Source of the DNA: Hysterangium stoloniferum
Taxonomy: Eukaryota; Basidiomycota; Agaricomycetes; Hysterangiales; Hysterangiaceae
Direction of reading: 5' to 3'
Length of the DNA stretch: 64,000 nt
NCBI GenBank assembly: GCA_015178975.1
Contig: WHVD01000079.1
Span: forward strand, 186,001-250,000
Shown: positions 1 to 64,000 of the stretch, piece by piece
Layout: each line of letters begins with the position of its first letter
Position numbering within the stretch: position 1 is the first letter of the stretch
Made by a program: the position numbers and the translations under genes
Notes under the pieces: generated by a model
Seen by the model: only the letters and a program-made list of their open reading frames with translations
Database searches by the model: none
Told to the model about the DNA's origin: nothing

Positions 1-1060
1 GCGGTCGACGCGGACGTCAACATAACCGTCTCGAAGTACATGGGGAAGAAATATATGATAGCGAAATTACACATTGTGGCCTTCCCATGTCAATGTCACA
101 TTCAACCAAAAATTTCACATCTAAACCGGGCTCACAAGTAAGTCACTGGTTCCAATCAAAATGGGAACCTTCTTCCTTAATAAAAAGGGAGCAAGAATGG
201 GCTCAGGCGCAATAAGCAACTCGAAGAGGACGAATACAATGAATGTGACGATGCAGATTGCCACGGAAGCAATAACAGCAGGAGAGTTGAATGGGAGATC
301 ATCGTTGTATTTATAGCTGGGGAAGAAGAGAAGAGAGCCGATCTGCGCGAGGTATTAATACAAATTAATAATAAATGAGGAGAATCCGGACGGAGAGCAA
401 AAGCGTGAGACTGCCGCCGTAGTCAATCCGCTTGAGAACATCTTTGGTGCTCCTCCCTCGACCCTGTGGGTATCGTAAGTGGTCAAAGCATGCTGCAGGG
501 ATTATGCCACACACCGGGGTAACATAACGAAGGTTATAGCCCGTTAAAATAAATGAGGTGACCCAAAACGGGATTTAAAAAATGGTATGGACGTACACGT
601 GGCGAGAAGATATCTACATGGATTGAGGTTATCTCCAAAGGCGGAGGTATTCAAAAGAAAGAAGTACGATGTTCCGCTTGGTTTGATTGTTTGTATTCAG
701 AAGAGATTGAGGAGACCACTGTAGGAATATAGTCAGTGCATCATAAATGTCAAAGAAGTAGATATGGTACTTGCGTGTCGCGACTAGTGTGCCCGCCGAG
801 CAAATCATAGGAATAATCAGAACACAATCAAATCCCCTCTTGTGATATAAAAAAAATAAAGAACGGTTGTAGTTTTCCCCAGGGGTTTTCGTTAGAAAAT
901 AGGCAGAACTCAGGCGTAAGGTCTCGACAGTTGATGGCTAACAATAGGAGCGTCTGAAGGAGTGGATTAAGTGAAAGTCAGGTTTATTGATGGTGGGCTC
1001 ACAGAGGGGTCTAAGTCTGTTGCCAACACCACATTAAACGTTTTGGACCCACCGCGATAG
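1..1060 (-). pseudogene. MFS transporter, inverted partial copy (N-terminal half, internally deleted)
   Basis: Read on the minus strand this block matches 8640-10190 on the plus strand almost base for base, from the flank upstream of the transporter to the segment after the mid-protein membrane spans. About 470 bases of the other copy (roughly 9134-9604) are missing: sequence for the first spans joins directly to the later 'ILTGY' span near 570-585. The family (major facilitator, DHA2-like drug/proton antiporters) is assigned through the longer copy. No open frame survives, and the window edge cuts the end. It is a dead, truncated duplicate. Confidence 0.75.
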
Positions 1061-1224
1061 GTAAGGTATGGTGGGGTACATTAGGTGGTAGTTTCGTTTG
1101 GTTGGTGAGCCATTGAGCGCTTTCACCCTCGCGTATTGTCGGACTTGAAAAACCACCTTTCCACTCGTCCACAAGTGGGTGAGTGCCCTAATTCTCAGCT
1201 CGGTTCGTGCCCGCTCTTGCCTTT

Positions 1225-1270
1225 ACACGCTGGTTGTCCAACGAGTGAGTGAGTTAAGAATTGAGCTGCC
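1225..1270 (+). promoter_or_regulatory. Shared promoter module, copy 1
   Basis: A block containing GTCCAACGAGTGAGTGAG, then TTAAGAATTGAGC and, after a spacer, CCCTGAAC, lies about 45-85 bases upstream of the propeller gene ATG. Close relatives lie at similar distances upstream of both membrane-protein genes (3958-4020, and 48122-48055 on minus). A second word, CGGACTTGAAAAA, occurs further upstream here (about 1141) and at about 3931. Conservation in front of unrelated reading frames suggests a core promoter or transcription start region; this is inference. Confidence 0.5.
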
Positions 1271-1312
1271 CTATACACGTCTGCCCTGAACTAACAATGA
1301 ATATCCCCAGAC

Positions 1313-2588
1313 ATGCACTTTGAGAGAAAGGGTGAATATGACACGCCCTTCAGACATGGTCTATGGCCCCCCTGGCCTTTTCGTTGGAAATGCCGCTACG
1401 CGGCAGTTTCTGAGGAAGAAAGAAAAGATGGAGGTATGTCCTCTCTATGAAATTTTGAGTTTTTTCATCCTAGTTCTAATGAAATTAGCAGGAGAAAGTT
1501 GTCACCTCCACCTAGTAGTGGCATATACAGCATCGTCGGGCATCATCTTCCATCACTTCATTTGGCAGCAGGACAACCGTAACAGTAGGCCCACGATCCA
1601 GGAAGTCCATGGCTCCAAATGGGAAATTCCACATGGGGAATGGCCTCGCTTTGCTGTCTCTCGCAAGAATTGTCACGCGGCTGTCATTGTCAACAACCAA
1701 GTGTGTCTTATGCCCCGATCCTGCACCTTATCCGGGGAAACCAAGCAACATTTATTATGTGCATCCCAGAAGATGCTTTATCTACAAGTTGCCTCGGTTA
1801 CCACAGATTTTCCCACATATTGCAATTATATCACCAAGGACGATTGTAATGACGAGGATTTGCCCCGGGGTGAACAAAGTGTGGCAAAACCTGACCTCGT
1901 TGATCTGGCCATTTTGAGTGATCCTAGATATGCTGTATGGTCGAAGGATGATGGGCTCCTCGGCATTTTCAGATCGTGTGAGGGTGTAGAGCAAAATCCT
2001 CCATATCCAGGGTCAATCTCAAAAGTGGAGGTCGTCAAAGACGTGGCAGTTCTGGTCTACTCAAACGTGGCTCATTTCCGTGTTTATAGAATCAGTTTTA
2101 AACCTCTCAAATGCTTATTTTACGCCAACGTCCCCGGAATACTATCCACTGCCACCATCTCGAGCGATACACAGTATATTGCCTTTGCATACTATGATGG
2201 GAATGACAAAGACGCTGGCTACATTGGCCTGTTAGAATTAAATGCAACTGGAGATTCTTACAAACAACGAAATAGGGCGCAGAAATGTGGAAGCAGAGTT
2301 CGTGCAATGCGGTTTCTCGCTGACAACGATCTTGTAGTGGTTGGAGAGGACAAGTGTTACTACTACAGCTGTTCTTTCCAGAACGTTGAGCACAAGGACC
2401 CCCTACCACCGGCACTCCCGCAGCCTGCGCCTGCTCTGCCTCTACCCCGACAGCTTGCACTTGGTCCACCTCTACTTGCGCTTGGTCCACTCCTAATTCC
2501 ACCCACACAGCCTGAGCCTGCGCCTGCACCCACACAGCCTGCACTTGCGCCACCTCCACCCACACCCCCCTGCTTCGCCCTCCTTTAG
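1313..2588 (+). CDS. Beta-propeller-like protein with proline-rich tail
   Basis: I place the start at the ATG at 1313. Exon 1 (1313-1433) encodes a Trp/Pro/Arg-rich start (MHFERKGEYDTPFRHG...). A 58-nt intron (1434-1491, GTATGT...CAG with a CTAAT branch-like site) shifts the frame into the long downstream frame, which runs to TAG at 2588, giving about 405 residues. Residues from about 195 to 350 show repeated short hydrophobic strands with SSDTQYIAFAYYDG and RVRAMRFLADNDLVVVGEDK, like WD40-type propeller blades. The last ~50 residues are Pro/Ala/Leu repeats. No catalytic motif is visible, so a scaffold role is only a guess. The bases from 1557 to 1789 recur as a broken fragment at 57690-57912. 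A frame shift in the low-complexity tail is possible, because another frame stays open to 2772. Confidence 0.6.
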
Positions 2589-2916
2589 ACCCACACCTTG
2601 CCTGTCTCTCGGGTGCCCTTGCCCACGTCGCCGTTGTTCTTGGATGGCTGTGAATGATAGCCCACTTTTGGGCATTGGTATAGATACTGATCCCAATACA
2701 GATGTGGATGTAAGTGTTGCTTGGAGGCGTGAAGGGATGGATGTGATGGTCCAAGTGTGTCACTGGTGTTGAGACAATGTTAGTATGAGAAAGGAAAGGA
2801 ATAATAACTTATGAATGAGCCCCCCGTCGCTACTAACACCCCCACAATATTAATAAGCCGCATCTGTTGGATGACTAAGGGAAAAGGGATTTTACAAGTC
2901 CGACAACACGGAGGCT
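2589..2916. other. Gap between propeller gene and MFS fragment
   Basis: Probable 3' flank of the propeller gene. One overlapping frame (2545-2772) stays open past its stop and could be its true C-terminus if an indel or intron lies in the proline-rich tail. I see nothing else. Confidence 0.3.
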
Positions 2917-3600
2917 TTAAGCGCTATCATGCGAGATCGCGCTCAGCCTCGCCGCCTCACCCTCGAGATTCATACCGCCCTCTGTGGATTCATAAGTCGG
3001 CAATTGGCGGGATGTACACCATCCAGAGGGGCTAGGGCGAGGCTTTCCACTAATAGGAGCTGCTTGCTCGTCGTCATTATCGGCGACGACGCAAGAGTCA
3101 GACAGCGTTTGTTGTGATTGTCGTTCCACATCACCACTTGTAATGGATTTTGGAGGGGCATCTGGTGTGCCCTCGTCGTCGAACGATTTCTCTGGGATCC
3201 ACAGATGCATATTTAGAACGTGGGACCTCAATATGGAATAAGATAAAACCGAGGGATGGCATACCACAAGGCGAATAAGGAACGCCAAGAAGGACGAGCA
3301 GGCTGAAAGCACAAAAACCCATCGTATTGCAATCGCATAAGACGCTTTCGCGTGTCGTCGAAGATCAGGCGGAAGCGTCGCGACCAGGCTGGAGGAGTGG
3401 CGGATTTGGTGGATCATCTGTGTCAAACGAGTTAACTCATTAGCCCGTATAGCATCAGACTGTCGAATCCGAAGAGACTTAGGTCGGCAGCGTCGGGGCC
3501 GGTGATGCGTTTAGTGAGTTACCGATGGAGTATAACAGCTGAGACGAACGTGGCAAGAACAGCGGGCGGGGTAGTGTGTGTGTTTAAGACGCTTCTTAGT
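2917..3600 (-). pseudogene. MFS transporter C-terminal fragment
   Basis: The minus frame 3426-2917 reads as the end of a DHA2-type MFS transporter: a last hydrophobic span (RWVFVLSACSSFLAFLIRL) followed by a hydrophilic tail with PPKSITSGDVERQSQQ and a Thr-Tyr-Glu-Ser-Thr-Glu motif. The same tail occurs at 11221-11476 and 63889-63641. Upstream on this strand (about 3430-3540) is the preceding exon with the KRITGPDAAD region. This piece keeps the longest open C-terminal frame of all copies, but nothing upstream of 3600 continues the transporter. Confidence 0.7.
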
Positions 3601-4075
3601 GCGAGGCTGGAGGAAGAATCGTGTGTTTAAAACCTCCGGGTGGTCAGACTGTTGAGTAGAAGACAAGAATTCAAAAGGGTAGAGTCTAAATTCGAAGCTC
3701 AGTGAGTGAGTGAGTAAACTTCACTGAGGTATATGGCGAAATATCGCGACTTTTTATTTACTTTCTAATTATTTTAGGAGAGTTATTAGAGGAGTAAAAA
3801 GGGGAAATTTTTGATGCTCGAAGTTTCTAGTCAATTGCATCATAAAGGAGAAATTCGTAATTAGGAGTTACTCCCCCTTTAACGGCACTTCAATATATGC
3901 ACGTTTTATGCGAAGACTTGATTACTAACACGGACTTGAAAAAGACCCCTATCCCGCTGGTTTGGTCGTCCAACAAGTGAGTGACTTAAGAATTGAGCCC
4001 CCCAATTGTTTTTCCCTGAACATCTTCATCCAACCCCACAATTACAAGTGACTTTGCAGTTGCCAAAACGTCAAG
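3601..4075 (+). promoter_or_regulatory. Promoter region of membrane-protein gene copy 1
   Basis: Holds a TGAGTGAGTGAGT run near 3703, then CGGACTTGAAAAA (about 3931) and the shared module GTCCAACAAGTGAGTGAC TTAAGAATTGAGC ... CCCTGAAC (3968-4020), 55-110 bases before the ATG. The 3604-3640 word GCGAGGCTGGAGGAAG plus TTTAAA...CCTCCG also recurs, inverted, at about 48150-48185 upstream of the second gene copy. Shared upstream sequence implies the promoter was duplicated with the gene. Confidence 0.5.
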
Positions 4076-6745
4076 ATGGCCTTGAACTGGGTTAGGAAAA
4101 CCTTTTCATGGGGCGACGAGCCTTTGAACCCCAACGTCATAAAGGCTTTGAGAGAACGACTTCTATACCAATCAACCATGGTGAGTTCGCGGTCTCTAAG
4201 TTTCTGTCGTAGCTGATACTTTCTCTCCTGTGATGTATTAGCCTTATTTTAATACTATTTTCCGAAAAAGGAGTCCAATGCTCTATCAAAATGTGCAAAT
4301 ACTCAATTCACTGCAAGGTAAAATAATTTAAGTATTTGATATTAATCAGTGGCAGCCTAAATAGACTTAGAACCCCTGAAGTCAAGAGTTTACTTGAATA
4401 TATGCACCCTACTTCGCAAAGAAGGTTTTGAGAGCTGCTTGTGCAAGCTTGTTCTTTTTCTGTAAAAACACTACTAAAATATGAATAACAATTCACTGAT
4501 TCCGAAACTAGATTCGACTTCGATTCTAGCTAGTTTATATATATTTTATACTATTTATCAAACAGTAAAAATATTTATAAACAGGTCAAAAGATTAGATA
4601 TAGAATAAAACGCTATTTGGCTAATATATGCTTTATTTACACTAACCTACAGGGTCTACTGTGATACTAACTTATCAGGATCTTAATGTAGTCTTAAGGA
4701 TTCTGCAAGAATATTCTCAGTATTTATTTATGCCAAAAACCGGGTAGAAATTAGAATATATGTATTTCTAATCTCAATATAACCTAAAATATTTATTACT
4801 TTAACTGATAACCAACAACTCAACTAGAGGTGGATTAGTAATAAAGGATAGCCAGCTACTCAACTAAGAGGTGGCAAAAGGGGAACAAGTTGTTTGTCAG
4901 AAGCTCAACTAGAGGTGACAAGGGGGTAGGATTATTACCAGAAGCTCAACTAGAGGTGGCAAAGGGATCCTGAGATAGCTTAGGTCAGCAGCTCAACTAG
5001 AGGTGACTAAGTGTTTATATATATTTATCCAACAGCCCAACTAGGGGTGGAATATTACTGCTGATGCAGTGGCACACTGATGTGGTGTAGTAAATGGGTT
5101 AAAATAAGTTATATTTCAGTGGTGGAGCAGAGCTCCTTATATACAGTAAAATCTGAGACATGGGAGAATGTTCTAGCTACTTGTTTTACCTATTTTTAGC
5201 TATTTTACCTGGAATCTGCTGGAATATTCCAGGAGTTTCTGCTACTTTCCATTGTAGCATATATGCTGATGTAATGTTCTCGCGCGTCGCGAAGTTGCTG
5301 ATTTCGTGCGCGCGCTGATTACATAATTTTCCCGCGCGTGTCGCGTTTGTGACAAGTCGTCGCATTTTGTGACGACGGTCACTTGTTGTGACGACAGTCA
5401 CTGTTGTGACGAAGGTCACCATTGTGACGAATGTCACCGTTGTGACGAATGTCACCGTTGTGACGAATGTCACCGTTGTGACGAATGTCACCTTTTGTGA
5501 CGAATATTCCCGCGCGTTGTGCAATAAGCGCCAGAAGGCCGACTTCGAAGATTTTTAGTTAAAAAAGAATAAACAGTAGAATTTCGATAGTTCTCCCAAA
5601 TTAAATCATAAAAATATGAAATAAATTGTAAAAATCAGGTTAAATTCAGGAGAATATTGTACAATAATTTCGTCGCAATATAAGTACATTTGAACTTGTT
5701 TTTATCAATTTGTTTAGGGGGGAGATTGGTTAAAAATCGGAAAAACCTAAAAATACATAACATCTCCCAAAAGTCGATATTTGTTGCCGGTGTCCAAGCC
5801 ACCATGTTGGGTAATTCTTTTCTCCTGCGGAACACTCCGACAACATTGCTTGTAATTACCAATGCATTCTTGTTTACGGGGATAATTTACAATGTGTCCA
5901 CAGGCTCCTTAAGTCTGGTAGCTGCAACAGCTCTAATAGGAGAAGAACAACAGACCACCCTATATCACGAGGTACTAACACGAAGTACATCAATCCAGTT
6001 GGGGAAAGCACTCAAGCCCTATTTCGATTATGAAGCTCAACCCACAGTTGCAAAATGGCTGTACAGGGAGGCGCAATATATACGCATAGTTAAAGCCACT
6101 CACGATTCTGCCGCCGCCATTCATGATTACACCGCCGCCACTCATGATTACACCGCCGCCACTCATGATTACACCGTCGCCACTCATGATTACACCGCCG
6201 CCATTCCACTTGTTTCCACCCCCCAAACAACGAATGAAATGCCACCCGCTGACCTCAATGGCGAGAAGAAAACAGAAAAAGCCTGGGAAGACCTTAAACT
6301 CAATCCTCATGATTACATCGCCGCCATTCATGATTACACCGCCCCCAGTCATGATTCCGCCGCCCCCAGTCATGATTCCGCCGCCACCATTGCATTTGTT
6401 TCCGCCCGCCAAACAACGAACGAAATACCACCTGCTGACCTCAATGACAAGAAGAAAGCAGACAAAGCCTGGGAAGACCTTAAACTCAATCCAGCTAATT
6501 TCTTTCGTGCCGCGGAGATCCTTGGGAACCGCACATCAATCTGGTTAACGGTAGGAGCAGCAGGGGGACTTTGTACCGTAATCGGTATCACCTCCTTCTT
6601 TGTCTCCATCATCTGCCTTACAATAGACGCGCAAGCCCGTGGCGTGTGGATAACTACTGCTGCAGTATTGGTTCCAGTTGTGATATTCCTAGGATTCCAT
6701 CTGTTGGAAGTTAGGGGTCAACGCCGTGGAAAACAGAGTGCGTAA
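4076..6745 (+). CDS. Multi-pass membrane protein with coding minisatellite (copy 1)
   Basis: Exon 1 is 4076-4180 (35 codons, MALNWVRKTFSWGDEPLNPN...), followed by a GTGAGT donor. The phase-0 intron runs to 5773, inflated by a 1.5-kb insertion; exon 2 is 5774-6745 (TAA). The product is about 358 residues. I see one hydrophobic stretch after exon 1 (TLLVITNAFLFTGIIYNVS onward) and two at the C-terminus (SIWLTVGAAGGLCTVIGITS onward; ITTAAVLVPVVIFLGFHLL). The middle carries seven-residue HDYTAAT-type repeats and a tandem duplication of a segment ending KAWEDLKLNP. The copy at 48011-47109 has the same exon border but only one KAWEDVKLNP segment and a 54-nt intron. Function unknown; a small integral membrane protein expanded in this genome. 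Splicing over the insertion is unproven. Confidence 0.7.
4820..5055. repeat. Dispersed 15-mer array, CTCAACTAGAGGTGG
   Basis: Six copies of CTCAACTAGAGGTGG or close variants occur roughly every 35-60 bases inside the intronic LTR-like insertion. Spacers are unrelated to each other, so this is a motif array rather than a simple tandem repeat. Confidence 0.7.
5365..5510. repeat. Palindromic 18-bp tandem repeat, GTGACGAATGTCAC core
   Basis: About eight units of GTGACGAATGTCACCGTT and variants. Each unit is itself an inverted repeat (GTGAC...GTCAC), and the flanks are CG-rich (CGCGCG). The Val-Thr-Phe repeat read antisense is a by-product, not a protein. It could form cruciforms or bind a dimeric protein; that is inference. 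Confidence 0.75.
6105..6385 (+). repeat. In-frame 21-bp coding repeats (HDYTAAT / HDSAAPS)
   Basis: Tandem 21-base units built on CATGATTACACCGCCGCCACT encode HDYTAAT, in two clusters (about 6099-6200 and 6307-6390). The clusters are separated by a repeated segment ending KAWEDLKLNP. The frame is kept throughout. The paralogue at 47109-48011 holds only three degenerate units. Confidence 0.85.
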
Positions 6746-7040
6746 CCTTCCGTGCTTCCTTTTTTCCACCCATGATGATTATCCATTATTCGCTATCAGG
6801 AATGTTACGCACTCCCATAGGCGAAACCGAGGTTTCATTTGGGTGATTAATTTATATCAAGCACACACTCAGTTTTTTTGTTCATATATATATACGCTAA
6901 TGCAGAAATTTTCTTTTATCACTTGTCGTTACACAAATTCACTTGTATCCTCGTCTCTAAATTGAATTACATGAGAAATATAGCTTGTTGGAGGTTATAT
7001 CCCGGAGTGCGTTGGGCCACCGAGGCGATGATTGCATCCA
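6746..7040 (+). other. 3' flank of membrane-protein gene
   Basis: Matches, inverted, the 46800-47108 flank of the second gene copy, including the words GTTACGCACTCCCATAGGCG and the stretch ending in ACACAAATTCA. It is the conserved 3' UTR or flank. No other gene is visible. Confidence 0.6.
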
Positions 7041-7935
7041 ATTTATTTTAGAATGGTTAGGCCATGTGGTTGTATGTGCCCACTTGCTTCCGAAGAGTAT
7101 GGCAATGTCCACGGGATCATTATTTGCCGGGTATGTGGTACAATTTGTGCTGCAAATGTTAAGGCTGAGAGTACGTCTATAGCTGGATTATGTCAAGTAC
7201 AGGGAAGTACAGGATCATGGACACGGTATTTGGTATATGTCCGGCAATTGCGACCGTTAGTCTATTTGCTTTTCCTGTCTGGTTATGGTCCACTAATGAT
7301 GCGATATTTAGACGCTCTTGACGCGTCTCAACGAGAACTCTGCAATATTTGCGCAATGGTTCACCATCGTGCGTGACCTTATATTATATACTGTATGATA
7401 GTCCCTTATCAATGATCAGATTCCACTTGGATTCGATAACTCAGTGGTATTCCAAACGACGCCAAGTCAGTGTCTGCTTTTCTGATTATGCCATGCTGCA
7501 TACCGACCTCATTGCGCACTTAAATAGTCGCCGTTCTGGTTAACGTGATCGTTCTGCAATGGCCGTCGGCACCGGATTTGTGCAGCTCTGGCGTGGTATT
7601 GGTAAATATGCCATCGTCTCACATGTTTCTATCTTCAGGCTCACAGATATGGCCACGAACAGGTCAAGTATGCTGCATCGCGTTCGCCTCAGCTGTATTC
7701 CAATTCATACTCGACCGGGAACTAACCAAGCGCATCACCGGGCCTGACGCTGCCGACGTAAGTCCCTTCCGATTTGACAGCTTGTTGGTACACGCGCATG
7801 GATTTACTCATGTGGCACAACACATAGATGGTTCGCCAAATCCGACACTCCTCCCGTCTGGTCGCAACGCTTCCACACGATCTTCAACGACACGCGCAAG
7901 CGTCCTATGGGATCGGTCTACGATCGGTGCTTGTA
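7041..7935 (+). pseudogene. MFS transporter fragment (late spans to C-terminal third)
   Basis: A direct repeat of about 10220-11090. It holds the region around LLPKSMAMSTGSLFAGYV, the stretch ending WLWSTND, and KRITGPDAADVSPF, but with frame breaks throughout. Homology stops near 7910 at CCTATGGGATCG, after which sequence is unrelated. It is an isolated, non-functional duplicate on the same strand as the longer copy downstream. Confidence 0.65.
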
Positions 7936-8089
7936 CCTGTTGGTATACGGACTCTATGATGACCACGCGTTATGAAGGCTTCATACAAAGGTCAGGCAAG
8001 ATATACCGTGGTCCTTGGGCAGGCGACCGGCTCGCATTCTGGGATACTAGTAAAGCCGAACTTAATGGTTACGAAGATTATCAGTGATG

Positions 8090-8668
8090 AAGTATGCAAA
8101 GAGCTTCGAGCGGTATGGGCCAGCCAGCGAATGTCGATTCCAACCATCGCATATGTGACCCGTAAAGACTAAATGTGGACTAATGTGGAGTGACCTTCCC
8201 GATGAAGCGACTCGAAAGGAGCTTTCAGAAAGGTCTGATCTATGCCATGAATTAGGTCGAGTGAAAGGAGTTAAATTTTCTCGATCTCGAACGGTAAGGA
8301 GGTCACTTTTGAAAACCCTCTTCTAGAGATTGTTGGCATTATTCCCCGTCTTACCATAAATCCGGGTGATCACCCACGTTCCAGATCTAGTACTCATGTT
8401 TGCGAGACTTGGCGACTTGGCCGTTCGTGATCCAGGTCTATGGTGTGACCTCGCATTGGGTGATTTGTCAAGCCAGACTGAAGCATGTCTTACCCGCTCC
8501 CAAAGTACAGATCGGAAATATGTGTACTTAAACACCATGGTTGAAGACGCTGATTATGACAACCACAATGACTCGCATGAGTCAAAGCTCGAGAAGTTCT
8601 TATTTTTAGGAGAGCCGTATTCAGGCCGATGCCCGTTTCACCTATCGCGGTGGGTCCAAAACGTTTAA
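8090..8668 (+). CDS. Uncharacterised short reading frames
   Basis: A frame at 8366-8668 (ATG at 8396) encodes LGDLAVRDPGLWCDLALGD and ends just where the duplicated MFS upstream flank begins. Just before it, 8190-8293 reads as a plausible small exon (LPDEATRKELSERSDLCHEL...) ending at a GTAAGG donor. I do not recognise a family. It may be an unrelated two-exon gene fragment or chance frames. Confidence 0.25.
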
Positions 8669-8959
8669 TGTGGTGTTGGCAACAGACTTAGACCCCTCTG
8701 TGAGCCCACCATCAATAAACCTGACTTTCACTTAATCCACTCCTTCAGACGCTCCTATTGTTAGCCATCAACTGTCGAGACCTTACGCTTGAGTTCTGCC
8801 TATTTTCTAACGAAAACCCCTGAGGAAAACTACAACCGTTCTTTACTTTTTTTATATCACAAGAGGGGATTTGATTGTGTTCTGATTATTCCTATGATTT
8901 GCTTGGCGGGCACACTAGTCGCGACACGCAAGTACCATATCTACTTCTTTGACATTTAT

Positions 8960-11476
8960 GATGCACTGACTATATTCCTACAGTGGTCTCCTCAATCTCT
9001 TCTGAATACAAGCAATCAAACCAAGCTGGTTGGCTCGGAACATCGTACTTCTTTCTTTTGAATACCTCCGCCTTTGGAGATAACCTCAATCCATGTAGAT
9101 ATCTTCTCGCCACGTGTACGTTCATACCACTTTATGGTCGTCTCTCGGATGCCATGGGTCGCCGTGGAGCAAACCAGACAGTCGTATTCTTCGCTGGGCT
9201 CGGCACATTATGCTGTGGGCTGTCTAACAGCTTGGGAATGCTTAATGTAGCGCGATTTGTGAGTGTATATGATTTCCAATTGATTCGGTCAATTCCTTAA
9301 TCTCTAGGAAGTTGAGTGGGATTGGTGGCGGAGGGGTGTTTACAACCGCAACAGTTATTACGAGCGATATGTTTTTTAGCATGCGAGATCGGGGTCTCGC
9401 ACAGGGTATTGCGAGCATTTTCAATGGTGTAAGTGCTTAGTTCAGTATTGGCTCTAAGTGCCAATATGGCGTTCAGGCTGGCGCAGGATTCGGCGGTCCG
9501 CTTGGTGGATGGATCAGCGACCGGTATATCTCTTGAATAGTTTTTGCCACAAAATAGAATTGACGGCAGGAGACAGATTCGGATGGCGCTGGGCATTTTT
9601 AGTACAAATCCCGTTTTGGGTCACCTCATTTATTTTAACGGGCTATAACCTTCGTTATGTTACCCCGGTGTGTGGCATAATCCCTGCAGCATGCTTTGAC
9701 CACTTACGATACCCACAGGGTCGAGGGAGGAGCACCAAAGATGTTCTCAAGCGGATTGACTACGGCGGCAGTCTCACGCTTTTGCTCTCCGTCTGGATTC
9801 TCCTCATTTGTTATTAATTTGTATTAATACCTCGCGCAGATCGGCTCTCTTCTCTTCTTCCCCAGCTATAAATACAACGATGATCTCCCATTCAACTCTC
9901 CTGCTGTTATTGCTTCCGTGGCAATCTGCATCGTCACATTCATTGTATTCGTCCTCTTCGAGTTGCTTATTGCGCCTGAGCCCATTCTTGCTCCCTTTTT
10001 ATTAAGGAAGAAGGTTCCCATTTTGATTGGAACCAGTGACTTACTTGTGAGCCCGGTTTAGATGTGAAATTTTTGGTTGAATGTGACATTGACATGGGAA
10101 GGCCACAATGTGTAATTTCGCTATCATATATTTCTTCCCCATGTACTTCGAGACGGTTATGTTGACGTCCGCGTCGACCGCCGGTTTGTGTGCTGCTCGT
10201 ATTCATGCAGCTGTTATGCTGAATGGGTTGTAGGTGCCCACTTACTTCCAAACAGTATAGCAATGTCCACGGGATCATTGTTTGCAGGGTATGTGGCAGA
10301 ACTTGTGCTGTGAATTTTACGGCTGAGAGCACGTCTATAGATGGAGTCTGTCAAGAACAGGGAGGTACAGGATCATCGGCATGATATTTGGTATATGTCT
10401 GGCAATTGCGGCTGTTAGTCTATTCGCTTTTCCTGTCTGGTTATGGTCCACTAATGATACGATGCTTAGGCGCTCTTGACGCGTCTCAACGAGAACTCTG
10501 GGATCTTTGCACAATGGCTCACTATCTTACGTGACCTTTATTATATACTATATGATACTCCCTGATCAATGATCGGATCCCACTCGGGTGCGGTAACGCA
10601 GTGGTATTCCAAACGACGCTAAGTTAGTGTCTGCCTTCCTGACTATGCTATGCCGCATACCGAACCTCATTACCCACTTAAATAGTGGCCCTTCTCGTGA
10701 ACGTTGATCTTTCGGCAATAGCCGTCGCCACCGGGTTTTTACAGCTTTGGCGTGGTATTGGTAAATATGCCATCGTCTCACAGGTTATTATCTGCATTCT
10801 CACAGATATGGGCACGAACAGGTCAAGTTTGTGGTGTAGCGTTCGCCTCAGCTGTATTCCAATCCATACTCGACCGGGAGCTAACCAAGCGCATCACCGG
10901 GCCTGACGCCGCCGACGTAAGTCTCTTCGGATTCGACAGCTTGATGCTACACAAGCATGGATTTACTCATGTGGCACGACACATAGATGGTCCGCCGAAT
11001 CCGACACTCCTCCCGTCTGGTCGCAACGTTCCCACCTGATCTTCAAAGACACGCGCAAGCGTCCTATGGGATCGCAATACGATGGGTGTTTGCACTTGCG
11101 GCTTGCTCGTCCTTCTCAGCGTTCCGTATACGGCTCGCCGTACGTACATCCCATTGTTTTATCGTATTCCCTATCCACACTGAGGTCCCACGTCCTAAAT
11201 ATGCATCCGTAGATTCCAGATAAATCATTGGACGACGAAGCGCCCGATGTTCCTCCAAAACCCGTTACGAGTGGTGATGTGGAGCGACGATCACATTAAG
11301 CGGTGTCTGATTCTTGCACTATGGCGGATGGGGACGACGAGGAAGCAGCTCCCGCTAGTGGAAGACCTCGTGCTAGCCCCCCCGGGGGGCGTATATCCCG
11401 TCGATTGTCGACATATGAATCGACAGAGAGCGGTATGGATCTCGAGGATGAGACGGCGGGTTCGGAGAGGACATGA
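8960..11476 (+). pseudogene. MFS transporter, DHA2-like drug/H+ antiporter, near full length but broken
   Basis: Successive exons can be followed: GWLGTSYFLLNTSAFGDN, then motif-A-like GRLSDAMGRRGA (about 9133-9170), LSGIGGGGVFTTATVI (9310), GAGFGGPLGGWISD (9480), WRWAFLVQIPFWVTSFILTG (9585), IDYGGSLTLLLSVWILL (9755), a mid region with LPNSIAMSTGSLFAGYV (10240), GMIFGICLAIAAVSLFAF (10380), GQVCGVAFASAVFQSILDRE (10820), and a charged C-terminal tail ending 11476. Several short GT-AG introns separate them. The order and motif A fit 14-span DHA2 exporters at the plasma membrane or vacuole. Frame shifts and stops (for example before 9815, around 10230, and in the tail at 11297) make it a pseudogene. 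Four partial copies lie elsewhere in the window. Confidence 0.7.
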
Positions 11477-11479
11477 TTG

Positions 11480-11861
11480 ATGGTGAATTACAAACGCTTG
11501 AGCCCCTACGGCTCTTTGTGTCTTGAATACTACTTCTCCATATTGCCATGCATAAATTTCAATCTCCACTCAGTGTTTTCTCGTTTTTTGGGGGAACGAA
11601 TCAATTCATAGGGACATTATCTGACACGCTGTATCATTATCCGTAGTCTATCTACCTTGGAGGGCCCTTCTGGCTATTAGGTGTATGTTGATAAAAACTA
11701 TAATAGGGCAGCAGGTGTTTGAACTCAGTTATTGGCTAGGATGGCTATAGAAGCGATTGAATTTACCTACATTAGGGCAGCAGAAACTTAAACTAAATAC
11801 ATCAGCTACCAATAATTATAAGAATACGTGCAAGTAGAGAACTCACCTCAGTTGCTGCTTA
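11480..11861. other. Non-coding part of inverted duplication
   Basis: Conserved with 63260-63640 (inverted). It contains two nearby copies of a 'GGGCAGCAG' word in related contexts (about 11705 and 11775). No open frame is shared by both copies, and I see no gene. Confidence 0.4.
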
Positions 11862-12349
11862 CTATAGGATGGCAGTAGAAACAACTGGGGTATTACGGGA
11901 AGAATTCTTTTGTAAAAATGTGTCTGAAAGCTGTACTCGTAGCACAAGGTGAAACAGGGGAATAAACCCAGTACGAGATCGTCGTGGATCGATGCGTTTC
12001 GATCGAGAGTCTGAAATAGGTATAACGCAATCGAGAGTAATGTGTCTTTGAGTTTTAGCAATATTGGTGTCACCAGATTTTGTCACCCTCACTCTCACAT
12101 AGCTGTAATCTAGTAGCTTTTACAAACTTCCAGTGCTGTTCATGAGATAGGGGCTTTGTAAAAATGTACCATATATGCAGTGGGAACATAGCGCACAGCA
12201 GCTTCTCTTTTCGCCACCAGATCATCACATATATAATGATATTTACGTTGGATATGCCTTGTGCGAGCTCGGAACTGTGAGTCCTTGCAGTGAAGTTCCG
12301 TGAGTCGAATTTGTGGGTGGCTGATTTCTTTGAGAATATCCTCAGCCAT
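11862..12349 (-). pseudogene. Small uncharacterised gene or remnant
   Basis: From the ATG at 12349 a frame reads MAEDILKEISHPQIRLTELH and continues about 70 residues to near 12140. A downstream frame (to 11862) begins SGDTNIAKTQRHITLD. The inverted partner starts with the same MAEDILKEI at 62770 but has stops. The two frames might be exons joined over 12115-12180, but no intron restores a clean frame in both copies, so I score it as a remnant of unknown family. Confidence 0.3.
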
Positions 12350-12397
12350 TGTACGTGTTGTCCCGCAATACTACGTCTTATATACTTGGACACTATG

Positions 12398-12794
12398 TGT
12401 TAGAATGGGTGATGAAAGCACCATTTTCCTAGGGGCAGTTCATACATTTCTTCACTTTTTCATATGAAGATGCTAATTGTGGACCATGCATTCTGAGGTT
12501 AATGCATGCCAGAACCAGTGTACACCTAAACTAGCATCAAACCTATCATGTCAGAAGGTGATTCACTAACTGACACATTGATTGACAAACAAGTACTATT
12601 ATTACAAGTCTACTACCCACTTGTAGATTGTGTATTACAATAAGTTAACTCGTACTATTTTTAATATGTTAAAAGTGTAGAAAATGAATGGCCAGACTGG
12701 GGATTGAACCCAGGGCTTCTGCACATATAGCAGGGGTGTTAACCATTACACCACCTGACCCTGGGAAACACTGATAGCATTACTCAATCTAACA
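12398..12794. mobile_element. 397-bp LTR-like or TRIM-like insertion
   Basis: It starts TGTTAGAATGGGT and ends with TCTAACA, flanked by the 5-bp duplication CTATG (12393-12397 and 12795-12799). The empty site is preserved in the inverted copy near 62725, where CACTATGTTTG is uninterrupted. TG...CA ends with 5-bp duplications indicate a solo LTR or a very small non-autonomous LTR element. A tRNA-like sequence lies on its minus strand. Confidence 0.75.
12689..12760 (-). tRNA. tRNA-like sequence (probable pseudo-tRNA)
   Basis: The minus strand folds as a cloverleaf: acceptor GGTCAGG/TCTGGCC (7 pairs with two G-T), D stem GTGT/ACAC, T arm CTGGG-TTCAATC-CCCAG. The anticodon stem is CCTGC/GCAGA with one C-A mismatch, and the loop TATATGT lacks the usual T at position 33, giving formal anticodon TAT. 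Internal promoter boxes are near consensus. The odd anticodon loop and its position inside an LTR-like insertion argue for a pseudo-tRNA or tRNA-derived repeat. Confidence 0.4.
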
Positions 12795-12796
12795 CT

Positions 12797-12964
12797 ATGT
12801 TTGATAATGCCACCATTGATTGGCATTTACTGGCCCAAGAGATAATCTCCATGTACCCTGACAATGACCTGGATGTTTCACTGTCAGCTATTGGGTTTCA
12901 TGTTGACCAACTCAATCAGAGTTTCAAAGCAACTTCTGATATTCTCCACTTAAGTTTGGAGTGA
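12797..12964 (+). CDS. Small frame conserved in both arms of the duplication
   Basis: A 55-codon frame reads MFDNATIDWHLLAQEIIS and ends in HLHSL-type residues before TGA. The inverted partner (about 62717-62548) keeps the same protein-like frame with some changes (an extra 15-18 bases bring a stop) and the same C-terminal stop. A shifted frame continues with IDPRLLAAFETKLHTLSSF, so the ancestral protein was probably longer. It is divergently placed to the small minus frame at 12349, and the 397-bp element now sits directly upstream. Family unknown. Confidence 0.3.
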   Translation: MFDNATIDWHLLAQEIISMYPDNDLDVSLSAIGFHVDQLNQSFKATSDILHLSLE

Positions 12965-13099
12965 AATTGACCCTAGGCTTCTTGCAGCATTTGAAACAAA
13001 ATTGCACACTCTGTCCAGCTTTATTATGGGGGTGAACTTCATGAAAAGTGATGGATGATTCCTGGTTTGACTGGCAGACTCTAATGGTGTTGTGGCAAA

Positions 13100-13640
13100 C
13101 TATCCCATTGGATAATGCTTGCCTAACGATATAGGACTATTCTTCTCGCTGGTCATGGAACTATCGGTTCAACCATGGGATGTATTTTATATGAACTTTC
13201 CTGAAATTCCATCATTCAAGGGAAAATTTGTGAGGAAATTATTCATGTCTGGGCCCAACATGCCCAAGAAGGCTCAGGGGTGTTTGCAGCTGGAGATCTT
13301 GACTCTATGATATACCTTAATGCTACAATCAAAGAGACTTTGCAATTCCATCTGGCTCTTCCTTTTTTGACAAGAGTGGCTAGGAGTGATGACATTATAC
13401 CTTTATCTCACCTGCAGCAAACACGGAATGGCAAATTATTGTCTGCCATTCCAGTATCCAAGGGTCAACAATTCAAGCTATCACTTGCTGGGTACAATAG
13501 GTGAGGCCTGTGGTTTAAACCAAGTCAGTAGTCTAGATTACTGGTGGTCTGGGGAGATGACATAAACCAATGGAACCCCAAACAGCTCAGTAGAGGTATC
13601 CCATGGACAGAGGATATAAAGTTGGATGTGTTAACATACA
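13100..13640 (+). pseudogene. Cytochrome P450 fragment
   Basis: A degenerate direct copy of 45265-45800 in the intact P450: the I-helix AGHET region (here GHGTI), the ExxR region (KETLQFH instead of KETLRFHP) and the stretch up to the WNPERF-like segment. Differences are largely C-to-T or G-to-A. No sequence for the N-terminal half or the haem loop is present, and copia-like sequence follows at about 13627. Confidence 0.8.
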
Positions 13641-14690
13641 CATGTGATCTCATACATATGTACTGTACAGTTGCTTACATAATCAGTTAGAGACATGTTC
13701 TTGATCCACTGCATGTGTGTTGCTTCAACAGGTTATGGGCCCCACCTTGACATTGTGAGACATGGGACTCCCTTGGGTTGTAACTGAAACACACTCATTG
13801 TATTGCCATGTGAGGTGGAAGATTGCCAGAAACAACATGCGAGACACACTGTTCCCGAAACTGAATGACACAAACTACACAGACTGGAGATATTAGATAG
13901 AAGCATATCTTACAACAAAAGATCTTTGGGATGTCATTAATGGATCAGAGAGCCACCCAGCAGATTCTCAACAAGAAGGTGGCAAAAACATGTGAGAAGA
14001 AGCAGCAACTGGTGAGAGCAGAACTCATACTTAGAGTTGAAACTGATCAACTCCTGCACACTTGTTTCAATGACCCTAAAGAGATTTGGGAAAATCTTGA
14101 AAAGATACACAGGGCATGAAGATTTGCAACACGCCTCTCAATGTAACGACAATTTCTATCAATGCAAAAAGAAGAATCAAAATCAATGCATACTTGGCTT
14201 GCTGCAGTAAGGCAGCTTGCACACCAACTTCAAGAGATAGGAGTTGAAATACATGATGAAGAAGTGATCATTGTACTCACACTCGGCTACCCTCCTATGA
14301 AAATGTTTTTGTCACATTGGATGCCACCCCTCACAAACAACTCACACTCAATTTTGTAATCACATGCCTTCTTAATGAGGAATCACAACAGGAGATGGCA
14401 CATGGACTAGGCCAAAATATGGTGCTTTACACAAATGGAATAGGTTGAGGGATGAATTCCCTTTGTTTTCATTGCTGAAAATGTGGTCATTGGAGAAAGG
14501 ACTGTCCACAAAACAAACAAGGTCTCAGATTATCAAACTCCACTGACCTTAGTACATCAGATGAAGACGAGAATGAAGTATCCCAGTGAGTTCACTCTCA
14601 CTGGCATCTAGAGAAAATTGCAGAGCCCTTCAGAAATACTCCTAAATCTTAATGTTTGGGATCCAATATGGAGGGGCATCACAATTCCAA
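13627..14690 (+). mobile_element. Copia-type retrotransposon remnant (5' end and gag)
   Basis: A putative short LTR end (...TTCAACA, 13732) is followed directly by GGTTATGGGCCCC, complementary to the anticodon arm of an initiator tRNA-Met. This is the same primer site as in the copia element at 49443. Broken gag frames follow: KLNDTNYTDW (about 13860), the UBN2-like middle (RVETDQLLHTCFNDPKEIWE, 14030-14100) and a CCHC-type knuckle region (about 14455-14515). No pol is seen, and many stops interrupt the frame. Confidence 0.6.
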
Positions 14691-15612
14691 TGGTAAATGA
14701 GGGGAGGAAAGGGACTCACAGCATTGGTTGCATTTTGTCTGACAAACCTACAGCTGCACAAGGGAGGATAACCCAAAACTTTAAAAACAATTTATTCAAT
14801 AAAGTATATACATTCATATTATTTGCTGTAGAATTAATATTTAATCAAATTCAGTTGATTAGGTATCACTCTGAAGAATGCAAAAATATTAATATTTATC
14901 CTATATCTGACAAAATTTAGTCAAACAATCATCTGTAGATTATTCTTTTGGAATAAATTGCACAATGGGGATTGGTACCCCAGATGATTCTGGTTCACTC
15001 TCTAAACCAACTAAATTTAAATTATATGAAATATATTTGAAATTTTGCTTGTATACAAGAGAATACATCATAACCCAAAGATTAAGTCATAATCCAAATA
15101 ATTTTGTGTAACTATGTCATTTGTGCATATTTTAAAAGGGCATGCATATTTTAAAGATAAAATTTCAGGTAATTAAATATAAACTCATAGAATAAGTTAT
15201 CATGGCCAGAAGGAATAGTCTCACTTAAAAATATGAGGATTATTCAGTAAAATTTTGTATATTCACATCACATCCCATAACTGTATGCAATGGAAAGAGG
15301 TGCATGGAAAGGCCAGGTTCAAATACATTCCATTGTGGTTTCCTATTATAATATGATGTACTCCACAATACAAATGTCAGTTCATCTTCCCATTATGTTA
15401 ATATCTTTCATTCAGAATGATGCCACCTGATGAGCACATGATCATGATGATCATTCTCAACACCTGGATTCCTCCTTGTTTATCCCTCCATCACATCATA
15501 TGTACATACATGGTCTGTTTCCAGTTTTTAGATAAAGTCAACAATAAATCTTCCTACTGGCATGCAGATAGGACACTAGTTGTTCGAGCCAAAGGGTCCC
15601 ACAAGTCCTTTG
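14691..15612. other. AT-rich stretch without recognisable genes
   Basis: AT-rich sequence with only short frames (for example 15417-15704, which runs into the LTR at 15613). I see no homology to the other repeats in the window, apart from serving as target of the gag-only element. Confidence 0.4.
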
Positions 15613-15818
15613 TGTTGGATTTCGAGTATCATACAAGCTCATATTCTTTTGTTCCTTTTCCCCATTGTCCTCTTGTCTCACATCCTTGTTGTTTTCCTCA
15701 TTAGGATTCCATTGTTCCTGTTGTATATATATGTAGCTATGTGTGAATAGAGCTCCCTGCGTGTTTGTGAGGGTCCCTGCTATACTCGGGTGAGGTCGAA
15801 GTCCATCTCATCTCAACA
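15613..15818 (+). repeat. 5' LTR of gag-only element
   Basis: 206 bp, TG...CA. It contains TATATATATG near 15724 as a probable TATA region. Its partner is 16803-17008. Confidence 0.85.
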
Positions 15819-15932
15819 CAAACGTGCAGCACACCCTCTTTCGTTCATTTCGCTTCATGTCATTCTATTCGTTGAGGGCGACTAGTCTTATTGAAGAAAC
15901 CGCAGAAACCGCAGAAGCCGAGAAGTTTTGTG

Positions 15933-16757
15933 ATGTCAGAAAATGAGACACCAAAGTTTGGACGACTGAATGATTCAAATTATGCAGAGTGGGCTCTTCG
16001 AATGGAGGCGGTCCTAACCAGGAGAGGGTTATGGGGCGTTGTTCATGTTGGTGTACCAAATGCAGATTCGAAGGAAGAAAATGAAGTCAATGCAGAGCTA
16101 CAAAAAATGTTGAAAGCGCGGAATGCCTCGAAGATGGCGGAAGCACGAGCCAAGATGATCTTGCGAGTTGAGGATAGCCAGTTATCACATATGCGTCTAC
16201 AGGACCCTAGGGAGATTTGGCTCACCTTGCAGAATGTCCATAGAGCAGCAGGATTCGCCACGAGCCTGGCTTTAAGACGACAGTTTTTGACGATGAAGAA
16301 GCAGGCATCTCAGTCAATGCAAGCATGGATTGGTACCATAAAGGCAGTGGCCTTTCGAATGGAGGAAGCTGGAATTGATGTCAGCAATCAAGACCAAATT
16401 TTAGCACTCACAATGGGTCTCCCAGTCACCTACGATGCGGTTATCATCAATTTTGATGCAACACCTACAGACCTGTTGACATTAGATCATGTTATTGGTC
16501 GCTTGTTAAATGAAGAGACCCGCCAGCAATCGAGAACAGTCAGGACCAAGAAAGAGGAGTTGCAGGATGATCAGGCCTTGGTTGCCAGTTTGGGTGGTCA
16601 ACGTCAAGATTCAATTTGCTACTTTTGCAGTAAAAAAGGCCATATCAAGATAGATTGCAAGGAGCAAATTGAGTGGGAAAAACACAAACGAGAGAAGACC
16701 GAAGTCGCAGGTGTTGCTGAATCTATCAAAATTTCGGAAGAAGAAGAATGTTTCTGA
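15933..16757 (+). CDS. gag: Copia-type Gag (UBN2 domain and zinc knuckle)
   Basis: I choose the ATG at 15933 (MSENETPKFGRLNDSNY...), giving 274 residues without a stop; an in-frame TTG at 15891 is not a likely start. The N-terminal KFGRLNDSNYAEWALRMEA is the usual copia Gag opening. Residues ~50-190 form the helical UBN2 region (DPREIWLTLQNVHRA, RRQFLTMKKQASQSMQAW). A CCHC knuckle C-x2-C-x4-H-x4-C (CYFCSKKGHIKIDC) lies near residue 230, followed by a Lys/Glu-rich end. Gag would form the virus-like particle and bind the element's RNA. It is the only clearly intact retroelement ORF in the window. Confidence 0.85.
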   Translation: MSENETPKFGRLNDSNYAEWALRMEAVLTRRGLWGVVHVGVPNADSKEENEVNAELQKMLKARNASKMAEARAKMILRVEDSQLSHMRLQDPREIWLTLQNVHRAAGFATSLALRRQFLTMKKQASQSMQAWIGTIKAVAFRMEEAGIDVSNQDQILALTMGLPVTYDAVIINFDATPTDLLTLDHVIGRLLNEETRQQSRTVRTKKEELQDDQALVASLGGQRQDSICYFCSKKGHIKIDCKEQIEWEKHKREKTEVAGVAESIKISEEEECF

Positions 16758-16802
16758 TTATTCAGCTTCTGGGGGTGCATGGTGTATGAGCTCGTGGGGG
16801 TG

Positions 16803-17008
16803 TGTTGGATTTCGAGCATCATACAAGCTCATATTCTTTTGTTCCTTTTCCCCATTGTCCTCTTGTCTCACATCCTTGTTGTTTTCCTCATTAGGATTCC
16901 ATTGTTCCTGTTGTATATGTATGTAGCTATGTGTGAATAGAGCTCCCCGCGCGTTTGTGAGGGTCCCTGCTATACTCGGGTGAGGTCGAAGTCCATCTCA
17001 TCTCAACA
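16803..17008 (+). repeat. 3' LTR of gag-only element
   Basis: 206 bp, nearly identical to 15613-15818 (for example GAGCATC against GAGTATC at the start, GCGCG against GCGTG internally). Confidence 0.85.
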
Positions 17009-17374
17009 CTATGTACAATCATTGATGATGAGCCACAATTAGATCATGAAGGGAATTGAGATTATGTTAAAAATGAGCAACACTCCTCAGAGTTGGGAGT
17101 CAAAGGAGGTTGCATGCTTCTGGGAGTGTCAGAAACTTCTGAATAATGGAAAGGTTATTTATATAGAAGGACGGGCTGTCCTCGCACTATAGTGAATTGC
17201 AAGCTTTTGTAGCCTGTGAAGTGTAGCACTGTAGAGAGTTCAATCAGAAAGAGACTAATATGGCAATAGTTTCAAGTCACGTCACAAGCACAAATTCTTA
17301 TATATACTTTGGCACTCAAGACGACTTCTACACAGCCAAATCAGTTTCATCAAACAGATGACCAAAACTCCATT
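17009..17374. promoter_or_regulatory. Upstream region of 17375 frame
   Basis: It contains TTATATATAC at about 17299-17308, some 65 bases before the ATG at 17375, a plausible TATA box. Nothing else is recognised. Confidence 0.3.
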
Positions 17375-17836
17375 ATGTTCAACACTGCATCGTCCTCCAA
17401 AGTAACCCTCAGTTCCTACTCGAAACCGACTCTTCACTCCCAAATAGAACTCCAGCCAATAACATCTCGCTTCTCCTCATCCTCAGACATCATTTTTAAG
17501 CCCCTACCAGCCCACTCATGCTCCTCCAAGAAATACCATCGTTTCCTCCATCGACAAGGTATTCGACTCCCATATGCTCCAGATGATCCTGTCTTCATTC
17601 GTATAGAGCACTATGATGGCTCCTCCGAAATCCTCCACTATCGATTCGATCGAGTGTTCCAGCAGGACTGTTCCCCACCGTCATCGGGAATCTATTACAT
17701 GGCAACGTTCACTCCAGTAGGAGATCACAGAGGACCCAAGTTATTTAGGACCCCGGTTCCAGAGGGAAGTCAAGTAGAGCCTCGTCGATTCGTGTTCCTT
17801 GCGTGGTTGTGGAGCCTACTCACCACCTGGTTCTAA
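17375..17836 (+). CDS. Hypothetical protein, 153 residues
   Basis: A single-exon frame from the ATG at 17375; an in-frame TTG at 17309 extends it but is unlikely. The N-terminal half is Ser/Thr-rich, the middle is Arg/His/Tyr-rich (KYHRFLHRQGIRLPYAPDD, FIRIEHYDGSSEILHYRF), and the extreme C-terminus is hydrophobic (FVFLAWLWSLLTTWF), a possible tail anchor. It does not match any repeat in the window. Family unknown; it could also be a chance frame, but length, a TATA-like box and non-biased composition favour a gene. Confidence 0.45.
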   Translation: MFNTASSSKVTLSSYSKPTLHSQIELQPITSRFSSSSDIIFKPLPAHSCSSKKYHRFLHRQGIRLPYAPDDPVFIRIEHYDGSSEILHYRFDRVFQQDCSPPSSGIYYMATFTPVGDHRGPKLFRTPVPEGSQVEPRRFVFLAWLWSLLTTWF

Positions 17837-18845
17837 AATGGTGATTGATTATGTCCCCTCCTTATACTGCAAAACTAGGAACACAATACGTCCAATCTCG
17901 GTTCATTGATTGGTAATATTGTCAAGATTTCAAAATCAAGCATAGCATTTGAGGGTGATGCATTATCATGGGATTCTTGTGTTTCTGACTCATGTCATCG
18001 ATGTTTCATCAGCCATCACTTCTATTACTCCATCATCCCTATTGTCTGACTCACTTCCCCTATTGTTCTATTGTGTTTCCCCATTTATCTGTATCACATG
18101 TCTGATCTCATCTTTTGTTTGTCATTCTCTTATTGTTCAGCACAGCCTCCCCCTATTTTTGTTCACAGCTTTACTAACACTCCTATTGTGATGACTCAGA
18201 GATGACTCACACCATATCGCATCGTTATTGTGTCGTTGTTTGTAGATGTTTGTTTTGACCTGTGCTTCCTCATGTATATAAGGGCCTCTCTTTTGCCCAC
18301 TATTGAAAAAGCAATTTCGTTGTATCTCATTTCAAAGCTCATTCTTAAGCACAATCTCTTAAGTCTTACTCTCAGTCTCACTCCTACGGCCAGTAAGGGA
18401 TACTATAGTGTCTCTTATTGTTGAATTTCTACGTTCTACGACATTGGGATTACATCAGTCTTTTGTATTCATCTTCGATTACGTCATCCAAGGTCCGATC
18501 TCTAGCCTCTCGCTCCGAGTGTGTTTGGTTATAGACTGGTTTCACGAACAACTGTGTTAGTGACCGTCATAAAGACTTGACCATTGCGTGCAGGTTATTA
18601 GGTCTTTTCCTAGTAATGAACTTACAGCGCCTATAAACATCTAGAAGTCACAAGTTATGAATGATTAAACTACTGTAGATATTCTTCAGGAAGCTGAATA
18701 TCACAAGTGGCATCACACCAATCAGCAAACAAGGGTTCCTTTCCTAATCATTATACCTATTGCTTATAGTGACAGAATTGTTCTATTAGAGTTAAAATAA
18801 TGAAGTCCTTAGAATTCTTTTTGCAAGACGATACATTGCTACATA
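17837..18845. other. Region with LTR-like promoter sequence, no gene
   Basis: A segment around 18186-18445 has a TGTATATAAGGGCC TATA-type element (about 18273) and pyrimidine-rich flanks, resembling the promoter half of an LTR, but I cannot find a second copy or matching ends. No convincing coding sequence is present. Confidence 0.3.
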
Positions 18846-19194
18846 CAGTGGGGGACAAAACCATTCCAATGATTTTTTATATGTCAAAGAATGTTGAATA
18901 ACTCAATGGGTACTTGACCAATTGACCTGAAATTTTTAATTTAGGTAGTCATATATGTTGGATATATACCCTAAGAATTCTATTACATAAGCATTATTTG
19001 TCATTAAACTATAAATCAAATACTAATGGAATCTCATTGGAACAGTTTTGTCCCTGTCACATGATTAGCCCATAACCTTATTGATTATCCACAAATACAT
19101 GCAAATAAAATCATGTGACCTGTTCAAATTGTATATATATACAACTGTTCACTTCTCCAAGTGATTGCATCCCAACAACCCATCAGTTTACATC

Positions 19195-19794
19195 ATGAGA
19201 GCTCTCACTCCTGCTCAACTTGATCATGTTCTTACTCTACTTGACAAGGGCAAGTCTGCACATGAAGTAGCTGCTACCACTGGTCATTCTGTCTCTACTA
19301 TATCCAGAATTTGCTCTAAACATTCTTCCTCCCTCTCCAAAGCAGCTGGAGGTCATCCATGCAAACCTTCCCCCTCTGATACCCATTACATCATCCAACA
19401 AATCACTTCCAAGAAGATTGACCATGCCACTCAGGCCTCTAAAGTCCTACAAGATATGAATGGGGAGTCTATCTCTGCAAGAACAATTCATATGGAACTC
19501 AAGAAAGCTGGAATGAGGGCTGTGGTGAAGAGGAAAGGCCTAAACTCACAAAAAGGCATAGAAGGGAGAGGCTGGACCTTGCATTGGCACACAAGAACTG
19601 GTCTCTGGAGGACTGGAAGAGGGTTGTTTGGTCAGATGAGACTAAAATCAATCATTTGGGGTCAGATGGGAGGAAGTGGGTGTGTGGAAAAAAGCAGGAG
19701 AGGGACTCAGTGATAGGCTGGTTGAGGGCACAGTCAAGTTTGGAGGGGGGAATCTGATGTTGTGGGGTTGTATGTTCTGGGAAGGACCAAGATA
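19195..19794 (+). pseudogene. Tc1-like transposase, N-terminal part
   Basis: From the ATG at 19195: MRALTPAQLDHVLTLLDKGK opens a helix-turn-helix (Paired-like) DNA-binding region, with a second HTH near residues 65-110. A frame shift near 19545 is needed to reach the catalytic core with the first acidic residue in SDETKI (about 19640) and LWGCM (about 19765). The reading frame breaks at 19794, where another transposon entered at TA, and resumes at 25256. Confidence 0.8.
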
Positions 19795-19893
19795 CAGTGA
19801 CCCAAAAAAGCATCCAGATGTTTGGTGAAATTGGAAAGATGGGTTTGCAGCTCCAGAAATAAAATAGATAAAGTTCTGAATAAATCAGAGGTA

Positions 19894-21292
19894 AGAGGTA
19901 TACATCTGACCTACATGATGACATAAGCATGACATCATAGCTTTCCTTATCAGGGAAGTAGGAAATGAACAATGGACATGGTGCATCCAGACATTTTTTT
20001 TGCTCTGTCAACTGATACATGAAACTCAACTAAGGTTTATATAACTGTGGGAATTTCTGGTTAGGTTCAACAATGTCATGTGACCACATGTTTAAATAAC
20101 ACATTTACATGAACCTTTGCCTCAATTCACCCCCCCACCACATGATGAAGAAGCATTCTACTGAAACAAGGCTCTCTGTCATTTCTCTTCTCCAGGAGGG
20201 TCACTCCTGCAGAACAATTGCTTCTAAACTTCATATTGGGCACTCTACAGTATCAGAAATTTGCTCCCAACTCCCTGGTCCACTTCCAACACCTTCCAGA
20301 GGTTGTCCTCCCAAACTCTCCCCCAGGGATCATCACCACCTGGCTTGTTCTATCACCTCTGGACAGGTTGATAATGCCTCCCAAGCCAAGTCCCACCTCT
20401 CCCTCAATGTCTGCACACAGACAATTAGAAATGCATTGAAGAAAGAGAATTTGAAGGCTGTGGTAAAGGCCAAAAGACCTCTTCTTGCCTGTCGACACAT
20501 CAAGGCTCGATATGAGTTTGCTATCAAGTACCAGCATTGGACTGAGGAGGACTGGTTTAGGGTTATCTTCTCAGATGTGACCAAAATCAATCGTTTGGGC
20601 TCTGATGGGAGGTTGTGGGTATGGAAAAGACCAGGTTCTGCACTCACTCAGCAGCATACAATCAATGGAACTATCAAATTTGGAGGGGGGAGTCTAATGA
20701 TTTGGGGATGTATGACAGCACATGGTGTGGGGTACATGTGCAAGATAGATGGGAGGATGGATGGGGAGATGTACAAGGACATATTGGAGGACTATATCTT
20801 CAAAACAGTGGAGTAATATGGGATGGACAGGGAAAGGTTTGTCTTCCAGCAGGACAATGACCCTAAACACACTTGCAAGTTGGCCAAGGATTGGTTCAAG
20901 GACCATCAGATGGAGGTTTTAGACTGGCCTGCACAGTCTCCAGACCTGAATCCAATAGAACACTTATGGTGGGAGTTGAAGAGAAGGCTTGGAACATACC
21001 TTGAGGCACCCAAGAGCATATGGAGCTCTGGGAGAGAGTGGAGGTGGAATGGGAGGGTATTCCAAGGGAGAAATGCCTTGAATTGATCAAGAGCATGCCT
21101 AGAAGGGTTGCTGCAGTACTAAAGGCCAAGGGGGGGTACACTAAATACTGAAACTGGTAAAAACTAGTAATTAATTACAAGAGCAAAAAAAGTGTCCAGA
21201 TGCACCATGTCCATTATTAATTTCCTACTTTCCTGATAAGGAAAGCTATGATGTCATGCTTATGTCATCATGTAGGTCAGATGTATACCTCT
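19894..21292 (+). mobile_element. Tc1-like transposon 3
   Basis: Ends AGAGGTATACATCTGACC and its inverse, with TA at 19892-19893 and 21293-21294. It is 1399 bp with inverted repeats of about 100 bp (19894-20000 with 21185-21292). Removing it restores the inverted repeat of transposon 2 (CAGAGG TA AGGTAGG), proving the order of events. Confidence 0.88.
20142..21151 (+). pseudogene. Tc1-like transposase of transposon 3
   Basis: MMKKHSTETRLSVISLLQEG opens the N-terminal HTH. The catalytic core shows DVTK with the first D (about 20575), QQDNDPKH with the second (about 20855) and [10 protein letters not shown] with the glutamate (about 20945), i.e. DD34E-type spacing. An in-frame TAA at 20814-20816 and a frame shift near 21022 break it; the usual MPRR...KGGYTKY end is readable in a shifted frame to 21151. 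Recently dead. Confidence 0.85.
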
Positions 21293-21416
21293 TAAGGTAG
21301 GCATCACTTTAGTTCAGCACCTTATGTAATCATATTACTAAGTGCCAAGAGCGGCCAAATTTGCGAATCAAATTTTTGGAAAATTTATTATGAAGTCAAA
21401 AAATGAATTGGAGTCA

Positions 21417-24400
21417 CTATAATGGTACAGGTATATTAATTTGAGCTTGCTGTACTTGTGCAAGCATGATTGGAGGTAATGTACGATGGCCATGGTATCT
21501 TTTGTTGACCCATGCAGTCTCCACTCCTGACAGTCCGAGATCATAACCTGATATGAACCGGGCAGACATATTTGCATATCTAGCATGGGAAAACAATGAG
21601 ATCAGATAGTGGGCAGAAGCATAAGAGAAATACCTTCTGATTTGAAGCAAAGGGATATCATCCAAGCATGTAAGCATATTCTTTTCCATCTCAACAATGT
21701 TATTGGTTTTGGGGGTGTTTCGGTAATGGAACTTTGCTGCACCCCAATACTGCTCAATAAAATTAAGCTCGCAGTGATATTTTGGGTAGAAGTCACAGAT
21801 GTGACCCCGCAATGTGATGAACTCTTCAAGTTGAGATTTTTGTGCCACAAAGTCTGGTTGGGTAAAAAGAAGGCGACGGCAGCAACAGTCAGTTTTTCCT
21901 TGTACACATTTAAAACCTTCACATTGTGCAAGTAAGCCACTTTCCCTCCATAGGCCTTGTTCCCGGATGATTTGTTCCATCCCTTTAAACCATCTAGGCA
22001 TTGTAGGATGGTCCTCTTCGAAATAAAAGGACTGGGTGTCTCCATTTGATAACACAGTATTTCACATGCGAGAGCCTCCTTTGCGATGAACTGTTAAGTG
22101 CCGTGTCGGGAACTTATTCTGGAACTATCGGGAAGTCACCAGGAAGTCGGAAACTCGTGGATAGGGTCAGGACGTCGGCTTCAGCTTATGTGCTGCGCCT
22201 CTACGCAAACGCTCAATGTCCTTAATTTCGGAAGTGAACTAACGACGGAAGATATGGATATTCAGAGTTCCGAAGAGTTCCGAATATCGAGCGTACAGAA
22301 AGACGGGAGGAGGAATAAGAAACTAAGTCGATATCAGATCTAAAGTAAAGTACAAATTCGTGGAAACTAATATAAGTCTACTCGTTATTGTACTACAAAC
22401 TGAGACCATAATAAGATGGAAACGGAAGTATTCTTAAAACGGAAATACAATAAGACATATTAGGAAGACAATATTCCGAGACGGGAATACAACAACAAAC
22501 GAGTGAATACTTGTCAACGAACAAATTACCAAATGCAGAACAAACGAAGAATGCGGATGATACGGTAACTATGATGTTCCGTAGTTGGATATTGGATATC
22601 GAAAGTGGGAGATCGGAAGTCGGATATTGAAACATCCGGGAACGGGTCGTAACATGAACCCAGGTTGCAGATGGATACTTTGGCATCTTTCTTGCAGAAA
22701 GTGCATCATCTGCACGCTTCTGATGGCTCAGTGCATTATCAAAAATGAACAGACCTGTTGCAAACCCATTTGTCCATCCTTCAAAAATATCAATGGCTGT
22801 GTCAACTTGTGTGATCAAGTCATCAGATGAGAAGTAGCCATCACGATTTTTTCCTGCTTTGAAGACAATGCGTGCTGACCTGCATTTCATAGATTAAATA
22901 GTAATTCTAAATTTAGAGTGCAAGATTAACTCACTCCATGCCATCCTCACTTTGCAATCTTCCCCATTCAATGGTCAAAAAATCTGAGACCATGAGAGAA
23001 ACACCTTCCCCCTTCTTTAATAGGACTGCTTTATCTGATTGATGGGCCCACATGATTTTCTGACGGTCAGTCTCATAAAATGTTGATTCATCATGGGTGA
23101 TAAGAATGAGCTGGAAACGTTGGCCAGGTGGGACAGGGAATCCAGTGAGTTCACCTTCGCGGTTTCCATCATTATCATATGAATACATCCGCTTGTCATA
23201 GACTTTCCACCGTTCAATAAATTCCATCCGGTATTTGACAACATCTTCCCTCTCATGGCCATCAACATACATACCATTCCTTTTCCTCCCATATCGCCAT
23301 CCCATCCTGTGGAGCCACCATTGTGTGGTACGTATTGATATCTTCTTTTTCTTGGAACCAATCTCCTCAAGCCTTTCTTGCATTTCTGGTGTCTGCATGA
23401 AGTCAACAATATCCTGAGCTTGGATATAGTTGTTCTTAGCAATTCCAGACAGGTGAATCTGTATTGCTTGTGAAAAGTCCTCATCATCAAGAAGGGTACT
23501 CCGTAGCTTGCCATATCTGTGAAGAGGTAATTTTCCAGAACCCAGGAACTGATGTATCCATGTTTGCAGATTGCGTGCATGGTTAACTCCATGGCCTTGT
23601 GATTTTGATGCAATAAGAGAAGCCTCACGCCAGGTATATGAGAGCTGTGGGTCAAGATAAAGGTTCAATGTCCCAACCATCCCAGTAAGCCGTCCTTGAA
23701 AGAGAACATCAATTTTCTTATCTTTGCTCTTCACAGTCAGTGCTGCACAGGCTTGCCGAAGCTTTGGTAAGTCCTTGTAATTTAATTGATCCAGTATGAT
23801 ATCGGATTCTGTGGATAGAGTGTTGTCCCCAGGTTTTTGGCCTTCTCGTAGTGCCTGAAGGAGCTCTTCAACCTTTTCATGAGCTTTGGAAGGTGGATAT
23901 ATTTCAGTGTTAACCTGTCTTTCAATTTCTTCAATTGACTAATAATATTTGGTCAGTAGAACAATAACCACAGCAGTCCATAAGATCAAGCTCACTGAGT
24001 CGCTTTTTCCAGCAGATATGTTCTCTTGATCTTTGTCAAGGGTGGCCATTTCCACATCTGACTCAGAATTCTGCCCCCTAGCAACCTCAGTAACCTCACT
24101 CTCTGCAGCATTGGCTTTTGCAAACCATGTCCTAATGGAAAGGTAACCTTGCTTCTCTAGGTCCTTTCCAATCTGTTTATGCCTTCGTTTTGTTCGTGCA
24201 GAGTTTTTGAGATATTTCTTTGGTCACCTGTTTTCCTTTAACCTCTCATCTTCAGCCTCAACTGCTATCCTCTGTGCCTCAGCAAGTATCCTTGAGAACT
24301 GTTCCAGGTCAGAGAGTTCTTGAATCTCTGGGTAATTATCTCTAGGATTTTCATCATTTTCATCATCCGAGTCCAAATCATGAGCAAGATCTAGTAGAGG

Positions 24401-24634
24401 TTCTTTCTCAAAGTCATGAAGAAAGCCTACCAAGGTGAGAGATCCATCTTCTTCATCCACAATAAATGCTTCCTCATACATCCTTTCATTGCTTTGATCT
24501 AGATTGAGAGAAACTGGTTTGCAATTGAAGTCATCATCATCTGGGACATCCTTGATTGTCACTGAGGGCTTTTGTTGTGCCTTGGATCCAAGGTTTTTGA
24601 TGCGAGATTGTGCAGCTTTAGACTTCTGAGGCAT
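21417..24634 (-). pseudogene. Large DDE transposase of transposon 2, split by a solo LTR
   Basis: From ATG 24634 (MPQKSKAAQSRIKNLG) an acidic N-terminal region leads to a 57-nt intron (GTGAGC...TTATTAG, ending at 23940), then an HTH-like part (RNLQTWIHQFLGSGKLP) and the core. The three acidic residues are visible: ITHDEST (about 23090), FIFDNALSH (about 22745) and NFIEQYWG (about 21745). The GKTDCCCRR cysteine cluster and GHRTLPP end are typical of a transposase family abundant in agaricomycetes. About 860 codons without the insertions. Broken by one in-frame TGA near 24223, one after the LTR site, and the 563-bp LTR at 22092-22654 placed between the second D and the E. Confidence 0.8.
22092..22654 (-). 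mobile_element. Solo LTR, Ty3 family B
   Basis: 563 bp, TGTTAAGTGCCGTG...GGGTCGTAACA on plus, flanked by TGAAC on both sides (22087-22091, 22655-22659). Same family as the LTRs at 32237-32794 and 39149-39748. It interrupts the transposase gene of transposon 2 and so is younger than it. Confidence 0.92.
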
Positions 24635-25255
24635 GGTAGTAGAACTGTGCAACCGTGTGTTTGCCACTGTGCTGCTTATGTAATGTGACCTGTGATCAAG
24701 TGCACAGCTTACTGCACAAGTACATGTGCAGCTATACCCTCTTTTTCTTAGGAGTATTTTTATGTAAGTAAGATAAGTACATATATTTGAATTTAATACA
24801 GTTTTCTTTCCCAATTTTAGGCCCTTAAAACAAGGCTGCCCAATATATCACGTGATGATTATGTAAGCGGCCAATACTGACACTTGCAAAATTTTGAAAA
24901 TCTCAGAATCACATGGAAACAAGTTTTTAAGCATTCAGAGACTCAAAAAAAAGTTAAAATTTGTAAGTCCTACTACTTGGCAAGGGTGAATTATTTTTCA
25001 AGTTTTAAACCTGAGAACTGGAGGAATAGATCCCAACTCCACTTCCCTGGGCTTTAATTACAGATTATCTATGTTGTGGAAGCACAGAAAGGAGTGCGAG
25101 TAGGTCACTTTTTTGCTTACATAAACAGGTGCTGAACTAAAGTGACACCTACCTTACCTCTGATTTATTCAGAATTTTATCTATTTTATTTCTGGAGCTG
25201 TAAACCCATCTTTCCAATTTCACCAAACATCTGGACACTTTTTTGGGTCACTGTA

Positions 25256-25681
25256 TGCCACCAAGATTGATGGGAGGATGTATGCTGAACTTTATATTAG
25301 CATTTTGGAGGATGAACTTCAAGAATCTCTCAAGCATTATAAGAAGAAGACTGGGGATATTGTCTTTCAGCAAGACAATGATCCCAAACACAAGAGCAAG
25401 AAGGCCACCAATTGGCTTAATGGCAGTGATTTTGATGTCATAATATGGCCCCCTCAATCTGCTGATCTTAATCCAATTGAACACCTTTGGCATTACCTCA
25501 AGAAGAGGCTACTAGAGTATGAAGTGGAGCCTAGGAGTATTCAGGAACTATGGGAAAGGGTCCAGACAGAATGGGACAGGATTCCTGCTTCTATTTGTCA
25601 GAATTTAATAGAGAGTATGCCTAGAAGGATTGCAGCTATTTTGGATGCCAAGGGGGGTTACACCAAGTACTATATTATATG
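25256..25681 (+). pseudogene. Tc1-like transposase 1, C-terminal part
   Basis: Resumes the frame broken at 19794 with KIDGRMYAELYISILEDELQ, then FQQDNDPKH (second D, about 25375), [17 protein letters not shown] (E, about 25480) and the MPRRIAAILDAKGGYTKY end. This half is open. With 19195-19794 it gives a Tc1 transposase of usual length (~340 residues) apart from the upstream frame shift. Confidence 0.85.
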
Positions 25682-25910
25682 ATTTGTATTGGATTATATA
25701 CCAGGGACCTGGTCCAATGAGATTGCATTAGTATTTGATTTATAGTTTGATGACAAATAATGCTTATGTCATATAATTGTTAGGGTATATAGCCAACATA
25801 TATGACTACCTAAATTAAAAATTTCAGGTCAATTGGTCAAGTACCCATTGAGTTATTCAACATTCTTTGACATATAAAAAATCATTGGAATGGTTTTGTC
25901 CCCCACTGTA

Positions 25911-26225
25911 TGTCTTTGTTGCCACCTTACCAGCCTGAATCACTTGTGGTCCCAGTACCAAAGCTGGAACCAGTATAAACTTCCATGTCAATCCACAGGA
26001 CCAAATACAAACATACATCAGATCTATTTTATGTTTGTCATGGTCAAGACAAGCTGATACCTGAGATTAGACCATGACAAACTATGTAGTGCAATGTACA
26101 TTTGTGTTCAGTCCTGTTAGTGCTAGTATTGCAGCTAGACTGCACTTCATTGGAAGGAGATCTGGAGTAGACCATTGTGTAGGAAGTAGAGGTGAAGTTA
26201 GAAATAAGCTTTCCTACCGATATGG
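25911..26225. other. Spacer between transposon 1 and Ty3 element A
   Basis: 315 bases with no open frame and no match to other parts of the window. I see nothing in it. Confidence 0.4.
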
Positions 26226-26230
26226 CATGA

Positions 26231-26972
26231 TGTTATGACCGTGTCGCAACCCGACAGTCCCTGAGGATATCGCCACCTATTGATGTTTCAAGTTATTGCT
26301 CAAGTCATCGCATCAGAAACTGTCGGTCTCCGACACTGATGTATGCTTTTGTGGCGATCAAACTCCGTTTACATCCCTGTCAAAATATACTCGTACTATC
26401 TGGTTATACTCTGATACATCCCCCTTTTATTATGATGATCCGTTCTACTCTATATTTCACATATGCCTATATATACTTGTAACACTCGGACTATTTCCTT
26501 TTCTCATAATCCTGCTCTCAGTTATTTCATGGCCTCCAAACTAATTGTAACCTTCCCATTCCTAGTCAAGCTTATTTGTCAATAATGTTTTCCACTCTTC
26601 TCCTAGTTAGTATTTTCTAGATGCCAAATACTTGTATATGAACCCACTGTAGTTGTAGTTACTAGGCAATCAGAATATCGACTCAGAATACCCACATACA
26701 CCTCTAGAAGTCTCATACTAAGTATTCTGCTCTCCACCTTCATGTGCGCTTGCCCACTCTTGGTCCCCGACCCCTTGGCCCAATGCTCAACTTATCCTCC
26801 AGTCCCAATCGGTAACTCACTGAGAGGTACTCGTTAGGACTAGTCTTCGCCCGTCTGAAATTTAAGGACACCCAATGGATATTTGTGAGGGCACAGCATA
26901 TAAGCTGAAGCCAAATCCTTCCGATCGGTCCCTGTTAGCCTACCGACATTAGTCAGTTTTCAGTTCTTAACA
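26231..26972 (+). repeat. 5' LTR of element A, with self-priming signature
   Basis: 742 bp. The word AATCAGAATAT (26668-26678) is the exact 11-nt complement of ATATTCTGATT (26975-26985), which begins 3 nt past the LTR end. TTGTATATGAACC lies about 35 nt upstream of the first word, as a TATA box would if transcription began there. This matches the Tf1-type mechanism, in which the RNA's own 5' end primes reverse transcription. Confidence 0.8.
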
Positions 26973-27009
26973 GTATATTCTGATTTCACACTCACATTTT
27001 CCATTAATC

Positions 27010-28935
27010 ATGCCTCCGAGGAAAAAAGATGCCAAGCCAAGTGGCGAAGCAGAATCTTCCACTCTCAAGTCCCCATTCCTATATACAGCCTGAGCTACTC
27101 TGATAACCCCACAACCAGAAACCTTCAAAGAATCCCACTTTGTGGAAATTACTGGCAATGCTGAAGAAGTTACTGAAGCCACTGAACCCAAAGCACCTGA
27201 AGAGGTCAACAATCAATCAGCTCCAGGACCTGAACCCAAGGATGGCGACCAACTCATACCTCAGGCTAGTGGTCCTAAGAAGTCCATGAAACAAAAACCG
27301 GATTTTGATCCCGACAAGACATGGGAATTGTTCTCAGGTACCCTAGGATCCCTTAATGATTTCCTTAAAAACAATACCAAGGAAAAAGAACCTGGGCAAA
27401 CCTGAGTCAACAAACCCAAACCATTTACCGGCTCAAACCTGCAGAAATTACCGACATTTCTTATGCAATGTCAATTCAATTTTCAGGACCGCCCAGCTGC
27501 TTTTGCAATGGATGACTGAAAGGTAAACCTTGCACTCTCGTACCTTAAGGATTCCACAGCAGCCTGGTTTGAACCCACATTCTCCATGTGAGGAGTATGC
27601 TTTTACCACAGTTTCATTGTGATAAAACACTTCTTTTATTTTATTTATATTTTACACATTTTATTCATAATTTTCTATCCTTTATATTCTTCGAATATTG
27701 CACCATTTCATTAGTTCAAAGCTTTGTGTATACTTGTGGGTGCACTTGGCACCAAATAGAAACTCAGACACTTCTTACTCCGCAACCATGACTTACCCAG
27801 ACACCAGTTAGTGTCCTGTAAGTTGTGATTGGGGTATCGTCTCGACTGTCACAGATGGGCTTTAACTATCTACACAATCAGAGTTTTGAACTGTACCAGT
27901 CGAAACTCCATCTATATCTCAATCCACGTGGACTACATCCATGCTACTCTATTATTCGACTCTCTCATTACTCTCTTCTACACTCGAGCAGTCATTTGGA
28001 ATCACACTTAACAGTCAATTCCCTTTATTCATTTTAGCTCTCTACTCTACTTTAGATAGCTATTTCACTCAATTGTATTGAACTAAGTAGTCAATACCCA
28101 TTCGGTCTGTATTAGACTTAGACAGTCAATACATCTTCGTGTTGTACCTAAATGGTCGATATTCTTCGTATATAGAATGGTTAGAACTTCCACCACTCTT
28201 CACACTCTGGCCCAATTGGCTTCACGATTGGGATGCCTTTGTTGAGGAACTCGAAACAAACTTCAGTCCCTATGACCAAACTGGGGATGCCAAAACTGCA
28301 CTTTCTAATCTCAAAATGAAAGACACCCAGTGCATCACTGACTACATCATCCAGTTCAACAACCTCACCGTGCATTGCGACTGGGGCGATTCGGCCCTCT
28401 GTTACCAGTTTTACTCCAGCCTCCCGTCTCTCCTCAAAGACAAAGTTTCCAAAGGAGAGACTGGAAAACTGAAGACTCTCCCCCTCATGCATCTAAAGGC
28501 CCAAAATGTGGATGCCTGATACTGGGAACGACATTCAGAAATCAGTCACAAAAACCCATCAGACAAAAAATCATCGGACAATAAGAATGCCAACAAGTCT
28601 GGTAATCAAAACACCAACAATAGTGGCAACTCGAACTCTGATAATAAGTCCAATAACAAGGGCTCTAATGACAAAAAAGGCAAGGGCAAACAGTCAAATA
28701 AGTCTCAAGACAAAGACAAACCTGACTTAACTGGCAAACTTGGCTCCAACGGCAAGCTCCTACCACAGGAAAAGCAACACCAAATGGACAACAACCTTTG
28801 TTTGTTGTGCACAGATCCCAGACACCGGGTCTCCACATGCCCAAAGGCCACAAAAGCCCAATTGGCCAATACAGCCACGACTTCACAACCGGCTAAGCCA
28901 GCTGCTGAGTCAAAAAAAGATTAAGCAACTCTCTG
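27010..28935 (+). pseudogene. gag: Gag of element A
   Basis: Starts MPPRKKDAKPSGEAESS at 27010. A Pro/Glu-rich N-terminal part is followed by KPKPFTGSNLQKL-like and STAAWFEP segments, an inserted ~0.6 kb of unrelated sequence, then WDAFVEELETNFSPYD (28230) and an Asn/Lys/Ser-rich basic tail with a knuckle-like CLLCTDPRHRVSTC (28797). Aligns with Gag of element B. At least four stops. Confidence 0.8.
27576..28186. other. Insertion of about 0.6 kb within gag of element A
   Basis: The Gag frame stops after WFEP and resumes at about 28187, compared with element B where the two parts are contiguous (near 38600-38635). The inserted AT-rich sequence has repeated CAGTCAAT words (28010-28130) but no clean LTR-type ends or obvious duplication, so I cannot classify it. 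Confidence 0.5.
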
Positions 28936-28941
28936 GATTCC

Positions 28942-31900
28942 ATGTGGTTGGAAAGTTGCATTGAATTTCCCTGCACACCAGAAAATTGTCATCTTAACAC
29001 ATCTGCCCTGTATGATCCCAATTCTTTGTTCATAAATCTTACTTTGGAACCCCTTGGGAGTCTTCCTTTTCGAGCTCTCGTAGATTCAGGTTCAACCCAT
29101 TGTTTTATAGATATAAGTTTTTCCCAAAAAAAAACAGTTAAAAACCTATGCAATAGATCCAATTCCACTCTGACTCTTCAATGGTATCTCAAACTCCATA
29201 ATCTTGCAAGCCTGTGAACTGCGACTTTGGTTCCCATGTGGAACCTTTCAAACAGTTACGTTTTTTGTAACACAGTTGGACTCGAGCTGCTCCGTGGTTC
29301 TAGGACATAACTGGCTCACCTGCTACAATCTGTTGATTGATTGGGTATTGGGCAGTATCCATTTCCGAACCCTGTTGGCACCCAATATGACTGGTCTGTT
29401 TCTGCCTGTTTCAGAAAATATGGCCTCTATGGCACCTCCAGCCCTGTGGCAAATCCAAGCTCTGCACTGCCCATCTCTCTAATAAACACTGCAGCTTTTA
29501 TGAGAGCCATCCAGTTGGACGGCTCCCAAGCATTTACAGGCAATCTTAAAGTTGACGAAGTCACCAGTCACTTTGCATCCCCAGTGGCTGAACCGATTGC
29601 AGATTTGGAAGGTGTTCCAGAAAAATACCATGAATTTGCAGACGTCTTCAGTAAACAAAAAGCTGATCGACTTGCCCCTCACAGGCCCTACGATTTGAAA
29701 ATTGATATTGAAGAAGGTTCACATCCGCCCTTAGGCCCAGTTTATCCTCTCTCACAGTCCAAATTATCGGCTATCTGAGATTTCTTGGACAAACACTTGG
29801 CTATAGGTTTTATCCGACCCTCAAAGTCTCCTTATGGAGCCCCTGTCCTATTCGTTTGGAAAAAAGATGGTTCCCTTTGGCTTTGTGTTGACTTTCAAGG
29901 ACTAAATGTGATCACTCGAAAAGATAAGTACCCGTTACCACTAATCTCCAATTTACTCAATGCCCCTCAGAAGGCCTGAATCTATACAAAGATAGATCTC
30001 AAACACACCTATCATCTGGTTTGGATCACCAAAGGTGACGAATAGAAAATGGCTTTTCACACTCGCTATGGCTCCTTTGAATGGTTAGTGATGCCTTTCG
30101 GCTTCACCAACGCTCTGTCAGTCTTTCAATGTTTTATCAACAACATCTTTTCTGACCTTCTCGACGTCTTTGTCATTGTGTACTTAGACAACATCCTCAT
30201 ATTCTCCAAAGATCCTACACTTCAGGATGAACATGTCCATGAAGTTCTCTGAAGACTCTGAAAACATGGTCTTTTTGTGAATGGTAAAAAAATGTTCTTT
30301 TAATGTCGACACAGTTGAATATTTAGGTGTCATGATGGGACCCAACAGTCTCCACATGAATGACTCTAAAATTCAAGTCATTCAAGATTGGCCAGAACCC
30401 CAAAAGGTTAAGGACATTCAGTCCTTTTTAGGCTTTGCCAATTTTTATTATCATTTCATTCACAACTACTCAAAAATTACCATTCCACTCACTTGTCTTA
30501 CTCGTAAAGACACCCCGTGGAATTTCTCCGAAGAATGCTGAATGGCATTCCAAGAATTGAAAAGTGCATTTACATCTGCCCCTATTTTGTCGCACTGGAA
30601 GCCCAATGTTCAACTCATTGTGGAAACTGATGCCTCAGATTATGCACTCGCTGCAATATTGTCCATTCTGGACACTGACGGTGACGTTCACCCAGTAGCT
30701 TTTTTGTCTTGCACTTTTTCGGCACCTGAACTCAACTACGATGTTCACAATAAAGAACTACTTGCAATATTTGAAGTTTTCAAAACATGGTGACATTATT
30801 TGGAAGGATCAGCTCACCCGATAGATGTTATTACTGACCACAATAATTTGGTTTACTTTTCAGCCACAAAGCTCCTCACCCGTCAGCAAGCCTGATGGTC
30901 CGAATTCCTCTCTGCCTTTAATATGGTAATCCATTTCCGTCCCAGCTGCCTTGGTGGAAAACCTGACACTATGACTAGATGATGGGACATCTATCCTAAA
31001 GAGGGGAGTAGTGACTATGCCCCAGTTAATCCACATAATTTCAAGCCTATGTTTTCATCAGAACAACTGTCCACATCTATCCAAGCCACTTACCTCATTC
31101 ATCCAGTCTTGCAAAGTGTTATCCTTATGGATACCGAAAAGTTACTTACATCAAGATATACTATCAGCAATTCCATTAGACCCAGTCACCAAAGCACATC
31201 TCAATAACCCATCTGACCCCAATCAATCCCGATAGTCACTAGACTCACAAGGTTTCATTAGACTTGACAACCACATCTATGTACGGGATTCCAACACCCT
31301 TCGGTTGCAAATCTTACAACATAAGCATGATCACCCGATCTCGGGACATTCTGGCCTCAATAAAACTCTTTTGCTCATTAGAAGAGAATATACATGGCTC
31401 AGCATCTGAGATTTCATTAAGCACTATTGCAAATCATGTACAACGTGTTTACACTCTAAATCACAGCGACACAAACCATATGGCCTACTCAAACAATTAC
31501 CGATACTGGAAAAACCCTGGAACTCAATTTCTATGGACTTCATCGAGCACCTACTGGCATCTGAAGGTCATATGGCAATCCTAGTTGTTGTGGATCGGCT
31601 CACAAAGCAAAGTAATTTCATTCCAATATATGACACAATAACATCTGTACAATTAGCCAAATTATTCGTCACCCATGTATTTTCCAAGCACAGTGTTCCA
31701 TCACATGTCACATCTGATCACGGATCTGAGTTTGTCTCTCATTTCTTTAGGTCACTCGGAAAGTACTAGACATGAAATTACACTTCACTTCAGGCTATTA
31801 CCTGGAAGGCGACGGCCAAACTGAATGTATGAATCAAACCTTGGAACAGTACATTTGTGTCTATTGTAACTATCAACAAGATAATTGGAAATCACTACTA

Positions 31901-32236
31901 CTGCTAGCTGAATTTGTCTATAATAACACACTGAATGCCACTACTGGCATTTTGCCTTTCTTTGCAAACAAAGGCTACAACCCCAATATCGCAATCCACC
32001 TGGAACGCGATCTCACATCCACCCACGCTCAAGACTTCATTACAAACCTTGATGAGCTACATCAAGAACTTCGTAAAACTATTGCAATGGCCCAAGAACA
32101 ATACTAACGGTCTGCAGATAAGAATCAACTTCCACCTCCTGATTTCAAGATTGGAGACTGAGTATTCATTAAAGCTGAGTTTTTCTGAACTACTAGACCC
32201 TCTAAGAAGCTCTCTGAAAAATATTTAGGTCCTTTT
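28942..32236 (+). pseudogene. pol: Pol of element A: protease, RT, RNase H, integrase
   Basis: Protease DSGSTHCF (about 29085); RT with [17 protein letters not shown] (29830) and the active-site YLDN (30183) in place of YLDD, so catalysis is lost; RNase H with ETDASDYAL (30625); integrase with VVDRL (31585), SDHGSEF and GDGQTE (31820). Stops are mainly TGA where the younger copy has Arg. The frame is then cut by element B and the chromodomain follows at 39749-40119. Confidence 0.88.
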
Positions 32237-32794
32237 TGTTAAGTGCCGTGTCCGGAACTTATTCCGGAACTATCGGAAAGTCACCAGGAAGTCGGAAACT
32301 CGTGGATAGGGTCAGGACATCGGCTTCAGCTTATGTGCTGCACCTCTACGCAAACGCTCAATGTCCTTAATTTCAGAAGTAAAACTTACAATGGAAGATA
32401 TGGATATTCAGAATTCCGAAGAGTTCTGAATATCGAGCATACAGAAAGACGGGAGGAGGAATAAGAAACTAAGTTGATATCAGATCTAAGGTAAAGTACG
32501 AATTTGCGGAAACTAATATAAGTCTACTCGTTATTGTACTACAAACTAAGACCATAATAAGACAGAAATGAAAGTGTTCTTAAAATGGAAATACAATAAG
32601 ACATATTGGGGAGACAATATTCCGAAACGGGAATACAACAAACAAATGAGTGAATACTTGTCAACGGACAAATTACCAAATGTGGAACAAGGGAAGAATG
32701 TGGATGATACGGTAACTATGATGTTCCATAGTTGGAAGTCGGAAGTCGGAGATCGGAAGTCAGATATTGAAACATCCGGGAACGGGTCGTAACA
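32237..32794 (-). repeat. 3' LTR of element B
   Basis: 558 bp; on minus it begins TGTTACGACCCGTTCCC and ends GGCACTTAACA. Shorter than its partner because it has fewer GTCGGAAGTC units. Confidence 0.9.
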
Positions 32795-33050
32795 GTACCC
32801 CCCTGTTAGGCCGAAATCCCATAGAGGCGATTAGGTACTGAGTGATTGAAGTGACGGCTGATTGTTATGTGTCGTGAAATTTACGCAAATATGGAGGTGA
32901 GAGTTTCGGCTGTTATTCTGAGTATAAAAACCTCCAGATATTCGAATTAATGTTTTTGTTTCTTTATCCACGACTTGTATGTTGATTCGTTGGCTGTTAT
33001 TCATCACTACCCCAGAAGACTCAGATACCGAATTATCTGTACTTCAAAAA

Positions 33051-34108
33051 ATGTCGAAGGTCACAGAACTTCAACAAAAACGCCAAAAAATGGAGGAGTT
33101 GAAATGACAACAGGAGGAGGAGGAAAAAGTGTTGATGCAGGAGTTGAAAGATGCAGAAGAGGCAGAAAAACGGGAATTGGAGCGGGCGAAGGTGGAAAAA
33201 GAAGCATGGATGCGGAAAACGGCAGAGGCGCAGAAAAGGAAAGAAGAGGCGGAAAAATTACAGCGGGAGTCGGAGGTGGCGGAAAGACTGAAGGAGATAA
33301 GGGAAGGAAAAGTAAGTTTGATCCATATTTTCTGTGGTTCCGACCGATAACTTTTGATACAGTGAAAAGCCGTGGAGATGGAGGTGGAGGGAGAGGCTGG
33401 ACCTTCAAGTCCTAAAGTAAGTACATCTACAAAAGGTCAGTATTTGATTAACTTCTGAAACAGAAGCCAAAAGTCAAGGCTCCGGAACGGATGGAAGTCG
33501 TCCATGAGACTCTGTGTTATTGATGTTCCATATGGAATATGACATGTTGGAAACAGAAGGTAAAATGGGGTGGAACTTGTTATCCCTGTGCGGTTCTCAA
33601 ACTTCCATGCACCCTCGCCTCGAAAAGGGTTCCAAAAGGTGAGAAGACTCCGAAAGCTAACGATGCGGGAAGTTCAGGAGTGGCCAAAGCTGCGGAAACT
33701 GAGACGCTGAAAACGGATAGTACGGGCATTGAGCTCCTCAAGGAAACCGTCGACGCATTGGTTTTTATCGGGACGGAAGTCATGAAAATGTGGGACACAA
33801 TGGATCACCATAATGATATCCAGGATAAAGGTTTCTGTTCATTGATCTGGAATTTCCAGAGGCAAAATGATTTCCTGGAGAAGATAATGGTTAGCATTGG
33901 TGTTATCGCAGTATCCGAGAGGTTTTCCGATAAGGCACGGGAAAAGCCTAATGATCCGTTGGCGGAATGTGTTGAAAGAAGGTGGGTGTCAGGAAATGGA
34001 CCGGAAGAATCGGAGAGTGAGGATGAAGAGGTGCAGGATATGGTGGAAAGTGTGGAAATTGCTGAAGAGCCGGAAGGTGGATTTGGGGTATCAGAGACTT
34101 TAAAATAG
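33051..34108 (+). CDS. Antisense gene of element B: coiled coil plus Zn2Cys6-like cluster
   Basis: Lies on the strand opposite to gag-pol, between the pol end and the 3' LTR. Exon 1 (33051-33311) encodes a Glu/Lys-rich coiled coil (MSKVTELQQKRQKMEEL..., ERLKEIREGK). A 51-nt intron (33312-33362), an acidic exon 2 (33363-33416, VEMEVEGEAGPSSPK), a 47-nt intron (33417-33463) and exon 3 (33464-34108) follow. Exon 3 has cysteines spaced C-x2-C-x6-C-x10-C-x2-C-x6-C (33508-33590), the spacing of fungal binuclear zinc clusters, then an acidic C-terminal region with ESESEDEEVQDM. Two or three in-frame TGAs (codon 19, start of exon 2, inside the first Cys pair) look like decayed Arg/Trp codons. The homologue in element A keeps the same exon order and Cys spacing. 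It could be a DNA-binding regulator or an antisense modulator; function unknown. Confidence 0.65.
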
Positions 34109-34198
34109 TCCTAATAATATTTTGACTTGCAAAGAAAAACCTAAAACGAGTGTGATAACGGAAGTGTCGGAAACTGAATAGAAAAAGAACAGAAAGGA

Positions 34199-37100
34199 TT
34201 AGAGTAATGATAAAGGTCTGGGTTTACTTGGATAAGCTGTGTGGAAGTCAGTAACAATTTCCATAGTGTGTCCAAATTCCGTGGCCAATATCCATGAAGT
34301 TTCCTCGTCGGTACCTTCATAACCTGCCCATTTGACTAAATAGAGCAATTTACAAGTACGTCGGCGATTGTTGATTTTAGAATCCAAAATTTCGGAAACT
34401 TCAAATTCAGGTTCTCCATCAATGATGACCGGAGGGGACAGAGGTTGAATACGTTCCGGGATTTTGTTAGGAACACATGGTTCTAACATGGAAACGTGGA
34501 AAACGGGATGAACTGCTTGCATACTATCGGGAAGTCGGAGAGTCTATGAGAGTGAACCGGCTTGTGCTATAATTTCAAAAGGTCCCAAGAATTTCTCAGC
34601 GAGTTTTTTAGAAGGTTGGGTAGTACGGAAAAATTGAGCTTTTACAAAAACCTGATCACCGATTTTAAAGTTAGGAGGCGGGATCCTGTTTTTGTCCGCG
34701 GAATGTTGATAATATTCCTGTGCGGAAGAAATAGCTTTCTGAAGTTCTTGATGTAATTTGTCGAGGTCGGTAATAAATTCTTGAGCACGGACAGAAGCCA
34801 AATCTCGTTCGGAATGTACGGTGAGATTCAGATTATAGCCTTTGTTGGCGAAGAAAGGAGATACACTGGTAGTTGCATTTGGGGAGTTATTGTAGGTGAA
34901 TTCTGCGATCGGGAGAAGGGATTTCCAATTGTCCTGTTGATAATTGCAATAGATGCGGAGATATTGTTCCAATGTTTGATTTACACGTTCCGTTTGTCCA
35001 TCACCTTCCGGGTGATATCCCGAGGTGAAGTGTAGTTTCATGTTGAGGGCTTTTCCGAGGGCCTGGAAGAAGTGGGAGACAAACTTGGAGCCTCGATCGG
35101 AAGTTACGTGAGACGGAACTCTGTGTTTGGAAAATACGTGAATAATGAAAAGTTCTGCTAATTGTAAGGACGTGATTGTATCATGAGTAGGTATGAAAAT
35201 GCCTTGTTTCGAGAATCGATCCACAACAACTAGAATGGATGTAAAGCCTTCGGAAGTCGGGAGTTGTTCGATAAAATCCATGGAAATTGAATTCCAGGGT
35301 TTTTCTGGTATCGGGAGTTGCTTGAGAAGGCCGTACGGCTTATGCCTCTGGGTTTTGGAGCGTAAGCAGGTGGTGCATGACTTACAGAACTGGGTTACGA
35401 AATCTCGGAGGTTGGGCCAAGTGTATTCTCTACGGATTAAACCAAGAGTATTGTTAATGCCGTAATGTCCAGAGATTGGATGATCGTGTTTATACTGAAG
35501 TATGCAGAGTCGGAGATTGTTGGAATCTGGAATGTAGATACATCCATTGAGATGGATAAAACCTTGAGAGTCCTGTGACCATCGGGGTTGGTCCGGATTG
35601 TCAGGAACTTCTAGGTGTGGCTTGAGAGCCGGGTCGGAAGTGAGTGCGGAAAGGATATCTTGATGTAATTGCTCAATGTCCATAATCATGATGCTACGCA
35701 TAATTGGATAGTAGAGGGAAGTTGCTCAGATAGATGCGGAAAGTTGTTGCGTTGTAAAAACCGGTTTTAAGTTATGCGGATTAACAATGGCATAGTTACT
35801 TTCCCCCTCTTTAGGATAGACGTCCCATCATTGAGTCATGGCATCTGGTTTTCCACCAAGACGTCCAGGTCGGAAACGGATAATCATGTTGAAAGCAGAA
35901 AGAAATTCAGACCAGCGGGCTTGCCGGCGGGTTAAAAGTTTAGTGGTAGAAAAATATTCGAGATTTTTGTGATCGGTAACAATGTCAACGGGAGTTGAGG
36001 AACCTTCGAGATAATGGCGCCAATGTTTAAAAGCTTCAAAAATTGCCAAAAGTTCCTTATCATGAACGTCATAGTTGAGTTCGGACACTTTCAGTGTCCA
36101 AGAAAGAAATGCGACCGGATGAATTTCACTGTTGGAATCTTGAATGGAAAGGATCGCGGCAATTGCATAATCGGAAGCATCGGTTTCCACAATAATCGGA
36201 ACATCAGGTTTCCAATGGGAAAGGATCGGGGCAGAAGTGAAAGCATTTTTTAAAGTCTGGAAGGCGGATCGGCATTTGTCATCAAAGACCCATGGTTGAG
36301 TTTTACAGGTAAGACGAGTGAGCGGTACTGTAATATCCGAGTAGTTCCGAATAAAACGACGGTAAAAGTTGGCAAAACCTAAAAATGACTGAATATCCTT
36401 GACTTTCCATGGTTCGGGCCAATCATGGACAACTTGAACCTTAGTTTCATCCATACGGAGACCATCAGGTCCGATAATGAAACCTAAGTATTCAATAGAA
36501 TCCATATCAAAGTAGCATTTTTTACCATTGGCGAAAAGACCGTTTTTACGGAGTCTTCGGAAGACTTCACGGACCTGTTCATCGTGAAGAGCAGGATCCT
36601 CGGAAAAGACCAAAATGTCGTCCAAATAGACTATAACACATACGTCAAGCATGTCGGAAAATATATCATTAACAAAATGTTGAAAAGCGGAAGGGGCGTT
36701 GGTAAGGCCAAATGGCATAACCAACCATTCAACGGATCCATAGCGAGTCCGAAAAGCAGTTTTCCATTCGTCGCCCTCGGCAATTCAGACCAAATGATAG
36801 GCGTGTTTGAGGTCTATTTTGGTGTAAATCTGAGCTTTTCGTGGGGCGTCGAGTAAATCGGTAACGAGTGGAAGTGGGTACTTGTCTTTCCGTGTGATGG
36901 AATTTAATCCTCTGAAATCGACACAGAGTCGAAGAGAACCATCCTTCTTTCGGACGAAAAGGACGGGTGCTCCATACGGAGACTTTGAGGGACGGATAAA
37001 ACCTATCGACAAATGTTCATCCAGGAACTCCCGAATAGACGAAAGTTCTGATTGGGATAATGGGTAAATAGGTCCTAACGGAGGGTTTGAACTGGGCTCA

Positions 37101-37744
37101 ATATCGATTTTTAAGTCGTAGGGCCTATGTGGTGCAAGCCTGTCAGCTTTTTGCTTACTGAAAATGTCCGTGAAATCATGGTATTTGTCAGGAACTCCTT
37201 CCAGGTCAGCTTTTAGCTTGGATAATTCTGGAGTCGCAAAATGTCCAGATGCTTCATCAACTTTTAAGCTGATCGAAAAACATTGTGAACCATCCAGTTT
37301 ACTTGCCCTAACAAATGCCGAAGTGTTGATGAGAGAGATTTTTGGAGGTTCGGAAGTTTCGGTAGAAGCTGGAGGTGCCATTGATGCCAAAAAGGCATTG
37401 GCCGGACAAGACGCTGCAGGAGGAACAGAAGTGTTGGGAATTCGGAAAGTAATACTGCCCAATACCCAGTCAATCAATGGATTATATGAGGTGAGCCAGT
37501 TGTATCCAAGAACTACCAAACAGCTAGAGTCCAACTGTGTTAAGAAAAAAGTAACCGTCTGGGATGTTCCACAAGGGAACTGGATAGACATGTCGCAGGC
37601 TTGAGTAATTGCCATATTGCTAGTGCCGTCAAACAGACGCAAGGAAATTGCGGGAACAGAATGGAGTTTCAGATTATGTTTCGTGGCAAAGGTGGTATCT
37701 ACAAAACAGTGTGTGGAGCCAGAATCTATCAGAGCTCGGAACAC
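34199..37744 (-). pseudogene. pol: Pol of element B: protease, RT, RNase H, integrase, chromodomain
   Basis: Protease DSGSTHCFVD (about 37722); RT with [17 protein letters not shown] (36970), LTNAPSAF and intact YLDDILVF (36640); RNase H ETDASDYAIAAIL (36190) and HDKELLAIFEAF; integrase zinc-finger region, MDFIEQLP, VVDRFSKQ (35220), SDRGSKF and GDGQTERVNQ (35010); C-terminal chromodomain EFEVSEILDSK...LYLVKWAGY (34400-34310). Four stops remain (near 36783, 35828, 35730, 34543). The chromodomain defines it as a chromovirus; such domains steer integration to marked chromatin. It may still lend products by readthrough, but it is probably not autonomous. Confidence 0.9.
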
Positions 37745-37889
37745 TAAATTTCCAAGAAAGTCAGAAACGAGTTTTATGAATAATGAATCGGGATTAGAGA
37801 GAGCGGACGCGTTGAGACGGATAACCTCGGAAACACGGAGAGAGTCAATGCAACCCTCTGTCCGTGCAGATTCCGGAGGGTTGCTTACT

Positions 37890-39114
37890 CTTTTTTCGGC
37901 TCCATGGCGGGTTTTTCCTTGGACGTTGTAGTCATAGTGGAAGTTGCCACACGGGCCTTGGAAGAGTTAGATTTAATGGTACAGTCGGAAACCTTGTGTC
38001 CACCTTTCCCGCAGAAAAGGCAGAGGTCGTTGTCCATACGTCATTGTTTCTCCTTCGGGGTGAGTTTACCGTCGGTACCCAACAAATGGGAAATGTCGGG
38101 TTTGTTGGAAGTTGACTGTTTTTCCTTGTTGGATTTCTTGTCTTTCTTCCGGTTGGAGTTTGATTTGCCAGTATTAGTGCCAGAGTTGCCAGTGTTATTG
38201 CCTGAGTTGTTGCCAGAAGACTTGCTAGTCGACACCTTGTTGTTCTGAGAATGTTCCATTGGGTTTTCTCGAGAAACCTCGGCTTTTCGTTCCCAATAAC
38301 GGGTGTCGGATGTTTGAGCTTTCATCCGCATGAGTTGGAGAGTTTTCGGCTTTCCATCTTTGCAGATTTTGTCTTTAAGGCGTGACGGAAGTCCCATATA
38401 GAAATGGTGTCTGAGGGCAGAATCGTCCCATCCACATCGTGCAGTGAGGGTATTGAACTTGACGAGATAATCGGAAACTCGTTGATTGTCCTTCATCTTG
38501 AGCATCATTAATTCATTTTCCGCTTCGCCGGATTGATCGTAAGGTCCGAAATTGGTTTCCAGTTCTTCCACAAAAGCATCCCAGTCATCGAGCCATACGG
38601 GTGTCTCGTCGGATAATCCAGATAGTCCAGGTTCAAACCAATCTTAAGCGGTATCCTTGAGATAAGAGAGCATGAAATTGACTTTTTGACTGTCAGATTT
38701 AAATGCATGGGGTCAATCACGGAAGCTGAAATGGCATTGGAGAAGGAAATTCTTCAATTTTTTCGGATCCTTGCCGGTAAATGGTTCGGGTTCTTTGACT
38801 CCAGTGCAGGATGATTCTTTACTATCCTCAGCGGATTTCAAATAGTCAGCAAATTTCACAATGGAGTTGATAAACAACATTTCAGTCGGTTCGTCGGAAG
38901 ATTTCTTTTTCGATGTCTCTGGCTGATCTTCTGCTTCGTTGTCAGAAGTATGGGGATCATTGGGATCCTTCGTTACCTCAGTAACCTCCTCGGTAACTTC
39001 TTCGACTGAAGCTGATGTTGTCAGCTGAATTGGGGTTTCGGGTTGAGTGGTGTAAAGTTGCAACGGGGATTGAAGTTGGGATGGTCCTTCGGCAGCTTTG
39101 CATTTAGGACCCAT
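37890..39114 (-). pseudogene. gag: Gag of element B
   Basis: ATG at 39114 (MGPKCKAAEGPSQLQSPLQL). An acidic N-terminal region, EPFTGKDPKKLKNFLLQCHF, a stop at 38713, a short frame with a second stop before DWFEPGLSG, then WDAFVEELETNFGPYD (38580) and an Asn/Ser/Lys-rich tail. After one more stop comes a CCHC knuckle CLFCGKGGHKVSDC (about 38015). Order and motifs match element A. Three stops, otherwise continuous. Confidence 0.85.
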
Positions 39115-39148
39115 GATGAGCGAGTCGCAGAGTTGAGATCTGATATAC

Positions 39149-39748
39149 TGTTAAGTGCCGTGTCGGGAACTTATTCCAGAACTATCGGAAAGTCACTGGG
39201 AAGTTGGAAACTCATGGATAGGGTCAGGACGTCGGCTTCAGCTTATGTGCTGCACCTCTACGCAAATGCTCAATGTCCTTAATTTCAGAAGTAAAACATA
39301 CGATGGAAGATATGGATATTCAGAGTTCCAAAGAGTTCCGAATATCGAGCGTACAGAAAGACGGGAGGAGGAATAAGAAACTAAGTCAATATCAGATCTA
39401 GGGTAAAGTACAAATTCGCGGAAACTAATATAAGTCTACTCATTATTGTACTACAAACTAAGACCATAATAAGACAGAAACGGAAGTGTTCTTAAAACGG
39501 AAATACAATAAGACATATTGGGGAGACAATATTCCGAAACGGGAATACAACAAACAAACGAGTGAATACTTGTCAACAGACAAATTACCAAATGTGGAAC
39601 AAGGGAAGAATGCGGATGATACGGTAACTATGATGTTCTGTAGTCGGAAGTCGGAAGTCGGAGATCGGAAGTCAGAAGTCGGAAGTCAGAGATCGGAAGT
39701 CGGAGATCAGAAGTCAGATATTGAAACATCCGGGAACGGGTCGTAACA
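39149..39748 (-). repeat. 5' LTR of element B, with self-priming signature
   Basis: 600 bp. On minus, AGATCTGATAT (39399-39389) is the exact 11-nt complement of ATATCAGATCT in the primer site (39146-39136), which starts 3 nt past the LTR end. A TTATATTAG box lies about 35-40 nt upstream of the first word. Same geometry as element A with a different sequence. Confidence 0.8.
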
Positions 39749-40119
39749 CTTTTGAAGTTATGGCACAAGCCGGCACACTTAGCTTCCTGACAACATGCAT
39801 GTAGTGCACCCAGTATTTCACGTATCTATGTTAGAACCTTGTGTTGCTAACAATATACCGGATCACATACAACCACCACCTCCACCTGTGATTATTGACA
39901 GAGAACCCAAATTTGAGATATTGGAGATCCTAGATTCTAAAATTGATAATTGCTGACACTCATGCAAGTTACTTTATTTGGTTAAATGGGCTGGCTATGA
40001 AGGTACAGATGAAGAAACCTCATGGATCCTAGCTACAGAGCTCGGCAATGCATTGAAATCATTTTAGGGTTTCATCAAGCTTATCCAAATAAACCTGGTC
40101 CTCTAAATTCTCTATAAGT
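39749..40119 (+). pseudogene. pol: C-terminal end of Pol of element A (chromodomain)
   Basis: Continues the frame cut at 32236: FEVMAQAGTL, HPVFHVSMLEPCV, then the chromodomain FEILEILDSK...LYLVKWAGYEGTDEETS (39910-40025). Contains stops. Homologous to 34199-34540 of element B. Confidence 0.85.
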
Positions 40120-40220
40120 CATCTCATGCAGTACCCGACCTTTTTCTGACTATGCCTTAAGTTTTCACACGTTGTTTGTTTTGTTTTAAAACCATTATAT
40201 TTACTATCTAAAAGTTTCCT

Positions 40221-41202
40221 CTACAACTTCTCCTTCTTCCCCAGCCTCCGAACCTTCTCCCTCACTGATGCCTCCTCACCAACCTTTTCTGATACCCCAA
40301 CGCCAGGCCCAACTCCATTGCAACTCGATACTTCTAAATACTGCTCGAGTTGCTCCCCAAGAGACTTTATGGTGCTGGTTTGTTTCTCCAGCCCCATGCC
40401 CAAAAGTTGCAGTTGTTCAGTCATCAGACCTTGTTTTCACAGAGTTTCAAACTGGAACCGTGTTGTCTCTGAGAAATAGGTACACATGAGGCGATTTTGC
40501 TCCTCTAACACATCGGCCTGCTGTTCCTGGTTGGACCCGTTTCCGTCAGTATCTGGGAATACACACCCGAGCTTTTGGTTGGCACACTCTTGACAGGTGT
40601 GGCCCTGACCACTTGCCTGTGGATGGCAAGTCTGACCCCATTTAGTGCACTGGTTGCACTTGGGGTTATTCTCAGGCCCCACTTTTGGGGCCTGTTTTTG
40701 TTTCTATAATCAAAAAAAATTAGAAAATTAAAATAATAGGAACTCGAACCCACCTTGGGGCTCAATGGCCCCAGTACATCCTCCTCGACCTCCTCATCCT
40801 CCTCATCCTCCCTGTCATCGGACTCCAAAGACATCATTGCCTTGTGCTGAAAAAAAAAAAAAAAAGTCAGCAAGATTCACAAAAGAAAGGGAACCCGACT
40901 TACTTTACCCTTCCACTTCTTCTTCACCTCCTCCTCTCATGCCTGATCAGCCTCCCACTGTTTTTTCTTTGCAAGCACCACATCCCATGCTTGTGCACAG
41001 CCTCTTCCGCTGCCAGTTTCTTCTCCTCCACCTCTATAGCTGCCAGCTCCTCTTTCTCCTTCCGCTCCTCCTCCTCGCACACTTTTCTTTTCTCCTCGAG
41101 AAGGCAACAATGTTCCTGAACACTCAAGGGCCCACTCGGAGCCGACATGGGAGCAACTGTTAACCGAACCGGGAAGGGCTTCGACCCCAAGCCAATGGTC
41201 AT
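40221..41202 (-). pseudogene. Antisense gene of element A: coiled coil plus Zn2Cys6-like cluster
   Basis: Homologue, in position and order, of the antisense gene of element B. From ATG 41202 (or 41148): a Glu/Lys coiled-coil exon (KRKVCEEEERKEKEELAAIE), an intron with GTAAGT donor and long T-tract acceptor (about 40854-40900), an acidic exon (LESDDREDEEDEEVEED) ending LGPLSPK, a ~50-nt intron (40709-40755), then CNQC-TKWGQTC-HPQASGQGHTC-QECANQKLGC. The spacing C-x2-C-x6-C-x10-C-x2-C-x6-C is identical to element B. A Gln/Leu-rich helical end finishes at 40221. One stop before the cluster exon's end and a frame problem at exon 1's end indicate decay. Its 3' end faces the chromodomain end of pol. 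Confidence 0.65.
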
Positions 41203-41376
41203 GGTGGTTGAGAGAAGAGAAGTAAAAAATCAAGTGCCAGCACCCCTCGAATTTTTATATGTAAATTTTTACTGAGTCACATGATGTTTTGACACACCAC
41301 CCGTACCCAACAAGTTTTTTATGTATGGAATCTAGATTTTCGGCCTCCTTGGGATTTCGGCCAAATGGGGGGATAC

Positions 41377-42122
41377 TGTTACGACCGTGTCACAACCCGA
41401 TGGTCCCCAAGGATATCGCTGCCTATTGATGTTTCAAGTTATCGCTCAAGTCATCACATTGGAAACCGTCAGTCTCCCGATGCTGATGTATGCTCTCACG
41501 GCGATCAAACTCCGTTTATGCCCCCATCAAAATATCCTCGTACTATCTGGTTATACTCTGATACATCCCCTTTTATTATGATGATCTGTTCTACTCTTTG
41601 TTTCACATATGCCTATATATACTTGTAACACTCAGACTATTTCCTTTTCTCATAATCCCGCTCTCAGTTATTTCATGGCCTCCAAACTAATTGTAACCTT
41701 CCCATTCCTAGTCAAGCTTACATATTTGTCAATAATGTTTTCCGCTCTTCTCCTAGTTAGTATTTTCTAGATGCCAAATACTTGTATATGAACCCACTGT
41801 AGTTGTAGTTACTAGGCAATCAGAATATCAACTCATAATACCCACATATACCTCTAGAAGTCTCATACTAAGTATTCCACTCTCCACCTTTGCATGCGCT
41901 CACCCACTCTTGGTCCCTGACCCCTTGGCCTGACACTCAACTTATCCTCCAGTCCTGATCGGTAACTCACTGAGAGGTACTCATTAGGACTAGTCTTTGC
42001 CCATCTGAAATTTAAGGACACCCGACAGATATTTGTGAGGGCACAGCATATAAGCTGAAGCCAAGTCCTTCCGATCAGTCCCTATCAGCCTACTGACATT
42101 AGTCAGTTTTCAGTTCTTAACA
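41377..42122 (+). repeat. 3' LTR of element A
   Basis: 746 bp, TGTTACGACCGTGTCAC...GTTCTTAACA, preceded by AATGGGGGGATAC. Contains AGCATATAAGCTGAAGCC near 42045, conserved in all copies of this LTR. Confidence 0.92.
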
Positions 42123-43827
42123 CATGAGGATAAAGTATGAATCCAAATCAATGGACTGTAAACTCCTCCTCTCATGATGTGCCACCACTCAACAAGCCAA
42201 ATGAGTATCCATACTCACTTTAGCACTGGCACTGTAACACACTCTTTGCCTCTTGTCCATGTGTGGATGAGTGGACCCCCAGTGGAAGTGAATCTATGGG
42301 CTGCAAGCTCCATTGTACAAAACATGCTGATGATGACATGAATGAGCCCAGCAGAAGAATGGAGTGGAGGCATGGAGAGCCAGAAGCAAATGTATCACAA
42401 ATGTTGCCAAAGAATGCTTTGAAGGATCCAGAATGAGGAGAGGGAAGACAGAAAAGCCATGTCTTCAATGAGCCACAGATTATCATAAGAACATAGGTAG
42501 CAATGGGCCAATAAAGTTAGCATAGTGTAAGATAGCCATTATGGCTCAATCATAGGAACATAGCACCAATGAGTTGATGAAGTCAAGGCATAGTGTTGTA
42601 TAAGCCATTGTGGTTCAAAGATCTAGAGTGGTTGACAGAAAAGCAGGATGGACTTCAAGAGGAATGAAGGATATCTGTGCCACCCATTTTCCGAACCCCC
42701 TGCCAGACAGGATGAACGGACATCTCTATTGACAGTGCCAGAACTGGAGTAGTGCCCGGGTGATTCAAGCAAAAAGAAAATTACTCAAGGGAAGGCTGAG
42801 CAATACCTTGAGGGCCGGCCACTCAGACAATGGTGGCAAGAGATGGCGGAGCTTAAAAGGGGAAACACTGATTACAAAGAACATTGACGAACTTCGCGGA
42901 AAACCAACATTTCCAAAATTAGATAATGAACGCCCTGCATACCGGGATAACCCTCTCCAAAAAAAATATAGGATCACTAGTAGAGCCTTATTTTATATAA
43001 ACTCCAACAATCATCCATTGAATCGTTATTGTTAAAATGGTAATGGATCTTTTGAGGATCCAAAAGTTCGTCGAATTCTAAACCCTGCAATCACATGTTA
43101 GCAAAAGGTCGTTGGATTCTAAACGCGCCAATCACATTAACCGACTTTACCTCCGTGAAGGAACCGATGAGTGGCGGGGTTTATATAAAATAACCTCTAC
43201 TGAGGATCTTAAAAAGTTTTTGGAGCTAAGGCTTTTCCCCGTGAAGATCGAAGCTGCATTAGATATGTATAGCTCTGGAGGGGTAGTGTTCCCACAACTA
43301 GGGCTGACACCATCATATCCGGTTGTCTCGTGAGATATCCAAACCCCTTTTAGGCCTCACTGACTCGGTGTAGAGGTTTCGTCCACCGCCCCTTGGCGTT
43401 ACTGATACACGCGAGAGAAGGTATGTCCGTAATCATTCAGTTTGCTAATAGAGAGTATTTGCAACTAATGAAATATTAGCAAACTGAATTGTTCCTGATA
43501 ATATATATTAGTTGCAAATACTCTATTAGAAAAACCGGTAATGCTCATACCCTGAACACGGCAACACTACCAGATCGTATATCGGACTGGACCACCCGCT
43601 TATTTTTGCCTTTGATCATACGAGCGCATTTTTCACCCACACGCGTATGTATGTGACGCTGTGGAGTACAACCTCAGTTCTTTCCCTACAGCACCACTAG
43701 GCAGCGAGTGTGTCTTGGGCATCTGCTGTTCTAGCTCGGTCCACTTTTGTCACGTAAATCATTACGTGGCGTGCTTGTATTTACATTGTTTTAGTTTTTC
43801 AAGACGGTACTTACTACTACTGCTGTT
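42123..43827. other. Spacer upstream of the P450 gene
   Basis: Starts with the CATGA duplication of element A. Frames at 42760-43035 and 43112-43333 (LREGTDEWRGLYKITSTED) look protein-like but lack good starts and a recognisable family; they may be old gene or element debris. An interleaved inverted repeat lies at 43435-43530. No other feature seen. Confidence 0.35.
43435..43530. repeat. Interleaved inverted repeats
   Basis: Order A-B-A'-B': A (ATTCAGTTTGCTAATA, 43435) pairs with A' (TATTAGCAAACTGAAT, about 43474-43489), and B (AATAGAGAGTATTTGCAACTAAT-type, 43447) pairs with B' (ATTAGTTGCAAATACTCTATT, 43508). The two hairpins exclude or interlock with each other. It lies 300 bp before the P450 start. 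Confidence 0.7.
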
Positions 43828-46244
43828 ATGGTTGGTTCCCTTATGATTACAGCTCTCCTTATGCCACTTGCCTTCTACTTTTTTGTATTCCGTCGAGTTC
43901 GTATTCATAGTGTCACTCAACTCCTTGGTCCACCTCCTGGTCCATGGCTTGTAGGTACGTACATGCATTGCGACCATCTAGAGAGTTTAAGAACCTACAT
44001 CATTGATGACTACTAGGAAATATGCCGGATATTGATCGAGCTGAAAATGTTGGGGACGCAGAGTTTAAATGGACAAAAATCTATGGGCCAACCATATGTA
44101 TTAAAGGACAATTCGGTGTGGGTACTGCCATTATACAGCAGGAATAATCCTGATATGTTTTTCTACCAGCGTGACATTATGTTTACGGTGGATCCCAAGG
44201 TTGGTGATAGCATTATTTCTAGTTGCTTCCGATTTAATTACTACCACAACCCAACCTCTTCCTTTTCAGGCACTACAATACATACTGTGTAGCTCTGGTT
44301 ATCGTTTCCCCAAGTCCTCAGATTTCAGGTTTCTTGCAGGAATAGCAACTGGCAGAGGAATTGTCTGGGCAGAAGGTTCGTTGAATTCGGAGATTATATA
44401 GCCCACCACCTTCAACACTCTTTTAGGGGAGCAGCATGCTCGACAAAGAAGAATCATGGATCCAGCGTTTTCTCATAACTCGATCAGAGACTTTCTTCCA
44501 ATTTTTCAAGAACGAACACGAATGGTATGTCGGTAATTGAAAATACTCTAATGGTGATCAATAATGAGGATAGCTGGTGGCGAAATGGCGAGACATTGTC
44601 TTACAGGACATGGCGAGCTCCTCTGTCATAGACGTACACTCGTGGCTAGCTCGTCTTACTCTCGACATAATTGGTGGAAGTAGGCATACTTAGGCTGCAA
44701 CTGAGATTGAAATGTATTAACGAGAAAATGTAGCTTTAGATTATGAGTTTGGGGCAATTAATGGAGAGGTCAATAACGAGTTGACACGTGCATATAAAAC
44801 TCTTTTGTGAGTGAATTCAGCAATAAAGTATGTCTTCTTGGAATATCTTAATTATCAAGGTAGTTCAGATCTGTTCTACAAACCTTCTGATACAATAATA
44901 GCATTGCAAGATTTCTGCGGCTATCTCCCTAGCTCGATAGCAACCATGATTCAAAGCTTCCCGGGGCGGCGCCCGGAAATGCTAAGAAATTACTTTAAGG
45001 CCGCCAATCATGTAGGACAGAGGCTTATCGATCGTCAGGTAGAGCTTCTAGCTGCAGGTCATAAAGGGGGGAAGGATATTATGAGCTTATTGGGTAAGCA
45101 TCGAGGTATATCTGCGCAATGTTGACTCACCACACCATCAAGGCAGTCAACGCAAATTCCTGTCAGGTTGTGTCTGGAAAGCTCAGTAACGAGGAGCTTT
45201 TGGCTCAATTAACGTAGGTACTATCGTTGCGACCATACCATTGATGACAAGCCTAATGCTTGCTTGCTTGACGATATAGGACTATTCTTGTCGCTGGTCA
45301 TGAAACTATCGGTTTAACCATGGGATGGATTTTATACGAACTTTCCCAAAATTCCATCATTCAAGGGAAAATTCGCAAGGAAATTACTCATGTCCGGGCC
45401 CAACGTGCCCAAGAAGGCTCAGGGGTGTTTGCAGCTGGAGATCTCGACTCTATGATATACCTTAATGCTACAATCAAAGAAACTTTGCGATTCCATCCGG
45501 CTGTTCCTTTTTTGACAAGAGTGGCTAGGAGTGATGACGTTATACCTTTATCTCACCCGCAGCAAACACGGAACGGCGAATTGTTGTCTGCCATTCCAGT
45601 ATCCAAGGGCCAACGATTCAGGCTATCACTTGCTGGGTATAATAGGTGAGGCGTGTGGTTTAAACCAACTCGGTAGTCTAATGCTCCCTAGATTACCGAT
45701 GGTCTGGGGAGAAGACGCAGACCAATGGAACCCCGAGCGGTTCATTAGAGGTATCTCACGGACGGAGGATATAAAGTTGGATATTGTTTCGGGCATGTAG
45801 GTTTCAACGGGCCTAGTCACATATTAATTACTAAGTGTCTTCAGCCTTACATTTAGCCGTGGTGAACGTGGCTGCATTGGGTTAGTTCTGGAATCTTATT
45901 TGAATATTTGGCAACCTTATATAATCCCGCTGTGGTATAGCTGGAGGTTTGCGTATGTACCTGCATATCCTCTTAAGAATGAGTGGTAGTACTGACATGT
46001 CAATATTATATAGCATGCTTGAATTGCAAGTGATTCTGGCAGAACTTGTTGAAAACTTCAGATTTTCTTCGGCACCTGGAAATCCAGAAATAATTCGTGC
46101 CCCCATGGGTGTTATGGGCCCCATGTACGTCTTAGTTGATGTGTTGAATTACACAAACTAATTATGCTTGTTGACGTATGTAGGGTAAAAGGTGTGAAGC
46201 CTCCTCGGGCTGAGTTGCCATTAACAATCACGCCTGTGATTTGA
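43828..46244 (+). CDS. Cytochrome P450 monooxygenase, ~15 exons
   Basis: Start ATG 43828: a hydrophobic N-terminal anchor (GSLMITALLMPLAFYFFVF), then the proline hinge GPPPGPW. Exon 1 ends 43954; about 14 introns of 45-70 nt can be placed with GT-AG ends and kept frame. Visible motifs in order: I-helix AGHET (about 45294), ExxR as KETLRFHP (45477), WNPERF (45724) and the haem loop FSRGERGCIG with its cysteine (about 45850-45880), followed by WRFA and an end ...LPLTITPVI, TGA 46242-46244. The haem loop appears only after splicing of introns at about 45798 and 45882. It would be an ER-bound oxygenase using a reductase partner; the substrate is unknown. A decayed fragment lies at 13100-13640. 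It is the most intact host gene of the window. Confidence 0.88.
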
Positions 46245-46800
46245 TGGAAAAGCTTTATCTTGTTGCTATGAGAGAACTTTACGATGCGTCCCGGGTAACA
46301 GATGGATTTCTTTGTCTTCATTCGATTTTCTTTATCCATTTGCGTCTATCGGGGCCTTGGCCTATAGTATCTAAGACCGTACACTTTTCAATTTTGAAGT
46401 TTGTGGAGGTTGCGCTCTATGATCGACTTTATAAGCACACGGGTGTAAACAATTGACTAGCTCTTTCCCTAAAATTGTATCTTTCGTTGTATAGGCTTTG
46501 GGGCATGCGAGTCTCGTTGGGGGCAATCGCGAAGTAGTAGTAGGTTGAAATGGTAGCCCAACGGTCTGCAATGCTTTCCTGTCCTAAAAATATCTACCCG
46601 TCGAGTAAGTAATTTTTTGATTAAAGCGGTCGACCTCACGTGGTAGGAGACATTTTCATGGTTCGGAGAGCGTCGAATCGGGGGCGTCGCACTACTTTGT
46701 TCAGGCGTGATCAGTGCGTAGCTGAGTAATAATCAATGCTTGTCGACCTGTAAAGACGTTTTAAGTACTAAATACATATGATAAGTTTTACTTCGTAATG
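46245..46800. other. Intergenic region after P450
   Basis: Only short frames. About 46697-46738 (GCGTGATCAGTGCGTAGCTG) matches in inverse the segment 62497-62537, marking a breakpoint between duplicated blocks. Otherwise I see nothing. Confidence 0.4.
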
Positions 46801-47108
46801 AGGCAATCAACAAATCACTTACTCTCAGCGGTTAAACGTTCGCTGAGAGATTTACTTATGTCACAGGTAATTAAATTTAGAGACGAGGATACAAGTGAAT
46901 TTATGTAACGACAAATGATAAAAGAAATTTGCTGCATTAGCGTATGTGGTTGTGATATGTATGAACAAAAAACCTGAGTGTGTGCCTGATATAAATTAAT
47001 TACACAGTGGGCCCCAAATGAACCTCGGTTTCGCCTATGGGAGTGCGTAACATTCCTGATAGCGAAAAATGGATAATCATGACGGGTGTAAAAAGGAAAC
47101 ATGGAATG

Positions 47109-48011
47109 TTACTCACTCTGTTTTCCACGGCATTGATCCCTAACCTCCAACAGATAGAATCCTAGGAATATCACAACTGGAGCCAATACTGCAACAGTAG
47201 TTATCCACACGCCACGGGATTGTGTGTCTATTGTAAAGCAGATGATGGAGACAAAGAAGGAGGTGATACCGATTACGGTACAAAGTCCTGCTACTGCTCC
47301 TACCGTTAACCAGATTGACATGCGGTTCCCAAGGATCTCCGCGGCACGAAAGAAATTAGCTGGATTGAGTTTAACGTCTTCCCAGGCTTTGTCAGCTTTC
47401 TTCTCGTCATCGAGGTCAGCGGGTGGCATTTCGTTCGTTGTTTGGGGGGCGAAAACAAGTGGAATGGTGGTGGCGGAATCATAAGTGGCGGCGGTGGAAT
47501 CATGAGTGGTGGCGGCAGAATCGTGAGTGGCTTTAACTATGCGTATATATTGCGCCTCCCTGTACAGCCATCTTGCAATTGAAGGTTGAGCTTCATAATC
47601 AAAATAGGGCTTGAGTGCTTTCCCCAGCTGAATTGATGTACTTCGTGTTAGTACCTCGTGATATAGAGTAGTCTGTTGTTCTTCTCCTATTAGAGCTGTT
47701 GCAGCTACCAGACTTAAGAAGCCGGCGGACACATTGTAAATTATCCCCGTAAACAAGAATGCATTGGTAACTACGAGCAACGTTGTAGGAGTGTTCCGCA
47801 GGAGAAAAGAGTTACCCAGTGTGGTGGCTTGGACAGCGGCAACAAATATCGACTTTTGGGAGAGAAAGTATCAGCTACGACAGAAACTTCGAGACTGCGA
47901 ACTCACCATGGTTGATTGGCAAATAAATTGTTCTCTCAGAGCTTTCATGGTGTTAGGGTTCAAAGGCTCGTCGCCACATGAAAAAGTTTTCCTAATCCAG
48001 TTCAGGGCCAT
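47109..48011 (-). CDS. Multi-pass membrane protein (copy 2)
   Basis: Exon 1 48011-47907 (35 codons, MALNWIRKTFSCGDEPLNPN), a 54-nt intron (47906-47853, GTGAGT...CCAAAAG), exon 2 47852-47109, in all about 282 residues. One hydrophobic stretch follows exon 1 (LLVVTNAFLFTGIIYNVSAG) and two lie near the C-terminus (LTVGAVAGLCTVIGITSFF; VAVLAPVVIFLGFYLL). It is the shorter, probably ancestral-like form: only three HDS/YDS-type repeats and a single KAWEDVKLNP segment, and its intron shows the empty site for the 1.5-kb insertion in copy 1. The upstream 130 bp and 3' flank are also shared with copy 1. Function unknown. Confidence 0.75.
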
Positions 48012-48054
48012 CTTGACGTTTTGGCAACTGCAGTCACTTGTAATTATGGGGTTG

Positions 48055-48122
48055 GATGAAGATGTTCAGGGAAAAACAATAAGGGGTGCTCAATTCTTAA
48101 CTCACTCGACCAAACCAGCCAG
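48055..48122 (-). promoter_or_regulatory. Shared promoter module, copy 3
   Basis: On minus: GGTTTGGTCGAGTGAG, TTAAGAATTGAGC, then TTTTTCCCTGAACATC, ending about 45 bases before the ATG at 48011. Compared with 3958-4020 it lacks the TCCAACAAG part. Confidence 0.5.
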
Positions 48123-48204
48123 ATAAGGGGTTTTCTTAAGTCCAACAACGCGGAGGCTTTAAACGCGCAATCCTTCCTCCAGCCTCGCACTAAGAAGGAC
48201 TCTA

Positions 48205-49441
48205 TATGTTTAGCTAAGTTCCAATGCATTCTCGCGGGGTTTGATAAATATTGAGATAATTTGTTAACAGAATACGCGATATCTGGACGCGATATTGTAG
48301 CTGCGAACACCAAACTTCCAATGAGTTCGCGATAAGGCAATTCTGCAACTTCGTTTCGTTCTTTGTTAGTATCTAGGCGAATAATAGAGGCGAAATTGAT
48401 TCCAAGTGATATGGGAGTTCGTATGGGCTTGGAATTTTGTATGTTAAATTTCTTCGCTATGTTTTCGATATATTCTTTCTGCGATATGAATACTGATTTT
48501 GATTCAGTATCCTGACAGATACTTGTTCCTAATATCCAGTGGGTCTCTCCTTTGCTTGAAATTCCAAATCGTTCACGAAATGCCTTTTCGAGGTCTAAAA
48601 GTCACTTTTCATCACCTACAGCTGTTGCATCATCCACCCAAAATGCAACTACAGCTCAACTTGCGTCGTCCCATGTCTTGAAGAATATAATGCTGTCAAA
48701 ATTGGAACAAAATCAGGTAAGTTCCTTAACCATAAAACCGTATAAAGTTTTTCTCCACTCATTGCCTCCTTGTTTTGTTCCATATAGAGCTTTTAATAAC
48801 GGTAATGCCAGGTGCTCCTTTCCGGGTTCTTCAAACCCCTCCAGTTGTTGAACCCAAACTCTTTCTTTCATTGTCCCATGTAATTATGCTGATTTAACAT
48901 CAAATTGATGGCTGAATTTGTTATTCCTCCCAGCCCTAGTAAAATTCGGAACATTTCCCACTTCATAACTGGTGTGTACATTTCATTAAAATGTAATCTG
49001 GGAATCTGACTAAACCCTTTTACAACGATTCGTACTTTTCTTTTTACTAGTTTGCCATTTTTGTACTATCCGTGACATACCGTTCCGGTTTTTAAAACAC
49101 ATGTCCCTGGCAGCGGTTCTTCAGGTGTGCCAAATACGTTATGTTATATCATGTTCTTCCACTCCACTTGTCTGGCTTCTTCCCAAGCTAATCCTTCATC
49201 TCCTGGCATATTCAATGCCTCCTCTATTGTCGGATTGCCCAAAGTCAAGAAAACACCCGGTACGTTAGAATCTTCTAGTTCCTTTTCTTCAACTGACAAT
49301 GAACTCCAAATTCCTTTGCATGATTTTCCAGATCTTGATATTCCATGGGGATAGCCAGGTATGTCCGATACTAATTGAGATTCTTTCATTGACTTAGTTT
49401 CTTCTGTTTCTTCAATAGGTTGAGGACAAGGAGGGATGCAG
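48205..49441 (-). pseudogene. pol: Copia RT/RNase H part of element C
   Basis: The clearest segment is YRELIGSLVFAATISRPDIA and YSVNKLSQYLSNPARMHW (48335-48215), the conserved end of copia reverse transcriptase entering RNase H. Upstream RT motifs are scattered over several frames. Ends at a junction with host-like sequence near 48200. Confidence 0.75.
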
Positions 49442-49442
49442 A

Positions 49443-49790
49443 TGTTGGAATTTGAGCATCATGGACAACATCAAATTCAAGACAACAGAATCAAATGGTA
49501 AGGCTATTTTTAGCCACACAATGGGACTACTACCCCTTGTGCCACTCACATTGTCTTTACAACTCCTATTGTTCTTTTGACATATATTAACTGTGTTTCC
49601 TATCATGCTAGACCTCAGTCCATTATACACTATCATTATATGAGACTGAGGTAAGCAACTCTTTAATATCAATACCTAAATATTTATACTAATAATGTAT
49701 TAGCTACAATATTTAGGTACTTAATCCAGTCCATTATACACTATTGTTATACGAGACTGAGCTACAGTATTTAGATCTTGCTTTCTAACA
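49443..49790 (+). repeat. 5' LTR of element D
   Basis: 348 bp, TGTTGGAATTTGAGCATC...TTTCTAACA. The following GGTTATGGGCC complements the anticodon arm of an initiator tRNA-Met with C33, i.e. copia-style half-tRNA priming. Confidence 0.9.
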
Positions 49791-50450
49791 GGTTATGGGC
49801 CTGTGCTTTTAAGCAGGATCATTTTTTTAACCGATGACTACCCAAACTTCCACGGACGCTCTTGCACCATCTATTACTCTCATCTGTACCAACATTACCT
49901 ACATGGGGCCCAAACTCGATAAACTTAAATCAAACTATTGCCCTTGGCTCCATGCTGCTGACCTTTTTATTACCCTCACTGGACTCTCTGGCTATGTTGA
50001 TGGTACAGTCTCAGAACCTCCTGATACTGAACCTCGCACCAGGGCTCACTGGCTGGCAAACAACTCTCTGGCCACTACTCTCATTATCTCCACTGTGGAG
50101 ACATCCGAACAAGAGTACCTTAATCACAAATTAGGTCCCAGGGCCTGTTGGGAGGTTATCCGAAACCACCACCAAAGTGAGGGACCCATCTGCCAGGTCC
50201 AATTACTGCAGGAGCTCTTATGACTCAATGTGCCCGTACAACTCCCCTGCCTGTCACAGCTGAGAAGATCTGTTCTATGATTGACTGAGCCTACGAGATG
50301 GGCAACATTTCTAAGGACCTTCTCAAATGCATTGCTCTCTTGGATTCTCTTGGCAATGACTTTGGGAACGTGCAGTCAATTATCACTCGCGATATACATA
50401 TCTGCTTCCACTGACTCTACCCCTTTTACATCAACTCAACTTCATGTTTA

Positions 50451-51826
50451 TGTTAAGAGCAGAAACTGACAGATGTCGGCTGGCCGACAGGGACCGAACG
50501 GAAGGACTTGGCTTCAGCTTATGTGCTGCGCCCTCGCAAGTTACCGTCAGGTGTCCTTAAATTTCGGGCAGGTGAAAACTAGTCCTGTCAAGTAAACCTC
50601 TCGGTAAACTACCGATTGGAAACTGAAGGATAAGTTGAGGGTTGGGTTGAGGGGTCGGAGACCAAGAGTCGGAGGCTGAGAGAGTCGGAGACTGAGAGAG
50701 TCGGAGACTGAGAGAGTCGGAGACTGAGAGAGTCGGAGACTGAGAGAGTCGGAGACTGAGAGAGTCGGAGACTGAGAGAGTCGGAGACTGAGAGAGTCGG
50801 AGACTGAGAGAGTCGGAGACTGAGAGAGTCGGAGACTGAGAGAGTCGGAGACTGAGAGAGTCGGAGACTGAGAGAGTCGGAGACTGAGAGAGTCGGAGAC
50901 TGAGAGAGTCGGAGACTGAGAGAGTCGGAGACTGAGAGAGTCGGAGACTGAGAGAGTCGGAGACTGAGAGAGTCAGAGACTGAGAGAGTCGGAGACTGAG
51001 AGAGTCGGAGACTGAGACAGTTGGAGACTGAGACAGTTGGAGACTGAGACAGTTGGAGACTGAGACAGTTGGAGACTGAGACAGTTGGAGACTGAGACAG
51101 TTGGAGACTGAGACAGTTGGAGACTGAGACAGCCGGAGACTGAGACAGTTGGAGACTGAGACAGTTGGAGACTGAGACAGTTGGAGACTGAGACAGTTGG
51201 AGACTGAGACAGTTGGAGACTGAGAGTGTCGGGGACTGAAAGTCGGAGATTAGAGGTTGAAGTCGTAAATGTAGGTTGAATCGTAAATCGGATGGAGTCG
51301 GAATGTGGTGGTCGTGAATAGATAATGGAGTCGGAAATTAGAGGGTATCTAAGTCGATCTAAGTCGATATTCTGATTGTCTAATAACTACATTTACAGTG
51401 GGTTTATATATGAGTTATCGGCGTCTAGAAACTACTAACTAAGGGAAGAGCGGAAACACTATTTGACGAATAGACTTGACTAGAAACCGGAAAGTTATGA
51501 TAAGATCAGAAGCCGAGATTTAGCCAAGAGCGGAATTACGAGAAAAGGGAATAGTCCACGGGCTACAGGTATATATGGGCATATGTGAAACATAGAGTAA
51601 AACGGATCATCATAATGAAAGGGGACGTATCAAAGCATAACCAGATGGTACGAGTATATTTTGACAGGGGCGTAAATGAGGTTTGATCACCGTGAAGGTA
51701 TACATCAGTGTCGGTATTCCGAAGGTTGCCGAAATGATGACTTGATCAATAACTTGGAACATCGATAGACTGTAGTATTCTCGGAGACCATCGGGTTGCG
51801 ACATGGGTTATGACACGGTCGTAACA
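50451..51826 (-). mobile_element. Solo LTR, Ty3 family A, swollen by a minisatellite
   Basis: TGTTAAGAGCAGAAACTG...CGGTCGTAACA on plus, with GTTTA duplicated at 50446-50450 and 51827-51831. It is 1376 bp against 729-746 for the other three family A LTRs; the excess is the 16-bp repeat array. Confidence 0.9.
50665..51245. repeat. 16-bp minisatellite, about 36 units
   Basis: Units AGACTGAGAGAGTCGG fill 50665-51015, then switch to AGACTGAGACAGTTGG until about 51225. The two-block structure shows at least two separate expansion phases. Other copies of this LTR have only about one unit at the matching place (for example near 26755, inverse). Confidence 0.95.
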
Positions 51827-52859
51827 GTTTATCTCGATAACAAGCAAAATCTCATTAATTCTGATAAGGTCACCTCTCCTGATTCAGTCACCTTGTCTGC
51901 CCAACAATCTTCAAAGTCCAATGCCACTGCCTGTTCTAATTGCAAGCGCAATTTCCATGAGGCAGAGTATTGTATCTGCCCTGGTGGGGGCATGGCTGGC
52001 AAAACCCTTGATGAATCCAAACAGGCTCATCGCTTTGCTTGTAACCCAAAATCAGGGAGCTCTACTACAATCACTGCCCCTATTACTCCTGCTTCTGCAA
52101 TGTAGAAAGTCCCTGTTAAATTACAGGGTGCTGATGGTTGTATCTACATTGTCAATATGGATTCTTCTGATTTTTCTTCCTCGGAGGCCCTATCACCAAC
52201 TTGGCCATCTTCTCACCCCCCACTCCTTCATCTCAACTACTCTCGACCCCTTCTTCTTCCCTCACTTTGGCACATGATGTGATGGAGTATGATGGTTGGA
52301 TCGTCATTGAGGAGGAGTTAACAATGAATTTAGACTGGTCCAAGCATAGTATTCCATCTACTATGACGACCATTCATACCCACAATATCTCTCCCATTTC
52401 TCAACTAAATCACACTCCTATATCTACCAACTCACACCCATTTTGGATGGATACTGGTGCATCTGTACATGTACAGTAGGCAACAAAACCGTTCAGATGT
52501 TTCTTTGCTTTGAAAAGACCCTTTAGCATTAGCCCAAAATAAATTCTAAAAATTCTGAATAAATTATGATAGATGCTCTAATATCACAAAATGTTGATTA
52601 CATAACCATTATGTCATATGTCCATTTATGGCAATGTAATAATAGGATTAATGAAACTTGTACATCCGAATGGTTTTATTGCCTGTATTTTATAAACCCT
52701 ATATACTAAACTAGTACTTGGTATACCTTCCCTTGGCCTTAATTACAGCTTCAACTCTTCTAGGCATACTTTTTACCAAGTTCTAACACACCTCTTTTGG
52801 TATCTTCTCCCATTCCACTTGACAGTGCTTCCAAAGCTCCTCCACTCCACTAGGTAGTG

Positions 52860-53300
52860 TGTTGTAGTCAGTTAGCCTCCTTTTCAAGGGTTTAGATCTG
52901 GAGACTGTGCTGGTCATTGCATAACAGTATAGCCATGGTCATCAAACCACTTTTGAGCAGTTTTCTGGTATGCTTTGGCCCATTATCCTGCTGGAAGATG
53001 GTATCAGATGGAGTTTCTTTGTAAAACTCAAGGGATTGCTGAAGTTCATCCTCCAAGATGGAGCAGTAAAGCTGTGAATCCATCTTCCCTTCAATCCTAA
53101 TGGCATATCCAATGCCTTCCCAATGCATGCAACCACACATCATCACACTACCACCACCAAACCTAATGATCCCTCCACCTGCCTATCGGTCAACCCCTCC
53201 CCCACCTTTTTCTACAACCACTTCCTTCCATCTGACCTGGGACAATGGATTTTGGTCTCATCAGAGAATACAACACTCTTCCAGACCTCCAGAGTGTACT
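52860..53300 (-). pseudogene. Tc1 transposase fragment, left arm
   Basis: On minus: a SDETK-like first acidic motif (about 53265), CGCMHWEGIGYA (53140), DELQQSLEFYKETPSD and FQQDNGPKHTRK (second D, about 52990). The NPIEHLW segment with the catalytic glutamate is deleted (DLNP joins directly to LKRRL near 52885). Homologous to the right arm. Confidence 0.85.
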
Positions 53301-53340
53301 CCTGATGTCTCTCTGCCCACTGTAGCCTCTCCCTCCTGTG

Positions 53341-53811
53341 AGGTGGAGGGAACATTGAAGTTTGATGGTGGTAGTGTGATGATGTGGGGTTGCATGCATT
53401 GGGAAGGCATTGGATATGTCACTAGTATTGAAGGGAAGATGGATTCACAGCTTTACTGCTCCATCTTGGAGGATGAACTTCAGCAATCCCTTGAGTTTTA
53501 CAAAGAAACTCCATCTGATACCATCTTCCAGCAGGATAATGGGCCAAAGCATACCAGAAAACTGCTCAAAAGTGGTTTGATGACCATGGCTATACTGTTA
53601 TGCAATGACCAGCACAGTCTCCAGATCTAAACCCTTGAAAAGGAGGCTAACTGACTACAACACACTACCTAGTGGAGTGGAGGAGCTTTGGAAGCACTGT
53701 CAAGTGGAATGGGAGAAGATACCAAAAGAGGTGTGTCAGAACTTGGTAAAAAGTATGCCTAGAAGAGTTGAAGCTGTAATTAAGGCCAAGGGAAGGTATA
53801 CCAAGTACTAG
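53341..53811 (+). pseudogene. Tc1 transposase fragment, right arm
   Basis: KFDGGSVMMWGCMHWEG (53360), DELQQSLEFYKETPSD, FQQDNGPKHTRK (53540), then a frame shift and the same deletion of the glutamate segment as in the left arm, followed by MPRRVEAVIKAKGRYTKY (53755-53811). The N-terminal half is missing. Confidence 0.85.
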
Positions 53812-54049
53812 TTTAGTATATAGGGTTTATAAAATACAGGCAACAAAACCATTCGGATGTACAAGTTTCATTAATCCTATTATTACATTGCCATAAATGG
53901 ACATATGACATAATGGTTATGTAATCAACATTTTGTGATATTAGAGCATCTATCATAATTTATTCAGAATTTTTAGAATTTACTTTGGGCTAATGCTAAA
54001 GGGTCTTTTCAAAACAAAGAAACATCCGAACGGTTTTGTTGCCTACTGT

Positions 54050-54670
54050 ATCACCTGATTGCACCAACTTCCTAACCTTAAAGGCTGTCACTCCTCACTC
54101 AGTTAAAGGAGTTGGCGGCTCTTCAATATGGGCAATAGGTATTGGGGATATCAAACATTGCATTGGCTGGGGAACATACTTAATCTTACAGAATGTTCTG
54201 TATATACTGGATGCCACAGTGCGGTTAATATCTATTCATTGTCTTACAAAGGACTCTAATGTTGTTGCACACTTTGACAACACCTCCTGTTGGCTTAGTA
54301 CCAAGTCATCTGGCACAACCAAAAAACCATTGCAGCTTCATCATGCGAGGCCGAATACATCTCCACTTTTGAGGCAGTCAAAGAGGGAACTTGACTCCAT
54401 GCCTTACTCAATGGCATTTGCTTCCCTTGTACAACTTCCACAACTGTCTTTTGTGATAACAATGCTGCCATAAATTTATCTGAGGATCCACTACTCCATT
54501 CCCGTGTCAAACATGTTGATATTAAATATTATTTCCTCCATGAGCATGTTCATGCTGGTGATTTCAACCTTCAGTATGTCAACACAAAGGATAATTTCAC
54601 TGACATTTTTACCAAACCCCTTGAACCATTGAAATTCATACACCTTTGCCACCTCTTGGGGCTATGCTAA
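54050..54670 (+). pseudogene. pol: Element D: protease remainder fused to RNase H end
   Basis: SPDCTNF continues the protease, and VNIYSLSYKG-like GAG-pre-integrase residues follow to about 54310. Then a junction leads straight to copia RNase H motifs SSCEAEYIS (about 54335), VFCDNNAAINLSEDP (54450) and TKDNFTDIFTKPL (54590). RT and integrase (about 2.5 kb in full elements) are missing at the junction near 54310-54330. Confidence 0.8.
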
Positions 54671-54723
54671 CTAGACCCTCCTATGTGTGAGGAGGAGCTG
54701 ATGTTGTCCATGCTGAGGAGGAG

Positions 54724-55072
54724 TGTTGGAATTTGAGTATCATGGACAACATCAAATTCCGAGACAACAGAATCAAATGGTAAGGCTATTTTTAGCCACA
54801 CAATGGGACTACTACCCCTTGTGCCACTCGCATTGTCTTTACAACTCCTATTGTTCTTTTGACATATATTAACTGTGTTTCCTATCATGCTAGACCTCAG
54901 TCTGTTATACACTATCATTATACAAGACTGAGGTGAGCAACTCTTTAATATCAATACCTAAATATTTATACTAATAATGTATTAGCTACAATATTTAGGT
55001 ACTTAATCCAGTCCATTATACACTATTGTTATACGAGACTGAGCTACAATATTTAGATCTTGCTTTCTAACA
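54724..55072 (+). repeat. 3' LTR of element D
   Basis: 349 bp, nearly identical to 49443-49790 except scattered transitions. Confidence 0.9.
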
Positions 55073-56600
55073 GCGGATTGTGAGTCTAGGTTGAGGCTCA
55101 CTCCCAGGTTGAATTGGAGGTATGCTAATTATATCCCTAAATTGATCTTTGTCTCCATATGGCACCAGCAATGGCAATGTCATCACATCTCATACCTTTT
55201 CGATCCTTCTCATTCCAGGAAACCATACTAAATATCCGGATTAATACAGTTCATAACCCACTAAATAACCCATTTTTGAATGTGAGTCCCACTTTTGGCA
55301 CTTTTGTTTGGGAATTGCCATGCTAACTGGACTTCCAAATATACGCAAATGTGATAAATCTGGTTTTTCTCCAGTTATTTGTTCGAGTGGCATATGTCCA
55401 TTGTTTGCACATGATGGACTCCAATTCCTCAAATATGCCATAGTTTTGACTGTGATCGACTACAAAAATTTGGGAAGTTTTGACACATAATAAGCTTCAA
55501 GCACCTTCCACTATTTTCATCACATATAACATAGTTCTCGCCCCGGCAGTAACAGTGCGTATTCCTCTTTCCACAACACCATTCTGCTGTGGTGTATATG
55601 GTACTGAGGTAAATAACACTATTCCTTTCAATAACAGATAGCTTCTAAATTCTGAATTTATTAGCTCTGTTCCATTATTTGTCATAACTCCCTGGACCAT
55701 TTGTATTGAATAACATCTCCAGTTGAGTTACATATTCCTTTATTTTGCGCACTGAAGTAACGCTTTTTGTTAAAACTAATCATTTCCATAGGTCCAGCGA
55801 GATCCATATGAAGCAATTCTCCCAACTTTGTTGCTCTGGTATATCCAGTTTTAAATGGGTTTCAATGTTGTTTACCTTCAATACATGCAATACAGTCAGC
55901 TTCGAAGCCTTCAATTTCTTCAATTTCCATCCTGGTCACAAAATGACATGCAAGATTCCTAATAGCATTCATATTCAAATGTCCCAAACGTTGATGCCAT
56001 TGCATAATGTTGCATGTCACTCGCAGAAAATATCATAGATACATCTTCCAACCTATTTCGTAATTCACCATCTGATAAATTTGTATATTTGCATACTGTC
56101 GGTGATGTGGGAATTGTATCCAGCTGAAAGGGGCATACATTACCCCTCTCATTCACCTCAATGAGTGTGCGGCCCAATGAATCAAAGATTGTTGAACCAC
56201 TTTTGCTCAACATAACACGATATCTGTCCTTGAAAAACTGTGTGGGATTAAGAAGTTGCACTTTGACTTCGGGGGTCCAAAAAGGTTGAGAATTTCACCT
56301 ATAAATTCCAGTCCGAATTTCGTAACTTTAAATCACAAGGTCCCGATACCTTTGGCATGGATATAAGCACCATTCACCATTTGTATTTTCTTTGGGGTTT
56401 TATATGCCATAAAATTGTGTAAGTCACACAATCTCGGCACATAATGTCCTGATGCTGCGGAATCCAGGAAATATTTATATTGCACACTCTCCTTACTCAA
56501 AAAGAAAGTGGTTTCAATGGCGGTAAACATACCCTTGCTTGCCACAGAAGGGGAAGATGTACTCCCAGATGAGTCATCCATCTTTTTATTTTTATTTTTC
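55073..56600 (-). pseudogene. pol: Copia protease-integrase part of element C
   Basis: On minus from 56581: SVQYKYFLDSAASGHYVPRL (protease, DSAA active site), GAG-pre-integrase residues MQHYAMASTFGTFEYEC, integrase core VMTNNGTELINSEF and PYTPQQNGVVERGIRTV, and HMPLEQITGEKPDLSHLRIF (55390). At least six stops. Confidence 0.8.
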
Positions 56601-56616
56601 TGGTTTTCAGATCACT

Positions 56617-57345
56617 TGTTACAACTGTATTGCAACCCTATCGGTCCCGAGGTTATCGCCACTTATCAACAATTCAAGTTACTGTTCAAGTCACCACTTC
56701 GGAAACCCTCAGCCCCGAAGCTGACATATGTTTTCGCGATGATCAAACTCTGTTTACGCCCACGTCAAAATATCTCATATTGTCTGGTTAAACTTTTGAT
56801 ACATCCCTTTTATTATGTTGATCCGTTCAATCTTATGTTTCACATATGTCTATCTATATTTGTAGTCCTTGAACTATTTCCTTTTATTGTAATCCCGCTC
56901 TCGGTTATCATCGGCCTCCGAACTAATCATAAACTTCCCATTCCTAGTCAAGCTTATTGTTAATACCGTTTTCTGCCCTTCTCCCCATTAGTATTTTCTA
57001 GACGCCTGTTTGTATATGAACCCGCTGTAGTTGTAGTTACTAGGCAATCAGAATATCGACTCAGAATACCCTCATATGTCTGTAACAGTCTCATACAAAG
57101 AATCCCCCCATCCACCTTCGCATGTGCTCGCCCACTCCCGGCCCCAACCCCTTGGCCCGATGCTTGACTTGTCCTTCAGTCCCGATCAGTATCTCGCCGA
57201 AAGGAACTCTTTAGGATTAGTCTTCGCCCGTCTGAAATCTAAGGACACCCTACGGACATTTGCGAGGGCACAGCACATAAGCTGAAGCCAAGTCCTTCCG
57301 ATCGGTCCCTGTTGGCCGACATTAGTCAGTTTTCAGTTCTTAACA
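56617..57345 (+). mobile_element. Solo LTR, Ty3 family A
   Basis: 729 bp, TGTTACAACTGTATTGC...GTTCTTAACA, with TCACT duplicated at 56612-56616 and 57346-57350. It separates the Gag knuckle of element C from its protease. More diverged than the 26231 and 41377 copies. Confidence 0.92.
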
Positions 57346-57690
57346 TCACTGAGCAAATATTTGTTTTCTTTTAGGACAATCCCTTGCCCAATGTGATGAA
57401 TCCCCACATTCGAAACAATCTGATTGAGGATTGCTCCTTCTGATTGACACTCCACGTGGAATGGCAGCACCCTCTACTTTGATATGCTCCTCTTTGCGGA
57501 CTGATACCCCTCTGGGCATGAAATGCAGAACCTTCAGCATACCCAGGATGTATCTCTTTTCAAATTTCAACTTGTCGTAACTTATTGACGACTTCTTCAA
57601 CAGTGTCAACATCATAATTGATTGTTGTTGACATTATATCGAAATCTTCAGGCAGCATACTCATGAATAGACTGAGATAACATTGCTTCA
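57346..57690 (-). pseudogene. gag: Copia Gag C-terminal part of element C
   Basis: On minus: MLPEDFDIMSTTINYDVDTV (Gag helical region, about 57660) and a CCHC knuckle CFECGDSSHWARDC (about 57400). At about 57690 it abuts a fragment of the propeller gene. Confidence 0.75.
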
Positions 57691-57955
57691 TTTGGCAGCA
57701 GCACAAGTGTAACGGCCCACAATCCAGGAAGTCCATGGCCCCAAATGGGAAATTCCATATGGGGAATGACTGCGCATTACTGTGTCTCGCAATAATTGTC
57801 ACGCGGCTGTCATTGTTAAAAACAAAGTGTGTCTGATGCCTCAATCCTACACTTTATCGGGGGAAACCAAGCAACATTTGTCATGTGCATCCCAGAAGAT
57901 GCTTTATCTCCCCCAATAAAGTGCAGGATCGAGGCATCAGACACACTTGGTTTTC
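57690..57955 (+). pseudogene. Propeller-gene fragment followed by its own inverted piece
   Basis: 57690-57907 matches 1557-1789 of the propeller gene in the plus direction. 57908-57955 is the reverse complement of 57822-57866, creating a hairpin of about 45-bp arms. The inverted gene copy continues on the other side of the big transposon at 62439-62485 (GACAGCCGCGTGACAATTTT...). So a fold-back gene fragment existed first and the transposon then entered it. Confidence 0.7.
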
Positions 57956-57956
57956 A

Positions 57957-58494
57957 CAGCCGTTTCGGTTATGTAAGACCTGGAATCAAATTTGCATACT
58001 ATAAAAATCATAAAAATAAGAAAGTGTGATATCTTGTGAACAAGAACATGTAAATTCATGAAACTTTGTACCTATTTTTATACCATATGCGGCTATAATA
58101 ATTTAATGTTAATCCTATAAAATATCACTCACTTCCAATATCGGAAAATAAGCCACAGATGTCATGCTGTATAGAACTTTGCATGAGAATGGGATGATTT
58201 AAAATTCTGAAACTTGGGTATTTTTTACTTAAATATAATTATAAAATTATGCAATAGCTTTGTAATGATATGTGGTTGACCTGCAGTTGAATCACAACTT
58301 TTGTTGCTGTCTATATGCATCAAGGAAAAATGCTAATTTAGAAGCATTTATGTAATGTTCTGTAAAATCATAATAAATATATATAACTCTATATATAACT
58401 AAATCTATTTAAGATAATATTTTGATAGATAGACAAGTGTTTATTTTGCAAGAGCGGCACTCTAACATGCATTTGCTGTGACTGTCACACCATG
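57957..58494 (+). repeat. Left terminal inverted repeat (538 bp)
   Basis: Matches 61905-62436 in reverse with a few percent differences and small indels. AT-rich interior, ending near TGTGACTGTCAC. The transposase ATG lies about 60 bp inside it, so the repeat probably contains the promoter of both genes. Confidence 0.85.
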
Positions 58495-58556
58495 TGATAG
58501 TTTGTTCGTATCTCGCTGTATCTCTTTCTACAGTGGGGTTGTCGTCATGCCTCAAC

Positions 58557-59768
58557 ATATTCCAGAGGACCAAAGGCAACGTCAGAGATACACAGAAGAT
58601 CTTTGTAAATGCATTATTCGTATCAAAATCATCTGGGGTCGCACAATAAACTTCATCCACCATGAGCTGGGTATATCACACTCAGTATCAAATGAACTCT
58701 CAAGATATGGCAGGAAACAGGGGAGGTGGTACCTATTAAGAAATTTGAAAAGGAAAGGCGGTGCAGGATAATGACAGATGGTGAAATTCAAGTGAGTTCT
58801 GTCAGTCCTATTTCTGATTCATTTTTCTTACAAAGTATGGATACTTAGTTCCTTTTCACTCTTTTAGAGTGTAAACCAGACATGTTCTTAGATGAGCTCC
58901 AAGATGAACTGAGGGTGCAGCATGGCCTTATTGTTGGATTATCAACAATCTGGGATACACTGACAGAATTGGGACTTAGTCAGAAACAGGTGAGTTATCA
59001 TCCTTTATCATGTGATTTGTTAAGTGAATTTTGAACATTATAAATTGGTAAAATTGCTGCTGAACAAAATGAACATGCTCGTGCTCGGTTTCACTTTGAG
59101 ATTGGTGCTGAATCTCCAGAGTGGCTTGTTTTCATAGATGAAAGCCAGCTTGACATCAGGACAACTTATCAACTGTATGGCTGGGCACCGAAGGGGAATA
59201 GGGCGAGAATGCCTGCCAAGTTTCAGCAGGGTAAAGGGTGAGTTCCACATATATTGCAAATGAACTATTATTAATGATTTCGGTTTCTAGGTATTCCTTA
59301 CTGCCAGCTTTATGTAGTGACAGAATTATCTACTGTGATATCAAAGCTGGTGCCTATGATGGGGCTGCATTCATTTCCTACATTGAAGATCTCCTACAGC
59401 ATATGAATCCATGGCCAGAGCCACGAAGTGTTCTGGTGATGGACAATTGTGCAATCCACCATGTTGATGATGTCAGGTATTTATGTGAGGAACGGTGTGT
59501 ATATTGATATATTGTTTTCAGTCTTTCAATTTACTTTGTTTTCAGCAGTGTTATGTTATACTATTTGCCACCTTATTCCCCTGACCTCAACCCTATCGAG
59601 GAAGCATTTGCTTATGTCAAGACCTATTTACGACGTCATGGTGACACCTTCCGCACTGCATTACAATCAGACAATCAAGTTGGGATTTTCTCATACTTAT
59701 ATACTGCATTGGGTATGATAACTGCAGAGAAGTCTAGAGGTTGGATGCGTCATTCAGGATACTGGTAG
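58557..59768 (+). CDS. IS630/Tc1-type DDE transposase, multi-exon
   Basis: ATG 58557 (MPQHIPEDQRQRQRYTEDLC) begins an HTH-type N-terminus; a frame problem or unrecognised intron near 58700 precedes KKFEKERR. Introns are visible at about 58791-58865, 58991-59045, 59239-59290 and 59476-59545. The core has FIDESQLD (first D, about 59138), VLVMDNCAIHH (second D, about 59440) and [19 protein letters not shown] (E, about 59600), and it ends SGYW at 59768. The motifs and the RSVLVMDN context fit the DDE_3-type transposases common in agaricomycetes. After splicing most of the frame is open; it may be active or recently so. Confidence 0.75.
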
Positions 59769-60072
59769 ATATGAATGTATACCTATGAATACAAATATAC
59801 TGAAATTGGTCCACAACTTACATGTCAGGTTCAGATGCCAGTGCCTTAAACTATTTCCCAACTATTGATCAATATGGCAGTGTGCATCAAGCATGAAGTG
59901 TCAGCTGGAATACAACTGATCATTGGGCAATGAGGGGGATGTAAAATCTTCATTTGTCATGCCAGTTGGGCTAATTCTAGCTAGGACTTATCAGAAAATG
60001 GATCATAACAAATGTTCGATAATAATTGAGCTGCTAACACCATTCAATTGTTAGAGATGTTGGAATTGGCAA

Positions 60073-61870
60073 TTATTTCACCATGTGGAAGCCCATCTCC
60101 TTTGCAGCTTTACATAACTCTTCATAAACTGTAATGCACTTGAACATAGTAAAACTGAATCCTGCCTTTACCTCCATCCTAGTCAATGTTGCCAGATGGT
60201 CTAGAGTCAACTGGACCGAATCTTCAACCTCGAATTTCTTCAAAAGGCTCTCCCAGAGATTTAAGGATAGTGTCCCATTTTCATGAAGCTTTTCTAGCCA
60301 TTCCTGAACTGTGATTGCAGCAGTGATTGTTTGTGCCATTTCAGGACTGCTTCTGTTAGATACTTCTGGAGAGGGACTGCGTTGTGAATTGCTATGATGC
60401 CGATATCTCCTTCTATATATAGATTGGTTGATGTATCACGTGGCAGATTCACAATGATGTTTGGAACTGTAGGATGAGGAGGGAGGGTGTGAGAATTTGG
60501 AAGATCTGCCATTCGAACCACATGTGCTCCTTGATGGCGAACTGGCTCTGAAGTCTCTGTGAAATCATGATGAAAGTCCTTGAACAAAGGCACTTTTGGT
60601 GGCTGCCTCACTGTAACAGTATTAGGAGAATCGATCTGATAAAGAAATAACAATAAATATTGCAAATAAAATCAAAAATCTAATAAATAAGGACCCACTA
60701 AAGCCAAAACCCAAGCACGGATCTGCATCATATTCAGCTCCATATGTTGGTTATATCTATTGATTTTGCATCTTTTTTCAACTCCACAGATGAGGCAGCT
60801 TTTCAACTCTGAGAGAAGTTGTCATTCTATTTCCTGGTATTTTCTTGTGTAACCAACAGTATTATCTGCATTTTTTGTGCCATTTCCTGAGGTGTCGGTG
60901 TCAGTTTCATCTTCGAAATAATTGGTACTGCTGCTAAATGTCTTTTTACTGGATTTTGATATATTAGATGGCTTCGTATTCTTATCATGGTGCACTTTGC
61001 AAATGGAGAAGTCCTGGAGAAACTATCAATAGGTAAGTATAGGCTAAACCATGTTTTGTCAAATATAATACTGTACATACCTTGTCAGGAAATTTCACTT
61101 CGGCAAATGCATCATTGCCTTTCTTGGTTACCTCTTTCCGATAGTTCACAACAATGCGGGCCCAATCTTCTTCATTATCCAATGAGCAGGGTACCCTTTT
61201 GTTCATTGACATAACAACAGAAATATGGGGCCTTTTCCGTGCCTTGCATTCTGATGCTTTGGCCTTTGCAAATATTTTTTCAATAATCTCGGGATAAGGA
61301 GTTGTCGAAGGTATGACAAGTAGACTATAGGAAATTGTGCCACTTCGCCAGCTTGGAACATTTAATTGAATATCTGCCAGGATAAACTGTAAGGACAAGT
61401 GATATATATAAACCAAAATAAAACTCACCCTCTACAGCTAGTGCAGACTTCTTGTTTGAAATACTTTGAAGTTGCACAGACTTAATCCTTTTCCTATTAT
61501 CATTCATTCCCTCCTCTGAACTCTCATCATGTACAATACCCTGCAATGACCCAACATGGATAGAGGATGTCTTTTCGGGCACAAAGTCTGTGTCTGAGTT
61601 CTGATCTGGAGAGACAGCAAGGGCAGTACCATCACTTTCCACTTCTTCAGGGACAGATAGGAGAATGGGTTTGGAATAAGATGGCTTTTTTTTTGATTCC
61701 TGGACCTGATTCATAGATGCTTGAGCACGTGCAGATGGAATACGGATCCGTTGGCCTTTGACAATATTGTTAGAATCAATTTCATTAGATTGTGCAGAAC
61801 TCTGGGGGAATCCTGCACAACCCTTGGGATCCTCAGATATTGATCGTGGTTGACCACGGCCTCTTGCCAT
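60073..61870 (-). CDS. Second gene of the transposon, unknown function
   Basis: ATG 61870 (MARGRGQPRSISEDPKGCAG) lies just inside the right inverted repeat. Exon 1 61870-61429 (hydrophilic, Ser/Glu-rich), 42-nt intron, exon 2 61386-61081 (DIQLNVPSWRSGTISYSLLV; basic KAKASECKARKRPH), intron, exon 3 61022-60699 with a cysteine/histidine cluster (CLICGVEKRC...NQH), intron, exon 4 from 60635 (a PPKVPLFKDF segment), ending as a helical 80-residue domain (TVQEWLEKLHENGTLSLNLW, SAM-like in looks only) at 60073. One in-frame TGA near 60826 and one shift near 60340. About 540 residues. I know no function; position suggests an accessory DNA-binding or regulatory protein of the transposon. Confidence 0.6.
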
Positions 61871-61904
61871 TTGGACTGTTGAGTTGGACAATATTAATTT
61901 TTCG

Positions 61905-62436
61905 AGCACATCACACCCGTGACAGTCACAGCAATAGTGTGTTAGAGTGCTGTTCTTGCAAAACAAACACTTGTCTATCTATCAAAATATTATCTTAAAT
62001 ATATTTAGTTATATATAGAGTTATATATATTTATTATGATTTTACAGAACATTAAATGCTTCTAAATTAGCATTTTTCCTTGATGCATATAGACAACAAC
62101 AAAAGTTGTGATTCAACTGCAGGTCAACCACATATCATTACAAAAGCTATTGCATAATTTTATAATTATATTTAAGTAAAGTTTCAGAATTTTAAATCAT
62201 CCCATTCTCATGCAAAGTTCTATACAGCATGACATCTGTGGTTCATTTTCCAATATTGGAAGTGAGTGATATTTTATAGGATTAACATTGCATTATTATA
62301 GCCACATATGGTATAAGAATAGGTACAAAGTTTCATGAATTTACATGTTCTCGTTCACACGATATCACACTTCTTATTTTTATGATTTTTATAGTACGCA
62401 AATTTGATTCCGGGTCTTACGTAACCGAAACGGCTG
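61905..62436 (-). repeat. Right terminal inverted repeat
   Basis: Inverse of 57957-58494. Tip CAGCCGTTTCGG reads inward from 62436. Confidence 0.85.
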
Positions 62437-62769
62437 TAACGATGACAGCCGCGTGACAATTTTGCGAGACGCAGTAAAGCGAAAACTTCACAAATTGACG
62501 AGCATTGATTATTACTCAGCTACGCACTGATCACGCCAATCTCACTCCAACCTCAAGTGGAGAATATCGGAAGTAGCTTTGAAACTCTGATGGAGTTGGT
62601 CAATGCGAAACCCAATAGCTGACAGTGAAACGTCCAGGTCATTGTCACGGTTCATTTTCATTAATCACAGGGAGATTATCTCTTGGGCCAGTAAATGCCA
62701 ATCAATGGTGACATTATCAAACATAGTGTCCAAGTATATAAGACGTAGTATTGCGGGACAACACTTACA

Positions 62770-63275
62770 ATGGCTGAGGATATTCTCAAAGAAATCGGCC
62801 ACCCACAAATTCGACTCACGGAACTTCACTGCAAGGACTCATAGTTCCGAGCTCGCACAAGGCATATCCAACGTAAAGATCATTATATACGTGATGATCT
62901 TGGTGGCGAAAAGAGAAGCTGCTGTGCGCTATGTTCCCACTGCATATATGGTACATTTTTACAAACCCCCCCTATCTCATGAACAACACTGGAAGTTTGT
63001 AAGAGCTATGGGATTACAGCTATGTGAGAGTGAGGGACAAAATCTGGTGACACCAATATTGCTAAAACTCAAAGACACATTACTCTCGATTGCGTTATAC
63101 CTAATTCAGACTCTTGATCGAAACGCATCGATCCACGACGATCTCGTACTGGGTTTATTCCCCTGTTTCACCTTGTGCTACGAGTACAGCTTTCAGACAC
63201 ATTTTTACAAAAGAATTTTTCCTGTAATACCCCAGTCGTTTCTACTGCCATCCTATAGTAAGCAGCAACTGAGGT
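62770..63275 (+). pseudogene. Remnant of the small gene, right copy
   Basis: Starts MAEDILKEIGHPQIRLTELH as in the left arm, but a TAG replaces a Gln codon near residue 24 and further stops follow. Another frame (62603-63277) is open over the whole stretch but contradicts the left copy's protein-like frame, so it is probably a shadow. Confidence 0.35.
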
Positions 63276-63640
63276 GAGTTCTCTACTTGCACGTATTCTT
63301 ATAATTATTGGTAGCTGATGTATTTAGTTTAAGTTTCTGCTGCCCTAATGTAGGTAAATTCAATCGCTTCTATAGCCATCCTAGCCAATAACTGAGTTCA
63401 AACACCTGCTGCCCTATTATAGTTTTTATCAACATACACCTAATAACCAGAAGGGCCCTCCAAGGTAGATAGACGGATAATGATACAGCATGTCAGATAA
63501 TGTCCCTATGAATTGATTCATCCCCCTAAAAAACGAGAAAACGCTGAGTGGAGATCGAAATTTATGCATGGCAATATGGAGAAGTAGTATTCAAGACACA
63601 AAGAGCCATAGGAGCTCAAGCGTTTGTAATTCACCATCAA

Positions 63641-64000
63641 TCATGTCCTCTCCGAACCCGCCATCTCATCCTCGAGATCCATACCGCTCTCTGTCGATTC
63701 ATATGTTGACAATCGACGGGATATACGCCCCCCGGGGGGGCTAGCACGAGGTCTTCCACTGGCGGGAGCTGCTTCCTCGTCGTCCCCATCGGCCATAGCG
63801 CAAGAATCAGACACCGCTTGGTGTGATCGTCGCTCCACATCACCACTCGTAACGGGTTTTGGAGGAACATCGGGCGCTTCGTCGTCCAATGATTTATCTG
63901 GAATCTACGGATGCATATTTAGGACATGGGACTTCAGTGTGGATAAGGAATACGATAAAACAATGGGATGTACGTACGCCGAGCCGGATAAGGAACGCTG
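63641..64000 (-). pseudogene. MFS transporter C-terminal exon, right copy
   Basis: Minus frame 63889-63641 reads DDEAPDVPPKPVTSGDVERR and ends TESGMDLEDEMAGSERT, the same hydrophilic tail as at 11221-11476 but without that copy's stop. Upstream toward 64000 is the last membrane-span exon, cut by the window edge. It might be part of an intact transporter gene outside the window. Confidence 0.65.

Follow-up and report, generated by a model that had tools for sequence, protein, structure and literature searches.

Two related Ty3 chromoviruses in the window

The window analyzed here, a stretch of 64,000 nucleotides from Hysterangium stoloniferum (contig WHVD01000079.1), contains two related Ty3 chromoviruses, the old element A and the nested element B. 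Both were classified on the basis of the PR-RT-RNaseH-IN order together with a chromodomain, LTRs, and a target-site duplication, which in the case of B is CTTTT and flanks both ends. The Pfam Chromo domain scored 27.3 bits in the B copy L007, where it is intact and above the cut-off, and 24.5 bits in the A copy L065, slightly below the cut-off of 25.1. The pol parts of A and B are 84% alike over 436 amino acids. A total of at least 150 A-type and at least 150 B-type places were scored from 725 and 897 first-look candidates, respectively. The following features were mapped.

32237..32794, minus strand: 3' LTR of B (29 mismatches in 558 aligned positions against the B 5' LTR)
32923..32928, plus strand: TATAAA, 128 bp upstream of the B antisense ATG, within the element and outside the LTR
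33051..33311, plus strand: B antisense exon 1, coiled-coil-like, Glu/Lys-rich, ending in REGK (one in-frame TGA in the window copy)
33312..33362, plus strand: B intron 1, phase 0, GTAAGT..CAG (GT..AG in 40 of 40 copies)
33363..33416, plus strand: B exon 2, ending in GPSSPK (first codon TGA in the window copy)
33417..33463, plus strand: B intron 2, phase 0 (GT..AG in 40 of 40 copies)
33464..34108, plus strand: B exon 3, six-cysteine cluster followed by a C-terminal part
34544..39114, minus strand: B gag-pol in broken pieces, sense strand rich in TTCCGA
39149..39748, minus strand: 5' LTR of B
39642..39715, no strand assigned: tandem array of the 7-bp unit AGTCGGA, about 10.6 units, in U3 of the B 5' LTR
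40221..40703, minus strand: A antisense exon 3, six-cysteine cluster and C-terminal part
40704..40753, minus strand: A intron 2, phase 0 (GT..AG in 16 of 16 copies)
40754..40846, minus strand: A exon 2, acidic, ending in SPK
40847..40903, minus strand: A intron 1, phase 0 (GT..AG in 14 of 16 copies)
40904..41202, minus strand: A exon 1, Glu/Lys-rich (frameshifted in the window copy)
41377..42022, plus strand: 3' LTR of A (start and minimum extent), pairing with 26224-26872

An intron-bearing gene antisense to gag-pol

Between pol and the 3' LTR of both elements, the exons and introns of a three-exon gene were mapped on the strand opposite to gag-pol (plus in B, minus in A), in agreement with the original prediction of a multi-exon antisense gene at this place. 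Exon order, the places of the two phase-0 introns, and the cysteine spacing 2-6-10-2-6 are the same in A and B, and the anticipated pattern C-x2-C-x6-C-x10-C-x2-C-x6-C was found in both. Likewise, both share the expected Glu/Lys-rich first exon and the SPK end of the second, but the acidic linker described for the two holds for A and less so for B.

The window copies are broken. That of B has three in-frame TGA codons, one of which lies between the first and second cysteine, whereas that of A is frameshifted in exon 1 and has a stop codon in exon 3. Among 40 B copies (window copy counted) the antisense ATG is kept in 39, TATAAA lies at a near-fixed distance in 38, and the gene is fully open when spliced in 13. 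Conservation of the cysteine frame in other family members was evident in 37 of these copies, 4 of which have a stop inside the match, and the spacing is readable in 7 of 16 older A copies close to that of the window. These 16 all retain the ATG (context ACCATGA) and 13 have TATAAA at a near-fixed distance, and none is fully open. Four younger A copies were also read: when spliced, L062 and L065 stay open across 292 codons, L061 has a stop at codon 73, and L059 has one at codon 213. L059 was the fourth chromodomain stretch that we examined; the other three (L057, L058, and L060) had no such cysteine cluster on either strand within 2.3 kb after the chromodomain (3/3).

Purifying selection on the antisense frame

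Selection on this gene, which had only been suspected from the agreement between the two elements, was evident from dN/dS values far below 1. In the true antisense frame of B the ratio was 0.20-0.36, as opposed to 0.73-1.38 in the frames without shared third positions, and in the true frame of A it was 0.17-0.27, excluding one single-pair bin at 0.65. Introns diverge more than coding sequence in both families (0.166 versus 0.103 in B, 0.243 versus 0.161 in A). The integrase-chromodomain part of pol, where well aligned, gave 0.19-0.24, so that selection on the antisense gene is similar in size. A pol value of 0.55 was obtained in the bin above 0.15 (238 of 780 pairs), for which we suspect frameshifts or poor alignment as the cause. 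The antisense proteins of A and B matched each other by BLASTP with an E value of 7e-7 (the A row having X at a stop) and reached a local score of 196 against a maximum of 163 in 300 shuffles with the cysteines fixed; in exon 3 the two are 23-24% alike. The antisense, intron-bearing gene is thus real, under purifying selection, and common to two strongly diverged families. Stops in 24 of the 40 B copies could speak for an accidental reading frame, with the antisense transcript itself, or nothing, being functional, but the pol part of B likewise has a stop in 27 of 40 copies, and because dN/dS is low in the true frame and close to 1 in shifted frames, with introns diverging more than coding sequence, a chance frame is ruled out for the source lineage and this explanation retains hardly any probability.

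A Zn2Cys6-like protein

All six cysteines are invariant in 17 of 17 aligned exon 3 rows from A and B, which were picked for an open frame. Fungal Zn2Cys6 domains follow the spacing C-x2-C-x6-C-x5-12-C-x2-C-x6-8-C, and the antisense proteins fall within this range (PF00172). The Pfam Zn_clus model matched 10 of the 17 sequences at E <= 10, always below threshold (best E 0.65); L007 scored 8.8 bits against a gathering score of 21, and the A-type L062 had no match at E 10. An hhalign comparison with 12 Zn2Cys6 pieces from this genome placed the six cysteines in register with a probability of 75.7 and an E value of 2.4e-5, which refers to one comparison and could be produced by the cysteines alone. 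The proposed Zn2Cys6 identity is supported by the spacing but falls short of the Pfam cut-off. In Pfam, no fungal transcription factor domain was matched at E 10, the search of solved structures gave no relative (best RPA12, E 2.4), the full-length B protein had no match among 5145 candidates, and a plasmid search gave nothing informative. While pol had 4194 relatives in the protein database search, the antisense protein had one significant match, from Hysterangium stoloniferum. We consider the product probably nuclear, and zinc binding and DNA binding are predicted.

CGG words in B and A

The usual half-site of Zn2Cys6 proteins is CGG. In an unbiased scan of B, CGGAA (71 versus 19.5 expected) and TCGGAA (37 versus 6.8) headed the 5- and 6-mers; they form an array in the LTR and recur throughout gag-pol. 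Synonymous-codon shuffles ruled out that the words are a by-product of the protein sequence, since TCGGAA in the B pieces (17 versus 5.7) and CGGAA in L007 (15 versus 6.4) were each reached in 0 of 500. The diverged B copy L067 has 26 CGGAA versus 5.2 expected, and the top words of copy L066, TGGAA and CAGAA, are deamination products of CGGAA. CpG decay across the 40 B copies was 0.36 for CGGAA and other contexts alike (all three classes). Because of this equal loss, context-dependent CpG decay is ruled out as the source of the B words; it also means that the words are not protected in dead B copies. The words have a strong strand bias, with 18 TTCCGA versus 2 TCGGAA in B gag-pol and ratios of 6:2 and 4:2 in the B LTRs; TTCCG likewise prevails, by 9:2 and 14:7, in the antisense gene, which is coded on the opposite strand. 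Within the coding sequence of this gene, TCGGA was found 0 times versus 1.9-2.5 expected in three copies, and CGGAA is over-used clearly in two copies and weakly in one. In the 256-bp antisense promoter CGG is at expectation and CGGAA is absent. No CGG spacing in the B 3' LTR reached significance, and the test flagged other spacings as well. CGGAA itself is high in six host-control ORFs of the window (13 versus 8.0).

Young A copies over-use TCGG, partly as TCGG-N2/3-CCGA. In L061, TCGG (30 versus 18) was reached in 1 of 500 shuffles and ranked first among 136 4-mers; as L061, L062, and L065 are 98% alike, this counts as one sample. The arrangement TCGG-N2/3-CCGA was not found in 10 of 16 older A copies, and CGGAA has no clear over-use in A pol (z 0.7-1.7). 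Five A and B sets had CGG z values of +2.1 to +3.6, as opposed to -3.0 to -7.0 in six of six control LTR retrotransposons (four copia elements and two chromoviruses without the antisense gene). As the controls are CGG-depleted, the words are not a trait of all LTR retrotransposons of this genome. CpG observed/expected was 0.96-1.16 in six young A and B copies versus 0.02-0.84 in nine other retroelement pieces.

Comparison with known systems

Plant Ty3 elements of the Tat/Retand type (Grande gene23, RIRE2, Retand; TRP28, PF04195) also have ORFs antisense to gag-pol between pol and the 3' LTR that are kept in most copies, are predicted to bind DNA and, in Grande, have their own promoter; their function is unknown according to the available parts of these papers (PMC7264820, PMC11963269). 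The fungal gene differs by its two introns, its six-cysteine cluster, and its place in a chromovirus, whereas Retand is described as a non-chromovirus and the available parts of both papers do not mention the word intron (PMC7264820, PMC11963269). No TRP28 match was found in the A and B proteins at E <= 10. In Botrytis cinerea, the Boty-like LTR retrotransposons also have an additional antisense gene, brtn, according to the title of Zhao 2011 and a description in PMC8365987, and no such match appeared in the protein database search. The TET/JBP dioxygenases of fungal DNA transposons in Agaricomycetes are likewise accessory proteins with a likely role in methylation escape, but they are enzymes, belong to DNA transposons, and, in the portion available, come without sequence-specific words (PMC12730594). 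Among the freely accessible literature, represented mostly by titles and the beginnings of abstracts, we recognized no fungal antisense zinc-cluster gene or retrotransposon anti-silencing system.

A further comparison is with VANC, the anti-silencing protein of the Arabidopsis VANDAL elements, according to the accessible text the product of an element-encoded, intron-bearing gene that evolves faster than the transposition protein, with VANC21 motifs dense, in the same orientation, in tandem repeats, and mainly non-coding (PMC5735166). The A and B gene is also element-encoded, intron-bearing, and faster evolving than the transposition protein. Dense family-specific words in one orientation and in a tandem array are found in B, and in A the word trait belongs to one subfamily. 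On the other hand, VANDALs are DNA transposons while A and B are LTR retrotransposons, the words of A and B lie in coding DNA too, and the DUF1985/DUF287 domains of VANC had no Pfam match in the antisense proteins.

Proposed role of the antisense protein

We propose, with a probability of roughly 0.4, that the element-encoded protein recognizes the CGG words of its own family and keeps the family active in a VANC-like manner. A and B would each have an antisense transcription unit of their own, with TATA, start codon, and two introns. Its product, probably nuclear, would combine a coiled-coil-like N-terminus with a Zn2Cys6-like cluster. This protein would bind the CGG words accumulated across the DNA of its family. 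In B the word is TCGGAA, which mainly keeps a single orientation and is arrayed in U3 of the LTR; in A it is TCGG, in part as TCGG-N2/3-CCGA. Coating of the element by its own protein may keep the family active, either by counteracting silencing or by activating the LTR promoter; the idea that the gene regulates the LTR, part of the original prediction, gains support from the CGG words. Antisense placement would explain why introns are retained, since the sense genomic RNA cannot splice antisense introns. That this amounts to sequence-specific anti-silencing or self-activation in an LTR retrotransposon, with protein and words co-evolving (TCGGAA versus TCGG-N2/3-CCGA), is a more doubtful proposition.

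These results add a selected, intron-bearing antisense gene to fungal chromoviruses and suggest one route by which a retroelement may retain introns. They also pose a concrete question for Ty3 antisense ORFs, namely, whether the encoded proteins bind the element from which they come. In the present case the words are specified, the two sister families can serve as specificity controls for each other, and there are intact copies. If true, the proposed self-recognition would be a fungal, retroelement counterpart of VANC.

The gene could be real and selected and the words still have another cause, either a host zinc-cluster factor or the codon-pair or composition history of a lineage that was active recently and methylated weakly. 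The protein-word link is a correlation across two related families, 42 Zn_clus matches in the genome testify to host factors, and CGG-type CpG contexts are raised generally in B (ACGG 1.45, GCGG 1.42). Nevertheless, word arrangement differs between A and B, the six depleted controls include two chromoviruses, and mutation context is excluded for B, and thus we regard such a cause as unlikely.

Less probable still is that the self-recognizing protein acts as a repressor, binding the LTR words and limiting copy number. Self-limitation would have its use in families of this size, and an array in the LTR would suit it; however, the words run through coding DNA beyond the LTR, and the CpG-rich young copies fit activity better.

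The strand bias also allows a reading at the RNA level, in which Gag or the antisense protein binds TTCCGA in the sense genomic RNA to serve packaging, export, or the control of translation. This would be expected even slightly less than repression; the array in the 5' LTR U3 should lie upstream of the RNA start and A has palindromic arrangements. Moreover, a single orientation is also seen in motifs that are recognized as DNA, such as those of VANC21 in the accessible text (PMC5735166).

Element structure and the antisense gene

The genome to which the window belongs (H. stoloniferum; PMC7550596) comprises 111 Mb in 554 contigs. Within the window, an older Ty3 chromovirus of family A, on the plus strand, was interrupted by the insertion of an element of the related family B on the minus strand, with the TSD CTTTT and the following LTRs:

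32237-32794, minus strand, LTR of element B
39149-39748, minus strand, LTR of element B

The B pol pieces matched the protease, RT, RNase H, and integrase families, and A and B pol are 84% alike over 436 residues. A chromodomain was present in the B copy L007 (27.3 bits, cut-off 25.1), and that of the A-type copy L065 scored 24.5, slightly below the cut-off. Another B-family LTR, recognised from both its ends, lies at 22092-22654, and a plus-strand ORF at 25278-25682 was judged by eye to resemble the C-terminal part of a Tc1/mariner-type transposase. Elsewhere, two chromoviruses (C441:1413600-1415900 and C323:346990-349300) carry mutually related sense-strand ORFs 3' of the chromodomain, where an env-like gene would be, with the motif EYRR.LH..G.R.PYAPDDPV.

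The antisense gene, encoded opposite to gag-pol, consists of three exons and two introns, both phase-0; in open copies of both families REGK closes exon 1 and GPSSPK closes exon 2. The window copies are disrupted in both A and B, and the gene is fully open in 13 of 40 B copies, none of 16 A copies, and two of four younger A copies. TATAAA was found 121-129 bp upstream of the antisense ATG in 38 of the 40 B copies, 56-57 bp upstream in 13 of the 16 A copies, and also in three of the four younger A copies, the sequence of the fourth locus being too short to cover the site. Genome-wide, first-look candidates for exon 3 numbered 725 in A and 897 in B, of which at least 150 places were scored for each family; true copy numbers exceed 150 in both.

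Relatives of the antisense protein

Among 5.8 billion proteins, a pol piece had 4194 relatives, with Trametes and Scleroderma among the matches listed. The exon-3 alignment, queried against the same number of proteins, returned one match with E 1.7e-41 and another with E 0.96, both from H. stoloniferum; the sole significant one was BU17DRAFT_62310. The kinship of the A and B proteins is significant even though their exons 3 are only 23-24% alike. As for the Zn2Cys6 domain originally suggested by the cysteine spacing, the six cysteines were invariant in 17 chosen A and B rows, and profile comparison with 12 genomic Zn2Cys6 pieces gave a probability of 75.7. Zn_clus was the commonest Pfam match (10 of 17 sequences) with scores far under the cut-off, and the A-type protein of L062 had no match to Zn_clus at E 10. 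Since the Zn_clus scores fell below the cut-off and the profile probability was 75.7, we term the protein, from its sequence, Zn2Cys6-like rather than a Zn2Cys6 member.

Selection on the antisense gene

Pairwise Nei-Gojobori dN/dS, binned by distance, confirmed the suspected selection, with true-frame values far below 1. In B (780 pairs) it was, from the closest bin to the most distant, 0.36, 0.25, 0.20, and 0.22, and control frames, two of them forward and two reverse, gave 0.73-1.38; the reverse frame that has its third positions in common with the true frame gave 0.25-0.45, as expected from that sharing. In A (120 pairs) it was 0.27, 0.20, and 0.17, with 0.65 in a single-pair bin, and the control frames, in bins of two or more pairs, ranged from 0.66 to 0.99. 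Introns were more diverged than coding sequence in both B (0.166 against 0.103) and A (0.243 against 0.161). Low dN/dS, control frames near 1, and more diverged introns thus indicate that selection preserved the gene as a protein in the source lineage. For the pol part of these B copies, dN/dS was 0.24 and 0.19 in the two principal bins of close pairs, and 0.47 (2 pairs) and 0.55 (238 pairs) in the distant bins. Many inserted copies decay afterwards, with stops in the antisense gene of 24 of 40 B copies and in the pol part of 27.

CGG words in both families

In an unbiased count of element B, CGGAA was the top 5-mer (71 versus 19.5 expected) and TCGGAA the top 6-mer (37 versus 6.8); gag-pol alone held 39 versus 13.2 and 21 versus 4.5, respectively. 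CGGAA was densest in the LTRs, at 18 per kb, against 10 in the antisense gene and 8 in gag-pol; two 20-kb stretches of the window had 1.2-1.3. The 5' LTR contains an array of 10.6 units of the 7-bp AGTCGGA. The excess remained after synonymous-codon shuffling (TCGGAA 17 versus 5.7 in B window pieces; CGGAA 15 versus 6.4 in L007). The diverged B copy L067 held 26 CGGAA versus 5.2 expected, and in the CpG-poor B copy L066 the leading words were TGGAA and CAGAA, deamination products of CGGAA.

In the young A copy L061, synonymous shuffling left TCGG at rank 1 among 136 4-mers (30 versus 18), and the leading dyads were CGG-N4-CGA, CGG-N3-CGA, and CGG-N3-CCG, which L065, 98% identical to L061, repeats. 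TCGG-N2/3-CCGA was counted 8 times across 4 kb of L061, 4 times in L062, and a single time across 1.5 kb of L059; of the 16 older A copies, 6 have it. An A-like LTR at 50463-51826 has 37.5 copies of a TCGG-bearing 16-bp unit, GTCGGAGACTGAGAGA, at 50654-51249.

Across five A/B sets, CGG had z of +2.1 to +3.6 and TCGG ranked 1-5; in six control pol frames of the same genome (four copia, two chromovirus), CGG was under synonymous expectation (z -3.0 to -7.0) and TCGG ranked 99-132. In six long window ORFs, TCGG was low (16 versus 26.8 expected) and CGGAA high (13 versus 8.0; 7 of 200 shuffles). That the words are unrelated to the antisense protein is rather unlikely.

Proposed role of the antisense protein

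The antisense protein, basic and SPKK-bearing as judged by eye, is putatively nuclear. Its predicted binding targets are the CGG words found in its own family, and it may aid that family's escape from silencing. Such recognition and escape would best explain the gene, its selection, TATA, words, and controls, all of them observed, with a probability of roughly 0.4, slightly reduced because of the Pfam miss in the A-type protein and the single independent A sample. The resemblance to VANC, the anti-silencing proteins of Arabidopsis VANDAL transposons, would lie in the presumed mode of working, not in descent. That the protein is instead a repressor seems improbable.

On the gag-pol sense strand, TTCCGA and TCGGAA occur at 18:2 in gag-pol and at 6:2 and 4:2 in the LTRs. 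In the antisense gene the 6-mer lacks this bias (0:2, 0:3), but the 5-mer keeps the gag-pol-sense orientation (9:2, 14:7) despite the opposite coding strand; therefore, a codon effect of a single strand does not account for the words. VANC21 words are likewise described as arrayed in one orientation (PMC5735166). Orientation is compatible with words read in DNA or in RNA, the latter being a reading we consider improbable.

The decayed CpG fraction in the 40 B copies was 0.36, with no difference between CGGAA, the remaining CGG contexts, and all others. Six young A/B copies had a CpG o/e of 0.96-1.16; the ratio was 0.55-0.59 in two diverged B copies, 0.45 in old A, 0.73 in window positions 1-20000, and 0.02-0.84 in nine other retroelement pieces. 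One almost CpG-free element (C441:1415900-1419700) has a pol frame open over 1252 codons with just 3 CpG (o/e 0.02).
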